Both the position numbers and the translations under genes were made by a program. DNA of 64,000 bases. Origin: Desulfovibrio ferrophilus (lineage in GTDB: Bacteria; Desulfobacterota; Desulfovibrionia; Desulfovibrionales; Desulfovibrionaceae). The stretch spans positions 1,880,905 through 1,944,904 of the forward strand of contig NZ_AP017378.1 in NCBI RefSeq assembly GCF_003966735.1, given 5' to 3'. The notes below the pieces were generated by a model, which saw nothing but the letters and a program-made list of their open reading frames with translations, did not search any database and had not been told where the DNA came from. Below, one piece after another: positions 1 to 64,000 of this stretch (positions within the stretch are counted from its first letter, which is position 1; each line of letters starts with the position of its first letter).

Positions 1-306
1 CAGGGGATCTCCGGGCACGTGTTGAAAACTGAATTTGCCATACGCTGAAAAGAAGACGAGATAAATGGTTACGGCCTTGGAGAGAGCAAAGCGTGCTGAT
101 CAGTTTTGCTTATCGCAACGTGCCAAAATTGAAAATCTGGCCCCTTAAATACCGAGCGGCATTCAGTGCGCCATCATCTCGACCCCATCCAGATCGGCCA
201 CAAATTTCATGCTTGCCTCAATCGCTATAGAGCTAATGTCTTGCATCAGATTCCAGACAACTCCTCGAGGAGTTTGTCCCCAGAGCACCCCGCCAAGCAG
301 GACCAT
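1..306. other. Noncoding end of an upstream integrated element
   Basis: No convincing gene is seen. The only open frame here is 63 codons, lacks a ribosome site and has no recognisable domain. The stretch precedes a 45-bp repeat and a tRNA 3' fragment, so I read it as the right end of another element that begins left of the window. This is an inference from the repeat layout. Confidence 0.5.
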
Positions 307-351
307 ATCTGCTCCAAATTTGCTCCACTCACCCTGCTATCGGGTGATGAA
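307..351 (+). repeat. 45-bp direct repeat, copy 1 (element end)
   Basis: This stretch is identical over 45 bp to 12,041-12,085. It contains a short dyad, TCACCC at 329-334 and GGGTGA at 342-347. Weaker similarity continues on to the tRNA fragment, so about 175 bp of element end is shared with the second site. It is probably the arm flanking an integrase core site. Confidence 0.8.
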
Positions 352-436
352 TCGTGATGAATGAAGATTTTTCAAGATGCCGAATTAATTTACATATAAA
401 TCGCAACACACTGTTATGACTGATCTTTACATACAT

Positions 437-481
437 CTTCTAAGCCGACGGCCGGGGGTTCGAATCCTCCCTGGCGCACCA
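437..481 (+). repeat. tRNA 3' fragment (att remnant 1), probably tRNA-Arg(UCU)
   Basis: The fragment reads as a tRNA from the anticodon loop (CTTCTAA, anticodon TCT) through the anticodon 3' stem, a T arm with TTCGAAT loop, the acceptor 3' strand CTGGCGC and CCA. No 5' half that could pair (GCGCCAG) lies upstream, so it is not a working tRNA. The last 30 bp are identical to 12,186-12,215 and 26,637-26,666. It is best explained as a site-specific recombination scar. The arginine assignment rests on the anticodon alone. Confidence 0.7.
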
Positions 482-490
482 TAAAAAACC

Positions 491-526
491 AAAGGCATCG
501 GTATTTTTACCGGTGCCTTTTTCTTT
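491..526 (+). terminator. Intrinsic terminator after tRNA fragment 1
   Basis: The stem AAAGGCATCGGT pairs with ACCGGTGCCTTT (one mismatch) across a short T-rich loop and is followed by a T-rich tail. It starts 10 bp after the CCA end, as a tRNA terminator would. The other two fragments have terminators of different sequence at the same spacing. Confidence 0.75.
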
Positions 527-644
527 AAAGCTTACAGTGAACCATTTCGGTTCGAGGGGTGAGAAGGAAGGAGGAAGCGCTGGGAAGGACCACACGTGGC
601 ACTCTAGGCAGGTCAGCTTAGGATCGATATCGAATCCAAAATTG

Positions 645-689
645 AGAAATAGGTATGGTGTCCCCCTAATTCCGTGTCCCCCTAATTCC
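645..689 (+). repeat. REP-like repeat, solo copy
   Basis: The first unit (645-672) begins AAATAGGTATGGTGTCCCCC, and a shortened unit GTGTCCCCCTAATTCC follows at 674-689. The same repeat flanks the tyrosine transposase gene at 2,423-2,503 and 3,182-3,227. This copy sits exactly where similarity of the neighbouring phage portal fragment ends, so it marks an insertion or deletion junction. Confidence 0.75.
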
Positions 690-1049
690 GGCGGACCACA
701 GCCGCCAGGCCCACTCCATCTGCTCGTTCAAGTCCTTGGCCGCTTCCTGCGAAATGCCCAGGCGCTTCCAGTTCACGCGAGCCTGGGGCTTGATGCCGGA
801 GCCGACCGTGTTCACGGTCATGGAATCGACAACCGAGGCGGCAGCCCAATCGTTGGCGGTCAAATCCTCGGAACGAGTCTGCGCGGTGCCACGCTCGAAA
901 GCCTCGTGGGAAATGGTCGTGCGGGTGGGACGGTAGTTGCTGAGGGTACCGCGATGCCGCCCGGCGTCGCGCGAGATAGACGGCATGGAGCGACCAAGGG
1001 CGGAGGCCATACGCAAGGAGCGCTTACGAGTCAGCGCGGGAGCCCTCAT
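666..1049 (-). pseudogene. Truncated lambda-type phage portal protein
   Basis: The product resembles the N-terminal part of lambda gpB-family portal proteins. It has a basic start, a stretch resembling the conserved Arg-rich N-terminal region, then residues reading VNTVGSGIKPQ, which match the family pattern for a new virion vertex protein. Full portals have about 500 residues; only about 120 remain. The frame ends within the REP-like repeat at 645-689. The start overlaps the stop of the upstream gpW gene as ATGA, the normal phage order. It is a remnant and not functional. Confidence 0.65.
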
Positions 1050-1267
1050 CGCACGACCTGCCCAGTAACGAAGACAGGGCCGGACTGACCAATGAGCTTG
1101 CGGTGCTCCGCATCGAGCCATTCGATGGTAGTGCGGATCTCCGCCGCGTCCTGCAGCGTGAGCGTGCGCCCTGCTATCGAATACGCTTTACCCCGCGACA
1201 CAGAGAGAAGCGCCTTCTTCCAGGCGGCTAACTGCTGCTCAAGCTCTTGTGTTGACCAAATAGACAT
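1046..1267 (-). CDS. gpW-like phage head-tail joining protein
   Basis: This 73-residue protein has the size and position of lambda gpW, which joins head and tail and lies between the large terminase and portal genes. It is mostly helical with a short beta turn (GRTLTLQDAAEI), typical of the family. It overlaps the truncated portal gene by four bases. No terminase remains upstream; instead a 9-bp-stem hairpin (1,266-1,295) and a tandem repeat begin at its start codon. It is likely left over from a decayed prophage. Function is assigned from context and size, so confidence is moderate. Confidence 0.6.
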   Translation of the reverse strand: MSIWSTQELEQQLAAWKKALLSVSRGKAYSIAGRTLTLQDAAEIRTTIEWLDAEHRKLIGQSGPVFVTGQVVR

Positions 1268-1298
1268 GCCCGGCAGGATAAATCAGGCCGGGCATCAT

Positions 1299-1325
1299 GT
1301 CGTGGACGTGGTGGACGTGGTGGAC
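1299..1325 (+). repeat. Short 9-bp tandem repeat
   Basis: Three copies of a GTGGTGGAC-type 9-mer follow each other just after an inverted repeat (ATGCCCGGC at 1,266-1,274 and GCCGGGCAT at 1,287-1,295). The A+T content rises sharply afterwards, so this may be an old recombination junction. Confidence 0.6.
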
Positions 1326-1467
1326 AAAAAAACATTTTCCTTCCGAAATACATCCTTCTTGACCAAATCAAGACGCTTAATTATTTTATAAGCTAAGTAA
1401 TAACACTTTTTAAATTTCCTGACGACTAGACCAATGTTTGTAAAGACCAAAAACTCAAGGAGACAAC

Positions 1468-1626
1468 ATGCCAAACCCCTCAAGCATGGACCAAGATGAA
1501 CTTGATCTCTGGGCAGACATCAACAACCCAAACAATGACGCTGACATGGATGACTGGGCAGATGCACACAACCCCAACAACGATGACTACCTGGGCGATG
1601 ATGACGACGATGATGATGACGAGTAA
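1468..1626 (+). CDS. Small acidic protein with two WAD-NPNN repeats
   Basis: This 52-codon gene has a good ribosome site (AAGGAG, seven bases before ATG). The product has two copies of a motif reading WAD, two variable residues, NPNND (LWADINNPNN and WADAHNPNN), and ends in eight aspartates and one glutamate. It is strongly acidic, with no signal peptide, membrane segment or cysteine. The NPNN pattern occurs in small uncharacterised bacterial proteins that I recall only loosely. It stands alone between the phage remnant and a C39-like peptidase. Function is unknown. Confidence 0.65.
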   Translation: MPNPSSMDQDELDLWADINNPNNDADMDDWADAHNPNNDDYLGDDDDDDDDE

Positions 1627-1947
1627 TAATTTTGCCTTGGTCAGTCACCGTGTAACTACTTTGGGCATTTACCCCTAGCTGATAATCGAAAAGCGAACTC
1701 CAAAGCAGTAGGAAGGTGAACAGTTCTTTGAATCCAAAATTGCTGGAAGAGCAGTCTTTTTTGTGCCTGTTTTCCAGCCTCTGGAAAACATGTATGGGGA
1801 TCAGGGATAGCGTTTGGGAGAGAAGAGCGCAATGGTGGCTCATGCTCAAAATATCCTTGGAATGCAATGGGTTGAGAAAAATCCCATTAGCGTACACATA
1901 ATCCTTTGGAATTTTGAAAATATTTTACAACCCTTAGCTGGACAGCA
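1627..1947. other. A+T-rich stretch without a clear gene
   Basis: Open frames of about 60 codons exist on both strands, but none has a ribosome site or recognisable content. It probably carries the promoter for the gene at 1,948, but I cannot point to a convincing box. Confidence 0.4.
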
Positions 1948-2394
1948 ATGATAGTACCCAAAAAAAAGATTCGTAGAATTATACAATCGGACGTCAATGG
2001 TTGTGGACTTGCTTGCGTTGCAATGGTTACAAACCATACTTATGCAGAAGTAAGGAAGAAGGCTTTTGAAAAACTCACTGGGCTAGCAAAGAATGGATAT
2101 CTAACAACATCGCGTGATGTGAAATCACTACTCAATATTTTTGGATTTGAAGGTTCTCGTTTAATTCGTTTTTCCTTCAAAAATATATCGAAGATACCTG
2201 ATTTATGCTTATTTAAAATCAATAGACACTTTGATGCTGAAGGGGTGGAATATTGGCATTGGGTGGTATTTGTACGTGATGATAGAGAGATGTATATATT
2301 AGACCCTAAAAAAAGCATACGTACAAATAAAAGAAAAGATTGGGGTAGAATGAATGTAGTGAGCTATATGAGTATTAGTAAACAACAATTGTAA
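1948..2394 (+). CDS. Orphan C39-like papain-fold cysteine peptidase
   Basis: The 148-residue product has the layout of the C39 peptidase domain: an early QSDVNGCGLACVAM stretch gives the oxyanion Gln (residue 13) and the nucleophile Cys (residue 19). Later come His in HWVV (about residue 104) and Asp in ILDP (about 117). C39 domains usually cleave double-glycine leaders and are fused to an ABC exporter. Here there is no transporter, no signal peptide and no leader-peptide substrate nearby. The gene is visibly A+T richer than the phage and CDI genes around it, which suggests separate acquisition. It may process a peptide or act on host protein. Confidence 0.6.
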   Translation: MIVPKKKIRRIIQSDVNGCGLACVAMVTNHTYAEVRKKAFEKLTGLAKNGYLTTSRDVKSLLNIFGFEGSRLIRFSFKNISKIPDLCLFKINRHFDAEGVEYWHWVVFVRDDREMYILDPKKSIRTNKRKDWGRMNVVSYMSISKQQL

Positions 2395-2422
2395 TATTTA
2401 AATGTGAATCACTTACGATGTG

Positions 2423-2503
2423 AGAATTAGGGGGACACCATACCTATTTAATTATCTTTAGAATTAGAATTAGGGGGACACCATACCTATTTAATTATCT
2501 TTC
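2423..2503 (-). repeat. REP-like repeats left of the transposase, two tandem copies
   Basis: Both units read GAATTAGGGGGACACCATAC and continue with the same approximately 15 bases. The second copy overlaps the transposase 3' end and supplies its last codons and its TAG stop (within AAATAGGT on the coding strand). Confidence 0.8.
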
Positions 2504-3146
2504 GCCCTGGCTTCTTGGGGCGCAGGTCAACGCCAAACAACGATTGGATACGATCGAAAAAACTCTCGGACCCAAGGGGCCTGCCCGTGCTTTCGTGTTG
2601 AGACATTAGGCCATAAACGTCCTCATCTACGGGATGCTTGAGAAATGAACCCCAATCTGGAACCAACCCCAGAAGAGGCGCTGCCTTTACGAACTGGTCA
2701 TCCTTTGCAGCAAGGTGCGCCCTGGCGCTACTCCATCTGTAATCAGCCGGGGTTTTGACCATTCCCGCCTCGACGGGATTCAGCTCGACATATCGCGCGG
2801 CGGCAATGAGGTAAGGTTCATCCATGACAAACGATGAAAAACGTCCCTGCCAGAGGTGCCCTGTCCACCCCTTTCGCCGATTGACCCGCAGGGTGTAGCG
2901 CCTGTGGGCCTCGCCAATGGCCAAACGCAATCCATCTTCAGTTTCGGGCACTGCTATCAAGTGAATATGATTGCTCATCAGGCAATACGCCCAGATCGAG
3001 ACAGAGCGCTTGTCGCACCACTCCCGCATGACCTCGATATAGTACTGGTAGTCTTCTTCGCAAAAGAAAACGGGCAAGCGGCGATTGCCCCGTTGGATAA
3101 TATGGTGCGGCTCACCGGGAAGGACGATACGACGGATTCTGGGCAT
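2487..3146 (-). CDS. REP-associated tyrosine transposase (RAYT, Y1-HUH)
   Basis: The 219-residue protein has the RAYT layout: the N-terminal PRIRR and HHIIQRGNRR box, the HUH metal motif in SNHIHLIA (residues about 58-65), and the region ARYVELNPVEAGMV that carries the catalytic tyrosine, followed by a WSS box. These enzymes nick and move REP-type hairpin repeats and are usually single-copy domesticated genes. It is full length with all key residues. It lies between the C39-like gene and the CDI locus and has matching repeats on both sides plus a solo repeat 1.7 kb away. Confidence 0.85.
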   Translation of the reverse strand: MPRIRRIVLPGEPHHIIQRGNRRLPVFFCEEDYQYYIEVMREWCDKRSVSIWAYCLMSNHIHLIAVPETEDGLRLAIGEAHRRYTLRVNRRKGWTGHLWQGRFSSFVMDEPYLIAAARYVELNPVEAGMVKTPADYRWSSARAHLAAKDDQFVKAAPLLGLVPDWGSFLKHPVDEDVYGLMSQHESTGRPLGSESFFDRIQSLFGVDLRPKKPGRKIIK

Positions 3147-3181
3147 CGAAAACAGAAAACCGATATCACATCAGAAGTCAA

Positions 3182-3227
3182 GAAATAGGTATGGTGTCCC
3201 CCTAATTCAATTCTGTCCCCCTAATTC
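3182..3227 (+). repeat. REP-like repeats right of the transposase
   Basis: A full unit starting GAAATAGGTATGGTGTCCCC is followed by a partial unit TGTCCCCCTAATTC and then by degenerate CCTAATT pieces up to about 3,249. It is inverted relative to the left copies. Confidence 0.8.
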
Positions 3228-3264
3228 ACCCCTAATTCAATTCCTAATTTCCCTATTTTCTGCA

Positions 3265-3876
3265 TCATTCTTTTGGCTGGGCACCAAAAAAACGAATAGC
3301 CTGCGTTCGCTTTGTGGCTTCCTCAATAACAGACTTCGTAAAAGTCAATTTTTCCAGTGTTTCTGTTGCACCTCTCCACGATTGGTACACCTTGGCAAAA
3401 GACTGACGAACTTGGCTCGCAAAGACAATTGCTCGCTCAGCATTATTTCCATTTTTGACCAGTTCATCCTGAAGTTCATCGCATCGATATGAGAGCATTA
3501 TGTCGCCCTTGTCGTTGCGGGCAACCCCCATCTTAGGCTCAACTTTGCAACCCACCACCAAAGCTCCGATCGACTCCCTAAGGAAGCGATCCATGTCGTA
3601 CTCAGGCAAATAGTACCCATAAACCCCGTGAAGCTGAGTCCAAGAGTCGAATTCTTGCCCCTTGGGGATCTGTTCCAGCGTAAACAAATTCCCTCTCTGT
3701 TCACGGTGATATATTGAGCCACCCAACTCCTTGACATCATTAATCCACAAAGGAGGTGGAAATGTAAGAACACCTTCGTAGAGCTTCATGGTTTGAGTAA
3801 TTTCAGGCAGATCGCTTGCAATCACAGGCACTGAACAAAGAAGCATTACTATAGTAAAAGCAATCTCCTTAATCAT
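3265..3876 (-). CDS. Exported protein after cdiA; candidate periplasmic immunity protein
   Basis: The product (203 residues from ATG 3,876, nine bases after a GAGG ribosome site) starts with a Sec signal peptide (MIKEIAFTIVMLLCSVPVIA). The mature part has no domain I recognise and two cysteines (in VGCKVEP and YRCDEL) that could form a disulfide. It follows cdiA by about 15 bp, the place of the immunity gene in cdiBAI loci. A periplasmic location would suit neutralisation of a lipase toxin acting on membrane lipids, whereas most CdiI proteins are cytosolic. The gene shares the A+T-rich composition of the toxin tip, which supports joint acquisition. Immunity is inferred from position only. Confidence 0.55.
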   Translation of the reverse strand: MIKEIAFTIVMLLCSVPVIASDLPEITQTMKLYEGVLTFPPPLWINDVKELGGSIYHREQRGNLFTLEQIPKGQEFDSWTQLHGVYGYYLPEYDMDRFLRESIGALVVGCKVEPKMGVARNDKGDIMLSYRCDELQDELVKNGNNAERAIVFASQVRQSFAKVYQSWRGATETLEKLTFTKSVIEEATKRTQAIRFFGAQPKE

Positions 3877-3891
3877 TATCATCACCTCATT

Positions 3892-6800
3892 TTACGGATT
3901 GATTCCGAATGCAGAGTTAAAACCCTCAATTCCATGAAACCCGGCACCATCAATTGTCACTTGGTTTCCAACTGAAAGATCAAACACCATATCCATGACA
4001 TTATTAAGTGCAGACAAAAGATCTGAACGCGATGTGTACGATGTCGTTATTTTATTCACATTCGCAATATCTCCACCTAATTGAATTATTGTATTGCTGT
4101 TAACACCTGCCGGATTGAATGCTACCACTTTATCAATATAGCCAGTAGATCCAGCAGCAATAGACAGCCCACCTCCAAGTGAGTGGCCGGTTGCTACCAA
4201 ATCAGATTTATAGTAAGTTGCAATATTGCTCAGTTCGTCCATTTGTCTTTCTAAGTTTTCATATTGCCCACCAGCAACACCTACAGATTGCTCTGCATTT
4301 GTGATCCAATCACCTAATTCCATTTCGGAACCACGAAATGCAACAACAACTTTATTATCAGAGCTATTTATCAATATATCAGCATGCAACCCTGAGTCAT
4401 TAACTTGTAAACCTTTAAGCGTTTCATAGTCAGCGCCTGTCTCGGCGCAGATCACCTTAAGCCTATCGTCATCTAAAATTTCATAACCTGGGGGGGGGCT
4501 CTGGTTATTCCCTGTATTGTATGCCTCTTTACATATTGTGACGAAGGCTCTGTCCTCTTGCTTTTGTTGCTCTGTCAACTCTGGCAAGCTAATGCGTCCA
4601 GCGAGATTCGAAGCAATAGCACTGAAGGCACCTTGGACAGGGTCTCCTCCTACGATTGCTGCTCCCGCTGCCCCGGCAACCCCTTCCATAATCATTTTAA
4701 CATTCTCATCCAACTTTTCAGGTGAAATTGAACCTTGAAGATAGCTGGCAAAGGTTGACGCTAAAGAAGACAGAAAAGCTTTTTCCAGATCCTCTCCACC
4801 GATGAAACTTCTCGTTGCTGTTTTAACAGTTGTCTCTGCCAATACCTGTCCAGCATCACCGAGCTTATCAAACTCTAAATGAGTAAAATCCAACGCCCCG
4901 GCCATAACCATTGTCGTCATCAGTGAGCGTAACCCCTCCTCTGAGACAATATTCCCCAAATTCTTTCCGAGATTCCCACCAGCCGCAGCATCAGCCAGAC
5001 TGATGGCAACCTGTGCACTTAGCGAAGTAAATGCTGCGGTCAAGGCGGTGCACATGGCCGCTTGGACTCCGCTTGCGGCTAGGCCGGTGCTTGAGACGAC
5101 AAGTGCTTTCCCTACTGTTTCAAATCCCATGATACTCATAGAAAGACTTGATGCAGCGCCTGCCGTTAGCGCTGAGGCTGCGATAGCCACGATGAGCATA
5201 GCCCCAGTGCCGAGGCCACTATCGGAGAACTCCCATGCATCGTGGATTTCCTGGACGCGCTGCCAATCTACATCGTCCCGCTCCAGCAGATTGGCCATCC
5301 ATTCCAGGCCTTGGACCTTGGAGAGATTCTCAACATCCTGACGGGCATCTCCAGAACTTCTGTATTCGACGACGATGCCTTCAGGAGTGGTTATCGACAA
5401 CTCTCCCTGAGCACTAATTACGGTATGCAACACCGTCTCATCCGTAGAACCCTTTCCTTTGCTGGACCAAGTGAAGAAGCCTGAATGGGATGTAATCTCC
5501 TGCTTATAGCTACTGTCTTTTACTGCCAGCAATGAGACCTGACCACTTTGAGAGCTGATGACAATATCCCCGCCAGAAGTCACTCGAGCAGCCTGAAGTA
5601 CAACATCCTTCTTGGCTTCAAGGGCGATCTTGCCACCCGCCTCGATCTCGCTGCGGACGTGGTTGACCTCGTTCAGATCCTTCAATTTGGTGGACCCCAT
5701 CCCCATGAAGCCCGACTTTTTGCTTTCCAGATGGTAATAGGAAGTGTTCTGTCCGGGCAGGATGGCCAAATCGCCACCCTGTGCTGTGAGTGCCACGTCG
5801 CCGCCAGCGTTCACATTGACGGCTTCCATCATCACGTTTTCGCCAGCATTCACGATGACATCGCCACCAGCGGAGATGGAAGACTGAACAACCCGGTCGT
5901 TCTTGATGTGCTCCTCTTTGGCCGAAGTGGAATAGTCGGATTGGAATCGATTGGTAACGCCCTGCACCACGACGTTACCCGCCGCATCGACGACAGCATC
6001 GCCATCGGCAGACAGGGAACTACCCGCCACTATTACGTCGCCGCCGGAGGCGATATTCAGTTCACCGGCCTGCACACTGGAGACGATGTTGCCCGTCTTC
6101 TGGACATTGCGCCATTGAGCATCTCTGTATTTGGCCTGGACCGTTTTGGAGCCGATATTCACGTCACCCAGGGCGGTGATGTTGGCCGCACCACCGGCGG
6201 AAACATTTGCTCCCTGAATGGAAGTATTGCCACCGGAGACGATATTCAGGGAGTTTTCCGCCGTGACCTCGGCGGCCTGATGCACGTAGGTCTGGGTGCT
6301 GCTGCGCCGGAAGAAGTTGGCCGTCTGCGTGTCAGTGCGTGTTTCCACGATCACGTCGCCACCGGCGGTCAGGTTAACGTCACCGCCCTTGAGCGCACCA
6401 CTCTGGTTGATGATGGAGCCGCTGGTGGTGATATCAACGGTTTCACCCTGGATGGCACCTTGGCGATTCAAGACATTGTCTGACTCGACGGTCACGGTTC
6501 CATCGGCCATGATTCCGCCGCTGTTGTCGAGCAATGCGGTTTCGATATTAACATCGGAGCCAATGAGCATGGCGCCACGAGCAAGGCTCAAATTCTCTTG
6601 GGACACGGAGCTGAGATACAGCACGGGCACAAGGACTTCCTGCCCCATTACCTCGCGGGTTTCGTACCAAACGATGTCCTGGGTCAGACCCGCGAGTTGC
6701 TCGGCGGTCAGGGCCACACCGATTTCCAACCCGAGGTCCGCATGGGCCTGAGCCGCGTTGTCCATCAGCTGGCGCAACTGATCGGCGTCGCTGGTGTAGG

Positions 6801-9800
6801 TGGGGCTGAGGTAGCGCTTGCCCGTGGTTTCGAGCACCTGCTTGCGGACCATATTGGTCTCGAAAAAGGCGTCGCCCAGAATCTGGGTATTCAGGTCAGC
6901 GACATTGACGCCGACTTCGTTGAAGAAATAGTCGGAGCCAAAATAGTTCCCCAGGCTGGTCAGGGCGGGGTTGGTCTCGATCAGATAGGTGTGGCCGGGG
7001 TCATTGTTGACCACATACAGCGAGCCTACGCCAGTTGGCAGGGAAACCACCTTGGGGGTAATGGCGGTCCCGGTGGGACGGGTGATGACCGGAGCGCTGA
7101 CTTCCAACCCTGAATATTCGGCGGAGTCGGCAAATTTGCCGTTGTATGCGACGCCCTGCTTGAAACTCTCGTTGGACACATGCCCGGGGACATTGATGGT
7201 CAGTGTGCCAGCGGCGGAAACGATAGATGGAACAGAGTCGAAGGCCTGAGAAATGCTGTAAGTTCTGAAAGTGTGTCCTGGAGGATGACCGTGACCGTGT
7301 TCTGCGTCAGAGTAAACCCACATAAAATTGCGGTAGATGTTGACATGGCGATACAGTTCGGCCCCCTGGTTGACCAGGGAATCGGCATTAATCACCAAAT
7401 CACCGCCTGAAGAAATCAGCCCCTGGATGTTCTGGACGCTATCGGCATCGATTGAAATGTCCAATGCCGACAGAATTTCAGCAGTTCTCGGCGAATCGGC
7501 AATCACTTCTTCTGTAATGTAGATCCATTGCTGTAACCCGTCTGAGGTAAAACCTGTACCAAGACCAATGCCTGCTGGGTCTTGCGTCGGAAGCCCATAT
7601 AAGTTGTTTGTATCATTGAAAAAAGATTTCCAATTTATTGCCCATGACCGAATATCATCAGTGGTTGGTTCATATACATTCCTCTGAGTCGTTCCCGGGA
7701 TAAAGCCAGAAGGATGAGCACTAATTCCGCCTACAGAATAATCAACACTCACAACGCTCGAAGTTGTTGTCGCCGCCCCCGAAACATTCTCCACACTGCC
7801 TGCCGCGATCCGCACCCCACCTGCCAGACTCTCGATCACCGATTGATCGTTGTAGACAAGGTCCGCGCGGGTGCCTGAGGTCAGGCCTTCGATGTCCACG
7901 TCATTCTGAGCGACGATGTAGCCTTGGGCGGTATTGCGAAGTTCCCGAACATTCACATCCAGCAGGTCGCCCGCATAGATCAGACCACCGTTGTTCTGAA
8001 GCGTATCGAGGTTGAATGTCAGGTCGTCGTAGCTGGAGATGGTGCCCCCTGCCCCGTTGACCAACGAATCGGCAGTAATGTCGAGTGAAGCCGTAGAAGT
8101 CAGTATGGCGTTGCCCAAGGTCAAGGCGTCGGTTAACAAGAGGGTGAAGTCCTTGGCCTGCAACAATCCGCCGGACATCGTCAGCGAACGGGTGAGCACG
8201 TCCATGGTGTTCAGGGACGACACATCCGCCGCGCCCGTTACGGTGACATCGCCCGTCCCGGCAGTTGTGCCCTGGAAAGTCAGCGTGTTTACCGCTTCAA
8301 TGGTTGCACCGTTGATGCCGGTATCGGGTGCAGCAAAGGTCATGGTATCGCCGGAAACAAGGCGGGAGTCCGCAACGGCGACTTGTGTTCCAGCGGTAAC
8401 GGACATGGTTCCGCCAGAGATGGAACCATCAGCCTGAAGGCCAGCAGTGACATCGACATCATTGATGGTCACCGTATCGCCTGACAACGTGAGTTGATGC
8501 ACAGCAGCGATACTGGAGTCATCCCCCGGAGCGGCAGGGCCGATATCCAAGGTGTTCGCGGCTGAGAGCAGCGCATCACCGCCGGAATAGACGGTACCCT
8601 CCACGACGGCGTTTCCGGCTTGCGAGCGGAGTGTCAATTCATTGCCCGCCGTTGCCTCGCCCCTCAGGCGAACAAGACTCTGAGCGGTCATCGATAATTC
8701 ATCCGAGGCCTGGACAACGCCCTCGACATCAATCTCCTGCGAAGTCAGGGCCAGATTGCCGCCGGAAACAAAATCAGCGTCGGTGCCCGTGATCCGAGTC
8801 CCCGCAGTGACCTGCATGGCGCCGCCCGACACGCTGCCATTTGCTTGCAGACCAGCCATCACGTCCACATCCTCGACCCGCACGATGTCACCGGACAAGG
8901 TGAGTTGTTGCGCAGCAGCCACAACGGGCGTTTCGCCGGGAACGGCGGTGCTGATGCCCAGCGTGTTCGCTGCTTGAAGCTGCGCATTGCCGCCGGAATA
9001 GACCGTTCCTTCCACGGTCACATCATCGTTCAGGGAGCGAACCCGCATGTCGCTGCCCGCCGTGGTCTTACCCTTCAAGCGGATGAACCCATCGGCGGTC
9101 AGTTCCAATTTGTTTGTGGCCTGGGTAATGCCCTCAAGGTTGACCCCGACTCCGGCCTCGGTGCCCTGGAGTACGATACGGCCCGCGTACATGCCGCCCA
9201 AGGCGCTGGAGTCGATGGCCACGCTGGGGACAACGGATGCGTCAGGAGCCAGAGGCGTGATGGAGCCATCAGCGGGATTATAGGCATTCTGCCCTGCCGC
9301 GATGGTCAGGGTCTGGGCGTGGATGTCCGCATTGATCCGGGTCGCACGGGCCAGCAGCGTGAAGGCGTCCATATTGGCGGCGTTGATGCCCTCGCCTTCC
9401 ACCAGAATGTCTCCCGCGCGGACGTCGATGCCTTCCAGCCCGCCAGCGCCAAAGCGCGATTCACCGGTGGTCAGGGTCACCTTTGGGAAGTTGATGAATC
9501 CACCGCCATTGACCGTGATGCCATTGGGGTTGGCCAGGATGTAGTCGGCCTTACCGCCGTGCAATTCGGTATAACCCTCAAGGTGCGAACGGTTGGCCCC
9601 GGTGATCTCGTTCAGGATCAGCTTGGCCTCCCCTGCCGTCAGGTTGGGGTTGCCCTTGATCATGCCGCCCAGTTGAGACGCGCCCATGGTCTTGCTGTTG
9701 TTGATGATCAGGCCGATCTTGTTGACGTTGAAATCCGAGAACAGGTTGTGCGAGACCCCACCACTGCCGGGTGTGGCGATCTGCTGAATGGGCACACCAT

Positions 9801-9957
9801 TGGTGGCCTGTTCCATGGTCGGTTTCTTGCCTGCGGGGGCAGAGGGATCGACCACCGTAGGCCGATCCTGAGCCATGGCAATGAAACCGGGCTGGAAAAC
9901 AATCAGGCACGACAGAATCACACTGACAAGTTGGCGGGCTATTATATTGGCTTTCAT
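3892..9957 (-). CDS. cdiA: CdiA-like two-partner-secreted toxin with lipase tip
   Basis: The 2,021-residue exoprotein has a signal peptide (about 1-29), a TPS secretion domain (about 50-290, with the NPNGI motif at 144-148), haemagglutinin/beta-helix repeats, a central segment without repeats (about 740-910), more repeats to about 1,530, a hydrophobic DUF637-like pretoxin region (about 1,560-1,790), and a C-terminal domain (about 1,835-2,021). The tip has the lipase box GHSLGGG with nucleophile Ser1926. Asp1979 and His2008 are plausible triad partners, as in class-3 lipases/phospholipases. No VENN motif is seen. cdiB lies 9 bp upstream. The tip is A+T richer than the rest, and a run of nine C residues (coding strand) lies just before it. 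The receiver-killing role is inferred from the family. Confidence 0.8.
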   Translation of the reverse strand: MKANIIARQLVSVILSCLIVFQPGFIAMAQDRPTVVDPSAPAGKKPTMEQATNGVPIQQIATPGSGGVSHNLFSDFNVNKIGLIINNSKTMGASQLGGMIKGNPNLTAGEAKLILNEITGANRSHLEGYTELHGGKADYILANPNGITVNGGGFINFPKVTLTTGESRFGAGGLEGIDVRAGDILVEGEGINAANMDAFTLLARATRINADIHAQTLTIAAGQNAYNPADGSITPLAPDASVVPSVAIDSSALGGMYAGRIVLQGTEAGVGVNLEGITQATNKLELTADGFIRLKGKTTAGSDMRVRSLNDDVTVEGTVYSGGNAQLQAANTLGISTAVPGETPVVAAAQQLTLSGDIVRVEDVDVMAGLQANGSVSGGAMQVTAGTRITGTDADFVSGGNLALTSQEIDVEGVVQASDELSMTAQSLVRLRGEATAGNELTLRSQAGNAVVEGTVYSGGDALLSAANTLDIGPAAPGDDSSIAAVHQLTLSGDTVTINDVDVTAGLQADGSISGGTMSVTAGTQVAVADSRLVSGDTMTFAAPDTGINGATIEAVNTLTFQGTTAGTGDVTVTGAADVSSLNTMDVLTRSLTMSGGLLQAKDFTLLLTDALTLGNAILTSTASLDITADSLVNGAGGTISSYDDLTFNLDTLQNNGGLIYAGDLLDVNVRELRNTAQGYIVAQNDVDIEGLTSGTRADLVYNDQSVIESLAGGVRIAAGSVENVSGAATTTSSVVSVDYSVGGISAHPSGFIPGTTQRNVYEPTTDDIRSWAINWKSFFNDTNNLYGLPTQDPAGIGLGTGFTSDGLQQWIYITEEVIADSPRTAEILSALDISIDADSVQNIQGLISSGGDLVINADSLVNQGAELYRHVNIYRNFMWVYSDAEHGHGHPPGHTFRTYSISQAFDSVPSIVSAAGTLTINVPGHVSNESFKQGVAYNGKFADSAEYSGLEVSAPVITRPTGTAITPKVVSLPTGVGSLYVVNNDPGHTYLIETNPALTSLGNYFGSDYFFNEVGVNVADLNTQILGDAFFETNMVRKQVLETTGKRYLSPTYTSDADQLRQLMDNAAQAHADLGLEIGVALTAEQLAGLTQDIVWYETREVMGQEVLVPVLYLSSVSQENLSLARGAMLIGSDVNIETALLDNSGGIMADGTVTVESDNVLNRQGAIQGETVDITTSGSIINQSGALKGGDVNLTAGGDVIVETRTDTQTANFFRRSSTQTYVHQAAEVTAENSLNIVSGGNTSIQGANVSAGGAANITALGDVNIGSKTVQAKYRDAQWRNVQKTGNIVSSVQAGELNIASGGDVIVAGSSLSADGDAVVDAAGNVVVQGVTNRFQSDYSTSAKEEHIKNDRVVQSSISAGGDVIVNAGENVMMEAVNVNAGGDVALTAQGGDLAILPGQNTSYYHLESKKSGFMGMGSTKLKDLNEVNHVRSEIEAGGKIALEAKKDVVLQAARVTSGGDIVISSQSGQVSLLAVKDSSYKQEITSHSGFFTWSSKGKGSTDETVLHTVISAQGELSITTPEGIVVEYRSSGDARQDVENLSKVQGLEWMANLLERDDVDWQRVQEIHDAWEFSDSGLGTGAMLIVAIAASALTAGAASSLSMSIMGFETVGKALVVSSTGLAASGVQAAMCTALTAAFTSLSAQVAISLADAAAGGNLGKNLGNIVSEEGLRSLMTTMVMAGALDFTHLEFDKLGDAGQVLAETTVKTATRSFIGGEDLEKAFLSSLASTFASYLQGSISPEKLDENVKMIMEGVAGAAGAAIVGGDPVQGAFSAIASNLAGRISLPELTEQQKQEDRAFVTICKEAYNTGNNQSPPPGYEILDDDRLKVICAETGADYETLKGLQVNDSGLHADILINSSDNKVVVAFRGSEMELGDWITNAEQSVGVAGGQYENLERQMDELSNIATYYKSDLVATGHSLGGGLSIAAGSTGYIDKVVAFNPAGVNSNTIIQLGGDIANVNKITTSYTSRSDLLSALNNVMDMVFDLSVGNQVTIDGAGFHGIEGFNSAFGINP
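4490..4498 (-). repeat. G9/C9 homopolymer in cdiA before the toxin domain
   Basis: Nine G residues on the plus strand encode the three prolines in QSPPPGYE (residues about 1,820-1,822). The tract sits between the pretoxin region and the lipase tip. Slippage by one base would keep the secreted stalk but remove the toxin. Confidence 0.85.
8325..9087 (-). repeat. Tandem repeat of about 125 codons inside cdiA
   Basis: Residues about 291-416 and 417-545 are two related units sharing VEGTVYSGG, AANTL, QLTLSGD, DVDV, AGLQA, and SGG with VTAGT, in the same order and spacing. They form part of the filament just after the TPS domain and point to a duplicated beta-helix segment. Confidence 0.75.
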
Positions 9958-9966
9958 CTCATTCCC

Positions 9967-11697
9967 CTAGAACGTCACGGTCACGGCGCTATAGATTTCG
10001 AAATCGTCTTTATCGAGAAAGTCGGGGGCGGCCAGGGCCTTGGCAAAGGTCACGCTGGCGCTCAACTCGCCCAGAGTCCGCAGGCCCAGGGCAACACCCT
10101 GCACACGGCCCCGTTCATACGGGTCATCCTCATCCCCAAGGATCATCCCGTAGTCGTAGCCAGCGAAGAATTCGCAGGCCGAGATCTTGTCAGTTCGGTA
10201 GTTCTGAAACGGCAGTTGCCAGGAGAGCTCGTTGCGGATGTAGCCCCCACTATCTCCGCTCAGGCTGTCGGCTGAGAAGCCACGGACGGTGTAGCGGCTG
10301 CCGATGGACATGCGCTCGGCGCTGTACATGGAATCCGGGCTGTACTGTGCACGGAGGGTCGAGCTCCACATCAGGGATTGACCCGCGATGGGCACCGGAT
10401 GGTAGTAGCTCAGGTTGCCTTCCCACTTGGTGTATTTGGGGGTGGGCACGCCATCGCCCGCAAGAGGCTCCGAAGAACCCAGGAACTCTGCGCCCCAGTG
10501 GTATTCAAGGCCCATACTCAGCGAACCGCCCAACAAGCGACGGGTATGGCTGGCCCTGAGGCCGACGTCGGTGGTCTCATAGCTGCTGGCCACCAGGCGA
10601 ACGCCCTCGATCAGGCTCTCCACCTCGCGGTGCTCCACACCGATGCCCAGAGATGTTTTGCTGTCGGCATCACGGTGGATTACGCGGTCGATGCCCAGCG
10701 ATTGCACCGTGGTGTCACCCTCGTTGGTGAATTCCTGAGTCGTGCCGAAGAGCGTGGTGGTGTAGTTGAATTTGCTGGCAGATAGGCTGACGGTCCAATA
10801 CCCGAGAGGCAGGGACCAATAGGCCGAGAGGCTTTGGCTATCCCTGGCGTGTCCACTCGTTTCCCAAGGCAAAGGCGTGGCGGAATAGCTCAGGGACAGC
10901 ATGTCGCTGACCCCGATGAAGTTGTCTTTCTCGAAGCTCAGAGAGTACTGGTTTCTGCCCGTGGATTTCTGGCCGGAGTCATCCCAGCCCAGCAAGATAC
11001 GCCAGCTTTTGGCGGGCTCGTTGCTGATGGCGACGATGCTCTGCCCCGGCTCACTGCCGGGGACGAGTTTCATGGTGGCGTTGTTGCAGGACAGGCGATT
11101 GAACTGATCCAGCCCCTGCTCCAGGTCACGCAGATTGAGCGGATCGCCGGTGAGCCCCATGAAGGGGCCGAGCAGCTGGTTCTGCTTCTTGCCCGAGCCG
11201 TCGTTCAGCTTGATGCCTTCGATGCGACCTTCTATGACCTTGAGCTCGAGGGTACCGCCGGAGATATCCTGCTCCGGCAGATAGGCACGGGTGGTCACAA
11301 AGCCGCGGTCGACGTATTCGTTGGTGATGGCCTTGAGCAGTTCGTTGGTGTCCGCAAGGGTCAGGCAGCGGCCTGTATAGTTGGAGGTCATGCCCGCAAT
11401 GACGCTATCGGAAATCAGCGTAACGCCTGTGACATTGATGGTCTCGACATCAAAGCAGGTGGCATCGTCCAGCGGCGCAGACGGAGGCTCCTTCTGCAAT
11501 TCAATGCCTGAAGGTGGCTGCCTGGTTTGCTGTTCCAGCTGCTCCTGGCGAGCGCGGCGGCGCTCTTCCTCACGCTGAAGGATGCGTTCCTGAACCCGCC
11601 CTGCGTCCTGAACGGACTGGGCGAAGGCCATCCCCTGAAATGCCAACAGCATGGCAGCAAAGGCCATAGCTGTAGCGCAAGCTTTCCCCAAAGCCAT
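9967..11697 (-). CDS. cdiB: CdiB/ShlB-type outer-membrane two-partner secretion translocator
   Basis: The protein has 576 residues from ATG 11,697, which follows an AAAGGGG ribosome site; an upstream in-frame start would add 22 residues before the signal peptide and is less likely. A signal peptide (1-27) precedes a Gln/Arg-rich linker, a POTRA_2 domain (about 60-140, with the GRIEGI stretch), a second POTRA-like region, and an Omp85-type 16-strand barrel ending in an aromatic residue (VTVTF). It exports the adjacent CdiA-like protein across the outer membrane. Its stop lies 9 bp before the cdiA start, so the two genes are co-transcribed and probably translationally coupled. Confidence 0.88.
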   Translation of the reverse strand: MALGKACATAMAFAAMLLAFQGMAFAQSVQDAGRVQERILQREEERRRARQEQLEQQTRQPPSGIELQKEPPSAPLDDATCFDVETINVTGVTLISDSVIAGMTSNYTGRCLTLADTNELLKAITNEYVDRGFVTTRAYLPEQDISGGTLELKVIEGRIEGIKLNDGSGKKQNQLLGPFMGLTGDPLNLRDLEQGLDQFNRLSCNNATMKLVPGSEPGQSIVAISNEPAKSWRILLGWDDSGQKSTGRNQYSLSFEKDNFIGVSDMLSLSYSATPLPWETSGHARDSQSLSAYWSLPLGYWTVSLSASKFNYTTTLFGTTQEFTNEGDTTVQSLGIDRVIHRDADSKTSLGIGVEHREVESLIEGVRLVASSYETTDVGLRASHTRRLLGGSLSMGLEYHWGAEFLGSSEPLAGDGVPTPKYTKWEGNLSYYHPVPIAGQSLMWSSTLRAQYSPDSMYSAERMSIGSRYTVRGFSADSLSGDSGGYIRNELSWQLPFQNYRTDKISACEFFAGYDYGMILGDEDDPYERGRVQGVALGLRTLGELSASVTFAKALAAPDFLDKDDFEIYSAVTVTF

Positions 11698-12040
11698 AGA
11701 TATTTCCCCTTTGAATCCCCCAAGCAAGGGCCGCAGAAAGCCCAGAGCGTATGGAAAACTCAAAGGTAGAAAAACAAAAAGGAATGAAGGGCGAGAATAA
11801 AGAGAGGTACCCTTGGCAACCCGGCTGTCTTCGTAAGACCCGTGGCTTTCCGTCCCTGCTTCTCAACAGGTTTGGCTTTAGCTTGGCAATGATCAACAGA
11901 TTGTTCGATATCCAAAGACTAGAGACAAGTCAACGCAAAGGCTATCACTGCTGAAGATTTCTTCATGTTTCCCAAGAAAGGGGAAGATGGGCTCCATGAT
12001 CGTTTGCCCAAGCCTACTATCCCCCCAAACGCCACTCTCA
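11698..12040. other. Noncoding stretch upstream of cdiB
   Basis: No gene is supported. It should carry the cdiB promoter, but I see no strong sigma-70 pair. Short open frames here have no ribosome site. Confidence 0.45.
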
Positions 12041-12085
12041 ATCTGCTCCAAATTTGCTCCACTCACCCTGCTATCGGGTGATGAA
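12041..12085 (+). repeat. 45-bp direct repeat, copy 2 (element end)
   Basis: This is identical to 307-351. Similarity then continues in weaker form up to the tRNA fragment at 12,171. The spacing from repeat to CCA end is nearly the same in both copies (about 130 bp), so two related elements ended here. Confidence 0.8.
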
Positions 12086-12170
12086 AGACGATTATTAGAA
12101 ATTTTTTGAGATACCGATTTAATTCAAAATAGATCTATAACGCACTGTCATAATTGATCTTTGCATACCC

Positions 12171-12215
12171 CCTCCAAGCCGACAGCCGGGGGTTCGAATC
12201 CTCCCTGGCGCACCA
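12171..12215 (+). repeat. tRNA 3' fragment (att remnant 2)
   Basis: The last 30 bp (12,186-12,215: T arm, acceptor 3' strand, CCA) are identical to the other two fragments. The preceding bases CCTCCAAGCCGACAG resemble the anticodon arm of copy 1 but with changes that destroy the TCT anticodon. There is no 5' tRNA half, so it is not a functional tRNA. Confidence 0.72.
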
Positions 12216-12223
12216 AAGATTTC

Positions 12224-12254
12224 AAGGGGTTACGGTTAACAACCGTAGCCCCTT
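12224..12254 (+). terminator. Intrinsic terminator after tRNA fragment 2
   Basis: AAGGGGTTACGGTT pairs with AACCGTAGCCCCTT around an AAC loop (one mismatch) and is followed by TCTCGTTTTC. It has the same position relative to CCA as terminators 1 and 3. Confidence 0.7.
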
Positions 12255-12615
12255 TCTCGTTTTCGGATAAGTATGCTGCGTGCCAGGGGCAACTCGCTCA
12301 TTACCTCGGCAAAGATTGATCGAACTGTTACAAGCCTGTAGCCACGCCCCAGAAGAGCACATCTTCCAAGCGTGCGGCGAAGCCCCAAAAAGTCACTATC
12401 CAATAGTGACATGCGTCTTTTTCTGGTCATATCCTGTCGTCTTTATGACCAGAAAAACTAACATAAAAGTGCCCCCCCCTTTTCAGGGGCGGGGGTGGCC
12501 AATCACATCTTTAGGAAGGACTCAAAATCACCTGAAGCGGTTCATGGATAACAATGCGTGACTGAAAGTGATGATTGATCCCAATACAAATTCATCATTC
12601 GGCAATAGCCACGTA
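12255..12615. other. Noncoding stretch at the left of element B
   Basis: No gene is supported; a 64-codon minus-strand frame lacks similarity and a ribosome site. It holds a strong inverted repeat (12,418-12,457), a C8 tract (12,471-12,479) and G-rich runs. Confidence 0.5.
12418..12457. terminator. Perfect 14-bp inverted repeat, possible bidirectional terminator
   Basis: TTTTTCTGGTCATA and TATGACCAGAAAAA are separated by 12 bases. The A/T runs at both ends allow termination in both directions; it could also be an end of a lost insertion element. Confidence 0.55.
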
Positions 12616-13407
12616 TCAACCAAGCTCCATACTGCGGTCATAAGCCATACGGATTGCATCCATGATATTCCCGCGCACGGCAGTCCGATCAAAATGGGCT
12701 AAAGCAGCGATGGTCGTCCCGGCGGGAGCAATGGACATTTCCTTAAGCATGCTGACATGCTCTTCTGAATGTTCCGCCATAAGGCTGGCACCACTGAAAA
12801 GCTTTTTTACCATTCGGGAGGAAATGTCCCGGTGCAGTCCTAGCTCTACTCCTGATTCTATCATTGTTTCAATAAGGTAAAAGATGAAAGCAGGACCCGA
12901 ACCTATGACAGCTGTAAACACATCGAACTGATCCTCAGCAAGGACATGAACGTCTCCGGAATTCCGAAAAAGATCCTGAATGAACTTCTTTTGCTTTTCA
13001 GAAATGGTCGCATCATCCAAGCAGATGGCGGTAACACCCTCTTTGATCAAAACCGGAGTGTTAGGCATGGCTCGGATAATCGGGCAAATGCTTTGGGTAC
13101 TTTCTTTCAGAGTACTCAAAGTCAATCCTGCAGCAATGGAGACAAGGCATTTCTCCTTCGTCAAAGCAGGAATCATTTCAGGCCATATTCCATGAACCTG
13201 CTGCGGCTTTACAGCCAAAACAATGAAGTCTGATTTTTCAGTTATCTCCTGTACGCTACGGCAAGGAATAAGGCCCGTCTCTTGCGCCAATTCTTCCAAT
13301 TTGCCCCTGGTCTTATTCAAACCATAAAGAGTAATATCGTCCACTTCCGAAAGGGCTCTGATGATGGCCCCGCCCATATTCCCCGTTCCGATAAAGCCAA
13401 TTTTCAC
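12616..13407 (-). CDS. proC: Pyrroline-5-carboxylate reductase
   Basis: The 263-residue protein has the family length. It starts with the Rossmann NAD(P) motif GFIGTGNMGGAI and has the conserved VKPQQV and RAMPNTP boxes and the C-terminal signature (about 220-245, SIAPAGTTIAALA). It reduces 1-pyrroline-5-carboxylate to proline with NAD(P)H in the cytosol. The start is GTG at 13,407, preceded by a run of eight G residues that also serves as the ribosome site. It is 14 bp downstream of lpxB and is the last gene of that minus-strand group. It may be a second copy in the genome; in this island it could also act on a cyclic imine formed by the FAD oxidoreductase, which is speculative. Confidence 0.88.
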   Translation of the reverse strand: MKIGFIGTGNMGGAIIRALSEVDDITLYGLNKTRGKLEELAQETGLIPCRSVQEITEKSDFIVLAVKPQQVHGIWPEMIPALTKEKCLVSIAAGLTLSTLKESTQSICPIIRAMPNTPVLIKEGVTAICLDDATISEKQKKFIQDLFRNSGDVHVLAEDQFDVFTAVIGSGPAFIFYLIETMIESGVELGLHRDISSRMVKKLFSGASLMAEHSEEHVSMLKEMSIAPAGTTIAALAHFDRTAVRGNIMDAIRMAYDRSMELG

Positions 13408-13421
13408 TTCACCCCCCCCTT

Positions 13422-14528
13422 TTATTGCGCCAAAATTGTTTCTGCTGCGGTCTTAATCCCGCCAGAGGGTCCTGCAATATGACGCATTTCTTGCAATTTG
13501 TTACGCAACTCCGACAATATATTGGGATTATTCAGCCAGGCGATAATCTGTTGATAATAGCTCTCAGCATTGGCTTTTTCTTGTAAATATTCAGGGAATA
13601 ACTCTTTTTGAAATAGGATATTGGTCAAGCTGACAAACTTTGAAAATGCCAACTTACGCAGGATGAACGCTGCAGGGCGATCAATTTTATAGGACACGAT
13701 GGTTGGAGTACCGATAAGGGCAGTTTCGAGAGTTGCCGTTCCCGATGCCGCCAAAATCAAGCAAGATTTACGAATCATCTGATACCGCTCTTCAGGTTCC
13801 ACGATGTTCATGGGCAGATGATCTGGCCAAAATTGTTGTAAGTATTTTTTGTTTATCCCTGGAGCGCGGGCGACAGAGAACGTTACCCAAGGCTTCTTCT
13901 GATGAACCCTGGAAGCAACCGAGGCAAAATCAGGCAACAAAAAGGAAATTTCTTTTTTCCTGCTGCCCGGCATAATGCCTATATGGTGATGATCCGGGTC
14001 TAATTTATCCAAAGATCGCAGGGGAATTACGTCTAGAAGAGGATGTCCCGCATATAAGGCTCGGCAGCCTCTTTCGTGAAAATATTCGGGCTCGAATGGC
14101 AGTGCGCAAATGATATTGTGCACATATCGTTGCATATTCTTCATACCTTGCTGCTTCCAGGCCCAGAATTGAGGTGCCATGAAATAATACACAGGAATGT
14201 TCATGGCATGTGCGGTTTTGGCCAGGGGCAAATTAAAATCAGGACAATCCACCATCACAATCGCATCGGGGCGATCCTGCTCCCAAAGTTTGGCGATCTC
14301 GCGTTGCAAACGAAATATTCCCGGCAGGCCGCAGAACACATCCCAAAATCCCGAAAAACAAATACGACTCATCGGGAAATGCACATTAGCTCCTGCCTGG
14401 GCCAACACAGGCCCCCCCATACCGCCAATCTCGAGTGTTGGGCACTGCCGCAACAACTCACGAGCCAAAGCTCCGGCACACATATCACCAGAGGCTTCGC
14501 TGCAATTGATCCATATCTTACGAATCAT
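13422..14528 (-). CDS. lpxB: Lipid-A-disaccharide synthase
   Basis: The 368-residue protein is a GT19-family glycosyltransferase of normal length. N-terminal residues WINCSEASGDMCAG match the family start, ISAGEASGD. Further conserved boxes are GGPVLAQAG, FSGFWDV, DCPDFNLPLA, YFMAPQFWAWKQ, and the donor-site stretch MPGSRKKEI. It joins UDP-diacylglucosamine and lipid X in lipid A synthesis at the inner membrane. It overlaps the upstream EamA gene by 11 bp. Core lpx genes normally lie in a conserved chromosomal cluster, so a copy here is probably a paralogue. Confidence 0.88.
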   Translation of the reverse strand: MIRKIWINCSEASGDMCAGALARELLRQCPTLEIGGMGGPVLAQAGANVHFPMSRICFSGFWDVFCGLPGIFRLQREIAKLWEQDRPDAIVMVDCPDFNLPLAKTAHAMNIPVYYFMAPQFWAWKQQGMKNMQRYVHNIICALPFEPEYFHERGCRALYAGHPLLDVIPLRSLDKLDPDHHHIGIMPGSRKKEISFLLPDFASVASRVHQKKPWVTFSVARAPGINKKYLQQFWPDHLPMNIVEPEERYQMIRKSCLILAASGTATLETALIGTPTIVSYKIDRPAAFILRKLAFSKFVSLTNILFQKELFPEYLQEKANAESYYQQIIAWLNNPNILSELRNKLQEMRHIAGPSGGIKTAAETILAQ

Positions 14529-15393
14529 TGGTACCCTTTAGTTCCAAAGACAGCATGAAAACAGCGAGGATAATCAAGGAAAACCCAGCCCATCCCGCCA
14601 AGGTGAAATTTTCACCAAAAAAGCAGCAGACCCAAACCGTCCCCAAGATGGGTTCCAGGTTGCAAAACACAGCGACATGGACTTGGGGGATACGTTTCAA
14701 ACTTTGTCCGTAAGCCCAAAATGCCATGTAACCAGTAAACAGGGCTGTCATCACAACGACAGACCATGTCTGTGTGGAATAGGGGACATTAAAATGGATG
14801 AAAGGAAGTAAAACCAGAGATCCACCCAATTGCAGATATGTATAGAGGACTTCAGTGCTGTATTGCTTTTGCCAATACTTGAAAAACGGATACTGCATGG
14901 CATATATAAGGCCAGAAGCCAAACCACAAGAAACACCTGTAGCCGATGTTTCAGTTTGCAGACTCCCCCCAGAGAAACACACAAATGTCACTCCAACCAG
15001 TGCGACAACGATTGCCAACCATCTTCGCCGCGACACGACTTCACGCGAAATAAATCGTGAGAATACAGCAACCCAAACTGGAGCAGTATACAATAGGATT
15101 TCTCCCATGGCTGCACCGTTGTATTGCATTGACATGAAAAATACATAAAAAAGTCCGCCTATGCTCAGCATCCCCCAAAGCATAAACAGCAGCGCCCGGC
15201 TAGGCTTGATCTTCAATGAGTACGAGTAGGACGCATGGATTCCAAAACAAATACATCCGATGGAGGCCCGCCAAAAAGATATTTCCAAGGGGGAAAGCCC
15301 AGCTGCAAATAAAATTTTTGAAAAAAGGGTCATTAATGACCAGCAAAATGCAGCCAGGACGGCGAACCCGTAGCCAGATGAAATTCTTATCAT
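14518..15393 (-). CDS. EamA/DMT-family transporter
   Basis: The 291-residue protein has about ten hydrophobic segments in two five-helix halves, the EamA layout (RhaT/YdcZ-like drug/metabolite transporters). Early features are GFAVLAAFCWSLMTLFSKIL and WRASIGCICF. The second half ends with EPILGTVWVCCFFGE. Substrates in this family include amino acids and metabolites and cannot be told from sequence. Its stop overlaps lpxB, so the two are co-transcribed. Confidence 0.85.
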   Translation of the reverse strand: MIRISSGYGFAVLAAFCWSLMTLFSKILFAAGLSPLEISFWRASIGCICFGIHASYSYSLKIKPSRALLFMLWGMLSIGGLFYVFFMSMQYNGAAMGEILLYTAPVWVAVFSRFISREVVSRRRWLAIVVALVGVTFVCFSGGSLQTETSATGVSCGLASGLIYAMQYPFFKYWQKQYSTEVLYTYLQLGGSLVLLPFIHFNVPYSTQTWSVVVMTALFTGYMAFWAYGQSLKRIPQVHVAVFCNLEPILGTVWVCCFFGENFTLAGWAGFSLIILAVFMLSLELKGTNDS

Positions 15394-15434
15394 GTCTTAA
15401 TTCTTCGCTATATTAGAATCATCAGCCCATACGA

Positions 15435-15470
15435 GGTGATGCCCCCCGACCTAAGCCGAGGGACATCACC
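15435..15470. other. Stem-loop between MFS and EamA genes
   Basis: GGTGATG and CATCACC, with further C-rich/G-rich pairing inside, form a hairpin of about 14 pairs. There is no T tail on the minus strand, so it may protect the 3' end of the MFS message or terminate weakly. It divides the catabolic operon from the EamA-lpxB-proC group. Confidence 0.5.
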
Positions 15471-15495
15471 ATGGCGTAATTACACCTAATACGGG

Positions 15496-16812
15496 TTATG
15501 ACTTAGCAAATTTAGGGGAAGTTTCAGGGGCCAAGAGCTGGCAGACAACACCACCGATCACCAGCGAAGCAATACAGCACCCCAGGGTGACGGTAACTCC
15601 ATACTGCTCAGTAACAACAGGAAGCATCCAGGTTCCCATACCGGCACCAATACGGCTGAAGGCAATGGTCAGACCAACGCCCGAGCCGCGGAGTTCCGTA
15701 GGGAAAAGTTCGGGCGGATACAGCCACTCAGCAACAATAGAGATAGCGAGAACAGTAGAGAAAGACCCAAGCAGAACAAATGCCAGCGTGGTAGGCATAT
15801 TAGGCCAAACGGTCATCAGGGTCAGAATCGCCGCAGCACCGTAGAATGTCCACAGCAGAAACGCACGACGGGAGATCTTGTCGGCGATCATGATACCAAT
15901 CAGAACACCAACCATGGTGAAACCGTTGTACAGCATCCCAGAGGCATGAGGGTTGGCGATGTTCAATCCCTTCACAACGACCGGCAGGAAAATGCTGATG
16001 GCAAAGAAAGGAAGCACCTGACAGAGGAAGAAAACACAGGAAGTAACAGTACTACGCCACAGCTCAGGGCTGAACAGCCTGAAGAAAGAGGCGGAGACGA
16101 CTTTCTCTTTTTCTTCCGGCAGAGCATAATTTGCCCCAAGATGCTTGTGAACCAGTGCCAGTGCATCACCAACACGCTTCTTGGCCAACATCCAGGACGG
16201 CGACTCGGGGGACCCCAGGCGCACAACAAGGGTAATAAAAGCGAAGATAGCAGAAGAAGCGATAATCCAGCGCCATCCATTCTCTCCCATATCTCCCATG
16301 GAAGCGATGAAAAGACCGGCGAAGTAGGAAATGATGTATCCAAATGTCCAGGCAGCCATAAGCCAGGCCATCATCTTCGTACGAATCCGCTCGGGAGTCC
16401 ATTCGCTGAGCAGTGCGACACCGACGGTATAGTCGGCTCCCACACACATGCCAAGAAGGAACCTGACAACAACAAGGAGCGTCGGATCTGACAAGAAAAA
16501 TTGAAGAACCGACAAGACCAGGCAGAAAAAGGACACGAACATGTACGTCGCCCTTCTTCCAACACGGTCAATGATAATTCCGGTCAACAGGCTTCCGAGC
16601 AGAATCCCAAAAAGAGCTCCGGCTCCAATCAGCCCCATCCAGTAGCCGTCCAGCCCCAGAGCACCGGTGGCGTAGGTCAAGGCAATGCCGACAATACCGA
16701 GAACGTATCCATCACAGACTTGGCCCATAAAGGTGCCAATTGCTATTTTTTTATGAACGGGACTAAAAGGAGCATCTTCATATTTCACACTGTTCTGGCC
16801 TGTTGTTACCAT
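15496..16812 (-). CDS. MFS transporter, sugar/aromatic-acid symporter type
   Basis: The 438-residue protein has twelve predicted membrane segments. It has an MFS signature between TM2 and TM3 (IDRVGRRATY), an acidic TM4-5 region (LLSEWTPERIRTKMM), and the repeat copy WLYPPELFPTELRGSG. This resembles the AAHS and NiaP/SV2-like branches, which carry organic acids or related compounds with protons. It is the last gene of the operon of 2-oxoacid oxidation, so uptake of a substrate or export of the acid product is likely. The exact substrate is unknown. Confidence 0.85.
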   Translation of the reverse strand: MVTTGQNSVKYEDAPFSPVHKKIAIGTFMGQVCDGYVLGIVGIALTYATGALGLDGYWMGLIGAGALFGILLGSLLTGIIIDRVGRRATYMFVSFFCLVLSVLQFFLSDPTLLVVVRFLLGMCVGADYTVGVALLSEWTPERIRTKMMAWLMAAWTFGYIISYFAGLFIASMGDMGENGWRWIIASSAIFAFITLVVRLGSPESPSWMLAKKRVGDALALVHKHLGANYALPEEKEKVVSASFFRLFSPELWRSTVTSCVFFLCQVLPFFAISIFLPVVVKGLNIANPHASGMLYNGFTMVGVLIGIMIADKISRRAFLLWTFYGAAAILTLMTVWPNMPTTLAFVLLGSFSTVLAISIVAEWLYPPELFPTELRGSGVGLTIAFSRIGAGMGTWMLPVVTEQYGVTVTLGCCIASLVIGGVVCQLLAPETSPKFAKS

Positions 16813-16875
16813 TGTGTTCCTCTCCTCATCGGTAATACATTACGATTTGAAATCCCAACTTCTCACGGCAATTTT

Positions 16876-17259
16876 CTACTCTGATTCCTTATAAGCTATT
16901 GCATCCAACTCAAGAAGACATCCGTGGGCAATCTCACTGGCCCCCAAGCAGAGTCGCGCCGGACGGTGTTCGCCCATAAAATCAGCATAGACTTCATTGA
17001 AACCATCAAAATCATCCATGCTGGTCAAAAACACATTAACTTTGACAATATCTGAAATTTCAAGACCTGCAGCATCAAGAACTGATTTCAGATTATACAA
17101 CGTCTGAAAGGCTTGCTCCTTGATAGTCACACCTACGACATTCCCGTTGACAGGATGAAAAGGTACTTGCCCGCAGGTGTAATATGTATTTCCAGCTTTA
17201 ACACAGTGACAGTAAGGGCCTATTACTTCACATGATTCTGCCGAATTAAAGAATTCCAT
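16876..17259 (-). CDS. RidA/YjgF-family enamine/imine deaminase
   Basis: The 127-residue protein has the RidA length. It carries GNTYYTCGQVPFHPVNG near the start, NLKSVLDAAGLEISDIVKVNVFL in the middle, and near the C-terminus the arginine-containing RPARLCLGASEI, which corresponds to the catalytic Arg region, followed by LLELDAIA. RidA proteins hydrolyse reactive imines to 2-oxoacids and ammonia. It has a clear AAAGGAG ribosome site. Lying next to an FAD oxidoreductase that should yield imines, its job is probably to finish deamination. Confidence 0.86.
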   Translation of the reverse strand: MEFFNSAESCEVIGPYCHCVKAGNTYYTCGQVPFHPVNGNVVGVTIKEQAFQTLYNLKSVLDAAGLEISDIVKVNVFLTSMDDFDGFNEVYADFMGEHRPARLCLGASEIAHGCLLELDAIAYKESE

Positions 17260-17283
17260 TTCAAACTCCTTTGGATAATAGGA

Positions 17284-17340
17284 CTCCTGCAGGAAGGATG
17301 CTGGGTGGGGTGTATCAGCATCCTTCCTGTTATGCAGGAG
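17284..17340. other. Strong intercistronic stem-loop
   Basis: The outer stem CTCCTGCA pairs with TGCAGGAG, and the inner stem GGAAGGATGCTG pairs with CAGCATCCTTCC. It lies between the FAD oxidoreductase and ridA genes, with no T tail. It could act as a message-stability element or attenuator that sets the ratio of the two products. Confidence 0.65.
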
Positions 17341-17361
17341 TAGGCGAGGGTTGAGGCAGTA

Positions 17362-18687
17362 TTAGATTTCTTTCTTGGCACAAAGCTCTTCGTAGAAGAG
17401 TCTGGCTTCTGCACCAATAGTCAGGAACGGTTCCGGCGGGAGCCGTTTGGGAGTGGAGATTCTCTTGAGGAAATCAAGATTCTGACTCGACATACCGCTG
17501 ACCCATTCAGCCAGGTAGTAGCCAAGCAGGCTTGTCTTGGCGACGCCAGCACCTTCACCGCATGCTGAAGCAAAAACGGTGGGATGCTGCTGCATCATCA
17601 AGGGCCGGTAGTTCATGGTCATGTTAATCATTCCACCATAAACGAACTCAAAATTAACATGCTTGAGTTCCGGGAAACGATTCTCATAAGCTTTACGCAA
17701 TTTTGGAATTGCCCTCTGGATGCGCTGATGAGAGGTCGTGAGATTCGTCGCAAAGGAGAAACCATTGCGCACATAAATACGGTTGTCTCTGGTAAATCGG
17801 ACAGTGGTTCCGGCGGGATGCCCAGCGGTACAGCCCCAGGGCTTGACGCCTTCCATATGCCGCATTTCCTCCTCAGTGAACTGGCGGGTGAATGCCCCGT
17901 AAGAAAGCACCGGGCAAAACACCTTCTTACCAATGCCGAATTCCTGGATAAACGGCCCACCAGTGACCAGAACGAATTTACCCTGAACTCTCCTGCCGCT
18001 TCTGAGCACAATGCCGGTCGGGCTGCCTTCGTCGATGCGCATGACCGGGCTCTCTTCGAAAACATCCACATTCTCAGGCATCACAGTAAACATGGCCCGC
18101 AAAACGTCCGCAGGATTGATGAGCACGGTACCAGAGGTGTACAAAGCTTTCTTGTAATACCTGGTGCCGGTGCGCCGATACAAATCCTCGCCCTCAACAA
18201 CCTCATAAGAGCAATTCATCTTTTTGAGCTCTTCAATCTCATGCTCAATCAGTTTAAAGCTCTTTGTCTCGGCGCAGCACAGATACTTTCCACAATGATC
18301 CCAGTCCACATCTTCAATGCCCTTCTCTTTAATGGTGTCTTCCATCCACTTAATGATGAAGGTATTCAATTCAAAGTATTTCTTGTTGTCTTCAAAAGAA
18401 GAAGCGCCCTGATCACCAAAATCATGCGGCACATCAATGATGAAACCAGCATTTTTACCACTATCATTATCGCCGATCTTGATAGCCTCAAAAACAGCAA
18501 TCTTTGAATCGGGATGCAGCTCGGCCAGGCGCCTGGCCGCAGCCTGCCCCCCGTAACCAGCGCCAACAATTATATAGTCATATTCATCTTTGATTTCAGA
18601 GTGATCTTTGAAATTATGATGCTTGTATGCAGACATTTCGACCCAGCTCTGACCAGTCGTCGTGGGATAAAGCTTTACATCACGCAT
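17362..18687 (-). CDS. FAD-dependent amine/amino-acid oxidoreductase (DAO family)
   Basis: The 441-residue protein begins with a Rossmann FAD motif (YIIVGAGYGGQAAARRLAE, about residues 37-55). A ribityl-binding stretch (GKNAGFIIDVP), the second FAD segment (VLVTGGPFIQEF), and a C-terminal GEGAGVAKTSLLGYYLAEW follow. The family (OrdL/PuuB/sarcosine-oxidase-like) oxidises primary or secondary amines or amino acids to imines. No signal peptide is seen, so it is cytosolic. Neighbours ridA and the 2-oxoacid oxidoreductase suggest that its product becomes a 2-oxoacid. The electron acceptor is unknown; an anaerobe would pass electrons to a carrier and not to oxygen. Confidence 0.82.
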   Translation of the reverse strand: MRDVKLYPTTTGQSWVEMSAYKHHNFKDHSEIKDEYDYIIVGAGYGGQAAARRLAELHPDSKIAVFEAIKIGDNDSGKNAGFIIDVPHDFGDQGASSFEDNKKYFELNTFIIKWMEDTIKEKGIEDVDWDHCGKYLCCAETKSFKLIEHEIEELKKMNCSYEVVEGEDLYRRTGTRYYKKALYTSGTVLINPADVLRAMFTVMPENVDVFEESPVMRIDEGSPTGIVLRSGRRVQGKFVLVTGGPFIQEFGIGKKVFCPVLSYGAFTRQFTEEEMRHMEGVKPWGCTAGHPAGTTVRFTRDNRIYVRNGFSFATNLTTSHQRIQRAIPKLRKAYENRFPELKHVNFEFVYGGMINMTMNYRPLMMQQHPTVFASACGEGAGVAKTSLLGYYLAEWVSGMSSQNLDFLKRISTPKRLPPEPFLTIGAEARLFYEELCAKKEI

Positions 18688-18725
18688 AGCTCAACTCTCT
18701 TATTGTATAGTGTAATTTTGATATA

Positions 18726-20873
18726 TTAACCGTGCAAAACGATTCTTGCATCTGCAATGGACAAACTTTTTTCCAATGCAAAAACAGGGTTGAGGTCAAC
18801 CTCTGCAATATCGCGCAACTCGTTCACCATCTGCGAGATAATGCATACTGTTTCAGCTAACGCTTCCAAATCGCAAGGCTTGCTACCCCTGGCGCCCTGA
18901 AGCATTCCCAACCCTTTAATTTCTCGAATCATGCTACGACAGGAGGGCATATTCACCGGAGCCACCCTGAAGGCCACATCTTTGAGAATTTCCACGAAAA
19001 TACCGCCCAGACCAAACATCACAGTAGGCCCAAAGGTGTTGTCATGACTTGAACCGATAATGCACTCCACTCCACCGGGGAGCATGGCAGTCATCATGAC
19101 GCCAAAGATGTCAGCATCAGATTTGTATCTGCGGCCATTCTTCATCAGCTGCTCAAAGGCATCGCGGGCTTTGTCCTCAGAATCAATATTCAGAGCCACA
19201 CCACCAGCATCGGTCTTGTGCAGGATGTCAGGCGAAACGATCTTCATGACCACTTTACCACCGATTTTCTTATAGAAATCAGCAGCTTCATCTGCATTTG
19301 TGGCCAGATAATCTTCCATAATATCAAGGCCGTAGCATCTCAGGACGCTTCTAGCCTCTGTTTCGACAAGATTTGTGCGACCAGATGCTTTGACTGCATT
19401 GAGGACAGCTTCGGCTTTTTCCTTGCGATCGGAAGGCATGACCGGCAATTCTTCCCCGGCCTCTTCCTGCAAGGATTTCTTGAGGTCACTGTAACCAGCG
19501 AGCACGCCCATGGTTCTTACCGCTGCATCAACAGCTCCGAAGACCGGCACACCATTTTCACTAATGTATTCAAGACATTCAGGATGTTGCGGCTGATAAA
19601 TGGACTGCATCACAACAGGCTTGTTGGCTTCGGAAATCTTCTTGACCATGCTCTTGGCCACATCCATTTCCAAAACTCTGAATTCTTCTGACAGGTCGGC
19701 ATAACCGCCGTACAATCCGACAATAATGACACCGTCCACATCCGGGTCGTCCAAAAGAACATCCAGACAACGATCAAAGACCCACATGTCCGCTTCAGGG
19801 GTTCCGGCCAAGTCAACCGGATTCTTGATGGGGCAATGCGGCATCAGGATTTCTTGCAATTTGGCCTGTGTGGCATCGGAGAGGACAGGGGCCTCGAGAT
19901 TGAACTTTTCAGCAAAATCCGTAGCCATAACGCCGTGTCCACCACCATCGGTCAGTACCGCAATGCGCTTACCATTGGCAGGCTTGCACTTGGAGAACGC
20001 CTCGGCGACATCCAACAACTGACCGGGGCTATCGACACGAATGATGCCAGCCTGCTTGAGTGCTGCATCAAAGATCTTCTCGCTACCGGCAAGAGAGCCG
20101 GTATGGGAAGCAGCTGCGCGAGCACCCGCTGCACTACGACCAATCTTGATTGCGGCAATGGGAGTTTTCGCAGCTGTTCTTTTGGCAGCTTCGATGAACT
20201 TGCGGCCATCTTCCTCGCTCTCAACACGCAGACCTTCCATGTACAGAAGAAGGACTTTAGTCTCGTCATCTGTCTCAACATATTCCACAAAGTCATGGAA
20301 TCGTAAGTCCATCTGGTTGCCAATGGTTGCCCAGCAGCTGTAGCCGAGGTTCCTGGACTTGGCATTGAAGTTGATATCAATACCAAAGTTTCCGCTTTGC
20401 AGAACCAGGCTCATGGGACCAGGAGCCAAATCGATGATACTTGCGTTCATGCTTTTGGCCGCGCTGTATGTGCCCATGCAGTTCGGACCCTGTACTCGCA
20501 TATTACCCTTACGAGCGATTTCGAGCATCTTGCGTTCCAGCTCTTTCCCTTCTGGTCCGGTTTCACCAAAACCAGTGGAAACGACAATGGCGCTCTTTAC
20601 ACCCTTCTCAACGCACTGTTCCATGACAGACAGGATAAATTTGGGAGCGATGGCAATAATGGCCAGATCAACTTCTCCGGGCACTTCGAGAATATCCGGA
20701 TAGGTGGGAAGGCCAAAAAGTTCGCCACCGGAACGGGAAACAAAATAGATGTCTCCTTCAAACTTATTTTCAACCAGGCTTTTTGCTGTCCAATACCCGT
20801 ACTTCTTCGAATTGGAAGAAGCACCAATCAGGGCAACACTTTTAGGTTGAAACAGAGGAAGCAGATCACTCAT
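18726..20873 (-). CDS. ADP-forming acyl-CoA synthetase, fused alpha-beta
   Basis: The 715-residue protein has the fused layout of NDP-forming acetyl-CoA synthetases: CoA-binding domain (1-130, start KSVALIGASSNSKKYG), a succinyl-CoA-ligase-like middle (about 150-460) with the phosphohistidine in SHTGSLAG (His257), and an ATP-grasp domain (about 490-715). It converts acyl-CoA, ADP and phosphate to acid, CoA and ATP, giving substrate-level phosphorylation. It follows the 2-oxoacid:ferredoxin oxidoreductase genes, which would deliver its acyl-CoA. Acyl specificity cannot be read from sequence. Confidence 0.88.
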   Translation of the reverse strand: MSDLLPLFQPKSVALIGASSNSKKYGYWTAKSLVENKFEGDIYFVSRSGGELFGLPTYPDILEVPGEVDLAIIAIAPKFILSVMEQCVEKGVKSAIVVSTGFGETGPEGKELERKMLEIARKGNMRVQGPNCMGTYSAAKSMNASIIDLAPGPMSLVLQSGNFGIDINFNAKSRNLGYSCWATIGNQMDLRFHDFVEYVETDDETKVLLLYMEGLRVESEEDGRKFIEAAKRTAAKTPIAAIKIGRSAAGARAAASHTGSLAGSEKIFDAALKQAGIIRVDSPGQLLDVAEAFSKCKPANGKRIAVLTDGGGHGVMATDFAEKFNLEAPVLSDATQAKLQEILMPHCPIKNPVDLAGTPEADMWVFDRCLDVLLDDPDVDGVIIVGLYGGYADLSEEFRVLEMDVAKSMVKKISEANKPVVMQSIYQPQHPECLEYISENGVPVFGAVDAAVRTMGVLAGYSDLKKSLQEEAGEELPVMPSDRKEKAEAVLNAVKASGRTNLVETEARSVLRCYGLDIMEDYLATNADEAADFYKKIGGKVVMKIVSPDILHKTDAGGVALNIDSEDKARDAFEQLMKNGRRYKSDADIFGVMMTAMLPGGVECIIGSSHDNTFGPTVMFGLGGIFVEILKDVAFRVAPVNMPSCRSMIREIKGLGMLQGARGSKPCDLEALAETVCIISQMVNELRDIAEVDLNPVFALEKSLSIADARIVLHG

Positions 20874-20924
20874 GGACTAACTCCTTATTGGCTCCATTCC
20901 CGACAAAGCGAGGATGGAACATCA

Positions 20925-21140
20925 TTATTTTTCAGCGACGACACCAATGGCCATGTCAGGACAAATCATGCCGCAAATATCACAAAGAACACATTTTTCA
21001 GGATTTTCCTGAATCACGTAATTGTAGCCTTGAGCATTGATTTTGCCGCCAATAGCAAGAACGCCCTTAGGACAATTGTCCACGCAAAGACCGCATGCCT
21101 TACAGCGACGGGCATCAATGATATGTCTTTTCTCACTCAT
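20925..21140 (-). CDS. 2-oxoacid:ferredoxin oxidoreductase delta subunit, 2[4Fe-4S] ferredoxin
   Basis: The 71-residue protein has two cluster motifs, CKACGLCVDNCPKG and CVLCDICGMICPD, as in the delta subunit of VOR/POR enzymes. It passes electrons from the TPP site to external ferredoxin. The ATG at 21,140 has an AAAAGGAG site and overlaps the end of the gamma gene; an upstream in-frame start would add nine unlikely residues. Confidence 0.88.
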   Translation of the reverse strand: MSEKRHIIDARRCKACGLCVDNCPKGVLAIGGKINAQGYNYVIQENPEKCVLCDICGMICPDMAIGVVAEK

Positions 21141-21690
21141 TGCCGGACTCCTTTTCCACCGCGGCATACCCTGTGCGCAGCGCTTCTATATTCAAGCCTA
21201 CAAGCTTAGGCTTTTTAGCTCCGAGAGTTTCTTTCACAACTTCTTCAATTGTTTCCAACTTAAGAATTCCCGTTCCGGCAAGGACTGCTCCCAGCATAAC
21301 CATGTTGGCGCAACGCACAGTGCCGAGTTCCAGGGCAGTGTCCGAAGCAGACAGGAAGACCTGTTCAAAACCATCAGCATCCTTCGGTGACTCAACCATG
21401 GAGCTGTTGGTAAAAAGCATTCCGCCGGGGACGACTCCTTCAAAACAGTTGTCATAGATAGACTGGCTAAGAGCAACTGCAATGTCCGAATCATTTTCAA
21501 CGATGGGGCTACCGATTGGCTCATCCGAAACAATGACAAAAGCAGTAGAGTCACCACCTCGCTGTTCAATGCCGTAGGTCTGGGTCATGACAACTTTCAG
21601 ATTTTCCTTAATAGCTCCAAGGCAGACCATTTTCGCCATCAGCGCAGAGCCCTGCCCGCCTGAGCCTGAAAACATACATTTATGCAACAT
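21133..21690 (-). CDS. 2-oxoacid:ferredoxin oxidoreductase gamma subunit
   Basis: The 185-residue protein is the family size. It starts MLHKCMFSGSGGQGSALMAK, with the conserved GxGGQG box, then TYGIEQRGGDSTAFV. The start at 21,690 follows GGAGCAGG and overlaps the beta gene by 11 bp. It is part of a four-subunit enzyme that decarboxylates a 2-oxoacid to acyl-CoA. Confidence 0.88.
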   Translation of the reverse strand: MLHKCMFSGSGGQGSALMAKMVCLGAIKENLKVVMTQTYGIEQRGGDSTAFVIVSDEPIGSPIVENDSDIAVALSQSIYDNCFEGVVPGGMLFTNSSMVESPKDADGFEQVFLSASDTALELGTVRCANMVMLGAVLAGTGILKLETIEEVVKETLGAKKPKLVGLNIEALRTGYAAVEKESGNE

Positions 21691-22441
21691 GACCCTGCTC
21701 CGTTTCATCTTTGAAGACCTGAGGTTTAAAATAGTCAGTCATCTCCTTACCGCACCGTTCGTAAGAGCCCTTAACATTCAGCTTAAGGCCGGTCGGGCAA
21801 GGAACGATCAACTCAACAAACGCATACCCCAAACCCTTGACCTGACAGTCAAACGCTTTCTGAATGCTCTTCTTGGTCTTGCGGACACCCTTGGGAGTGG
21901 CGACGGTTTCTCTGGCCAGATATTTCACTCCGGGCATAGCCCTCATCAATTCCGGCACAAGCAGAGGATAGCCCTGCTTACTCACATCCCGTCCCTTGAC
22001 GGTAGTGGCCGTCACCTGACCTTCCAGAGAAGTGGGAGACATCTGTCCACCAGTCATGCCAAACACGGTGTTATTAACCATGATCGTGGTGATGGGCATG
22101 CCTTTGTTGGCTGCATGCAAAAGATCACCAAGACCGATTGCGCTGGTGTCACCATCTCCGGCATATGTGAACACAATATTATCCGGACGGGTCAGCTTGT
22201 AGCCGACGGCAAAGGAAGGAGCACGACCATGGGTGGCTTCAATGGCATCAATATCCATATAATGATGGGAGAAACCGCCACAGCCGATGCCCACGATGGC
22301 GATGGTCCGTTCCATGATTCCCAGGTTCTCAATGGCCTCAGCCACGAGCCGGGTCACAATGCCATGACCACAGCCAGGACAATAACTGGTCAATTTGTCC
22401 AGATTTAAAGTTTTTCCATATTTTGCGCTAAGATTTTCCAT
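21680..22441 (-). CDS. 2-oxoacid:ferredoxin oxidoreductase beta subunit (TPP-binding)
   Basis: The 253-residue protein has the TPP/Mg2+ motif GDGDTSAIGLGDLLHA ending in the NN of MVNNTVFGMTGGQ, and the early CPGCGHGI box, which in this family binds or lines the TPP site. It forms the active site with the alpha subunit. The last bases overlap the gamma gene; the alpha gene ends 3 bp upstream. Confidence 0.9.
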   Translation of the reverse strand: MENLSAKYGKTLNLDKLTSYCPGCGHGIVTRLVAEAIENLGIMERTIAIVGIGCGGFSHHYMDIDAIEATHGRAPSFAVGYKLTRPDNIVFTYAGDGDTSAIGLGDLLHAANKGMPITTIMVNNTVFGMTGGQMSPTSLEGQVTATTVKGRDVSKQGYPLLVPELMRAMPGVKYLARETVATPKGVRKTKKSIQKAFDCQVKGLGYAFVELIVPCPTGLKLNVKGSYERCGKEMTDYFKPQVFKDETEQGHVA

Positions 22442-22444
22442 TAT

Positions 22445-23521
22445 TTATTCCCCCAGGATTCTGTTTGCTTCGGCAATCATCTCTGCCAGGGTGCACATGG
22501 GCATATCACCACCGGTCTTACCGAGAAAATGAACAGGGATTCGGCCGTTTACAGCCAACCTGACATCATCGATCATCTGCCCATGGTTCATTTCGACCAC
22601 CAGGATATTTTTCACTGAGTCGGGCAGAGCAGCAAAGGCACGGTCCGGGAAAGGCCACAGGGTAATGGGCCTGATAAAGCCGACTTTTTTGCCTTCGGCC
22701 CTCATTTTGGCAACCATATCGGTACACATCCGACCATGAATACCGAACGCAGCAATCACGAGGTCAGCGTCTTCAACCTGTTCGGCTTCCCACATCTGCT
22801 CGTTGTCGTAGATCTTTTCATACTTGGCGCGGAGCATTTCATTCATTTCATAGCCATCCTGATGAGAATAGCTGCCAGTGATGAGCGCACGCTTGGGGTG
22901 ATCCTGCGTACCGGTGTAAGCCCAATCTGAAGTATCAAATTCAGCGGAATAGTCATTGTAGGCCGGCAAAGTGGTGGACTCGGTAGTCTGGGCGCTTAAG
23001 CCGTCAACCACAAACAAGACCGGAGTCCGGTATTTGTAAGCCAGCCTGACACCATGAGGCATAATATCTGCTATTTCCTGGCCGGAAGCAGGGGCCAGAA
23101 CAATCACATGATAATCACCATGTGCGCCCCCACGGGTGGCGACAAAGTAATCACTTTGGGCACCAATGATATCACCGTCTCCGGGACCGACTCGCATTGA
23201 GTCAAACATGAGACATGGCAGCTCTGCCGCACACATAAAACCGATAGCTTCATGCATCAGAGTCAGGCCTGGCCCGGAGCTGGACGTTGCCACCAAGGTT
23301 CCTGTGCAGGCCGCACCGGCCAAGGCACTGGACACAGCCAGCTCACTTTCCATTTGCATCATTTCGCCACCGTACTGGGGCAAAATGACTGCCATGCGCT
23401 TCATCACATCCGTGGCCGGAGTAATCGGGTATGCAAAGTGATATTTCACTCCGCAACGAGCGAGACTCTCGGCAAAGGTTTCCGTGTTTTTCAAAAACAA
23501 AGTTTCCTGGGTCATACTCAC
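22445..23521 (-). CDS. 2-oxoacid:ferredoxin oxidoreductase alpha subunit
   Basis: The 358-residue protein has the pyrimidine-binding domain of VorB/KorA/PorA-type alpha subunits. It has FAYPITPATDVM near residue 35, the MQMESELAVSSALAGAACTG segment, TSSSGPGLTLMHEAIGF, and a C-terminal domain with VVEMNHGQM. It resembles the VorB branch (branched-chain or general 2-oxoacids) more than pyruvate enzymes, but this is a soft call. It is the first gene of the minus-strand operon; the 0.5-kb gap before it holds repeated operator-like sites. Confidence 0.87.
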   Translation of the reverse strand: MSMTQETLFLKNTETFAESLARCGVKYHFAYPITPATDVMKRMAVILPQYGGEMMQMESELAVSSALAGAACTGTLVATSSSGPGLTLMHEAIGFMCAAELPCLMFDSMRVGPGDGDIIGAQSDYFVATRGGAHGDYHVIVLAPASGQEIADIMPHGVRLAYKYRTPVLFVVDGLSAQTTESTTLPAYNDYSAEFDTSDWAYTGTQDHPKRALITGSYSHQDGYEMNEMLRAKYEKIYDNEQMWEAEQVEDADLVIAAFGIHGRMCTDMVAKMRAEGKKVGFIRPITLWPFPDRAFAALPDSVKNILVVEMNHGQMIDDVRLAVNGRIPVHFLGKTGGDMPMCTLAEMIAEANRILGE

Positions 23522-23569
23522 CTCAATGAACTGCTGTTAGGTTCGCTCGTCCAATTGTGACGGCTTGTT

Positions 23570-23593
23570 CCACGATGCGGTACGTCGTACCAC
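23570..23593 (+). promoter_or_regulatory. Operator-like repeat 1
   Basis: This 24-bp site starts CCACGATGCGGTAC and ends GTACCAC, with an inner dyad GGTAC-GTC-GTACC. It agrees with site 2 at 20 of 24 positions. It lies about 50 bp before the alpha-subunit start, suitable for control of that operon, probably by the IclR protein encoded at 25,661. Confidence 0.55.
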
Positions 23594-23643
23594 CTGAATA
23601 AGCAAAAAAAAACTAAACGCCATTGGCTGTGAATTTTTAAGTA

Positions 23644-23667
23644 CCACAATGCGGCACCTTGTACCAC
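23644..23667 (+). promoter_or_regulatory. Operator-like repeat 2
   Basis: This 24-bp site starts CCACAATGCGGCAC and ends GTACCAC. Sites 1 and 2 are 74 bp apart (about seven helical turns), which would place bound dimers on one DNA face. Confidence 0.55.
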
Positions 23668-23809
23668 TTGCGGAAACCCTAGCTGAGCCTAATTCCTACG
23701 TCAACCCCCTAGAATCAAAAATCTGAACAATTATAAAATTAACATTCCAGAGAGTTAAAGCCCATATTTAAGGATATAATAAACAAGTCAAAAAATTTAC
23801 AAAACCCCA

Positions 23810-23838
23810 TTGACATCATTTTTTAGTTTCCATACGTT
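23810..23838 (+). promoter_or_regulatory. Candidate sigma-70 promoter for the BCCT gene
   Basis: A perfect -35 box TTGACA (23,810-23,815) is followed after 17 bp by TACGTT (23,833-23,838), a weak -10 box. The weak -10 and the adjacent operator-like site 3 suggest activated or repressed control. Confidence 0.45.
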
Positions 23839-23840
23839 TA

Positions 23841-23864
23841 CCACATGTCGGTACGGAGTTTCAC
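23841..23864 (+). promoter_or_regulatory. Operator-like repeat 3 (weaker)
   Basis: The site starts CCACATGTCGGTACG and ends TTTCAC. It matches site 1 at about two thirds of positions and lies just downstream of the putative BCCT promoter, where a repressor would block it. Confidence 0.4.
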
Positions 23865-24004
23865 AATAAGACTCTATAGCGAACATCGCACACTAATAGC
23901 GCTCCAAAAATCACATCTTGACTCGGACAGCCCCTTCGACAGTGCGCCGAAGCATTCAACAACACGAGTTCATTGCAGATTTTGGAACAAAGCGGAGGAT
24001 GATT

Positions 24005-25570
24005 ATGCCAGAGGTAAAGACATTGGACGACCGAAGAAAGCTCAACCACTATACCTTCTGGCCCGGATTCATACTCTTGATAGCTGGAATCACCTTAGGC
24101 CTGACATATCAGGAAGGCTTGGCGGGAATCCTGAACACAGCCAAGGAATGGATACATTTCAATTTCGGATGGCTTGAAGTCTCGTTGGGAATCATCATTG
24201 TCATGTTTACCATCGGGATCGCCTTTTCTCCCATTGGAGATATACGACTAGGAGGTAAAGACGCCAAACCCGAGTTTACCTTTTGGCAGTGGTTTGCTCT
24301 ATCCCTTTGCGGATGCATCGGCATTGGAATACTTTTTTGGGCCATGGGTGAACCCATCTTTCATATGATGCAACCACCATTGAGCTTGCACATCACGCCA
24401 GGATCCAAAGATGCCGGAGTCTTTGCCATCGCTCAAACCACTCTGCATTGGACCATCGCCCAATACTGTTTTTATACCATCTGCGGCGTAGCGATTGCCC
24501 TGGTAGGCTTCAACCGTCAGTATCCATTATCAGTAGCTGCGGGTATGTATGCCATTTTCCCAGAAAAATGGCGCCCTGTCGTGGCCCCAACAGTACACGC
24601 AATCTGCCTCTTCTCTCTCTGTTGCGCCATCGCCACCAGCATGGGGGCCGGTCTCATGCAGATAGGAAGCGGAACAGGCCATATCTTTGATTACACCCCT
24701 GGCCAATGGACCTGGGCTGCCGCAGCAGCCATCATCATTCCAATTTATGTCCTGTCATCGTATTCCGGCCTGAAAAAAGGGATGCGCATCCTATCCTCTG
24801 GAACCACACAAGCTTTTTTCTTTTTTATGGCTCTCATTCTTTTCATGGGGCCAACACTGTTCATTCTGGGGATTGGAGTTGAATCATTCGGCTATTTTGC
24901 GAATAATTTCTTCCGAAATAGCACGCTGCTCAACACAATGCAGATCAATGACAAATGGCCCATGCAGTGGCTCGTCCCATATATGGAAATCTTTTTCATC
25001 TTTGCCCCACTACTGGGGCACTTCCTGGCTCGTATGGGGAAAGGAAGAACCATCCGACAATTTATACTCGTAAATACTATCCCTCCAACAATCTTTTGCC
25101 ATTTCTGGATTGCCACCTTTGGAGGAACGGCAGTCTTTTTCCAATGGAGCGGACTTGTCGATGTATGGTCCGGCATTCACGAATTTGGCATGGAGTCCAT
25201 GGTATACATTCTCCTCTCGCAATTCCCCTTCAGTAAAATCCTGATGGGTATATTTGTCGTCACTATTGTATTTTCATTTGCAACCATGACAGACTCTTTG
25301 GTTGCAACCTTGGCAATAATATCGACTAAAGGCGTCCGTGCAAGTGAAGAACCTCCTAAAAAACTCAAGATCATCTGGGGTATTGTCACCGGACTTATTG
25401 CTTATGTCTTGTGCATATGCGGAGGGATCGAACCCGTTCGCGGCTTAATATCCCTTGCCGGATTCCCCATGATGCTATTTACTTTTGCAATGTGTATTTC
25501 ACTAGTGAAAGAGGGGATATACCTATTAGACAAACCCGATTGGCTAGACAATAAAACGAAAAGCAACTAA
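24005..25570 (+). CDS. BCCT-family transporter (betaine/carnitine/choline type)
   Basis: The 521-residue protein has twelve predicted membrane helices and BCCT marks: FWAMGEPIFHMMQPP (usual WGxxEPxxHxxxPP), SMGAGLMQIGSG in the substrate region, and the TM8-region segment IYVLSSYSGLKKGMRILS. BCCT carriers take up quaternary ammonium compounds or related zwitterions with Na+ or H+ or by exchange. I chose ATG 24,005 because GGAGG lies six bases before it; earlier in-frame starts lack a site. It diverges from the oxidation operon and is probably the substrate importer of the island. Confidence 0.88.
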   Translation: MPEVKTLDDRRKLNHYTFWPGFILLIAGITLGLTYQEGLAGILNTAKEWIHFNFGWLEVSLGIIIVMFTIGIAFSPIGDIRLGGKDAKPEFTFWQWFALSLCGCIGIGILFWAMGEPIFHMMQPPLSLHITPGSKDAGVFAIAQTTLHWTIAQYCFYTICGVAIALVGFNRQYPLSVAAGMYAIFPEKWRPVVAPTVHAICLFSLCCAIATSMGAGLMQIGSGTGHIFDYTPGQWTWAAAAAIIIPIYVLSSYSGLKKGMRILSSGTTQAFFFFMALILFMGPTLFILGIGVESFGYFANNFFRNSTLLNTMQINDKWPMQWLVPYMEIFFIFAPLLGHFLARMGKGRTIRQFILVNTIPPTIFCHFWIATFGGTAVFFQWSGLVDVWSGIHEFGMESMVYILLSQFPFSKILMGIFVVTIVFSFATMTDSLVATLAIISTKGVRASEEPPKKLKIIWGIVTGLIAYVLCICGGIEPVRGLISLAGFPMMLFTFAMCISLVKEGIYLLDKPDWLDNKTKSN

Positions 25571-25571
25571 C

Positions 25572-25610
25572 ATTCATATGCCCCTCACAACCAATGAGGG
25601 GCATATGAAT
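25572..25610 (+). terminator. Terminator after the BCCT gene
   Basis: ATTCATATGCCCCTCA and TGAGGGGCATATGAAT form a perfect 16-bp stem with a 7-base loop, followed by TTTC. It separates the transporter from the IclR gene. Confidence 0.75.
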
Positions 25611-25660
25611 TTCGATCTACAATCCTAAAGCAACAGCAGAATATATTTTCCGGGGATACA

Positions 25661-26482
25661 ATGTCACAGAATGATAAATATTACATGATGCAATCTTTGG
25701 AAAAGGCTCTTTTCGTCATTGAGACAATGGCGACTAAAAGCAACTGGAAGCTGAAGACGCTCAACGAGACGTGTTCGATCCCGAAGGGAACCTTGCAACG
25801 CATCTTGCGGACTCTGGAAGAGCTTGGCTATGTACAGCAGCTTGAACGCGGTGGGGCTTACGCACTGACATTAAAGTTTCACAAATTGGGCAAGCAAATT
25901 GCTTCACAAAGCAACATCACATCATTGCTGCAACCAATCCTACAAAACCTGCGAAATAAGGTTAATGAGACTGTAAACTTAAGTATTCTTTCCGGTGTGG
26001 ACATGGTCGTCGTCCATCAAATAACGTCAAGCCATGCCTTGCAGATGGATTCAATAATTGGAACATCTTTCCCTGCCTATATTTCTGCATCAGGAAAGGT
26101 CTTTTTGTCATTCCTGCCAGAAGATGAACTGCGAAATTTCATCAAAGAATTGCGACGCAGCAACGCTGACGTCAACACAGACAAAATAAACATCATCTAC
26201 AAAGAAATCGAATCCATCCGCAAACAAGGCTTTGGATTGGATTTTGAGGAATTATTCAAAGGGCTACGATGCATTGCAGCACCTGTCTTTGATGATTCAG
26301 GAAAAATCATTGCCACAATCAGCTGTTCTGTTCCCACGGTACGCCTGGACAGATCTTTTTCCCGGAAACTTCTTCAGGAAATACCACTGGCCGCTGCAGA
26401 AGCCTCTAGACTCTTTCAAGCTCCAGAGCGTTCATTCGATGCTGATATTGATGAGGTCGCTGAATTACTTGTAGCGCCATAG
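25661..26482 (+). CDS. IclR-family transcriptional regulator
   Basis: The 273-residue protein has an N-terminal winged helix (about 10-80, with CSIPKGTLQRILRTLEELGYV as recognition part) and the IclR effector domain (about 90-260, with SGKVFLSFLPEDE and the C-terminal RCIAAPVFDDSGKIIATISCS). IclR proteins bind paired dyads as dimers or tetramers and respond to organic acids or aromatic effectors. It is the local regulator of the catabolic island, and sites 23,570-23,667 are its likely targets. It is the last gene before the tRNA fragment. Confidence 0.88.
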   Translation: MSQNDKYYMMQSLEKALFVIETMATKSNWKLKTLNETCSIPKGTLQRILRTLEELGYVQQLERGGAYALTLKFHKLGKQIASQSNITSLLQPILQNLRNKVNETVNLSILSGVDMVVVHQITSSHALQMDSIIGTSFPAYISASGKVFLSFLPEDELRNFIKELRRSNADVNTDKINIIYKEIESIRKQGFGLDFEELFKGLRCIAAPVFDDSGKIIATISCSVPTVRLDRSFSRKLLQEIPLAAAEASRLFQAPERSFDADIDEVAELLVAP

Positions 26483-26624
26483 ATTGAGCATAAGACCAGA
26501 GCCCCCCTCTCCGTCGACCTCAAGCCCAGCCATAACGCACGCCGGATTTCATGCGTGACGTGTGTCTCTTGAACACCTTAACGACTTAACAGACCCAAAA
26601 CACCGACTCGGAGCAGCCATCCTT

Positions 26625-26666
26625 TATAGCCAGTGACCGGGGGTTCGAATCCTCCCTGGCGCACCA
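26625..26666 (+). repeat. tRNA 3' fragment (att remnant 3), right end of accessory region
   Basis: The last 30 bp (26,637-26,666) are identical to fragments 1 and 2. The bases before it (TATAGCCAGTGA) only faintly match the anticodon arm, and no 5' half is present. After this point the sequence becomes ordinary housekeeping chromosome, so it probably is the original tRNA 3' end displaced by the integrations. Confidence 0.68.
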
Positions 26667-26677
26667 TAAGAATACGC

Positions 26678-26710
26678 AGGGCCACGGTTGCTCACCGTGG
26701 CCCTTTTCTT
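26678..26710 (+). terminator. Intrinsic terminator after tRNA fragment 3
   Basis: AGGGCCACGGT pairs with ACCGTGGCCCT around TGCTC and is followed by TTTCTT. It is probably the native terminator of the target tRNA gene. Confidence 0.8.
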
Positions 26711-26885
26711 TGCCAACGACATCCCGCACAATCCGTTCAAGCCCCTCCGCTGCTCCACCCACTCCAAATAATCACCCCGCCCCACTTCTGTTCACCACAA
26801 CTTCATGGTATTGGTGAACTTCCAGACTCTGAGACCATTTATGCTGATTTCCATAAGTCCACGATCAGCCAAGGGGCAAACGACC

Positions 26886-28037
26886 ATGGGGAACAAGAAA
26901 ATTCTCTTTGTGGATGACGACGAGAGAATACTGACCTCGTTCGAACGAACACTGGGCGGAGACTATGAGGTCTCCATCGCCACGGGTGCTGAGCAGGGGA
27001 TTGAAATGCTGGGCGCCAAAGGCCCCTTCGCTGTCGTTGTGTCGGACCTCAAGATGCCGGGCATGAACGGGATGGATTTCCTGATCAAGGTCCACCAACA
27101 ACACCCGCAGACCGTTCGCATCATGCTCACTGGCTACGCCGAACTGGAAACTGCCATCACGGCCATCAACAAGGGCCAAATCTTCCGTTTTCTGACCAAG
27201 CCCGTTGAAAACGAAACCCTGATCAACGTGCTGGACAGCGCCATCCAGCAATACAGCCTGATCCTGGCCGAAAAAGAACTCACGGAGAAAACCCTGCGGG
27301 GTAGCGTGAAGATGCTGTGCGAGATTCTCGCCCTTCTTCGCCCGGAGGTCTTTGGCCGCACCTCGCGCATCATTCCTTACGTACGACAGTTAGCCAAGGC
27401 TCTAAATGATGAAGACCCCTGGCTCACGGAGACGGCTGCGCTGTTGTCATCCATCGGTTACATCGCCGTACCCGATCAGATCCTGGCCCGCATCAACAAA
27501 AACCGCGAACTCAGTGCCGAAGAATTCAACCTGTTTTGTGGACATGTGGATGTTGCCAAAAAGCTCATCGCCAACATCCCGCGGCTGGAAAAAGCAGCGG
27601 AAATCATCGCCTATCAGGAAAAACGATACGACGGCATGGGCTATCCGGCCGACCAGGTGCGCGAAAACATCATCCCGCTGGGAGCCCGAATCCTGCGGGT
27701 CGTGCTGGATTTCGACAAGCTGAAAGGGACCTCCGTCTCCGAAGGCGAAGCCTACAAGAAGCTCAAGAATATGCGAGGGGTTCACGACCCCTCCATCATC
27801 TCCGCACTGGGCAGGATCATGGGAAGTGCCGCAAAATACCACATGCGCGATATTTCCGTTGAAAAGCTGGAAGAAGGAATGATTCTGGGAGAAGACGTTT
27901 TCATGAGCAACAATGAGAAAACCATCAAGGTGATGTCAAAGGGAGAAGAGGTTAGCAGCGTGGCGATCACCTACCTCAAGAAGTACCGGGGCAACCTCAA
28001 GATCAAAAACTCGGTAACCATCATCGAATCCCTGTAG
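26886..28037 (+). CDS. Response regulator with degenerate HD-GYP output domain
   Basis: The 383-residue protein has a receiver domain (1-125; ILFVDDDE, phospho-Asp in VVVSDLKMPGMNG, TGYAELETA, Lys in FLTKPV) and an HD-GYP-like domain (about 155-300). Where active enzymes have HDIGK it has SSIGY, and where they have HHE it has YQE, while DGMGYP is kept. It should not bind metal or hydrolyse cyclic-di-GMP, so it is likely an interaction or sensing output. The start at 26,886 follows AAGGGG; the longer frame starts without a site. It stands alone after the accessory region. Confidence 0.82.
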   Translation: MGNKKILFVDDDERILTSFERTLGGDYEVSIATGAEQGIEMLGAKGPFAVVVSDLKMPGMNGMDFLIKVHQQHPQTVRIMLTGYAELETAITAINKGQIFRFLTKPVENETLINVLDSAIQQYSLILAEKELTEKTLRGSVKMLCEILALLRPEVFGRTSRIIPYVRQLAKALNDEDPWLTETAALLSSIGYIAVPDQILARINKNRELSAEEFNLFCGHVDVAKKLIANIPRLEKAAEIIAYQEKRYDGMGYPADQVRENIIPLGARILRVVLDFDKLKGTSVSEGEAYKKLKNMRGVHDPSIISALGRIMGSAAKYHMRDISVEKLEEGMILGEDVFMSNNEKTIKVMSKGEEVSSVAITYLKKYRGNLKIKNSVTIIESL

Positions 28038-28250
28038 GGGATCCACAAAATCCGCTGGAAACAGATCACCAGAAGAATCGTTTACCAGCAGGTCAAACGT
28101 CTTTCGCAAGCGCGCAGGCTAAAGAAGCACACGGTTCTCAAATGGATATGGCACTCAAGACCAGAGTGAGTTATCATGCATGGCAAACCATCAGCCATGA
28201 CGCGCGTAGCGTCTTGAAAAATCATGCAGCTTCACTACAGGTATCTATCC

Positions 28251-29033
28251 ATGGAAATGCAATCATTCCAAAGGATCTGCCTCAGAAAAATATACACAAT
28301 TCTGACACTTGCCACCATTGCGTTCCTCTTCAGCACAGGAACCAACGCTCAGGAGACAACCCTCAAAGTCGCCATGGCCCACTACCCGCCATGAAAGATC
28401 ATCAATGAAGACGGATCAGTCTCGGGAATTGACGCCGATATCCTGAACCGAATTGGCGAAAAGCTGAATATCAGGTTCGAATTTGTTGCATGCCCCTGGA
28501 AGCGTTGCGTCAGCATGATGAAGGATGGGCAAGTCGATCTCATCACCAATTTTGCCCTGACCAAAGAGCGACTGGAATTCAGCCATTACATCATGCCACC
28601 GTACGCCATCCAGCAGACCGTGCTCTATGTTCAGAAAGGAAACAAAGACCTCATTCGATCGTATCCCGATATTAACAAAAGCATCATCGGAACGGTCAAG
28701 GGGGCTCATATCTTCGAACGGCTCCATATTGACCCGCAAATCCAGTGCGTCGAGGTTACTCAGCAGACACAACTACTAGAAATGCTGAAAAACAACCGCG
28801 TCAGTGCCATCCTTGGCATTGAGACCAATCTCAACTACCAAATCATCACCGAAGGCTATTCTGGAATGTTCGAGAGAGCAGCGTACACTCCCCCCGACGC
28901 CTACGGCGTTCATTTTGCCATCTCAAAGCATTCACGGCACAATAACCTGGAGCCACAGATAGAACGCGAGCTGACCAATTTGCTCCAAGAAGGCGAAGTA
29001 TCCCGTGTAATAGACAATTACATCCGGGAGTAG
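28251..29033 (+). pseudogene. Family-3 solute-binding protein broken by one TGA
   Basis: A 260-codon frame starts at ATG 28,251 with a signal peptide (ending near TNAQE) and the family start KVAMAHYPP. It then meets TGA at 28,392-28,394, and continues in the same frame KIINEDGSVSGIDADILN to YIRE. Relatives have Trp at this place (PPWK), so one G-to-A change would explain it. The rest is intact (FVACPWKRCVSMMKDGQVDLI, binding-protein fold). Either the gene is newly dead, or the base is a read error. It precedes a hybrid kinase, like the intact pair at 48,360-51,849. Confidence 0.75.
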
Positions 29034-29233
29034 CCTGGATTCATTCACCTACTCATGGTGCATTGCGCCCGCAACGCCTCGACTCTCCCAATTCGATCGA
29101 CAGCGAATAGCCACACTCCCACCACCAGCTCATCAGAGGACTGGCGCACCATCATTCTTTTGGTGTAAGATTCGCAACCATTATCCATTTGCGACAACAT
29201 TTTACAACCGTCATTGACGGCGAACGGATACAC

Positions 29234-32149
29234 ATGACAGCGCCTGCAAACAAACAAATCCACAAGGAACCTCTGGACGAATTGCGCTCTGCCAAGGAGC
29301 GTATTCGGGCCTTGGAGAAATCTCTGTCGCATGAGAACAGCCAATTCCGTGTACTCTTCGACGGCATCGAGGATGCTGTCTTTGTTTTCCCCGTTCTCCC
29401 GGATGGAACACGAGGCCAATTCATTGATGTCAACGAGGCCGCCTGCAAACGCCTGGGCTACACCCGCGAAGAGATGCTGGGCATGTCTCTGACAGACATT
29501 GACGCGCCAGAGATTCAGCCTCTGGTCCCCTCTGTCGCAAATCGCTATGGCCTTACACCTACCGCCATCTTCGAAACCATCCACGTTGCCAAGAATGGAA
29601 CTCGCATCCCCGTGGAAGTCAGTGCCCGAAAGTTTCAGTACGAGGGAAGCGATGCCATCATGGGGATTGCCCGCGATATCTCCATACGCAAAAGATCCGA
29701 GGAATTGCGCACACGGGCACTGCACCAAAGTGAATACACGCAAAACCTGCTCTTCGAAATTCTGAGCAAGGCAAATCGAGCAAAGAACTCTGAAGAATTG
29801 CTGGAATCCATTCACGACCTGCTGCGCCAGGAAATGGATGCAGACAATCTCTATGTCGCCATGATCAACAAGCAGCGGCAGACGCTGGAATTCATTTATT
29901 GCCGCGATGAGACCATCGATTCCTGCCCGGTTGTGGAAGACATCTTTGATCCCGAAAACAAAAGACTGTCGCTGATGCCCCTGCGTGAACAACGGCCTGT
30001 TCTCATCGGCAAGAAACAAATGCTGGAGATGATAGCTGCAGGAGATTTGCATGTGCATGGTGAGTTGCCGGAATCATGGCTGGGACTCCCGCTTCGGGTT
30101 AAAGGCGAGACTGTTGGCACCCTGGTTGTTCAGCATTACACCAAGGCAAATGCCTACTCGGACACCGAGGTAAAATTACTGGCCGCATGCTCCGAACAAA
30201 TCGCCATCGCTCTGGAGCGAGGCATTCACGAAGACATCTCCAAGACTTCCAAGGACGTTGTCGAGCATATTCCGGCAGGCCTGTTCATCTACCAGTACCA
30301 ACCACCTGACCGGCTCTATCTGGAATACGCCAACCCCGAGGCCGAAAAACTGACAAAAATCACCCTTACGGAATGGAAAGGCAAGGAATTCAATGAACTC
30401 TGGCCCCACGCCAACCGCATGGGCATTACCGAGTCCTTCCTCTCCCCCATCCGCACCGGACGTGACTACATCACCGAAGAAGTTAGCTATCAGGACAGCC
30501 GCATCAAGGGCGCTTACAAGGTCCGAACTTTCTTTCTGCCAGGCGACAGATTAGGCGTTACCTTTGAGGACATTACCAGACAAAAAATTGCCGAAGCAGC
30601 CATTCGCGAAAGCGAAGAGCAATACCGGGCATTCTTTGAGAGCAGTCACTCGGTCATGCTGATGGTGGACCCTCAAACAGGTGAAATCTACGACGCCAAC
30701 CCTGCGGCCGAACGCTATTACGGTTATGAACGGGACACGCTAAAGACCATGACTGTCCCCGACATCAATCCTATGCCCCAGGAGCAAATAAGGGAGCTCA
30801 TGTCCAAGGCAGAGCAAAATGGCCGATTGCAGTTCATTCTCAAACACAAACTGTCTTCCGGGGAATTACGCGATGTCGAAGTTTTCTCCGGCCCCATCGA
30901 AGTCAAAGGCAAACAGCTGCTTTTTTCCATTATCCACGACATCACGGAACGCACAAAGGCAGAAAATCAATTACAAAAGGCCATGCAATCCGCTGAGGAT
31001 GCCAACCGGGCAAAAACGGAATTCCTGGCCAATATGAGTCATGAAATACGAACACCACTCAACGGTATCCTGGGTATGCTGCAACTCATGGAAACAACCG
31101 GTCTGGACAAGGAACAAGCTCAATACATCGAGAGCGCGCTGGCCAGCGGGCGAAATCTGACGTTGCTCCTCGGGGACTTGCTCGATCTTTCCAGAATTGA
31201 AGCTGGGGCAGCAGATCTGCTTCGGCATAAGTTCAAGCTCAGCGAATTATTGGAATCCATCCGTGCGACCTTCGACCTGATTGCCAAAGACAGGGGATTG
31301 GAATTCAGCATTCTCCTCGAAAATGACATCCCGGACACCATGGAAGGTGATGCCACCAGGCTCCGGCAAGTGCTGTTCAACCTCTTGGGCAATGCCTTAA
31401 AATTCACGATGTCCGGGAGCATTCGCGTCAGGATTTCCCGACTCACCCCCCCCGGACCTGATCAGTGCCGTCTGCTCTTCGAGGTTGCGGACACGGGCAT
31501 CGGTATCCCCGATGACAAAATCAACAGCATATTCGATGCTTTCACCCAAGTGCAATCTGATTTGACCCGGCCCTATCAGGGAGCTGGATTGGGACTGCGC
31601 ATCGTCAGGCGCCTGAGTGAACTGATGGGGGGAACGCTGGCCGTGGACAGCACAGTGAACAAGGGGACGACGTTCTATTTCAGCGTTCCCTTGTATTGCG
31701 AAACCTGTGAATCGACAGAGCCGGAAATTCAACCCCGTCAGTCACTCCCTGCCCCACGCCAACTTCGAATTCTCTTTGCCGAGGACGACCGCGTCAACAG
31801 TACCGCCATCGCCCATTTCCTGAAAAAACTCGGACACCACGCCGAGGGGGTCGAAAACGGCAGGGAAGCTATCAAAAAATTGAAACAGAGTGATTACCAT
31901 TGCGTACTCATGGATATCCAGATGCCCATCATGGACGGCATCCAGGCAACCCAGGCGATCCGTGCAGACAATAGCCTGGGAGCCAAGACAAAAATCCCGA
32001 TCATTGCCCTCACCGCCCACGCGCTGGTCGGAGATCGAGAGCAATTCCTCAAGGCGGGCATGGATGACTATCTTCCAAAACCCCTAGATTTTGATCTCCT
32101 GCGCGAAAAGCTGCTCAAAATCGGCGACAAGACAGATGCACCAGAGTAG
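29234..32149 (+). CDS. Soluble hybrid histidine kinase, PAS-GAF-PAS-PAS-HisKA-HATPase-REC
   Basis: The 971-residue protein has no membrane segment. In order I see a PAS domain (about 33-155), a GAF domain (170-330), a degenerate PAS (345-455), a PAS (462-580), HisKA with phospho-His in NMSHEIRTPLNG (about 605), an HATPase with the N box (LLGNALKFT), ADTGIGIPDDK and GAGLGLRIV boxes, and a C-terminal receiver with phospho-Asp in LMDIQMPIMDG. It senses an internal signal and relays phosphate to an unknown Hpt protein. ATG 29,234 was preferred to an upstream start since the PAS begins soon after; the ribosome site is weak. Confidence 0.85.
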   Translation: MTAPANKQIHKEPLDELRSAKERIRALEKSLSHENSQFRVLFDGIEDAVFVFPVLPDGTRGQFIDVNEAACKRLGYTREEMLGMSLTDIDAPEIQPLVPSVANRYGLTPTAIFETIHVAKNGTRIPVEVSARKFQYEGSDAIMGIARDISIRKRSEELRTRALHQSEYTQNLLFEILSKANRAKNSEELLESIHDLLRQEMDADNLYVAMINKQRQTLEFIYCRDETIDSCPVVEDIFDPENKRLSLMPLREQRPVLIGKKQMLEMIAAGDLHVHGELPESWLGLPLRVKGETVGTLVVQHYTKANAYSDTEVKLLAACSEQIAIALERGIHEDISKTSKDVVEHIPAGLFIYQYQPPDRLYLEYANPEAEKLTKITLTEWKGKEFNELWPHANRMGITESFLSPIRTGRDYITEEVSYQDSRIKGAYKVRTFFLPGDRLGVTFEDITRQKIAEAAIRESEEQYRAFFESSHSVMLMVDPQTGEIYDANPAAERYYGYERDTLKTMTVPDINPMPQEQIRELMSKAEQNGRLQFILKHKLSSGELRDVEVFSGPIEVKGKQLLFSIIHDITERTKAENQLQKAMQSAEDANRAKTEFLANMSHEIRTPLNGILGMLQLMETTGLDKEQAQYIESALASGRNLTLLLGDLLDLSRIEAGAADLLRHKFKLSELLESIRATFDLIAKDRGLEFSILLENDIPDTMEGDATRLRQVLFNLLGNALKFTMSGSIRVRISRLTPPGPDQCRLLFEVADTGIGIPDDKINSIFDAFTQVQSDLTRPYQGAGLGLRIVRRLSELMGGTLAVDSTVNKGTTFYFSVPLYCETCESTEPEIQPRQSLPAPRQLRILFAEDDRVNSTAIAHFLKKLGHHAEGVENGREAIKKLKQSDYHCVLMDIQMPIMDGIQATQAIRADNSLGAKTKIPIIALTAHALVGDREQFLKAGMDDYLPKPLDFDLLREKLLKIGDKTDAPE

Positions 32150-32160
32150 CGAAGGATTCA

Positions 32161-32715
32161 TCAGCCTCCGAGCATCGCCTCCCTGAAGGCCTTTCCCGGG
32201 CCAGGGTTGGGACCAATCCAGCAGGAGAATAACGCATCAGCAAAAGGCTTGCCTGGCAGCACTCCCTTGACGTCGCCTTTCACCTCAATACGAGTTCCAG
32301 TTCCAGGCTCGTAGGTCACAACAAGCTTGTCCCCTTCTGCAACATCGCTCATCCAGGCACACAGGGTCTCAAACTGCACCTTCAGCTGGACCGAAGCCTG
32401 GGGCGTATTCGCTTCCAATCCTTCCAGCCAGGCCTCATTGAGATCTTCGCGCCCCACGTTGCGCAGAAAATGCATCACCACCTGTCGCTGCGTATCGGAC
32501 TGGAGCACCTGTTGACCATCGGTCATGGCCTCGGGCAGGTAGAGCCCCCCCACGTAAACCTTGAAAAAGACGACCTTACGCAACGCCAACCCATTGAGTT
32601 GCAACCGTTTGCCCGAAACCTGCACATCGTCAGGCATCACCACTCCAGCCAACTCACCAGCCATTGTCGAAGGCACCATCAACAAGACCATCATCATCGA
32701 CACAATCAACCGCAT
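32161..32715 (-). CDS. Exported chalcone-isomerase-like protein
   Basis: The 184-residue protein has a signal peptide (MRLIVSMMMVLLMVPSTMAG) and a chalcone-isomerase-like domain: GLALRKVVFFKVYVGGLYLPE, QVVMHFLRNVGREDLNEAW, and the C-terminal LPGKPFADALFSCWIGPNPGPGKAF segment. Bacterial members are periplasmic and have no proven enzyme activity; they may bind fatty-acid-like ligands. ATG 32,715 follows AAGGAG; the upstream extension has no site. It converges with the hybrid kinase gene. Confidence 0.82.
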   Translation of the reverse strand: MRLIVSMMMVLLMVPSTMAGELAGVVMPDDVQVSGKRLQLNGLALRKVVFFKVYVGGLYLPEAMTDGQQVLQSDTQRQVVMHFLRNVGREDLNEAWLEGLEANTPQASVQLKVQFETLCAWMSDVAEGDKLVVTYEPGTGTRIEVKGDVKGVLPGKPFADALFSCWIGPNPGPGKAFREAMLGG

Positions 32716-33167
32716 GAGTATTCGCTCCTTATTATCGGTCTCACCTCGCCCACCCATAGTCCTCGTTTGAAATGACACGCATTCCTGAAGCCCCATAAGT
32801 GGAGCATTTACACGTTGACGAATCAAAATGGAATGCAAGAAAAAACACTGTCCAAAAACCCTCAACTCAATGGAAGGGAAAACCCTCCTCTTTGGTTATC
32901 ACATACAGAGTATTCCACAGCCCAAAACAGCCACCACAGACAGGAGCACCCCAAAAACCCCTTTACCCCCAGTGGTCGCAGGAGATACCCCCAGTTATCC
33001 CCAGATCGCTCCCCACAAGAAATCTGGTTCTTCCCTATTGACGTAACGCAAGGAGTTTCCTAGCAGACTGTGTAGATAAGACAACACTGCCAGAGGTTTA
33101 GGGACCAAAGCGGCAGTGGACCGTATATGGCGGTCGCCATTGAGCCATTAGCATTGGGGGGAAATGC
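32716..33167. other. Intergenic region before the pilus operon
   Basis: About 450 bp lie between divergent genes, with no supported ORF. It must hold the promoters of the chalcone-isomerase-like gene and of the pilus operon. A weak TTGACG box (33,038-33,043) is the only -35 candidate I see for the pilus side. No sigma-54 site is evident. Confidence 0.4.
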
Positions 33168-35249
33168 TTGTCGCCTTCTATCTCTTCGTCTTCCACAGAG
33201 AAGCTCCTTAAAGCCATCAAAGGCAAAAATGACGGAGCAATCCCTGGCAAGCAAACCGGTAGCAAAAGCTTCAGCCAATCCGGATTCCGGCTTGGTCAGA
33301 AACGTCGCTCGGGCAACAGCGCAGCCATCGGCGTGGATATTGCGCCGGACAGCCTTCGCCTAGTGAGGATTGAACGCACCGATCAAGGCCCCCGACTCTC
33401 CGGGTTCTGGAGCGTCCCCTTCGAAACCGGCGTCACGCCGGACTCGCCGGGATTTGCTGCGTTCCTGACCAACCAAATCAAAAAATTCAGAGGATCGGAT
33501 AAGCAGGCCCAGATCTGGTCGCTGGTTTCCACGGCCCAGGCAGAGATGTGGCACGTCCGGGTCCCCAAGGTTCCCAAGTCCAAATTATCCGAGGCCGTAT
33601 ACTGGACCGCCATGAAGGAGAAAAGCTTCGATGCGAACTCCATGGTCATGGATTACGAGATTCAGGGCGAAGTCATGGACAAGGGAGTGCCCAAGATTCA
33701 GGCATTGGTCTACGTGGTTCCCAAAGAGGTATTGGACAAGGCCAAGACTCTGTTCGCAGCCGCTAGTATCAAACTCGCTGGTGTAACCATCTCCCCCATT
33801 GCCCTCCAGTCCCTGTTCCGGTCCGAACTGATCTCGGGCTGCGACGAAGTCTGCGCTGCCATCTACATCGGTCGCAATTGGTCGCGCATCGATCTGTTCT
33901 CAGAGGGTGATCTTGTCCTGTCCCGTGGAGTCAACACAGGAACTTCAAGCCTGGTTTCAGAATTGGCCGATGCCTACAACAGACGACTCACCACTCCCCC
34001 GGAACCTGAAGCAGCCGCTCCAGCCGAAATTGAAGCACCCTCTCCCATCGAACTTGAGATCGAGATCGACGAGACGCCTGCGACCGCAGAAGCACCCGAA
34101 CCTGTCTTCGAGCTGGAATACCAGTTTGAGATCGACGCCGCCGACACAACTAGCCCGGCGCCCACAGAATCAGAAGCGGCGCCCTCCGCCGAGCCAGAAC
34201 CCGCCCCTGCCGCCACGCCAAAGCAGCCCAGCGCACCCATCGACGAGGAACAGGCCCACGCGCTGCTGCTGGGAATCCTGCTCAACAGGGAAATCCCGGC
34301 AGGCACCCCTGGGGCAGACCTCAGCGCCGAGGCCCTGATTGATTTGGCAGGCCCGGCCATGTCTCGCCTCGTGCGACAAATTGAGCGCACCTTCGGGCAC
34401 CATATGAATTCCCTGAATGGGGCACCGGTCCAGAAGATATTCTTCTCCGGAGACCTTTGCACCAACCGCCATTTCCTGGATGTACTATCCGCCCAATTGG
34501 GTATTGAATGCGTGTTGCTGGACCCGCTGGGCACACTGGGGACCAAACCTGGCGCACCCAGCGTACCCGACGAATCCTCCAGCCGCCTGGAGTTCAACCT
34601 CGTCTGCGGACTGGCCCTGTGCGACTCCGATGCAACACCCAACCTGCTGCATACTTACAAGGACAAAGACAAGGACAGGCAAATCATTCACCAGGGCAAT
34701 CTGGTCTATGGCGTCTTTCTGGCGCTGGTTCTTGTCTTGGCCGCGACCTGGCTCTGGCAACAGAACACCCAAAAAGATCTGCAGACCGAACTGGACAATT
34801 ACCAGACCGTGTTGGCCTCCTTCTCACCTCAGGTGGATGAACCCCTGTTGCTGACCATGGCCACCCGCGTCGGCAAGCAGCAAAAACGCTTGAAAGACCT
34901 CAGCACGAAATACGAAGGCCTCGCGGCCATCACCGAACTCGGCAACCTGACGCCCGAGGGCGTCCGCCTGATTTCCATGGGCCTTGAGCTCGGCGCACCG
35001 CCCATGTCCAAACCCGATCCAGACGAAAAGAAAAAATCCAAGCCCACTATAGAGTCTCCAAAGATCATGGTGCTTGACGGGGTGGTCCAGGGCGCTCCCG
35101 AAATGTTCGACGCCAAGTTGGCAACGTATCTCGCTCGCCTTCAACACTCGCCCCTGTTCAGCTCTCCCGTGGTGCACAAGCGTGAAGTCGAGCGCCTGGG
35201 AGCCAGAGGCGATGTCCTGCGATTCATCCTTCACATCAACATGAGCTAG
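33168..35249 (+). CDS. MshI-like PilM-PilN fusion protein
   Basis: The 693-residue protein starts at TTG 33,168, after a GGGGGG ribosome site. The N-terminal part (about 50-265 and 365-500) is the actin-fold PilM domain, with start GVDIAPDSLRLVRIE. It is split by a Pro/Glu/Ala-rich linker (about 275-350). A membrane segment (about 512-530, LVYGVFLALVLVLAATWLW) and a PilN-like periplasmic part follow. In type IV pili PilM binds PilN's cytosolic tail; here both are in one chain as in MshI. It begins the pilus operon and should link the cytosolic motor to the alignment complex. Confidence 0.75.
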   Translation: MSPSISSSSTEKLLKAIKGKNDGAIPGKQTGSKSFSQSGFRLGQKRRSGNSAAIGVDIAPDSLRLVRIERTDQGPRLSGFWSVPFETGVTPDSPGFAAFLTNQIKKFRGSDKQAQIWSLVSTAQAEMWHVRVPKVPKSKLSEAVYWTAMKEKSFDANSMVMDYEIQGEVMDKGVPKIQALVYVVPKEVLDKAKTLFAAASIKLAGVTISPIALQSLFRSELISGCDEVCAAIYIGRNWSRIDLFSEGDLVLSRGVNTGTSSLVSELADAYNRRLTTPPEPEAAAPAEIEAPSPIELEIEIDETPATAEAPEPVFELEYQFEIDAADTTSPAPTESEAAPSAEPEPAPAATPKQPSAPIDEEQAHALLLGILLNREIPAGTPGADLSAEALIDLAGPAMSRLVRQIERTFGHHMNSLNGAPVQKIFFSGDLCTNRHFLDVLSAQLGIECVLLDPLGTLGTKPGAPSVPDESSSRLEFNLVCGLALCDSDATPNLLHTYKDKDKDRQIIHQGNLVYGVFLALVLVLAATWLWQQNTQKDLQTELDNYQTVLASFSPQVDEPLLLTMATRVGKQQKRLKDLSTKYEGLAAITELGNLTPEGVRLISMGLELGAPPMSKPDPDEKKKSKPTIESPKIMVLDGVVQGAPEMFDAKLATYLARLQHSPLFSSPVVHKREVERLGARGDVLRFILHINMS

Positions 35250-35259
35250 GGGATACATC

Positions 35260-35787
35260 ATGAAATCCATCTCCATCCCCCCACAGATTCTGGTCAAGCT
35301 GGCCATCTGCACCATGGTGCTGATTCTGCTCGTGTTGGCAGCCATCATTCCGCAGCAGCGGGATGTCGAGCGCAAGCGGCTGGACATTGAAGAAAGCAAC
35401 CACGCCATGCAACGCCACAACGCCCTGATGCCCACCTACGCAAAGATGAAGGTCCAGCTGGACAAGGGACTGCCCACAGGCATCCCGGATGAACGGGAAG
35501 TACACCTGACTCAGGACAGAATCACCGAAATTTCTTCCATCCTGCGTGAACTGGCCAGCGATTTGGGCGTTATGGCCAACGCCATTGTCCCCGACCCGTC
35601 TTCCATTGCCACTGGTAGCAACACCATCTCCGTGGATTGTTCATTCCAGGGCCCCATGGAGGCTCAGCAGAATCTGCTTCTGGAGCTGGGAGCCCTGTCC
35701 TGCCTCGCGCATATCGAACAGATCACCATCCGCGAGGACCGCGCCCAGGCAAACATGCAACTCAAAGCCTGGCTGACGCTGGAATAG
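35260..35787 (+). CDS. PilO/MshJ-like alignment-complex protein
   Basis: The 175-residue protein has a short cytosolic start, one membrane helix (about 12-31), a coiled-coil stretch (about 34-60), and a small periplasmic ferredoxin-like domain, as in PilO. It lies 10 bp after the PilM-PilN fusion, its natural partner. The call rests on order, size and topology more than on motifs. Confidence 0.7.
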   Translation: MKSISIPPQILVKLAICTMVLILLVLAAIIPQQRDVERKRLDIEESNHAMQRHNALMPTYAKMKVQLDKGLPTGIPDEREVHLTQDRITEISSILRELASDLGVMANAIVPDPSSIATGSNTISVDCSFQGPMEAQQNLLLELGALSCLAHIEQITIREDRAQANMQLKAWLTLE

Positions 35788-35813
35788 CGACCCAAAACCC
35801 GAGGATGAACCCG

Positions 35814-36332
35814 ATGCCCAAGCGTCAAGCAATACTTCTAGTCCTAATGGGACTGGCTCTGGTTTACGCCGTATTTACTCTCATCGGCGGAGACACGGCC
35901 CAAACCGCACCCCGCACTACCACCAAGGACTTTGCGGAACTCGTGGCAGGCGTGCAAAAAGCCTCCGAAGTAAACGCCCTGACCGAGGTGGAAGAACATC
36001 GCATCGCCTTGCTCGGCGGTGAGCATTCGCCCGATCCGTTGCTCAAGCGCGACCCCACGCAGGCTGAAGCCGAATCTTCCGCCCGCCAGGGAGACTCCCG
36101 CTTCACCTACAGCGGCTACATGAGCATTGGCAGCAATCAGTTCGCCGTCATCAATGCCTCCGAATACACAGAAGGGGAACTCGTGGATGAGACCGGCTAT
36201 ACGCTGTTGTCCATCGCTCCCGACCACGTCACCCTCGAGGGCCGCAACGCCGAGACCGGTGTGGCGGACAAGGTGGCCATCCCCATTCAGGAAGACATCA
36301 TTACCTTTGTCGAGGACAACAATAATGAATAA
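35814..36332 (+). CDS. PilP/MshK-like periplasmic protein
   Basis: The 172-residue protein has an N-terminal membrane anchor (AILLVLMGLALVYAVFTLI), a flexible region, and a beta-rich C-terminal domain (SGYMSIGSNQFAVIN onward). It is thought to bridge the inner-membrane PilN/O pair and the secretin. ATG 35,814 is 9 bp from GAGG; the ATG at 35,805 would touch the site and is less likely. Its end overlaps the secretin gene by 8 bp. Confidence 0.65.
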   Translation: MPKRQAILLVLMGLALVYAVFTLIGGDTAQTAPRTTTKDFAELVAGVQKASEVNALTEVEEHRIALLGGEHSPDPLLKRDPTQAEAESSARQGDSRFTYSGYMSIGSNQFAVINASEYTEGELVDETGYTLLSIAPDHVTLEGRNAETGVADKVAIPIQEDIITFVEDNNNE

Positions 36333-37926
36333 GCGCGTTGCCAACATCTCCCGAATCGTCCTGACCGCCATGCTGTGCCTTTGCCTGTTGGCTATTGCCG
36401 GCTGTAAAAAAGACACGACCGAGCGCGACCCCTTCTACGAAAAATGGAAGGAAATGGCCGAACAGTCCAAAGGCCACAGCCCCTCACCGCCGCAACGGGT
36501 AGCCCCCAGCGATCTCGTAGCCAAGGATATCGAGCTGGAACCTGAGCGCGAGTTGCCCTCGGTGATGATCGGTGGTCTCGACATGCGCAACGCCAACGTC
36601 GTGGCCGTGCTTCGCGCTCTGGGCAAGATTGCCAACCAGAGCATCATGGTCAGCCCCGGTGTGGCCGGCACCATCAACGTCAACGTCGAGAACCTGCCCT
36701 GGGACCAAGTCTTCAAGGGCCTGACTCGCACCCACGGCCTTGCCTGGGAATGGGAAGGGCAGATCCTGCGCGTGATGACTGCCGAGGACATGGAAAAGAA
36801 CCTGAAGCTCGACCAGATCCGCTACCGCAAACCCCTGGTGACCACGGCCATCAAGATCAACTACGCCGACGCCGAACAACTGCGCGAGGATATGGAAAAA
36901 CTGCTGGCCAAGGACGCCGAGGGCAATCCCCGCGGCTCCGTGGAAGTGGTGGAACACACCAACTCGCTGATCATCCATTCCGTCAAGGAAGATGTGGTCC
37001 GGTTCGCGGAGTTGGTGGACAAGCTGGACCGTCCCAGCGCCCAGGTCCACTTCAAGGCCTACATTGTGGAGACCTCCAGCGACACCGCCCGCGACCTCGG
37101 TATTCAGTGGGGTGGTGGGTATGCTTCGAGCAACCAAAGCGGGGCTTGGTCAGCCGGTGGTGGTGCTGACAACCGAGATGTCGACACGGGAATTGCAAAT
37201 CCCACGCTCAATAATACGCGCCCTGGTGCGACCGGCTCCGCATATGCGATGAACTTCCCCGGTAACATCCCCAACGATGACGGAATTGGCGCGCAACTGG
37301 GGCTGGCATACGTCACGGCAAGCGGTAATGTACTGGAAGTACAACTGCGCGCCCTGGAAGAGGACAGCAAGCTGAACATCCTGTCCAACCCATCCCTGAC
37401 CACTTTGGACAACCAGACCGCCTACACCGAAAACGGTGAAGAAGTACCCTTCGTGACCATCGACGAAGCCGGCAACTACGAGGTGGAGTGGAAGGACGCC
37501 ACCCTGCGTCTGGAAATCACCCCGCATGTCATCGACGGCGTGAACCTGCGCATGGACATCAACGTCAAGAAGGACGAGGTGGACTTCACCCGTACCGTGC
37601 AGGGCAACCCGCTGATCATCAAGAAAGCCACGGAGACCAGCCTCATCAGTCGCTCGGGTGAAACGGTTGTCATTTCGGGCCTGAAGCGAACCCGGAACAC
37701 CTCAGGGGGCGCAGGACTGCCCTACCTGAAAGACGTCCCCGGGCTGGGACATCTGTTCGGTAGCACAAGCAAGGGCGAAGAGCTGGAAGAGGTACTGATC
37801 TTCATCACCCCCACCATCCTGGCCGAATGGATTCCCGGCGAGGTTCAGAAGACCCTGGAAGAAGTCGAAACCGACATCAACGACGACATCGCCAAGGAAC
37901 TGGAAGAAAAGGACAGCGACAACTAG
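36325..37926 (+). CDS. mshL: MshL-type pilus secretin lipoprotein
   Basis: The 533-residue protein has a lipoprotein signal with lipobox LAIAGC (Cys27), an STN/N-domain region (about 75-150; NVNVENLPWDQVFKGLTRTHGLAWEWEG), a secretin N-domain (about 170-235), a Gly/Asn/Ser-rich loop (about 260-315), and the secretin C-domain ending in GLPYLKDVPGLGHLFGS and VLIFITPTIL. It forms the outer-membrane pore for the pilus. It differs from PilQ in being short and lacking AMIN domains, as MshL/BfpB-type secretins do. Confidence 0.87.
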   Translation: MNKRVANISRIVLTAMLCLCLLAIAGCKKDTTERDPFYEKWKEMAEQSKGHSPSPPQRVAPSDLVAKDIELEPERELPSVMIGGLDMRNANVVAVLRALGKIANQSIMVSPGVAGTINVNVENLPWDQVFKGLTRTHGLAWEWEGQILRVMTAEDMEKNLKLDQIRYRKPLVTTAIKINYADAEQLREDMEKLLAKDAEGNPRGSVEVVEHTNSLIIHSVKEDVVRFAELVDKLDRPSAQVHFKAYIVETSSDTARDLGIQWGGGYASSNQSGAWSAGGGADNRDVDTGIANPTLNNTRPGATGSAYAMNFPGNIPNDDGIGAQLGLAYVTASGNVLEVQLRALEEDSKLNILSNPSLTTLDNQTAYTENGEEVPFVTIDEAGNYEVEWKDATLRLEITPHVIDGVNLRMDINVKKDEVDFTRTVQGNPLIIKKATETSLISRSGETVVISGLKRTRNTSGGAGLPYLKDVPGLGHLFGSTSKGEELEEVLIFITPTILAEWIPGEVQKTLEEVETDINDDIAKELEEKDSDN

Positions 37927-37937
37927 CCGCGCACACC

Positions 37938-39530
37938 ATGAACTACTTCGAAATTCTTGACCTCAGGATGGAGCCGTTCTCCAACTCACCCGACCCGGAC
38001 TTTCTGTACCGGTCGCAGGGACACGAGCGCTGTCTGCACGAACTGGAGATTGCGCTCCGGCTGCGGCGTGGTCTGTCCGTGGTGCTGGGCGAAGTGGGGA
38101 CCGGCAAGACCACCCTGTGCCGAGAGTTGATCCGCACTCTGGACGAAGACGAATCCGTCACCGCCCGTCTGTTGCTGGACCCAGGGTTCTCCTCTGCGCA
38201 TGAATTGCTGGTGGTGCTGCACGAAATCTTCTGCGGCTCGGAGACCGAAGGACTCAGTGACTGGCAGCTCAAAGAGGCCGTTAAGGAAACCATCCTGACA
38301 GCAGGACTGGATCAGGAAAAAATCATGGTGCTGGTGGTGGATGAAGGGCAGAAAATGCCTCCCCACTGTCTGGAAGTCCTGCGTGAACTGCTCAACTACG
38401 AGACCAACGACCGCAAGCTGTTGCAGATCGTGATCTTTGCCCAGAGCGAATTCAGCGAGATGCTCACCGCCATGCCCAACCTCGCGGACCGGGTCAACGA
38501 CCTGATCCGACTGGAACCGTTATCCCTGTCCGAAACCAAAGCCATGGTCCGCCACCGCCTGGACACAGCCAAGGCCGACTACCGCGCGCCCGAAATTTTT
38601 ACATCCCTGGGCTATCTGGCCCTGCACCGAACCACTGGTGGCTACCCGAGACGCATCGTGCGCCTCTGCCACAAGGTGGTGCTGGGTCTGATCATGAAGG
38701 AAAAGCGCAAGGCCGGTTGGAAACTGGTCCGGGCCTGTGCCCGCAGAAACGAACTGGCTCCCAAAACCACACGACGCTGGCTGGCCCTGCCTGTAGCGGC
38801 AGCAATGGCCCTTGCCCTGTGGTTCGGTCTTCAGACATATGCCCCAGTGCTGCACGCACGGATTCAGCAGGTAATTATCCCCGCCTTACAACAGGTCAAT
38901 CCAGCAGCCCTGGCAGTAGCCCGGACACCAATTCCGGAGCCTGTACTCCCGAAACATGCCGAAAAACCTGCTGTAGCCCAACAACCCAAACGTTTCGTGA
39001 CTGTTCAACCCGTTGCCGAGGTAGTGCCGCCGCAAAGTATTAGCGAAGCGACGCCACCTTCACCCGAAAACATCGTCGAACAACCGTTCATACAGATGCT
39101 GCTAGGCCAGGTGACCGCAGTCCGTTATGAGAGTCTTTCCTCATTGATCAAGGCCATCTATGGCCGGTTCGATCCAAGCCTGCTGGAAACGGTACTCAAG
39201 GCCAACCCGGGTATGACCGACCCGAACCTGCTCCAGGTCGGGCAGCGAGTAAATTTCCCCACGATGGAAGTTGGTACAGCCCCTGCTTACTGGGTCCAAC
39301 TGGACGACAAACCGGAATTGAGCGAGGCCATCAAAATCTGGCGCACCCTGCCCGAAGAGACAAAGCCCCGGATACTGCCCCATCTGGACGCCGCAGGCTC
39401 GCGCCGTTTTGCCATAATCTCTGATGAGCCCTGTCTTTCGGAACACGAGGCACGCCGGATTCTGGCGCAAAACCTGCTGCCTGGAGCCACACTGGCAAGC
39501 GGCAACGCACTGGTCCGATTACAATGGTAA
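37938..39530 (+). CDS. mshM: MshM/ExeA-like AAA ATPase with C-terminal LysM-like domain
   Basis: The 530-residue protein starts MNYFEILDLRMEPFSNSPDP, the typical ExeA/MshM start. It has Walker A GEVGTGKTT (about 51-59), Walker B VLVVDEGQ (about 135), a membrane helix (about 278-296), a Pro-rich linker, and a LysM-like region (about 395-440: YESLSSLIKAIYGRFDPSLL to GQRVNFP). Family members (GspA) help a secretin pass the peptidoglycan. The fused peptidoglycan-binding part would do this in one chain. Confidence 0.82.
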   Translation: MNYFEILDLRMEPFSNSPDPDFLYRSQGHERCLHELEIALRLRRGLSVVLGEVGTGKTTLCRELIRTLDEDESVTARLLLDPGFSSAHELLVVLHEIFCGSETEGLSDWQLKEAVKETILTAGLDQEKIMVLVVDEGQKMPPHCLEVLRELLNYETNDRKLLQIVIFAQSEFSEMLTAMPNLADRVNDLIRLEPLSLSETKAMVRHRLDTAKADYRAPEIFTSLGYLALHRTTGGYPRRIVRLCHKVVLGLIMKEKRKAGWKLVRACARRNELAPKTTRRWLALPVAAAMALALWFGLQTYAPVLHARIQQVIIPALQQVNPAALAVARTPIPEPVLPKHAEKPAVAQQPKRFVTVQPVAEVVPPQSISEATPPSPENIVEQPFIQMLLGQVTAVRYESLSSLIKAIYGRFDPSLLETVLKANPGMTDPNLLQVGQRVNFPTMEVGTAPAYWVQLDDKPELSEAIKIWRTLPEETKPRILPHLDAAGSRRFAIISDEPCLSEHEARRILAQNLLPGATLASGNALVRLQW

Positions 39531-39582
39531 GAAGCCATGGGCAAACGAGTTTCATCCTGCGAAGCAGGTCAAAGGAAATACG

Positions 39583-41289
39583 ATGAGAATCACCAATAGA
39601 AAACGACTGGGCGAAATGCTCGTGGAAGCGGGCATCATGACCGAGGAGCAACTGATGGGGCATCTGCCCGGTCAGAAGCAGAGCGGCATGAAGCTTGGCG
39701 AATATCTGGTGCATAACGCCGTGGTCAAGGAACACACCATCCTGGACCTGATCAGCGGCCAGATGAACATCCTGCGCTACAACTCGGACACTCATCCCTT
39801 TGATATCGCGGTGGCGGAGCTTGTTCCGCTGGAACTGGTGCAGGAACATCTGGTTGTCCCGGTCAGCCGCAAGGGCCGCCTGCTGTATGTAGCCACGGCA
39901 GACCCCATGGACATTGACGCCCTGGACGCTGTGGAAATTCACACAGGGCTGGAAGTGGAACCACTGATCTGCTCGGAGAAGGAATTCGAAAGCCTCTGCT
40001 ATTCCGTTTACGGCATCTCCTCGGACCTGGATCAGGTCATGGAGGGCGTGGACGACGGGGGCGTGGAAACCGAAGACGCAATGTCCGCTACAGAATCCGA
40101 GTTCACGGTGTCCTCGCTTCAGGAAATGGCGGACGAGGCCCCGGTGGTGCGCATGGTCAACTCCATTCTCTCCCAAGCCGTGCGCGACGGAGCCAGTGAT
40201 GTGCACATCAGCCCAGAAAAGGACTACGTCCAGCTGCGCTTCCGCGTGGATGGCAAATTGCGCGAGGTCCCGGCTCCGCCCAAGAAATATTTTCTGCCCA
40301 TTGTCTCGCGCCTGAAAATCCTGGGCAACATGGACATCGCCACCGCCATGATCCCACAGGACGGACGCTTCTCGTTCAACTACGAAAAGCGCGAAGTGCA
40401 TGTACGTGCCTCGACCCTGCCCACCATCTATGGCGAAAACATGATCCTGCGACTGCTGCTCAGAAACGGGTCCGGGCTGACCCTGGATGATCTGGGCATG
40501 ATCGAGGAAGATCGCGACAAACTGAAGATCGCAGTGCAGCGGCCATACGGCATGATCCTTTCCACCGGCCCCACGGGCAGCGGCAAGAGCACCAGCCTGT
40601 ATGCGGTGCTCAGGCGCATCAACCAGCCGGACATCAATATCATTACCTTGGAAGACCCGGTGGAATACCGAGTGCCCAAGATCAGGCAGGTGCAACTCAA
40701 CAAGAAAGCGGGCATGACCTTTGCCAGCGGTCTGCGTTCCATCCTGCGCCAGGACCCGGATGTGATCATGGTCGGTGAAATCCGTGATGCAGAGACCGCG
40801 GGCATCGCCGTGCAGGCCGCGCTCACAGGCCACCGCCTGTTATCCACCATCCACACCAACGACGCAGCCGGGGCCGTCACCCGTCTGACAGAGATGGGTG
40901 TCGAGCCCTTCCTGGTGGCCTCCACCCTCTTGGTTTCTGTTGCTCAGCGGTTGATCCGCAAGGTCTGCCCCCACTGCAAGGAAGCCTACGAACCTCCCAC
41001 CGCCGCTCTGGAAGCCATGGGCATTTCCCCCAACGGCCATACCTTCTACCGCGGTCGAGGCTGCGCCCAGTGCAACCAGATTGGTTATCTGGGCCGAGTG
41101 GGCCTGTTCGAGATTCTGCCCATTGATGACATGGTCCAGTCCATGATCATGCAGCGGGCCTCGGCACGGGAAATCACCCGAGCGGCCGTGAAAGCTGGCA
41201 TTCTGCGTACGCTGAAGGAAGACGGGGCGTCCAAGGTCATCGCCGGAATCACCACCCTTGAAGAAGCCGCTTCAGCGGTGTTGATCTAG
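39583..41289 (+). CDS. mshE: MshE/PilB-type pilus extension ATPase
   Basis: The 568-residue protein has an N-terminal MshEN domain (about 1-150), an N2 domain, a RecA-like core with Walker A GPTGSGKST (about 328-336), the Asp box, Walker B region DPDVIMVGEIRDAETA (about 390-405), and a zinc tetracysteine (CPHC about 461 and CAQC about 494). The MshEN part of related proteins binds cyclic-di-GMP. The frame continues upstream, but ATG 39,583 has the AAAGGAAA site and starts right at the domain. It powers pilin polymerisation. Confidence 0.9.
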   Translation: MRITNRKRLGEMLVEAGIMTEEQLMGHLPGQKQSGMKLGEYLVHNAVVKEHTILDLISGQMNILRYNSDTHPFDIAVAELVPLELVQEHLVVPVSRKGRLLYVATADPMDIDALDAVEIHTGLEVEPLICSEKEFESLCYSVYGISSDLDQVMEGVDDGGVETEDAMSATESEFTVSSLQEMADEAPVVRMVNSILSQAVRDGASDVHISPEKDYVQLRFRVDGKLREVPAPPKKYFLPIVSRLKILGNMDIATAMIPQDGRFSFNYEKREVHVRASTLPTIYGENMILRLLLRNGSGLTLDDLGMIEEDRDKLKIAVQRPYGMILSTGPTGSGKSTSLYAVLRRINQPDINIITLEDPVEYRVPKIRQVQLNKKAGMTFASGLRSILRQDPDVIMVGEIRDAETAGIAVQAALTGHRLLSTIHTNDAAGAVTRLTEMGVEPFLVASTLLVSVAQRLIRKVCPHCKEAYEPPTAALEAMGISPNGHTFYRGRGCAQCNQIGYLGRVGLFEILPIDDMVQSMIMQRASAREITRAAVKAGILRTLKEDGASKVIAGITTLEEAASAVLI

Positions 41290-41302
41290 GCAGGTCGGTA
41301 CA

Positions 41303-42532
41303 ATGAATTACAAGTACAAGGCCATCACCGACAGCGGTTCGCCCGTGACAGGCACCATTGCCGCAGAAAACGAAGCCCAGGCCATGCAACTCATTGCCGC
41401 CAAGGGCTACATCCCGCAGAACGTCAAGGCGGGCGGCAAGAGTGACGCTGGCGATGAGCCAGAATGGCTTGAGGCCATCAACCGCAAGCTGGCCAAGGTA
41501 AAAGCCCCGGAGCTGATGCTGTTCACCAAGCAACTACGAACCATGCTGGATGCGGGCCTGCCCGTAACACGGGCTCTGGATGTCATGGAACAGCAGAGCG
41601 AAAATAAAAAGCTCAAGCATGCCGTGATCAAGATGTCCCAAAACATTCGCCTGGGCTCAACCATGCACCAGGCCTTTGCCCAGCACCCGGAATGCTTTTC
41701 TGAACTCTATATCAACATGATCCAGGCCGGAGAGGTCAGCGGCAACCTGTCCGACGTCATGGAACGGTTGGCCTACCTCATCGACCACGAGCACAAGGTC
41801 AAGAGCAAGATCAAGTCGGCGATGACCTATCCCATCATCGTCGTCATCGCCTTGCTCGGCGCCTTCACTTTCCTGTTGGGTTTCGTCATCCCTCAGTTTG
41901 TGACTCTCTTTGCTGGTGCGGGCATTGAATTGCCTTGGCCTACAAAATTATGCATCACCATGAGCGAAATGCTCTTTGCTTATTGGCATGTCGGCGTCCT
42001 TGGCATCATCGCATTTATTGCTGGCCTGGCCATTTATTGCAAAACTCCGACGGGACGCTTTCAACGCGACACACTTTTCTTACGAATCCCGATCATCGGC
42101 CCAGTATTACGGAAAGCAGCCATGGCCCGTTTTTCCAGTATCTTTGCCATCCTCCAGTCCAGCGGTGTCAGTGTTTTGAATTCCGTGAGCATCATCTCGC
42201 GCACCATCGGCAACGCCGCCATCTCTCGCGAATTCGACAATCTGGAGTCCAAGCTCATGGAAGGCCGCGGAATCTCAGGGCCCCTGCAATCAAGCAAACA
42301 TTTCACGCCCATGGTCATCAACATGATCGCCATCGGCGAGGAATCCGGGAATCTAGACGGCATGCTTCAGGAAGTGGCCACCCACTATGACTACGAAGTT
42401 GAATATTCCGTAGGTAGAATGTCCGAGATGATTGGTCCTATCCTGGTATTGAGTCTGTCTGGCGTGGTGGGGTTCTTTGCCCTGGCCATCATGCTGCCCA
42501 TATTCGAACTCACAAAGATGACAGGATTATAA
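41303..42532 (+). CDS. mshG: MshG/PilC-type inner-membrane platform protein
   Basis: The 409-residue protein has the two GspF domains (about 70-195 and 275-395) and three long membrane segments (about 170-195, 220-240, 375-400). The first begins FTKQLRTMLDAGLPVTRALDVMEQQ, and the second has a matching SSIFAILQSSGVSVLNSVS. It is the rotor or platform for the ATPase MshE, 13 bp upstream. One segment near 41,910-42,100 is A+T richer, but the frame is intact. Confidence 0.9.
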   Translation: MNYKYKAITDSGSPVTGTIAAENEAQAMQLIAAKGYIPQNVKAGGKSDAGDEPEWLEAINRKLAKVKAPELMLFTKQLRTMLDAGLPVTRALDVMEQQSENKKLKHAVIKMSQNIRLGSTMHQAFAQHPECFSELYINMIQAGEVSGNLSDVMERLAYLIDHEHKVKSKIKSAMTYPIIVVIALLGAFTFLLGFVIPQFVTLFAGAGIELPWPTKLCITMSEMLFAYWHVGVLGIIAFIAGLAIYCKTPTGRFQRDTLFLRIPIIGPVLRKAAMARFSSIFAILQSSGVSVLNSVSIISRTIGNAAISREFDNLESKLMEGRGISGPLQSSKHFTPMVINMIAIGEESGNLDGMLQEVATHYDYEVEYSVGRMSEMIGPILVLSLSGVVGFFALAIMLPIFELTKMTGL

Positions 42533-42628
42533 TGCAATCGCCCCCTTGCTGCCCAAATAACAAGAGGGTCAAAATATATGGAAAAACAAACAAATGACCG
42601 TTCCGACGGTCCCAACAAGGAGCAACTC

Positions 42629-43003
42629 ATGACTCAGAACAACAAGAGGAAAAAAAGCGGTTTCACCCTGATCGAACTGATCGCCGTACTGGTAATCCTC
42701 GGTATCCTGGCTGGATTCGCCATCCCAAAATACGCTGATCTGCGGACGGACGCTGAAGCTGCCTCCATGGACGGTGTTGGTGCAGCGGCTCTGTCCCAGT
42801 GCAGCATCGAATACGGTTCCCTGGCCATGGCCGGAACCACTCCGACCTGCGCTCTCATTGCCACTGCAGCTGCCGCAGACATGCAGTATGACACCGTCAA
42901 GTACTCCGTCGCTTGGGCAAGCACTGACACCACTGTCACTGCAACCGTCACCTATACGGGCGGCACGGCTACACCCAAGGTTTACACGTGGACCATGCCC
43001 TAA
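42629..43003 (+). CDS. MshA-like major type IV pilin
   Basis: The 124-residue prepilin has a short basic leader (about 11 residues), the peptidase site SG/FTLIELIAVLVILGILAGF with Glu+5, and a small C-terminal domain with two cysteines (QCSIE and TPTCAL) that can form the disulfide loop typical of MSHA pilins. AAGGAG lies well before ATG 42,629; a longer frame is less likely. A strong stem-loop follows, which often keeps pilin message stable. It is probably the main shaft subunit. Confidence 0.85.
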   Translation: MTQNNKRKKSGFTLIELIAVLVILGILAGFAIPKYADLRTDAEAASMDGVGAAALSQCSIEYGSLAMAGTTPTCALIATAAAADMQYDTVKYSVAWASTDTTVTATVTYTGGTATPKVYTWTMP

Positions 43004-43016
43004 ACGAAACCGTTTC

Positions 43017-43043
43017 ACCGGGTGCGGCAAAGCCGCACCCGGT
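43017..43043 (+). other. Stem-loop between pilin and next gene
   Basis: ACCGGGTGCGGC and GCCGCACCCGGT form a perfect 12-bp G+C-rich stem with a 3-base loop. There is no T tail, so it is not a full terminator. Its place after the major pilin suits processing or 3'-end protection, giving more pilin than downstream products. Confidence 0.75.
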
Positions 43044-43063
43044 AACCCAACCAAGAGAAAACA

Positions 43064-43537
43064 ATGCGTAAAGCTCATTGCCAATCGGGATTCACACTGC
43101 TTGAAGTTGTCGCCACGCTGGTGATCTTCGGCATGTTGATGACCGGGGCTATGCTGGCCTTGAACGACGACAACGACATCCGCAAGGAAGCCGACCTGTT
43201 GCGCATCCGCTTACGCTATGCCCAATCCCGGGCCATGGGGGAAAACATCCCCTACGGTATCATCTCGACAGGTAGCCAGTACCATCTCTTCAGGGGGGCT
43301 GGAGCAGCACAGACGCCCGTTTTTCCGGGAGTTTCAACCATCAATTACGCACCCCCATCAGATATCAATGTTCCCGCCTTCACCATCTCCTTCGACCAAT
43401 GGGGGGTGCCCTACAGAGACAGCTCCCAGAATACAGCAATAAACGCAGCTTTGACCCTGGCTCTCACGACGACCTCTGGAGGGGCAACCATTACCGAATC
43501 AATCACTGTCATCCCCACCACCGGATTTGTACCATGA
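43064..43537 (+). CDS. Minor pseudopilin, MshC/GspH-like
   Basis: The 157-residue prepilin has the site SG/FTLLEVVATLVIFGMLMTG and then the stretch RKEADLLRIRLRYAQSRAMGENIPYGI, characteristic of GspH/FimT-type minor pilins. It likely takes part in the tip complex. Its stop overlaps the next gene as ATGA. Confidence 0.78.
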   Translation: MRKAHCQSGFTLLEVVATLVIFGMLMTGAMLALNDDNDIRKEADLLRIRLRYAQSRAMGENIPYGIISTGSQYHLFRGAGAAQTPVFPGVSTINYAPPSDINVPAFTISFDQWGVPYRDSSQNTAINAALTLALTTTSGGATITESITVIPTTGFVP

Positions 43538-43935
43538 GCCAACTCCAACACACGAAGTGCAAAGGCTTTACCCTCATTGAGCTCATTGCCGTGCTTGTCA
43601 TACTGGGGATTATTGCAGGATTTGCCATCCCGCGCTTTGCTACCCTCCGCGACAATGCCGAATCAGCATCACTTGAAGGCGTGATGGCCGCTGCAGTTTC
43701 GCAATGCAGCATCGAACATGCAAGGCTTGTCCTTGACCCGACTTTAGCTGGCGGTGGTGCAACAGTAAGCAATATTGCGACCAATGCCGCAAACAACGTC
43801 AGCTACGATTCCGTAAAATTTCAAGCTCCCGACTTCGCTGCCAATGCGGGGGCAGACACCATCACTATTACGGTAAACTATAATTCGGGACAGGGGAGCG
43901 CAACAATCGCTCCTGTCATTTGGGAACAACCCTAG
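43534..43935 (+). CDS. Second MshA-like pilin
   Basis: The 133-residue prepilin is a close relative of the gene at 42,629: leader ending KG/FTLIELIAVLVILGIIAGF, the same AIPRFATLRDNAESASLEGV helix, and a QCSIE cysteine box. The second cysteine of the first pilin is missing, so the disulfide would be lost. It may be MshB-like or an alternative shaft subunit. ATG 43,534 overlaps the previous stop. Confidence 0.8.
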   Translation: MSQLQHTKCKGFTLIELIAVLVILGIIAGFAIPRFATLRDNAESASLEGVMAAAVSQCSIEHARLVLDPTLAGGGATVSNIATNAANNVSYDSVKFQAPDFAANAGADTITITVNYNSGQGSATIAPVIWEQP

Positions 43936-43992
43936 GCCTGCCAAAGCACTTCAACTGTCAAAGCAATCGCAGATATCAACCCGGAGAAAACA

Positions 43993-44382
43993 ATGACCAA
44001 AACACGCCCTCTGAGACAGCGCACAGGATTCACCCTGCTCGAAGTTGTCCTTGCTTTGGTTATTGGTCTCTCCATGTGCCTGTTGCTCATTCAGGTGGGA
44101 AACATCCTAAAGATGGGGCCACAGACCGTGAGCATGGTCGATGTGCAATACGATACCATGCGCGAGGTCGAACAACTGGTCAGTGAATACCGCGAAGAGC
44201 TTAGCGAAGATTCCCTGAACCTGAACAGCCTGCTCTCCAACTGGGCCTCGGACAACGACGTGACCATCACGACCCAGACCATCTCCGTTGGTGCAACGGA
44301 CGGATCATACACCTTCAGCAACGTCCGCCAGGTGCAGATGTCCAAAAACGGACAAAGCATCACGGCCTATTTCACCGAGTAG
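43993..44382 (+). CDS. Minor pilin, MshD-like
   Basis: The 129-residue prepilin has the site TG/FTLLEVVLALVIGLSMCLLL and a short helical-plus-beta C-terminal part, without cysteines after the helix. GGAGAA lies before its ATG. The MshD call rests on the place in the operon. Confidence 0.68.
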   Translation: MTKTRPLRQRTGFTLLEVVLALVIGLSMCLLLIQVGNILKMGPQTVSMVDVQYDTMREVEQLVSEYREELSEDSLNLNSLLSNWASDNDVTITTQTISVGATDGSYTFSNVRQVQMSKNGQSITAYFTE

Positions 44383-44395
44383 TCGGAGTCATGGC

Positions 44396-44935
44396 ATGAA
44401 AAAGCAACGCAAACCTGGCTTCACATTGATCGAGTTGATCTCTGCGTTGGTTCTGACCACCATCGTCGCCACGGCCTTTTTCTACGCCTTGGTCTACGGC
44501 GTTCAGCAGTACGTGCAGAGTTACCAGACGGCGTCTCTTGCGCAAAAGGCGCGTCTGGCTCTGACTCGCATGCACGTGGAACTCACCGAAATCCAAGACA
44601 TCGATCAGGCTCATAGCGGCAATATCGATGGCACCCATTTTTTCTACATCGACCACAATGGCCAAGCTGGTTCCCTTGAGATTTCAGGATCGACCATCGC
44701 CATGAACGGCCAGTTCACACTGGTCGATGATCTGGCCTCATTCGCCTCGGGCGAAACCCTGTTTACCTACAGTGACGGTAACGGCAATACATGGACCCCG
44801 GCAGACGGGTTCGACGATCTCTACGAAGTCACCATCACCCTGAGAATGGAGTCACTGGATTCAAACTCCCTTGCCTTCACCCACACGGTGAACCCTCGCA
44901 ACTCCTCCAACCTCAACGCACCCAAGTTGCAATAA
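44396..44935 (+). CDS. Minor pilin, MshO/PilW/GspJ-like
   Basis: The 179-residue prepilin has the site PG/FTLIELISALVLTTIVATA followed by YQTASLAQKARLALTRMHVELTEI, the GspJ/PilW-type helix. The start at 44,396 has GGAG a few bases upstream. It lies 13 bp after the MshD-like gene. Confidence 0.72.
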   Translation: MKKQRKPGFTLIELISALVLTTIVATAFFYALVYGVQQYVQSYQTASLAQKARLALTRMHVELTEIQDIDQAHSGNIDGTHFFYIDHNGQAGSLEISGSTIAMNGQFTLVDDLASFASGETLFTYSDGNGNTWTPADGFDDLYEVTITLRMESLDSNSLAFTHTVNPRNSSNLNAPKLQ

Positions 44936-44948
44936 CCGGAGTCGCGCA

Positions 44949-47189
44949 ATGATGAACCTTACCAGCATCAACACAAGACCCCGTGGCGCCGTCCTGCTCA
45001 TGGTTGTCTTCACGCTCCTGGCTCTGGGTGCCGTGACCGCCACCATGTCCGGCTTCATCTCCACCACTCATGTGGAGCAGGCCCACTCTGCAACGGCCCG
45101 TCAGGCTTTCTATGCCGCCGAGGCTGGCATCCGCATCGTTGCGGCGGAATACAACAAATCCGCAGTAACCGATGACAAGAGCGACATGCTTGAGGACGTT
45201 TCGGGCAAGACCTTCAACCTGACTGGCGATGGGAGCCAACAATTCGACCTCAATGTCTTTTCCTACGGCTTCCAGGTCGCGTCACACGATGCAAGCACCA
45301 ACACCATCGTCGCCAAGGCTATCGGCAACATCCCCTTGCAGGATATGGAAGACCTCAGCTCCTCCACCATCGATTTCCCTGCTGGGAGCATGATCAGTGT
45401 GCAGGACGAAGTCGGCAACGACATCCCCGTGACTCTGGCAAGTGCCGGGTCCATCAGCACCGGAGCAGGTGGCACTCAGTATGTGACCTTCACCTACACC
45501 CCGCCCACGGGCACGATCCCCATTGATGCCAGTGCGGACCTGGACTTCGTAGGCATCGCCAACCAGACCAGCAACGGGGTTTCCGGCAATGCAGATGCTG
45601 TCAGTGGCCTGCCATCCTCCATGGACAACTTTCCTGCCCACAACGGGCGCATTGCCATCTATGGCGAGGACAAGACATACACCTACCGTACCCTGACCGT
45701 GGAAGCCAACGGCTCGGTCACATTAAGCGGCCTTGAGCCGGAGTCCGGCACGTTCTCGCTGGCGGATTTTCAAAGCGAAACCCTGATCCTGCGCAAGACT
45801 TATGGCTTCCAATCCATTGGTCGCGTGACCACGGGCGGAACTACGGCCACCAAGGTGCTGGCGTACTACGACTCTCCCGTCGAGAATGCTGCGGAGCTCG
45901 ACCCTGATGCCGACGCCGCAGGGCCGACCATCCTGATGTATGATGTCAGTGACTTCAATGCCAACGATCTCACGGATTCCGACGGCGACAACGTTGTTGC
46001 CATCAAAGCCTATACGGCATCGCAGGGAAACCACACCTATTACGCCGCCATCCATAGCCTGTGCGAGAATCCCTGGGTCAACACCCCCTGTGAGCATACA
46101 CTGCGCCTGGGACGCGAAACCGATTTCAGTGATCGTTGGAAGGTGGACACCCGCCTGTCCTATGATGTGCAGGTCAAGCTCTCCACGGCTTGGAAGCTGC
46201 CCTTTGGCATGAATGGTGTGCTGGTGCGTTACCATCGGTCTGGAAGCAACACTAATTTCTACGGTTTCTCGTTCATGAAATACATCGACCCCACCGAAAC
46301 CACTCTGCCCAGTGGCGTGGTAGGCGATCATATTCCCAATGAACTGAAGCCCCCGGGACAAGGTTCCACGATCTCCAGATGGCAGCAGGCTCCAGAATAT
46401 GAAGGCGGTAGCCGCCCTCTGAATATCACCGAGAACGACAACATCCTGTTGGTCTTCTGGCGCCAGGCCGGTTCACGGCGCGAGTGGTTGGCTTACAAGG
46501 AGGTCACAGACGACCTGGCCGCCTATCCCAAGCAATGGAGTGGTGACGGCCGTATTATCAGTGATAACACAACCCTGCTCGTGCGCGTGGAAGAGCAATT
46601 CGTGCAGGGCAAGAAGGTCAACCGGATCAAGGTCTTCTATGGCGACGCTTCGTATCAAATACCGAGCATTGTGGCCCGTACTCCAGACACTCTGCCCTAC
46701 GACATTATTGCAGGAAACGGCGAACGCGGCCGCAGCCGCTACCAGACCGAATGGGACAGCAGCAGAACACACGCCTTCCCCAGTTGGCCACCCTACACCA
46801 TTGGTGACTGGGCCATTACTGATGACTTCTTCACTCATATCCAGTCCGCCCCTACGTATAGAGTGGACGGAACCCTGCGCCCCTGCACATGGGACGCGGT
46901 CAACAGTACTGCCATCAACAGTACTGCTCTCGCGGCGGCAGACATCCGTATCCTGTCTGATGGGGCCACCATCCGCACTCAGGAATTCCTCACGCCCAAT
47001 TCGGCATCGTGGCCAGCCAGTATCACGAATTGGCCGGGCAACAGACCGGAAATTGCCTTTCACGCCGCAGGACGCATGATCACTTACAGCTATGAACGCA
47101 GAGGGTGGCGATGGCGTGCATACTCGGACCCATACAACTATGGGGCAACACTGGATGACCTGACCTACCGCTTCCTGTTTTACAATTAG
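44949..47189 (+). CDS. PilX/MshP-like protein with large C-terminal adhesin-like region
   Basis: The 746-residue protein has a basic start and one helix (GAVLLMVVFTLLALGAVTATMSG), then HVEQAHSATARQAFYAAEAGIR, the PilX_N pattern with AAEAG. Usual PilX/MshP proteins have 150-200 residues; the remaining approximately 650 here are beta-rich, with acidic turns, a lectin-like middle (about 375-560, WKVDTRLSYDVQVKLSTAW) and several cysteines (SLCENPWVNTPCEH). It could replace the separate MshP and MshQ with one tip adhesin. I cannot assign a ligand. Confidence 0.72.
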   Translation: MMNLTSINTRPRGAVLLMVVFTLLALGAVTATMSGFISTTHVEQAHSATARQAFYAAEAGIRIVAAEYNKSAVTDDKSDMLEDVSGKTFNLTGDGSQQFDLNVFSYGFQVASHDASTNTIVAKAIGNIPLQDMEDLSSSTIDFPAGSMISVQDEVGNDIPVTLASAGSISTGAGGTQYVTFTYTPPTGTIPIDASADLDFVGIANQTSNGVSGNADAVSGLPSSMDNFPAHNGRIAIYGEDKTYTYRTLTVEANGSVTLSGLEPESGTFSLADFQSETLILRKTYGFQSIGRVTTGGTTATKVLAYYDSPVENAAELDPDADAAGPTILMYDVSDFNANDLTDSDGDNVVAIKAYTASQGNHTYYAAIHSLCENPWVNTPCEHTLRLGRETDFSDRWKVDTRLSYDVQVKLSTAWKLPFGMNGVLVRYHRSGSNTNFYGFSFMKYIDPTETTLPSGVVGDHIPNELKPPGQGSTISRWQQAPEYEGGSRPLNITENDNILLVFWRQAGSRREWLAYKEVTDDLAAYPKQWSGDGRIISDNTTLLVRVEEQFVQGKKVNRIKVFYGDASYQIPSIVARTPDTLPYDIIAGNGERGRSRYQTEWDSSRTHAFPSWPPYTIGDWAITDDFFTHIQSAPTYRVDGTLRPCTWDAVNSTAINSTALAAADIRILSDGATIRTQEFLTPNSASWPASITNWPGNRPEIAFHAAGRMITYSYERRGWRWRAYSDPYNYGATLDDLTYRFLFYN

Positions 47190-47222
47190 ATCGAGTACGG
47201 CCCAAATCACTTGGAGACCACT

Positions 47223-47498
47223 ATGAAAACCATCACCGCCCTGACACTTGCTATTCTGTTACTGGCCGCAGCCCCGGCCTTTGCGCTGGTGTCCATGGAC
47301 ACCCCCGCCTCCGCTCCCGCCAATGCCCCGGAGCAATCCGTAGAGACCTCCCCGCCGTCTTCAGATGAAGCAGCGCCTTCTGCTCAGGGCTCTCAAGGCC
47401 AAACCGCCCCGGGCAAACAGTCCAGCGGAACCATCATCTACAAGCCAGCGACCAAGGGCCAACCCGGCACCATCAGGAGCGCACCCGTCAGTCAATAA
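47223..47498 (+). CDS. Small exported Pro/Ser-rich protein
   Basis: The 91-residue product has a signal peptide (MKTITALTLAILLLAAAPAFA) and a low-complexity mature part rich in Pro, Ser, Ala, Gln and Gly with no cysteine. It follows the pilus operon by 33 bp on the same strand with GGAG upstream, so it may be its last gene. Function is unknown. Confidence 0.65.
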   Translation: MKTITALTLAILLLAAAPAFALVSMDTPASAPANAPEQSVETSPPSSDEAAPSAQGSQGQTAPGKQSSGTIIYKPATKGQPGTIRSAPVSQ

Positions 47499-47809
47499 CT
47501 CCTTCCCGCAGGTGTACTCTGGCAGAGAGGTCTCAACCATAAGCAAGCTGGGCCCACCTGCGCTGTTCATGAACGGCGCGCTTTGAGTCTTTTCGCCCCA
47601 TACAGCCCACTCAAAATCCCCCTTATCCACTCAAAAAAGACTCATCCCTCGCCTGAACAAAGTACTTACTCGCCCCTTCGATTCTCCCAACAAGCTGAAA
47701 TACTGCACTTAAAAACCAGGCACTCTTCCTGCATTTTCCCACTTCGACCCAGCAATCAGGGCGCATTATGCGCCTGAATTTCGATCGATTCACAACAGGG
47801 AGAACCACA
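47499..47809. other. Noncoding gap after the pilus operon
   Basis: No gene is supported; the open frames here are short and without ribosome sites. It likely contains the end of the pilus transcript and the promoter for the next gene, but I see no clear terminator. Confidence 0.4.
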
Positions 47810-48175
47810 ATGGAAAAGATTCTGATCATCGGATGCAAAAACACCATGGACGATGTCTGCATTGGTTGCTCGCGCTGTCTTGTGGCCTTCAACCGCCGGG
47901 AAGGGGCATTCAAGCAATATGAGGGCAAGGAAGCGCAAGTCATGGGAATCCTGAGCTGTGGCGGCTGCCCGGGCGCCAGCATCGTCACCAGGCTGATCCA
48001 GGTCAAGCTGTGGAACATGCCTCTGGACGAACGGCCCACGGCAATACACGTTGGCCCTTGCATCAGCGACCACTGTCCCGAAGCCGACACCATCATCACA
48101 AAAATCCAGGTCAAGGCTGGAATCCCCGTCATCGAGGGCACCCACGCCTATGTCCCGGACAAGATATTTGCCTGA
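47810..48175 (+). CDS. CGGC-domain protein
   Basis: The 121-residue protein has the early Cys set (IGCKNTMDDVCIGCSRCL), the naming motif SCGGCPGAS (about residues 50-58), and a late CISDHCPEAD. CGGC proteins are small cytosolic proteins common in anaerobes, thought to bind metal or an iron-sulfur cluster; the true role is unknown. The start at 47,810 has GGGAG nine bases upstream. It is a single-gene unit with a strong terminator. Confidence 0.85.
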   Translation: MEKILIIGCKNTMDDVCIGCSRCLVAFNRREGAFKQYEGKEAQVMGILSCGGCPGASIVTRLIQVKLWNMPLDERPTAIHVGPCISDHCPEADTIITKIQVKAGIPVIEGTHAYVPDKIFA

Positions 48176-48179
48176 TTCC

Positions 48180-48209
48180 ATTCCGCCCCTTACATCAAAG
48201 GGGCGGAAT
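48180..48209 (+). terminator. Terminator after the CGGC gene
   Basis: ATTCCGCCCC and GGGGCGGAAT form a 10-bp perfect stem, with TTTGATTATTTTT following. Confidence 0.8.
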
Positions 48210-48359
48210 TTGATTATTTTTCTCCTAAAAATCAGTCTCTGATGTCCTGACAAGTGCACAACGACGTGCTACGGTCTGTCATCAAGGAATTTGTCAGGGT
48301 TTGCACAACACAAGACGCAAAACCCCGCCAAACGAAAGACTCATCTCAGGGAGAAACCG

Positions 48360-49118
48360 ATGCGCTATGTTCTGGGCCTGCTGCTGGCCGCCCTCCTCCT
48401 GTCCGTCTCCACGCAGATTTCCCAAGCCGTTGATTCAACCGACATCCCCGAAATCCGCGTTGTCGGGCCTTCGTGGGAAGGCTTTACCAACCGCGACGGG
48501 ACCGGGCTCTATCACGAAATCCTCAATAAACTCTTCGCGCAATACGGCATCCGCATCCACCGGGAATACGTGCCTTCGGAACGTGCCTACCATCTGGTCC
48601 GCACCGGGCAGGCCGATTTCATGACCTGCCACGACAAGCCACTACACTCCCTGATTTTGGCCAAATACCCCATGTACGCCGGACGCTATTATGCATTTTT
48701 CAACCGCGAAAACATCGGCGATTGGAACTTTCCTGAAAGCATGAAAGATCGCTCCATCGCGTGGCGCATCGGCTATTACGACGAATCGAATATCCCGGTG
48801 CCCATGAAAGTGCGCGAGGTCAAATCCGGCACATCAGGCCTGGGAATGGTTATTCTTGGCAGGGTCGACTTCTATCTGGATGACCTGAATTTCATTCAGG
48901 ACTCCATCAGAAGCAACACGATTCCCATGGACATGGATGACTTCAGAATTGAAACCGTGGGAACCCGCTCCTACCACCCTGTGTTCAACACCTCGGAGCG
49001 CGGCTCCCAGGTCATGAAACTCTATGATGAGGGCATGGAAAGACTCTACCGCAGCGGTGAACTCAAGAAGATCTTCCAGCGCTGGGGATTCCCCATGCCG
49101 GACTACGAAATCCCCTGA
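48360..49118 (+). CDS. Family-3 periplasmic solute-binding protein
   Basis: The 252-residue protein has a signal peptide (ending near SQAVD) and the SBP_bac_3 fold: IRVVGPSWEGFTNRDGTGLYHEIL, then EYVPSERAYHLVRTGQADFMT. No ABC permease or ATPase gene is near. It lies 22 bp before a hybrid kinase that has a periplasmic sensor loop, so it could be a ligand-binding partner for signalling and not for uptake. ATG 48,360 is 4 bp after GGGAGAA. Confidence 0.8.
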   Translation: MRYVLGLLLAALLLSVSTQISQAVDSTDIPEIRVVGPSWEGFTNRDGTGLYHEILNKLFAQYGIRIHREYVPSERAYHLVRTGQADFMTCHDKPLHSLILAKYPMYAGRYYAFFNRENIGDWNFPESMKDRSIAWRIGYYDESNIPVPMKVREVKSGTSGLGMVILGRVDFYLDDLNFIQDSIRSNTIPMDMDDFRIETVGTRSYHPVFNTSERGSQVMKLYDEGMERLYRSGELKKIFQRWGFPMPDYEIP

Positions 49119-49140
49119 TCCCTCTGCCAGGACTGATATC

Positions 49141-51849
49141 ATGACCAGCACCAAGCACACTGTCTCGCTTGCCGATTCCATTGGAACACGGCTGCTGATG
49201 CTGGTCTTTGCAATCTATGTCATCGTCACGGCGGCACTCACCGCCATGCACATGTACTCGGAATTCGACAACACCAAGACCAACGTCGGTCACGAGCTCC
49301 GAGCTCTGGTCAAGACACTGAACCAGGGACTTGGCACAGCCATTTACAATGTCGACGACGCACAGATCCGCTCCATTCTCGACGGCGTCATGGAAAGCCC
49401 CATTGTCGTCGGAATCCTGATCGAAACCGAATATCAGGGAAACTTCACCGCAGGGGAAATCTCGCCGCTTTCCACTCCCGAGGACACCGCCCTGCTCACA
49501 TACTCGGATACAATCATGTATTACGAGCCTGGTTCCTCCACCATCCCCATGGGGACACTCACCCTGCACTCCAGCCGGAGCGTCATCCTTGGCAAGGTCT
49601 GGCACAGCCTGATGCTGATCCTGATCAACTCGGTCCTCAAAACATTTGCCCTATGGGTCATCTTCCTGTGGATGAGCCGGGCAATGCTTTCACGCCCCCT
49701 GGCCAAACTGACGGCTGCCGCACGTGAAATCGACCTGGACAAGCTCGACAATCTCACCGTGGATGCAGGCACCAAAGGTCGCAACGAATTGAAGGTCCTT
49801 GAAGAAGCATTCAATTCGATGATCGAAAAGCTTTTGCGCTCACGCAAGCAGTCCGAGCGCCTGACCAAGAGCCTGCGGGAAGCGGGATTGCAGCTTGGCG
49901 AATACAACAGAACACTGGAAGAAAAAGTACGGGAACGGACCAGGGAACTGAACCGTGTTCTGGAGGAAGTTCAGAAATCCAGACAAACGGCAGAGATCGC
50001 CAACAAAGCCAAAAGCGATTTTCTGGCCAGCATGAGCCATGAAATCCGCACGCCTCTGAATGCTATCATCGGCATCTCGGACGTCCTTGCCGAAACCGAA
50101 CTGACCCCGGAACAAAACCAGTACGTCAATATCTTCCGCAATAGTGGCGAGACGTTGCTATCCATCATCAATGATATCCTCGATTTCTCAAAGATCGAAG
50201 CCGGACAGGTCACCCTGGAGCATATCCCGTTCAGTATCGAAGATGTCATCGAAAACGCCTGCGACATCATGGCGCCCAGCGCCTTTGACAGGGGGGTCGA
50301 ACTCCTGTGCAGGGTGGACCCAAAAATTGCGCAAATGATAGAGGGTGACCCTACCCGCCTGCACCAGATCCTGTCGAATCTCATTTCCAATGCCATCAAA
50401 TTCACCGAGCACGGGGAAATCACGGTTTCCGCAACGCATTCCGGCGGGCCCAACAAAGGTGAAATCCTGTTCAGCGTGCTGGACACAGGCATCGGCATCC
50501 CGGAAGACAAAAAAGAAATCATCTTCGAAAGCTTCACCCAGGCCGATTCTTCCACAACTCGCCTCTTTGGCGGCACCGGGCTTGGTCTGGCAATCTGCAG
50601 CCGTATCGTACACCTCATGAACGGGCGTATCTGGCTGGAGGACAATCCCGAGGGAGGCTCACTCTTCCAATTCACAGCCCGATTCGGCGTCCCCATCCAG
50701 GTGCAGAGACACCAGCCGCTGTCCTTCCTCAGAGATGCTCGAGTTCTGCTCGTGGAGCCCAACAGAGTTTGTCGCCAAGCCCTGAGCATGGACTTTGAAT
50801 CTCTGGGAGCAGAGGTTCATGCATTCCCGGATCAACGCACCGCCTTGACTATCTTTGAGCATAATAGCGAAGCCCTTGGTTATGATCTGATTCTGACGAC
50901 CGATGGCATACAAGCTGAGAACAGCTTGCATCCTCTTGCAGGCCTATGCGCAAGCGATGGCCGCATCCTGGTTCTGACCTCCCCCCAGAGCGGATTGCTG
51001 CATGGGGGGGATGCCCTCGCCAGCACGGAAGTCGCTCTTGTCAAACCGTTTACGCATGGCAAGCTCATGCGAGCATTGGCTGAGTCTCCTGCTCAGCAGC
51101 AGAAAAAACAGAACGTCCCCAGTCTTCCCCAAGCCACCACCGGACTCTCTTTACTTCTGGCCGAAGACCAGGCCTACAACCGCAAGCTTATCCAATTCTA
51201 TCTGCAGGGCAGCCTCCACACCCTGATCATGGCTGAAAATGGAAAACAGGCCGTCGAATTATTCAAGGCGGGGCAATTTGACGTGGTCCTGATGGATATG
51301 GAAATGCCCATCATGGACGGCTACACAGCCACCCGCCTGATCCGAAAGCACGAACTGGAGACGGGCCAAGCCGCCATTCCCATCATCGCCCTGACGGCTC
51401 ATGCCTTTGATGAGCATGTCCAGAAAAGTGCCTCGGCAGGTTGCTCTGGCCACCTGACCAAGCCCATCAAGAAACACACCTTCCTGCAGGCGCTGGAAAA
51501 CTTGACTTGCGGGAATAACGGCAATGTCCCGAGCACGCCCGAACCGGACATGAATTCCGCGGTCACAGTGGATCGGGCCATGCGCCCGCTGGTGGAAGAA
51601 TTTCTTACTGAGGTGCGTACTCACATCGTCTCCATGCGCAAGGCTTCACAGCAAGGCGATCTGGAAAGCATTCGTGTTACCGGTCACAGCCTCAGAGGTG
51701 CTGGCGGGGGATACGGATTCAATGTGATTACCGAGTATGGGCGCTCGCTGGAAGCCGCTGCAAAGGCGGATGATGCAACACTGATCATGGACCAGATCGA
51801 TCGTCTGGAACAACACCTCGACACCGTGGCAATCCGATATACCGACTAG
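49141..51849 (+). CDS. Membrane hybrid histidine kinase with REC and Hpt domains
   Basis: The 902-residue protein has TM1 (about 18-38), a periplasmic sensor domain (about 40-155), TM2 (about 160-182), HAMP (about 185-240), a coiled coil, HisKA with SMSHEIRTPLNAI (about 300), HATPase (LISNAIKFT; DTGIGIPEDKKE; GTGLGLAIC), a receiver lacking the usual Asp setting (about 520-640), a full receiver with LMDMEMPIMDG (about 718), and a C-terminal Hpt with GHSLRGAGGGYGF (His about 845). It can do the whole phosphorelay in one chain; its likely final target is the lone receiver 50 bp downstream. Confidence 0.88.
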   Translation: MTSTKHTVSLADSIGTRLLMLVFAIYVIVTAALTAMHMYSEFDNTKTNVGHELRALVKTLNQGLGTAIYNVDDAQIRSILDGVMESPIVVGILIETEYQGNFTAGEISPLSTPEDTALLTYSDTIMYYEPGSSTIPMGTLTLHSSRSVILGKVWHSLMLILINSVLKTFALWVIFLWMSRAMLSRPLAKLTAAAREIDLDKLDNLTVDAGTKGRNELKVLEEAFNSMIEKLLRSRKQSERLTKSLREAGLQLGEYNRTLEEKVRERTRELNRVLEEVQKSRQTAEIANKAKSDFLASMSHEIRTPLNAIIGISDVLAETELTPEQNQYVNIFRNSGETLLSIINDILDFSKIEAGQVTLEHIPFSIEDVIENACDIMAPSAFDRGVELLCRVDPKIAQMIEGDPTRLHQILSNLISNAIKFTEHGEITVSATHSGGPNKGEILFSVLDTGIGIPEDKKEIIFESFTQADSSTTRLFGGTGLGLAICSRIVHLMNGRIWLEDNPEGGSLFQFTARFGVPIQVQRHQPLSFLRDARVLLVEPNRVCRQALSMDFESLGAEVHAFPDQRTALTIFEHNSEALGYDLILTTDGIQAENSLHPLAGLCASDGRILVLTSPQSGLLHGGDALASTEVALVKPFTHGKLMRALAESPAQQQKKQNVPSLPQATTGLSLLLAEDQAYNRKLIQFYLQGSLHTLIMAENGKQAVELFKAGQFDVVLMDMEMPIMDGYTATRLIRKHELETGQAAIPIIALTAHAFDEHVQKSASAGCSGHLTKPIKKHTFLQALENLTCGNNGNVPSTPEPDMNSAVTVDRAMRPLVEEFLTEVRTHIVSMRKASQQGDLESIRVTGHSLRGAGGGYGFNVITEYGRSLEAAAKADDATLIMDQIDRLEQHLDTVAIRYTD

Positions 51850-51899
51850 AACAGGATCAACCGCATCGGCATCATGATTTGACGCAACGGAGATTCAGG

Positions 51900-52286
51900 A
51901 TGAGCATCCTCATTGTTGATGACACCAAGAGCATTCGCTCCCTGATCGAATTCTTCCTGCAGACGCAGGGCTACGGCCCCATTCTGCATGCCGAGTCTGG
52001 AGAACAGGCGTTGGAGATACTGGGCGGCGATTCACAAGATGCGGAGAGCCAAGAAATCGAGTTGATCTTTCTGGATGTCATCATGCCCGGTATGGGCGGC
52101 CTTGCAGCCTGCAAGAGCATCAAGCAGGACGCCCGCCTCGCAAACACTCCGATCGTCATGATCACTTCGGACCTGACTCCGCAAACCATCGAAGCCGTCT
52201 TCGAGGCCGGCGCCAATGAGATCGTGCCCAAGCCCTTGGACAAAGCGACGTTGTTGGCCAAGGTGGCTGCGGTGCTGAACGACTGA
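51900..52286 (+). CDS. Stand-alone CheY-like receiver
   Basis: The 128-residue protein is a single receiver domain: ILIVDDTKSIRSL (acid pair), phospho-Asp in LIFLDVIMPGMGG, Thr/Ser in MITSDLTPQ, and Lys in IVPKPLDK. No output domain is present. It sits 50 bp after the hybrid kinase, in the same direction, and is likely its phosphate acceptor. ATG 51,900 follows GGAG. Confidence 0.85.
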   Translation: MSILIVDDTKSIRSLIEFFLQTQGYGPILHAESGEQALEILGGDSQDAESQEIELIFLDVIMPGMGGLAACKSIKQDARLANTPIVMITSDLTPQTIEAVFEAGANEIVPKPLDKATLLAKVAAVLND

Positions 52287-52305
52287 ATCGGCCCTGAGCA
52301 AGCGC

Positions 52306-53502
52306 CTACTTCATCCGCAGATATTCCTTGAGATCCGAACGCAGGATACTATCCAGTTCAGACAAGTTATCCTTGGTGTGGCGTGCAAACATGAAGGCAA
52401 AAACGGGGTATTCCGTCCAGTCAATGCGTCTGAGTTCCAGCGGTTCGGTGAAATGCCGCGTGAAGGCATCGTAATCCACCGCTGCAATATCGCTAGTGGC
52501 AACGTCCGATGAAATATCCGCAATGACAACACTGGTCACGGTCCCTTCCCGCTGGGCAATCAAGGCATCCCAATCCGGGCGTTCACCACACAGATACATG
52601 CTATAGGGATCAATACCCCAGGCGTGCCAAGTCAAATCAGCCACGCACCAGCCCGCAAAACGCATGGGGTTGGCTTCAATGAGTCCGACCCGGCCATCCG
52701 CATCCAAGCGCAACTCGATATGTGAAGGGAAATTCTTCAGCCCGGCCAAACGTCCGATGCTGTCCATCAACTCCGTGAATCCGGCCAGATGCTCTCGCAC
52801 TATATCCGGCGAGGTCACGTAGACCCGATCATTGAGATGATTCTCATCCGGGAACATGTGGTACAGAATATTCAGGATAACGGGCTGGCCTGCCTCGTCC
52901 CAGTAGACATCCACCGCATATTCATCACCGGGAATATTCTCTTCGATGATGAAGGTGTCCACGGCCAGCACCTGCTCCGGATACTGGGAGCGGATGCTGT
53001 CCACCTCGTCCCGGATGGCAGCGACGGTCTGTGGCCATTGCTCGTCACTCTCAACCTTGTGCACACCAAGGCTGAAAAAACCTACAGCAGGCTTGATGAT
53101 GAACGGTTTGCCATAGAACGATGGGTCCACTTCGTCCAGCTCATCGAAGGCCACGGCGGCAAATCCGTAATCCGGGTACATGGGCTGAAGCAGTTGGCGG
53201 AAGCGCACCTTGTTCTTGAAGCGGTCAATGCGGTCCGGCAGCCCCGTATCTGCAAGATGCCTAGCGATCCAGCCAATGGCATTCTCGGAATTGGCATACA
53301 GGCGCGGAGCCTCGGCCTCACGTGCCATTGCGGAAAACCGTTCAGCAGGCATCAGATTCGGACTTGCTCCCAAGGCGGCACGGGCCTCTGGAGTATCCAG
53401 CACCGGAATATTGTGCATGGCGATGCGTCCTTTCAGATATTCGGAGACATACGGCTTATCGAGCAGAATCATCACAGCCTCACTTGCTGTCGGAGTGTTC
53501 AT
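52306..53502 (-). CDS. ATP-grasp superfamily protein of unknown substrate
   Basis: The 398-residue protein has the ATP-grasp layout: a preATP part (1-110), PFIIKPAVGFFSLGVHKV (nucleotide Lys region, about 140), the EYAVDVYWDEAG strand, and the metal-binding end IELRLDADGRVGLIEANPMRFAG. Family enzymes join an acid to an amine or thiol with ATP. No obvious carrier, peptide or metabolite genes lie beside it. It converges with the receiver gene. ATG 53,502 is chosen over one nine codons upstream; neither has a good ribosome site. Confidence 0.75.
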   Translation of the reverse strand: MNTPTASEAVMILLDKPYVSEYLKGRIAMHNIPVLDTPEARAALGASPNLMPAERFSAMAREAEAPRLYANSENAIGWIARHLADTGLPDRIDRFKNKVRFRQLLQPMYPDYGFAAVAFDELDEVDPSFYGKPFIIKPAVGFFSLGVHKVESDEQWPQTVAAIRDEVDSIRSQYPEQVLAVDTFIIEENIPGDEYAVDVYWDEAGQPVILNILYHMFPDENHLNDRVYVTSPDIVREHLAGFTELMDSIGRLAGLKNFPSHIELRLDADGRVGLIEANPMRFAGWCVADLTWHAWGIDPYSMYLCGERPDWDALIAQREGTVTSVVIADISSDVATSDIAAVDYDAFTRHFTEPLELRRIDWTEYPVFAFMFARHTKDNLSELDSILRSDLKEYLRMK

Positions 53503-53559
53503 AAGAGTCGGCAAGGTACACCAAACCATTCCGGAGGGCTACAGGAGAGCCCTTCAAGA

Positions 53560-54564
53560 CTAGTTGGAGATCTTGATTTCGGCGTTGGACAGCACCAGGA
53601 TCAGGCGCTTCAGGGCGTCCAGATCAAAGGCTTCCTTGTGAGACTTGATGCGATACAGGGCTTCATAAGGCGAAAGCGCAGAACGCCACCCGGAAGCACG
53701 AGTCAGACCATCGTATTCGTTGCACACGGCCAGGACCCGAACATAGTACGGCAGCGCTTCGCCACCAAGTCCGGAGGGGAAACCCGAGCCATCGCAATGT
53801 TCATGATGAAACAGAATGCAATTCAGTGTTTCCTGTTCCAGAGGAACCGAAGAACACAGTCCGACTCCTGCCGAGGGATGTGCCCTGAACGCAGCCAGCA
53901 ATCCGTTGGTCAATTGAGAAGGATCAGCGTCCAGCACAGTATCGTCCAGCAGTGATTTGCCCAGGTCATGCAACATGGCCCCGGCACAGCATTTGGTAAT
54001 CAGGGCCTTGTCCGCGTGCTCGTATGTCCCCAAAACGAACGCTGTGAGCACCGTCACGCCCAGGCTGTGGTTATACAGCTTGTAACCGGGGGCCACGAGG
54101 CTGGCCAGATGCTTGAGTGCCCCCTTGACCGCGAAGAAATCCACGCTGGAGCGAAGGAGTTCCACGATCTCCTTGAATCGACGTTTGGAAAACCCCTTGG
54201 GCAGGCGCTCCTCGAACAACTTCCTGGTCAGTGCCACGGAGGCCTGGTGCCAGGCCTGGCTCCGCTGCTCCAAAGAAATCCCCTCGTCGTCGAGGATATC
54301 CTTCAGATTGTCGATGAGGTAGCGGGTATAGCCCGCCCGTTCACCACTCTGGACGTAGACCTGATTAATTCCGAGCCCGTCGAGCTTCTCGCGGTGTGAA
54401 GCGGTAAAGGCTTCACCCTTGCGGGTGTACAGAACATAGGACCCGCCCTGTTTCAAAAACAGGGTGAATCGCCCCTTGCCCCAAGGCCGGATGAGTTTCG
54501 GGCTGATGGCAAAAAAATCGTTTTCACCAAGTGGCGGCGTGGAAGTCTGTGGATTGTCTGGCAT
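53560..54564 (-). CDS. HD-GYP domain phosphodiesterase
   Basis: The 334-residue protein has an N-terminal beta-rich DUF3391-like region (about 20-75; FTLFLKQGGSYVLYTRKGE), then an HD-GYP domain with all key groups: HSLG, AMLHDLGK (about 208-215), AHPSAG, and HHEHCDGSGFP (GYP reads GFP). It probably hydrolyses cyclic-di-GMP. This contrasts with the inactive copy at 26,886. No receiver or signal part is fused. Confidence 0.85.
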   Translation of the reverse strand: MPDNPQTSTPPLGENDFFAISPKLIRPWGKGRFTLFLKQGGSYVLYTRKGEAFTASHREKLDGLGINQVYVQSGERAGYTRYLIDNLKDILDDEGISLEQRSQAWHQASVALTRKLFEERLPKGFSKRRFKEIVELLRSSVDFFAVKGALKHLASLVAPGYKLYNHSLGVTVLTAFVLGTYEHADKALITKCCAGAMLHDLGKSLLDDTVLDADPSQLTNGLLAAFRAHPSAGVGLCSSVPLEQETLNCILFHHEHCDGSGFPSGLGGEALPYYVRVLAVCNEYDGLTRASGWRSALSPYEALYRIKSHKEAFDLDALKRLILVLSNAEIKISN

Positions 54565-54767
54565 GGTGTATCGAATCGAGGAGTCTAAACGGTCTTGTAC
54601 CCAGCCTTTGATGATCGGTTAATCCGTCTGGGGTGTCAAAGGATTTCGCTGTTCACAATCATCGCAAGGTCCGTGGTCCTTGACTTCGCGGCCCTGGAGA
54701 TTACTATCCGCAACGAAGGCCGAACCACGGCACAGAACCGACTTTCCCGATGAAGGAGCCTCTTTCC

Positions 54768-55040
54768 ATGCCGATGTACGAATATGAATGCGAAAAATGC
54801 GGATATGTCTTTGAAGACCTGGCTAGCCCCGATGCCCCTTGCCCGCCCTGCCCAAAATGCCAGGAACAGACACGAAAAGTGATGTCCAAGGCTGCCATCC
54901 GCACGGAATATGCCAGTCCCATCGACCGAGGTGTTGCCCCCATCAGGGGATACAATCCCACTGGCCGAAAAAACGTGTGCCCCATGGCGGGTGGCTGCGG
55001 CACAGGTGGCTGCGGTTCAACAGTGGGCAACGACGACTAA
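54768..55040 (+). CDS. FmdB-type zinc-ribbon protein
   Basis: The 90-residue protein starts MPMYEYECEKCGYVFED with the CxxC pair and a second pair in CPPCPKC, the FmdB/CxxC_CXXC_SSSS pattern. A Gly/Cys-rich tail (CPMAGGCGTGGCG) follows. Its role is unknown, perhaps regulatory or in metal handling. ATG 54,768 has AAGGAG eight bases upstream. It converges with the radical-SAM gene, 2 bp apart. Confidence 0.85.
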   Translation: MPMYEYECEKCGYVFEDLASPDAPCPPCPKCQEQTRKVMSKAAIRTEYASPIDRGVAPIRGYNPTGRKNVCPMAGGCGTGGCGSTVGNDD

Positions 55041-55042
55041 TT

Positions 55043-56713
55043 TTACTTGGCTGGCTGAAGCCACTTCCCCATACCACAGAGATTACAGGCCTCGCACGGT
55101 GCATCACCACAGTGCCGCGAGGCCTGTTCCTTTTTATAACGCTGCCATTCGCGCCACAGGAACTTTCTGTCCACGCCCATTTCCAGACACTCCCAGGGAA
55201 AGACTTCATTCTCATCGCGTTCACGGTCCAGAATCTGCGCCGGATCGACGTCCCACTGCTTGAGGGCCTTTTTCCAACTCATTCCAGGCCGGGCAGCCGC
55301 TTCGGCCAAATCAAATATCTCCTCGCCCCCACGGGCCAACAGGGCCTGCAAGCGCGCTGAAGATGGTTTTTCGACCATGGCCCGAAACCCCTTCAGGGGC
55401 TTCACGACCGCACGAATCTGCTGCATGGCGCTGGAGAGTTGCTTTTCCGTAGCCATGGGAGCCCACTGAAATGGCGTCCAAGGCTTAGGCACCAGGCAAC
55501 TGGCACTCACCGTCACATGGTCAATTCCCTTCTTCTTGCCTCCGCGCCCTTCATCGATGGCCTCGGCCACAAGCTTCAGGAATTCGCCCAATTCCTCATA
55601 ATCGGCCGGGCCTTCTCCGGGCCAGCCTGCAATGAGATACATCTTCAGATGGTTGAACTGCAATCGGCTGGCACGGCGCACGGCATCCAGAAAGGCCTCT
55701 TCATCCAAGCGCTTGTTCACGGCAGTGCGCAGACGGCGGCTGGCCCCTTCCAACGCCAGGGTCAGACTTCGGGTACCCGTACGACGCAGGAACTCCAACA
55801 ACTCCTCGCTCAATCCATCGGCCCGCAGTGATGCCAACGAAAATTTGGTGCCCCGTTCGTGGAGCCATTTCAGAAATGGCAACAGCTCCGGCCAATCCGT
55901 AAGCGCTGTGCCCACAAGGCCGACCTTGAGCGGGTTGGCTGCCTCCACCTTGGCCTGCAAGGTCGCCATGTCAGCATGGCGCGGCGGACGATAGATATAG
56001 CCGGCGGCACAAAACCGACAGCCATAGGGACAGCCTCTGTTGACCTCCAACAGAAACATGTCGCGAAATTCCGATTCAGGGCTGACAAAGCACGAATGCC
56101 CGGGTTCGGGCAGCGTCCGGTTGGCATTTTCGGGAAGCGCCCGGCGCACAGTTCCACTCGTGAGACCTGGAGCGTATACTCCCACTCGTTGCGCGACAGC
56201 AGCCACGAAGTCACCTGGTTCGCCCCCGTCCAGGACGTGACTGGCCAAATCGACCAGCAGGGTATCAAACCCGGCCTCGGCCTCCCCCACCCAGAACAGA
56301 TCGATCGCCGGAGCTACGGGGGCAGGGTTCAAGAATGCCAAGGGTCCTCCAGCCAGCACAAGGGGCCACCCGTTCCGGTCATCCCTGCGTGCTGGGACAC
56401 CTGCCCGACCCAGAACCTCCACAAGGCCTTTGATCTCCTCCTCGAAATTCAAGGAAAAGGCGATCACCGGAAACTCGGATAATTCCCGTCCCGAATCATA
56501 GGCAACAGGCGGCTCGTCGCCCCCCTCCCAGAAAAAACGCTCCACCGCAATTTCGGGGCAATCATTGAGCAGCTTCCACACAACCTGCCAACCAAGGGTG
56601 GACAAAGCCACCTTGGACGGTTGGGCAAAAACAAGGGCCACAGGCAGTCGCCCGCCCCATTCCTTGAGGGCCGGACGATCACGCCCATAATAGATATGCG
56701 GATTATCGCTCAT
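55043..56713 (-). CDS. B12-binding/radical-SAM family enzyme
   Basis: The 556-residue protein has a B12-binding-like N-terminal part (about 25-165, without a clear DxHxxG cobalamin box), a radical-SAM core with CPYGCRFCAAG (about 225-235), and a C-terminal part with CGDAPCEACNLCGMG. It resembles the TIGR03960-like family, often near genes for tRNA or ribosome modification, but the substrate is not proven. Its last 85 bp include a hairpin that ends the opposing fmdB message. Confidence 0.82.
   Translation of the reverse strand: MSDNPHIYYGRDRPALKEWGGRLPVALVFAQPSKVALSTLGWQVVWKLLNDCPEIAVERFFWEGGDEPPVAYDSGRELSEFPVIAFSLNFEEEIKGLVEVLGRAGVPARRDDRNGWPLVLAGGPLAFLNPAPVAPAIDLFWVGEAEAGFDTLLVDLASHVLDGGEPGDFVAAVAQRVGVYAPGLTSGTVRRALPENANRTLPEPGHSCFVSPESEFRDMFLLEVNRGCPYGCRFCAAGYIYRPPRHADMATLQAKVEAANPLKVGLVGTALTDWPELLPFLKWLHERGTKFSLASLRADGLSEELLEFLRRTGTRSLTLALEGASRRLRTAVNKRLDEEAFLDAVRRASRLQFNHLKMYLIAGWPGEGPADYEELGEFLKLVAEAIDEGRGGKKKGIDHVTVSASCLVPKPWTPFQWAPMATEKQLSSAMQQIRAVVKPLKGFRAMVEKPSSARLQALLARGGEEIFDLAEAAARPGMSWKKALKQWDVDPAQILDRERDENEVFPWECLEMGVDRKFLWREWQRYKKEQASRHCGDAPCEACNLCGMGKWLQPAK
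55086..55133 (+). terminator. fmdB terminator embedded in the radical-SAM coding end
   Basis: CAGGCCTCGC and GCGAGGCCTG form a perfect 10-bp stem around 21 bases that hold a further small dyad, followed by TTCCTTTTT. It works in the plus direction for fmdB while the same bases encode residues of the C-terminal Cys cluster on the minus strand. Confidence 0.7.
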
Positions 56714-56747
56714 GGGCGCTTTGTAACTCCAAACCCTTCAAAAGGGA

Positions 56748-56778
56748 AACCGCCGCCTCTGGGGAGAAGGCGACGGTT
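56748..56778 (-). terminator. Terminator after the M23 peptidase gene
   Basis: On the minus strand AACCGTCGCC pairs with GGCGGCGGTT (one mismatch) and TCCCTTTTG follows. It separates the division-gene region from the radical-SAM gene. Confidence 0.6.
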
Positions 56779-56821
56779 CATGGGGATAGACCGGACGGGC
56801 AGGAGAGCGCGTCCGGAAATT

Positions 56822-58231
56822 CTATTGGTTCACGGATGTATTTGCAGCATCGGCAGCAGTTGCCGCATTCGCAGCAGCATCTGTAGCGGCAGCGGCATCT
56901 GCATGCATGACTCCGGCACTTTCCAGTTTGGCCAGCAGCGGGCCGATCAGAGTCTCGAACTCCGCCATCTGTTTTTCAGCAATGGGAGCGCAGGACGGAG
57001 ATTTGATGCGCCTGGGATTGACGAAGCTGCCGCTCTTTTTCATGCGGAAGTCCAGGTGTGGCCCTGTGGACATGCCCGAGGACCCCACATAAGCGATGAC
57101 CTGCCCCTGCTTGACCCGAACACCTTGTTTCATGCCCTTGGCGAAGCCCTTCAGATGCATGTAGGTGGTCTCGTACACACTGTTATGGCGAATCTTCAGA
57201 TATCGACCGCCGCCCTTGTCCCAGCCCTTCTTGATGATCAGGCCGTCACCCACGGTCTTGACCGGAGTGCCCATGGGGGCGGCATAGTCAATGCCCGGAT
57301 GAGGGCGACGAATCTTCAGAACGGGGTGCAACCGACGCAGGTTGAAGCCCGATGAAATCCGCGAAAAATTAAGAGGAGCTTTCAGGAAGGCCTTGCGCAG
57401 GGAACGACCATTCTCATCGTAATAGCTTTTGATGCCGTGCTTGTCCGCAAACAGAAAGCCCTTGAAAGACTCACCCTGGTTCACGAATTCAGCAGCCTCG
57501 ATGGTACCGTAACCAGAAAACTTGCCATCACGGAACCGCTTTTCCACCACGGCACTGAACATGTCACCCGTGCGGATGTCCCGGATGAAGTCGATGTCCC
57601 AGGCAAAAATCTCGGACAGGCGCACTGCCAAGGCCGGGCTCTCGCCGCAATCGGACACGGCACCGAACAACGAGGAATCGATCCGACCACGGACCACTCG
57701 CGTCTCGGTGTCATAGACGATGGGCTCCTTCAAAATATCATAGCCCGCACCACCACGGGCGACCACCAGCATTTCTTCCCCGGAAATTTCGTATTCGAAA
57801 CGCTCAAGTTCACCCAATCGGGACACAATACGGTACGGACGTCCGGCCTTCATTCGCGACAGCGGATACACGTTTTTGCTGCGGTTATTCAACTCGTGGA
57901 TTTCGCCAGGAGACAGAAATTCAGACAACAGTGCAGCAGCCGTCTGCCCGCGCTTGATTTTCAGTTTGACCACATCGAGCATTGGTTCCGGCTCGACAGC
58001 AGAAACGACTTGCACCTCGGGAGTGCTGATGGACTCGGTAGCAATGACCGAGGCACCGTCAGCCTCTGTCATTTCAACATGACGTTCGGAAGGGTTGTGC
58101 ACCATGACGACAAAGAACGCGATACCCGCGACAACGATAGCGGCACAAGCCAGCTTCGCGCACAGGCTGCGCCTACGCTCGGCTTTACGGTCCCTGAACA
58201 TATTTCGGCTCGATCGTGTAAATAGTCCCAT
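56822..58231 (-). CDS. MepM-like M23 peptidoglycan endopeptidase
   Basis: The 469-residue protein has one membrane anchor (about 27-46), an OapA/LysM-like part (about 70-165), and a C-terminal M23 domain with zinc ligands in HPGIDYAAPMG (His, Asp) and HLDF near GPHLDFRM. An Ala-rich low-complexity tail ends the chain. It should cut peptide crosslinks in the periplasm. It lies downstream of ftsZ with a large hairpin between, so it may act in division. Confidence 0.88.
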   Translation of the reverse strand: MGLFTRSSRNMFRDRKAERRRSLCAKLACAAIVVAGIAFFVVMVHNPSERHVEMTEADGASVIATESISTPEVQVVSAVEPEPMLDVVKLKIKRGQTAAALLSEFLSPGEIHELNNRSKNVYPLSRMKAGRPYRIVSRLGELERFEYEISGEEMLVVARGGAGYDILKEPIVYDTETRVVRGRIDSSLFGAVSDCGESPALAVRLSEIFAWDIDFIRDIRTGDMFSAVVEKRFRDGKFSGYGTIEAAEFVNQGESFKGFLFADKHGIKSYYDENGRSLRKAFLKAPLNFSRISSGFNLRRLHPVLKIRRPHPGIDYAAPMGTPVKTVGDGLIIKKGWDKGGGRYLKIRHNSVYETTYMHLKGFAKGMKQGVRVKQGQVIAYVGSSGMSTGPHLDFRMKKSGSFVNPRRIKSPSCAPIAEKQMAEFETLIGPLLAKLESAGVMHADAAAATDAAANAATAADAANTSVNQ

Positions 58232-58281
58232 GTTGCTCCCGTGTCAGCGGATAACACTCCTCTCCCATCCCTGCAAAGGGG

Positions 58282-58339
58282 AGAAGCAGGGGCCGAGGCA
58301 ACGGGCGGCGAAATCCATCGCGCCCGGCCCCTTGCTTCT
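58282..58339 (-). other. Large stem-loop between ftsZ and the M23 gene
   Basis: AGAAGCAGGGGCCG and CGGCCCCTTGCTTCT pair over 14 positions with one bulge, and an inner CGGGCGGCG/CGCGCCCG stem extends it. No T tail follows. It may partly terminate ftsZ transcription or protect its 3' end. Confidence 0.65.
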
Positions 58340-58365
58340 TCGGGGGAGGATACTACCCGAATTTG

Positions 58366-59751
58366 TTAGTCAGCCTGCATCCTGATGAAGGACGGAATCT
58401 CGAATTCCTCTTCATCGAAGACAAAGTCTTCGGTGCCGGGGCTTGAGGTCCCGGTCTGCTGCACGCTCATGGTCTGAGGCTGTGCCTCGCGGATCTGATG
58501 CGTGGGGGCAGAAAAGGACTGAGCCTTAACTGCGCGGACGGGTTCGGGCTGAGCCTGAACAGCGCCCTGTGCCCTGGTGCCCTTGGCACGCAGGAAGGCC
58601 GGAATTTCCAAATCCTTGTCACCCCGGGCAGCGTTCAACCCTCGCTGGATGCGTTCCTCACGGACCGATCCTCCAGAGATCTCCGGAGCAATGGAAGACC
58701 GGGGAACGGGCTGGGCCATCTTGCCTGCGCGTCCACCCTGCAACTGCAGCAATTTAGCCATCTTGTCGTCCACAGGAGGGGCCATGTGCATGGCATTGCT
58801 CTCGATACCCGTGGCGATGACGGTAATACGCATTTCATCTCCGGCATCCTGATCGAAGACCGTACCGAAATAGATACGGGCATCTTCGTCGGCTGCCTCA
58901 GAGATGGTACTGGCGGCTTCGGAAACCTCATCAATGGTCAGGTCGGGTCCGCAGGTCACGTTGAGCAGCACACCCTTGGCACCATCGATGGATACATCTT
59001 CCAGAAGCGGACTGGTGATGGCCTTCATGGCGGCCTCGCGGGCGCGGGTCTCGCCCCGTGCGATACCGGTACCCATCATGGCCAGACCCATCTCGCTCAT
59101 CACGGCCTTGACGTCCGCGAAGTCCAGGTTGATCAGACCGGGAACCATGATCAAATCGGAAATGCCCTTGACCGCGAAGTACAGCACTTCATCGGCTTTC
59201 TTGAGCATTTCCAGGAAGGTTGCCTTCTTGGATGCCAGAGACAGCAGCCTGTCGTTGGGGATGGAAATCAGACTGTCCACACTGTCGGACAGGGCCTTGA
59301 TGCCATCCTCGGCAGCCTGCAAGCGGCGTTTGCCTTCAAAGTAAAAGGGTTTGGTCACAACACCCACGGTGAGTGCGCCAGCTTCCTTGGCGCACTGGGC
59401 GATGACCGGAGCAGCACCCGTACCCGTTCCGCCACCCATACCGGCGGTCACGAACACCATGTCCGCACCATCGACCTGTTCGCGGATCAGATCCATGCTC
59501 TCCAGAGCGGCATCACGGCCGATCTCCGGGTTTGCGCCTGCACCAAGGCCCTTGGTCAGCTTTTCGCCAAGCTGAAGCTTGTGCTCTGCCTTGCTCTTGT
59601 TGAGCGCCTGCACATCCGTGTTTGCAACGATGAACTCAACTCCGCGCAATGCAGAGCAGATCATGTTGTTCACGGCGTTTCCGCCGCCGCCGCCAGCGCC
59701 GAACACCTTGATTTTTGCGCAACTGTCATTTTCAAGCTCGAGGTAATCCAT
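58366..59751 (-). CDS. ftsZ: Cell division GTPase FtsZ
   Basis: The 461-residue protein has the tubulin signature GGGTGTG (in [14 protein letters not shown]), the N-terminal [13 protein letters not shown] loop, T7 loop [11 protein letters not shown], a long linker, and the C-terminal binding peptide [13 protein letters not shown] second copy of that peptide, [12 protein letters not shown], lies inside the linker at residues 380-391. ATG 59,751 follows GGAGGAGG. It forms the division ring. Confidence 0.96.
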
Positions 59752-59812
59752 GTGTATCCTCCTCCATGGTTGGCCGTACCCCCCGGCACAGCGTTTTCCC
59801 CGTTTCAATGCT

Positions 59813-61042
59813 TTACTTGATGTCAACAAACCATTTCCGCATCTTGCCAAGGATGCGGTTAAACACTTTTTTGTCGTCACGAATGCGGAAATTGAGCTCT
59901 CCGCCTTCCTTTTCGGCCCCGTACATCAGCAGCCCCGTGGCTGTGGCGAACATGGGGCTGTTGACAACATCCTTCAAACCTCCCACTTCGCGCGGATAGC
60001 CAATGCGGCAGGGCAGGTTGAAAATCTGTTCTCCCAGTTCCTGAAGTCCCTCGATAAGCGCGGTTCCGCCAGTAAGCACAACGCCTGCGGCAATCTTGTT
60101 CTTGAATCCGGAGCGGGACAGTTCCTGATCGATGAGCACCAGGATTTCCTCAACCCGCGGTTCGCAGATCTCGGCCAATACCTGTCTGGAAAGACGCCGT
60201 GGCTCACGGTCGCCCACACTGGGCACTTCAATGGTTTCCTCGGGAGACACCATCTCAGCCAGGGCACAGCCGTAACGTTCCTTGATCTGCTCGGCTGCGG
60301 CCATGGGAGTGCGCAGGCCAAAGGCGATGTCGTTGGTCAGATTGGTGCCGCCCAGGGCCAGCACCGAAGTATGCTTAATGGAGTCGTCTGAGAAAATTGC
60401 CAGATCCGAAGTCCCGCCGCCCAGATCCACCAAAGCCACACCAATCTCCCGTTCCTCGGGGGTCAGTACGGCCTTGGAGGAGGCCAGGGCCTCAAGCACG
60501 ATATCCGAGACATCCAGCCCGGAGCGATGGCATGAACGCACAATATTCTGGGCACTGGTCACGGCGCCGGTCACAATGTGCACCTTCACCTCCAGACGCA
60601 CACCAGCCATCCCGAGGGGATCATGGATACCTCGCTGGTCGTCCACGATGTATTCCTGAGGCAGGATGTGAATGACCTCACGATCCAGAGGAATCGCCAC
60701 GGCCTTGGCTGCGTCGATAACACGCTCGACATCGCGTGGGGCGACTTCGCCACCCTTGACCGCGATAACGCCATGACTATTGAATCCCTTGATGTGACTA
60801 CCGGCAATTCCGGCATAGACCGAACGGATGTCGCACCCGGCCATCAACTCAGCCTCTTCCAAGGCCTTCTTGATGGACTGCACGGTCTGCTCGATGTTGA
60901 CCACCACACCCTTTCTCAGGCCCGTGGACGGGCTGGTGCCGATGCCCACGACATCAACGCCCTCGGGGGTCAGTTCGCCCACAACAGAGCAGATTTTTGT
61001 CGTCCCAATGTCCAGGCCGACGATCAATTCCGATTTGGCCAT
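59813..61042 (-). CDS. ftsA: Cell division protein FtsA
   Basis: The 409-residue actin-fold protein starts [17 protein letters not shown]. It has the 1C-domain part, the phosphate-2 box [13 protein letters not shown], the adenosine box [11 protein letters not shown], and a C-terminal amphipathic end ([18 protein letters not shown]). It anchors FtsZ to the membrane. It lies between ftsQ and ftsZ in dcw order. Confidence 0.95.
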
Positions 61043-61073
61043 GACTCGACTCCTTGATCAGTGCAATTCGCGA

Positions 61074-61895
61074 TCAGGTCCGTACCCAGACCTTGCCGCC
61101 GAAAATCCGTATTTCCCTGGTGCCAGCAGCTTCCCCACGCCGCTCAAGGTCTCCCCAGACCAGGGTTAAACGCTCCATATTCCGCTTCCATTCCTTCTCC
61201 GAGACCGACAGCCACAAGTCCCGTTCCTCAAAATATAATTCCAGCCTATCGGCATGAAGCCTGACCCATGCAGCCTGCCCTGCCTTGATGGGCAATCCCG
61301 CCTCGTTGAAATCCGCCATTAGATTAACGAGCCGGTCCAGGCTGGCGTCACCGCCCTGCCCCACTTCCAATTGCGGAAGTGAAACGAAGCGGTCGGAGGC
61401 TACGGCATCAATGACCGATCCATCGGCCTCGGCATAGAACAGTCCTTTTCCAGTGCGCATCCAGTAAGCCGGAATCCTTTCGGTCACGGCGATGGACAAC
61501 TTACCCGGCAACACCCGCCGTACCGCCACCTGCTCGGTCCAAGGATTCGCGACCAGGCGCCCCTCGATATCCTCGATTCGCATATCAAGAGTGTTCACGC
61601 CGAGTTCCGTTCCGGTCAGAGTCACCAATTCTTCGGTACTCAGATGGCGGTTGCCCGTGACCTCAATCTCGGACAACGAAAAATACGCACTGGTGGTCAA
61701 CCATCGAAAACTCACCAGGAGGCCCAGACTGAGCAGAGCTACAAAGCCCAGTCCCACCACAAGGGCAAACATCCAGACCAGCGCTTTTCCGGGGCGCAGC
61801 CTACCGCCACCACCAGCCGCACGGCCGTGATAACTGTTGCCCCCCTTGGAGCGAGGCAGGAGCCCACCTGTGCGCATGGTCGCCGCCATGGTCAT
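61074..61895 (-). CDS. ftsQ: Cell division protein FtsQ
   Basis: The 273-residue protein has a Gly/Arg-rich cytosolic start, one membrane helix (about 38-60), a POTRA domain (FSLSEIEVTGNRHLSTEEL), and the FtsQ domain with NPWTEQVAVRRVLPGKLSIAVTERIPAYW. ATG 61,895 overlaps the murB stop as ATGA. It recruits FtsB/FtsL to the division site. Confidence 0.92.
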   Translation of the reverse strand: MTMAATMRTGGLLPRSKGGNSYHGRAAGGGGRLRPGKALVWMFALVVGLGFVALLSLGLLVSFRWLTTSAYFSLSEIEVTGNRHLSTEELVTLTGTELGVNTLDMRIEDIEGRLVANPWTEQVAVRRVLPGKLSIAVTERIPAYWMRTGKGLFYAEADGSVIDAVASDRFVSLPQLEVGQGGDASLDRLVNLMADFNEAGLPIKAGQAAWVRLHADRLELYFEERDLWLSVSEKEWKRNMERLTLVWGDLERRGEAAGTREIRIFGGKVWVRT

Positions 61896-62776
61896 GACAC
61901 CACCTTGACTTCGAGTTCCAGCCCGACACCGAACCTTCGGGTAACCTCGTCCCTGGCGCTGGCGATCAGTTCGAAGGCCTGCTCAGAGGTACCGCCTCCT
62001 GCATTCACCAGAAAATTCGCGTGGATCTCCGAAAAAATCATCCCGCCAAGGCCCTTTCCTCTGAACCCTGCCTGTTCCAGCAATCGACCGGCAGCATCGC
62101 CTTCGGGATTCTTGAACACACAGCCAGCACTGGCCGCGCTGATGGGCTGCGAGGCCTTTTTCGTCGTCATATGCCGAGCCATGACCTCATCGACCAGAGG
62201 CTTCTCGGCACGGATCACATCCAACTCCACACCCATAACGATGAAGTAATCGTCGTAGGTGCGCGGTGCGAAAAAGCGGTAGTCCATGCGCACATCCTCG
62301 CGGCCAACCCAACGCAGTCCGCAGCAAGGACTGAACAGAAGGACCCGGGACAACACCTCGGCCATCTCGCAGCCAAAGGAGCCTGCGTTCATGGCGACAG
62401 CGCCACCCACGCTGCCAGGAATGCCGACCAAACCCTCAAGACCAGAAAGGCCCTGCTTGGCACACCAGGTGAGAAGCCTGGGCAGACGCATTCCCGCGTC
62501 GGCCTGCACCGTGACTCTTTCCCCGGTCTCATGAACGATTCTAGGGCCTCCGCCCTCGGGAACCCGCAACAGAACAATGGGCAGCGTGTCGTCCGACGCC
62601 AAAATGTTGCTCCCCCATCCCAACACCATGGGACGGCCTCCGGCCTTTTCCAGCACGGCGGGCAACTCGTCCAGATCCCGTTCATGGCCGATGTGCACTT
62701 CAGCCAGGGCGGGTCCGCCGAGTTTCAGGGTGGTTCGCTCACTCATGAGCGGTCCGGGCAACACTTTCAGTCCCAT
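61892..62776 (-). CDS. murB: UDP-N-acetylenolpyruvoylglucosamine reductase
   Basis: The 294-residue protein is a type II MurB: ERTTLKLGGPA start, LGWGSNIL FAD box, GIPGSVGGAVAMNAG, and SAGCVFKNPEG, where the catalytic acid position is Cys instead of Ser as in many type II enzymes. It makes UDP-MurNAc. It lies 10 bp after murC and overlaps ftsQ. Confidence 0.95.
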   Translation of the reverse strand: MGLKVLPGPLMSERTTLKLGGPALAEVHIGHERDLDELPAVLEKAGGRPMVLGWGSNILASDDTLPIVLLRVPEGGGPRIVHETGERVTVQADAGMRLPRLLTWCAKQGLSGLEGLVGIPGSVGGAVAMNAGSFGCEMAEVLSRVLLFSPCCGLRWVGREDVRMDYRFFAPRTYDDYFIVMGVELDVIRAEKPLVDEVMARHMTTKKASQPISAASAGCVFKNPEGDAAGRLLEQAGFRGKGLGGMIFSEIHANFLVNAGGGTSEQAFELIASARDEVTRRFGVGLELEVKVVS

Positions 62777-62786
62777 GATCTTCCTC

Positions 62787-64000
62787 TTAGTTTCCCTTCA
62801 GCCAGCCCGTGCCGACCTGCCAGATATTGCCTGCACCGAGGGTGATCAACAGATCATTCTCGCGCAGGACCTCGGGCAACGCCGCAGACATGGCGTCAAA
62901 ATCATCAAAGAACAGCACCGGGGTCTCGGAGACCTGTCGGATACCCTGAGCCAGACTCTGTCCACTGACGCCGGGAATAGGCGCTTCGCTGGCCGGATAT
63001 ATCTCAGTCAACAGAAGCAGGTCAGCCTCGCTGAAAGCCTTGCAGAAATCACCAAACAGAGCTTGGGTCCGTGTAAAGCGATGAGGCTGAAAAGCAACAA
63101 CCAAACGCTTGCTCGGATAACATTGACGAGCGGTATTCAGGGTCGCAGCAACTTCTGTGGGGTGATGACCGTAATCGTCCACAACCGTCACGCCACCCCG
63201 TTCGCCTTTACGCTCAAAACGCCTGCCCACTCCTCCGAATTCGGCCAACCCTTCAAGGATTGCTTCCTTGGGCAGGCCGGCCTCCAGAGCGATACCGATG
63301 GCGCCCAGAGCATTCAGAACATTGTGTCGTCCGGGCTGGTTGAGGCGCGCCTCGGCCCAGAACTCACCGTCCAGATACACATCGAAACAGCTTTCAGCCT
63401 CACACTCGGTGAGCACGCCCTTGATCCTGGCGTTCTCGTCATCCAGGCCATAGGTCATCACCGGGCGGTTGATGCGAGGCAGAATCTTTCGTACCCCGGG
63501 ATCATCCAGGCAGACCACATTCAACCCATGGAACGGGACGGAATTCATAAACTCAACAAAGGAGTTCTCGATGGCATCCAGATTCGGGTAGAAATCCATA
63601 TGATCCATGTCCACATTGGTGACCACGGTGATGATGGGCATCAGGCACAGAAACGAGCCATCAGACTCATCGGCCTCGGCAATGAGGTATTCACCCTCAC
63701 CCAGCAGGGCGTTGGTTCCAAAGGTGTTCAACCTGCCGCCAATGATGACCGTGGGGTCAAGCTTGGCGGCGGTGAAGATGGAAGCCAGAAATGATGTGGT
63801 CGTCGTCTTGCCGTGAGTTCCCGCCACAGCAATCCCCGTGCGCAGGCGCATCAGTTCGGCCAGCATTTCAGCACGCGGGATGACCGGGATACCCATCTTG
63901 CGGGCCTGGGCAACCTCGGGATTGTCCTCGCCTACGGCTGTGGACTTGACCAGCACATCGGCCGCACCAAGGTTCTCGGCCAGGTGGCCCTTGTGGACCG
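62787..64000 (-). CDS. murC: UDP-N-acetylmuramate-L-alanine ligase (5' end outside window)
   Basis: At least 404 codons are seen, and the frame runs through the window end. An internal Met at 63,956 is not the true start because the frame before it reads [20 protein letters not shown], conserved MurC sequence. The ATP motif [25 protein letters not shown] and [11 protein letters not shown] are present. It adds L-Ala to UDP-MurNAc. Confidence 0.95.

Follow-up and report, generated by a model that had tools for sequence, protein, structure and literature searches.

A K-slot minor pilin with a large C-terminal module, putatively concanavalin-A-like, ends the pilin run of a type IV pilus operon in Desulfovibrio ferrophilus

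Introduction

Two papers describe PilC of Streptococcus sanguinis as a pilin with a concanavalin-A (ConA)-like lectin module that is located at the pilus tip and binds glycans (PMC8179133, PMC9934059). The first of these counts over 1,200 modular pilins in 264 architectures, with PF13385 as one of the common modules (PMC8179133). H-I-J-K tip complexes are capped by the K subunit, which lacks Glu-5 and has a bulky head (PMC9934059). In the MSHA system, mshO-mshP-mshQ stand at the end of the structural operon (PMC4624765).

Here we describe the pilin that closes the pilin run of such an operon, one for a type IV pilus in D. ferrophilus, encoded in a window of 64,000 nucleotides (assembly GCF_003966735.1, contig NZ_AP017378.1, positions 1,880,905 to 1,944,904 of the forward strand). 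We refer to the protein as K. Like S. sanguinis PilC, with its ConA-like lectin, and PilB, with its vWA module, K has a pilin stem plus a large grafted module and stands among minor pilins. The ConA-like fold, solved in S. sanguinis PilC, is suspected in K. In contrast to the S. sanguinis proteins, K belongs to a pilus of the diderm type; its stem is PilX/K-type and lacks Glu-5, its pilin head holds inserts, and its module family has no Pfam entry. K has several traits in common with GspK and PilX, namely the missing Glu-5, a place after J, bulk and an inserted head domain (for GspK, see PMC8179133). However, the GspK insert is an alpha domain, whereas K has an insert of a different kind and, after the head, a module of 420 residues; unlike GspK and PilX, K also falls short of the PilX_N and T2SSK thresholds. 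The locus resembles that of MSHA in its gene order and in having a K-type pilin, there MshP, at the end of the pilin run, but it lacks DUF6701, an MshL-type secretin and a separate mshQ gene. Finally, the PilY1/PilC tip adhesins hold a large binding part at the pilus tip, as we propose for K, although PilY1 is not a pilin. PF05567, searched for in this genome, gave no match, but neither did the control, so that a PilY1-type protein may still be present.

Results

The K gene is an uninterrupted open reading frame of 746 codons, present as a single copy in the 3.72-Mb genome. A search of genome contigs with the whole protein returned one match, in the sister MAG "Proteobacteria bacterium isolate MM_PC_MetaG.mb.39", whose copy is 85% identical and aligns over residues 7/8-746. 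Because this full-length copy is so similar and the dN/dS of the whole gene is 0.098, we take K to be a real gene rather than a chance frame. The surrounding operon starts at 33168 and encodes PilM-like, PilN/O-like and PilP-like proteins, a secretin, an ExeA-like ATPase, PilB, PilC, five GFTL-type pilins and, as the last pilin, K, which begins 13 bases after the end of J (Table 1). The PilM, PilN/O, PilP and PilB labels come from reading of the open reading frames, conservation with relatives and gene order rather than from a family scan of each gene. The secretin scores above the cut-off of PilQ and below those of MshL (80.4 against 250.2) and GspD (201.9 against 351.35). Elsewhere in the genome, Peptidase_A24 (prepilin peptidase) matches at two places, and two PilT-family motors score above the cut-off. 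A scan for promoters and terminators gave no more sites than shuffled sequence did.

Table 1. Parts of the pilus operon and of the K protein, with window positions.
Feature	Coordinates	Strand	Remarks
Secretin	36325..37926	+	PilQ 293.2 against cut-off 284.35
ExeA-like AAA ATPase with LysM-like C-terminal part	37938..39530	+	
PilB/GspE-type extension ATPase	39583..41289	+	ORF reading; pilT-family profile cross-match of 158 bits, below cut-off
PilC/GspF-type platform protein	41303..42532	+	GspF profile match
GFTLIE pilin, candidate major pilin	42578..43003	+	
H (GspH-like) minor pilin	43064..43537	+	TIGR01708 E 9.5e-11, below cut-off
Second GFTLIE pilin	43534..43935	+	
I-like minor pilin	43993..44382	+	By size and order; Glu-5 present
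J (PilW/GspJ-like) minor pilin	44396..44935	+	Adjoins K upstream; end without CFI box
K-slot (PilX/GspK-type) modular minor pilin	44949..47189	+	746 aa plus stop
Prepilin leader, residues 1-13, ends in Gly-13	44949..44987	+	Predicted cleavage before Ala-14
N-terminal helix, residues 14-70, AAEAG box at 56-60	44988..45158	+	
Pilin head, first strands, residues 71-137	45159..45359	+	From alignments; head assignment presumed
Inserted modules in pilin head, residues about 138-284	45360..45800	+	From alignment of K middles
Presumed last head strands and linker, residues 285-324	45801..45920	+	Aligned with "STGxxG...R.v.Y" of relatives
C-terminal module, residues 325-746	45921..47186	+	Family without Pfam entry
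Putative ConA-like core, residues about 393-566	46125..46646	+	

Two further features of the operon are recorded here. The C-terminal part of the ExeA-like ATPase matches Phage_tail_X (PF05489, E 1.4e-6) and perhaps binds peptidoglycan. Directly 3' of K, at 47211-47498, lies a gene for a small protein that is rich in Pro and Ser and whose start resembles a signal peptide; among nine loci compared, only the sister genome has a counterpart.

The N-terminus of K carries the marks of a class III signal, a short hydrophilic leader to Gly-13 followed by a hydrophobic stretch (residues 11-38), which is the only one in the whole protein. In 16 aligned K stems, G13 is invariant, as are A57, E58, G60 and R62, which lie in or next to the AAEAG box. 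K reads G13-AVLLM and thus has no Glu-5, whereas all five upstream pilins carry this residue (FTL[LI]E). The only named family matched is Pfam PilX_N, over residues 15-62 with 18.9 bits (E 0.0015), short of the gathering score of 25.5; Pfam T2SSK gave no match in the protein. An earlier note, made from the sequence alone, had described the helix and AAEAG box as being of PilX/MshP type, and both are present as it stated, with PilX_N below threshold. Its view of K as a PilX/MshP-type minor pilin with an extra module is borne out by the sequence marks, the gene order and the relatives.

The same note had placed an extension of about 550 residues after this N-terminus. The extra sequence is there, but not as one block: about 150 residues are inserted at about 138-284, and about 420 more follow at 325-746 (the C-module). 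From the alignment, the pilin head seems to be interrupted, with a strand pair up to about residue 137, the inserts, and a "STGxxG...R.v.Y" stretch at about 285-310 that would supply the last head strands. In the alignment of 16 K middles, the first inserted head module is missing from three relatives (L048, L049 and L051). Among the full-length homologues, L019 has an additional insert of about 280 residues ahead of the same C-module. The inserted modules match nothing in Pfam or PHROGs. A suspected likeness of these modules to the repeats of phage tail fibres found no support, as nothing is shared in PHROGs. Viral contigs searched with two alignments yielded nine candidate stretches each and no relative. 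In many relatives (L049-L054, L154-L165 and others) the C-terminus is a short, conserved (G)F(L/I)PPIQ-type tail, which K lacks.

We surveyed related genomes at several depths. The K protein is matched at E 0.001 or better in 10 of 59 related genomes, its own included, and seven full-length homologues could first be aligned with it, the sister at 85% identity and the others at 25-29%. In six of these seven, the K gene directly follows or overlaps a J-like gene. The exception is L022, where the stem that bears the C-module is a pilin stem containing Glu-5. A C-module profile matched 18 of 395 genomes of the phylum and a wider one 25 of 348 genomes of the class, the genome studied here counted in each. 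The family mostly stands after J or fused to J, and has so far been seen only on pilin stems. Two tandem arrangements were also noted. L022 (4859-10142, minus strand) encodes three large N_methyl-type proteins of 609, 582 and 515 aa in a row, the middle one bearing the C-module, and in genome G448 (C1:3271143-3275431) three neighbouring frames, about 495-583 aa long, each encode a K-type stem, one of them together with the C-module.

The stem alone is found more widely, as a K-stem profile matched 103 of 345 class genomes. Among the 48 matches listed (E 1.7e-19 or better), 47 lie in open frames of at least 494 aa, and the remaining one lies in a frame of 217 aa that starts near a contig end; this tally is biased, since bulky K proteins were the source of the profile. 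It shows that K subunits of the bulky sort are common in this class, and says nothing on the rarity of small ones.

The K slot of relatives holds other modules. K-stem proteins directly after a J-like gene bear PF13385 at L025 (6.2e-29) and at L088 (1.1e-28), in the latter with a weak L-type lectin match ahead of it. At L092, the K-stem protein again carries PF13385 (9.3e-19), with an H-like gene nearby and J not found there, while the K-stem protein of L024 has a bactofilin domain (5.5e-12) and faces J. Because the relatives' K slot holds LamG-type lectins instead, we read K as a modular pilin of the tip whose module is new, and the apparent exchange matches the modular pilin concept. Elsewhere in the phylum, PF06439-type domains sit on GFSLLE or GFTLIE pilin stems (L120, L130 and L135), which makes these proteins modular pilins too.

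Direct searches linked the C-module to no described family. It had no match in NCBIfam or PHROGs, and a Pfam scan of 21 members gave nothing above threshold, only three single-member matches (E 0.03-0.24) to unrelated families. Against PDB sequences, phmmer with the protein returned two chance matches (E 1.1-1.2) and the C-module profile none. Seven residues, Y405, Q408, K410, G423, R427, G439 and W504, are invariant in the 21 aligned members. AlphaFold2, run on two-row alignments with L016 as the second row, gave unusable models (pLDDT 33.4 for 325-746 and 35.2 for 1-330).

Profile comparison was more informative. We aligned a 37-row C-module alignment, trimmed to 349 columns, against a PF06439 set with hhalign; the set held 21 rows of hit length at least 360 bases, shorter rows having been dropped, with seven below the curated cut-off and one (L129) possibly in the wrong frame. 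The two matched over 100 columns with a score of 30.1 (P 0.0014, probability 17.8%), in a single register (YDVQVK...GxxFR...W.AY...L.VR...I.VFYGD). None of 100 column shuffles reached this score (best 16.1), and the reversed C-module alignment scored 18.8 (P 0.068). Eleven unrelated families from the operon gave P of at least 0.018 against the PF06439 set and at least 0.021 against the C-module. Half-splits kept the match, six of the C-module family giving P 0.00016-0.0078 and six of the PF06439 set 0.00033-0.018. As a positive control, PF13385 matched PF06439 with P 3.5e-5 and a probability of 72%. The C-module itself did not match PF13385 (Laminin_G_3; 17 rows; P 0.34, and 0.34-0.89 across comparisons), so Laminin_G_3 was set aside as its nearest fold relative. 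Of the description in the earlier note, beta-rich and lectin-like, the lectin-like part gains weak but reproducible support from profile comparison, for the core at about 393-566. We conclude that this core is probably ConA-like and of the PF06439 kind. PF06439 includes many domains of unknown function.

We compared selective constraint across the operon, using the own and sister genomes as a single pair in which dS is about 0.6-2.2, near saturation for several genes, so that the ranking is indicative. Within K, dN/dS is 0.058 for the C-module, 0.132 for residues 61-325 and 0.248 for residues 1-60, and the C-module value is the lowest of any pilus part measured in this pair. PilB follows at 0.103, with PilC at 0.156, PilQ at 0.165, J at 0.167, I at 0.249 and the first pilin at 0.398; for H and the second pilin, silent sites have reached saturation (pN/pS 0.49 and 0.64). 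Constraint on the C-module thus exceeds that on PilB, beside fast-changing pilins, which is not what an adhesin would lead one to expect.

In some relatives, J and K form one protein. Five frames (L050, L053, L054, L055 and L057, in genomes G088, G074, G328, G243 and G094, respectively) encode a J pilin, a segment, a complete K stem with its Gly, the head and the C-module. Four of the five carry CFI_box_CTERM (NF041770) on the segment, with scores of 66-83 bits (cut-off 40), and L055 has a degenerate form. Each fusion has hydrophobic regions in the J helix, the linker and the K helix. A search with a junction profile showed J and K sharing a frame in 8 of 395 phylum genomes, with seven single matches and, in G243, two pieces of one frame; the genomes besides those five are G187, G368 and G404. 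At class loci inspected, the CFI motif lies in the K frame in eight of ten, and not in L156 and L163, both of which have frames truncated at the 5' end. In D. ferrophilus, J and K have separate frames and J lacks the CFI box. A possible intermediate was seen at L052 (G386; 7768-11045, minus strand), where J ends in a CFI-box segment and a separate K with the C-module comes right after. The arrangement of the fusions suggests a two-pilin polyprotein in which the span in the linker leads the chain back into the cytoplasm, allowing insertion and cleavage of the K stem. Within the set of papers covered, literature searches found none on CFI-box-CTERM, and none on fused or single-polypeptide minor pilins, GspK included.

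Discussion

We propose, with a probability of roughly 0.6, that K is the K subunit of an H-I-J-K complex, an enlarged modular pilin whose module stands at the tip and most likely grips a ligand. Prepilin peptidase would cut after Gly-13, and the K helix would then pack with those of J, I and H. Because K lacks Glu-5 and carries bulky domains, it should fit only on top, and would thus prime and then cap the filament. The C-module, probably a ConA-like sandwich, would be held out at the tip and would most likely grip a conserved surface or matrix ligand, probably a glycan. PilT motors encoded elsewhere in the genome would pull on the filament. The strong conservation between the sister genomes is unusual for an adhesin that faces a varying target, and counts against the gripping role.

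This conservation speaks for a different function, in which the C-module is a structural cap that serves to stabilise or prime the complex at the tip, or as a docking site for a further tip protein, with no external ligand of its own. The module has a lower dN/dS than any machine part measured, and K subunits prime assembly in known systems (PMC9934059). However, the same K stem in relatives bears LamG-type, lectin-type or bactofilin domains instead, and the C-module occurs in only 25 of the 348 class genomes. Since other domains take the place of the module in relatives, it is suggestive of an interchangeable effector rather than a fixed structural part. We therefore regard the cap as a lesser possibility, to which we would give about one chance in five.

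It is rather improbable that the module is instead an enzyme acting on polysaccharide at the tip, in the manner of the 3-keto-disaccharide hydrolases. The sole remote match is to PF06439, which is named 3keto-disac_hyd, and the invariant residues include the polar Q408, K410 and R427, but the match is weak and confined to the core, and no catalytic motif can be assigned. More doubtful still is that the whole machine is a type II-like secretion pseudopilus with K as its GspK. The two share the HIJK logic, and the platform protein matches the GspF profile; against this, the secretin passes PilQ and misses GspD, PilM-, PilN/O- and PilP-like genes are present, and T2SSK is not matched. Finally, the suggestion in the earlier note that MshP and MshQ are combined here is scarcely credible as a true fusion, for although the genes are ordered much as in the MSHA locus and K is not followed by an mshQ-like gene, DUF6701 (MshQ) has no match in the K protein or its genome, the C-module showed no homology to it by profile comparison (3 rows; P 0.64, and 0.62-0.69 across comparisons), and the secretin lies far below the MshL cut-off. 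K may nevertheless do alone what a separate tip protein does elsewhere.

The J-K fusions offer indirect support for a tip position of K and for its contact with I and J. In the fused proteins, the CFI-box-CTERM and the membrane span would return the chain, and prepilin peptidase would cut the second pilin stem; the CFI box would presumably be processed, freeing J. As J and K would come from a single polyprotein, a 1:1 J-K tip pair would be fixed by translation. The design of a modular K-type tip pilin is known, and the module family and its fused relatives are undescribed as far as these searches go. More tentatively, and at clearly less than even odds, the C-module may represent a new ConA-like family of tip effectors on pilin stems, mostly K, joined in some lineages by a J-K polyprotein.

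It is at the tip that the target of a type IV pilus is decided, yet beyond a small number of model pathogens little is known of tip proteins. The operon described here points to a K-subunit slot in which binding modules have apparently been exchanged, among them the new module, LamG, L-type-lectin-like and bactofilin domains. The C-module is a conserved, expressible domain of 420 residues that is open to structure determination and assay, and the J-CFI-K fusions would allow fixed-proportion tip assembly and the role of CFI-box-CTERM to be tested.
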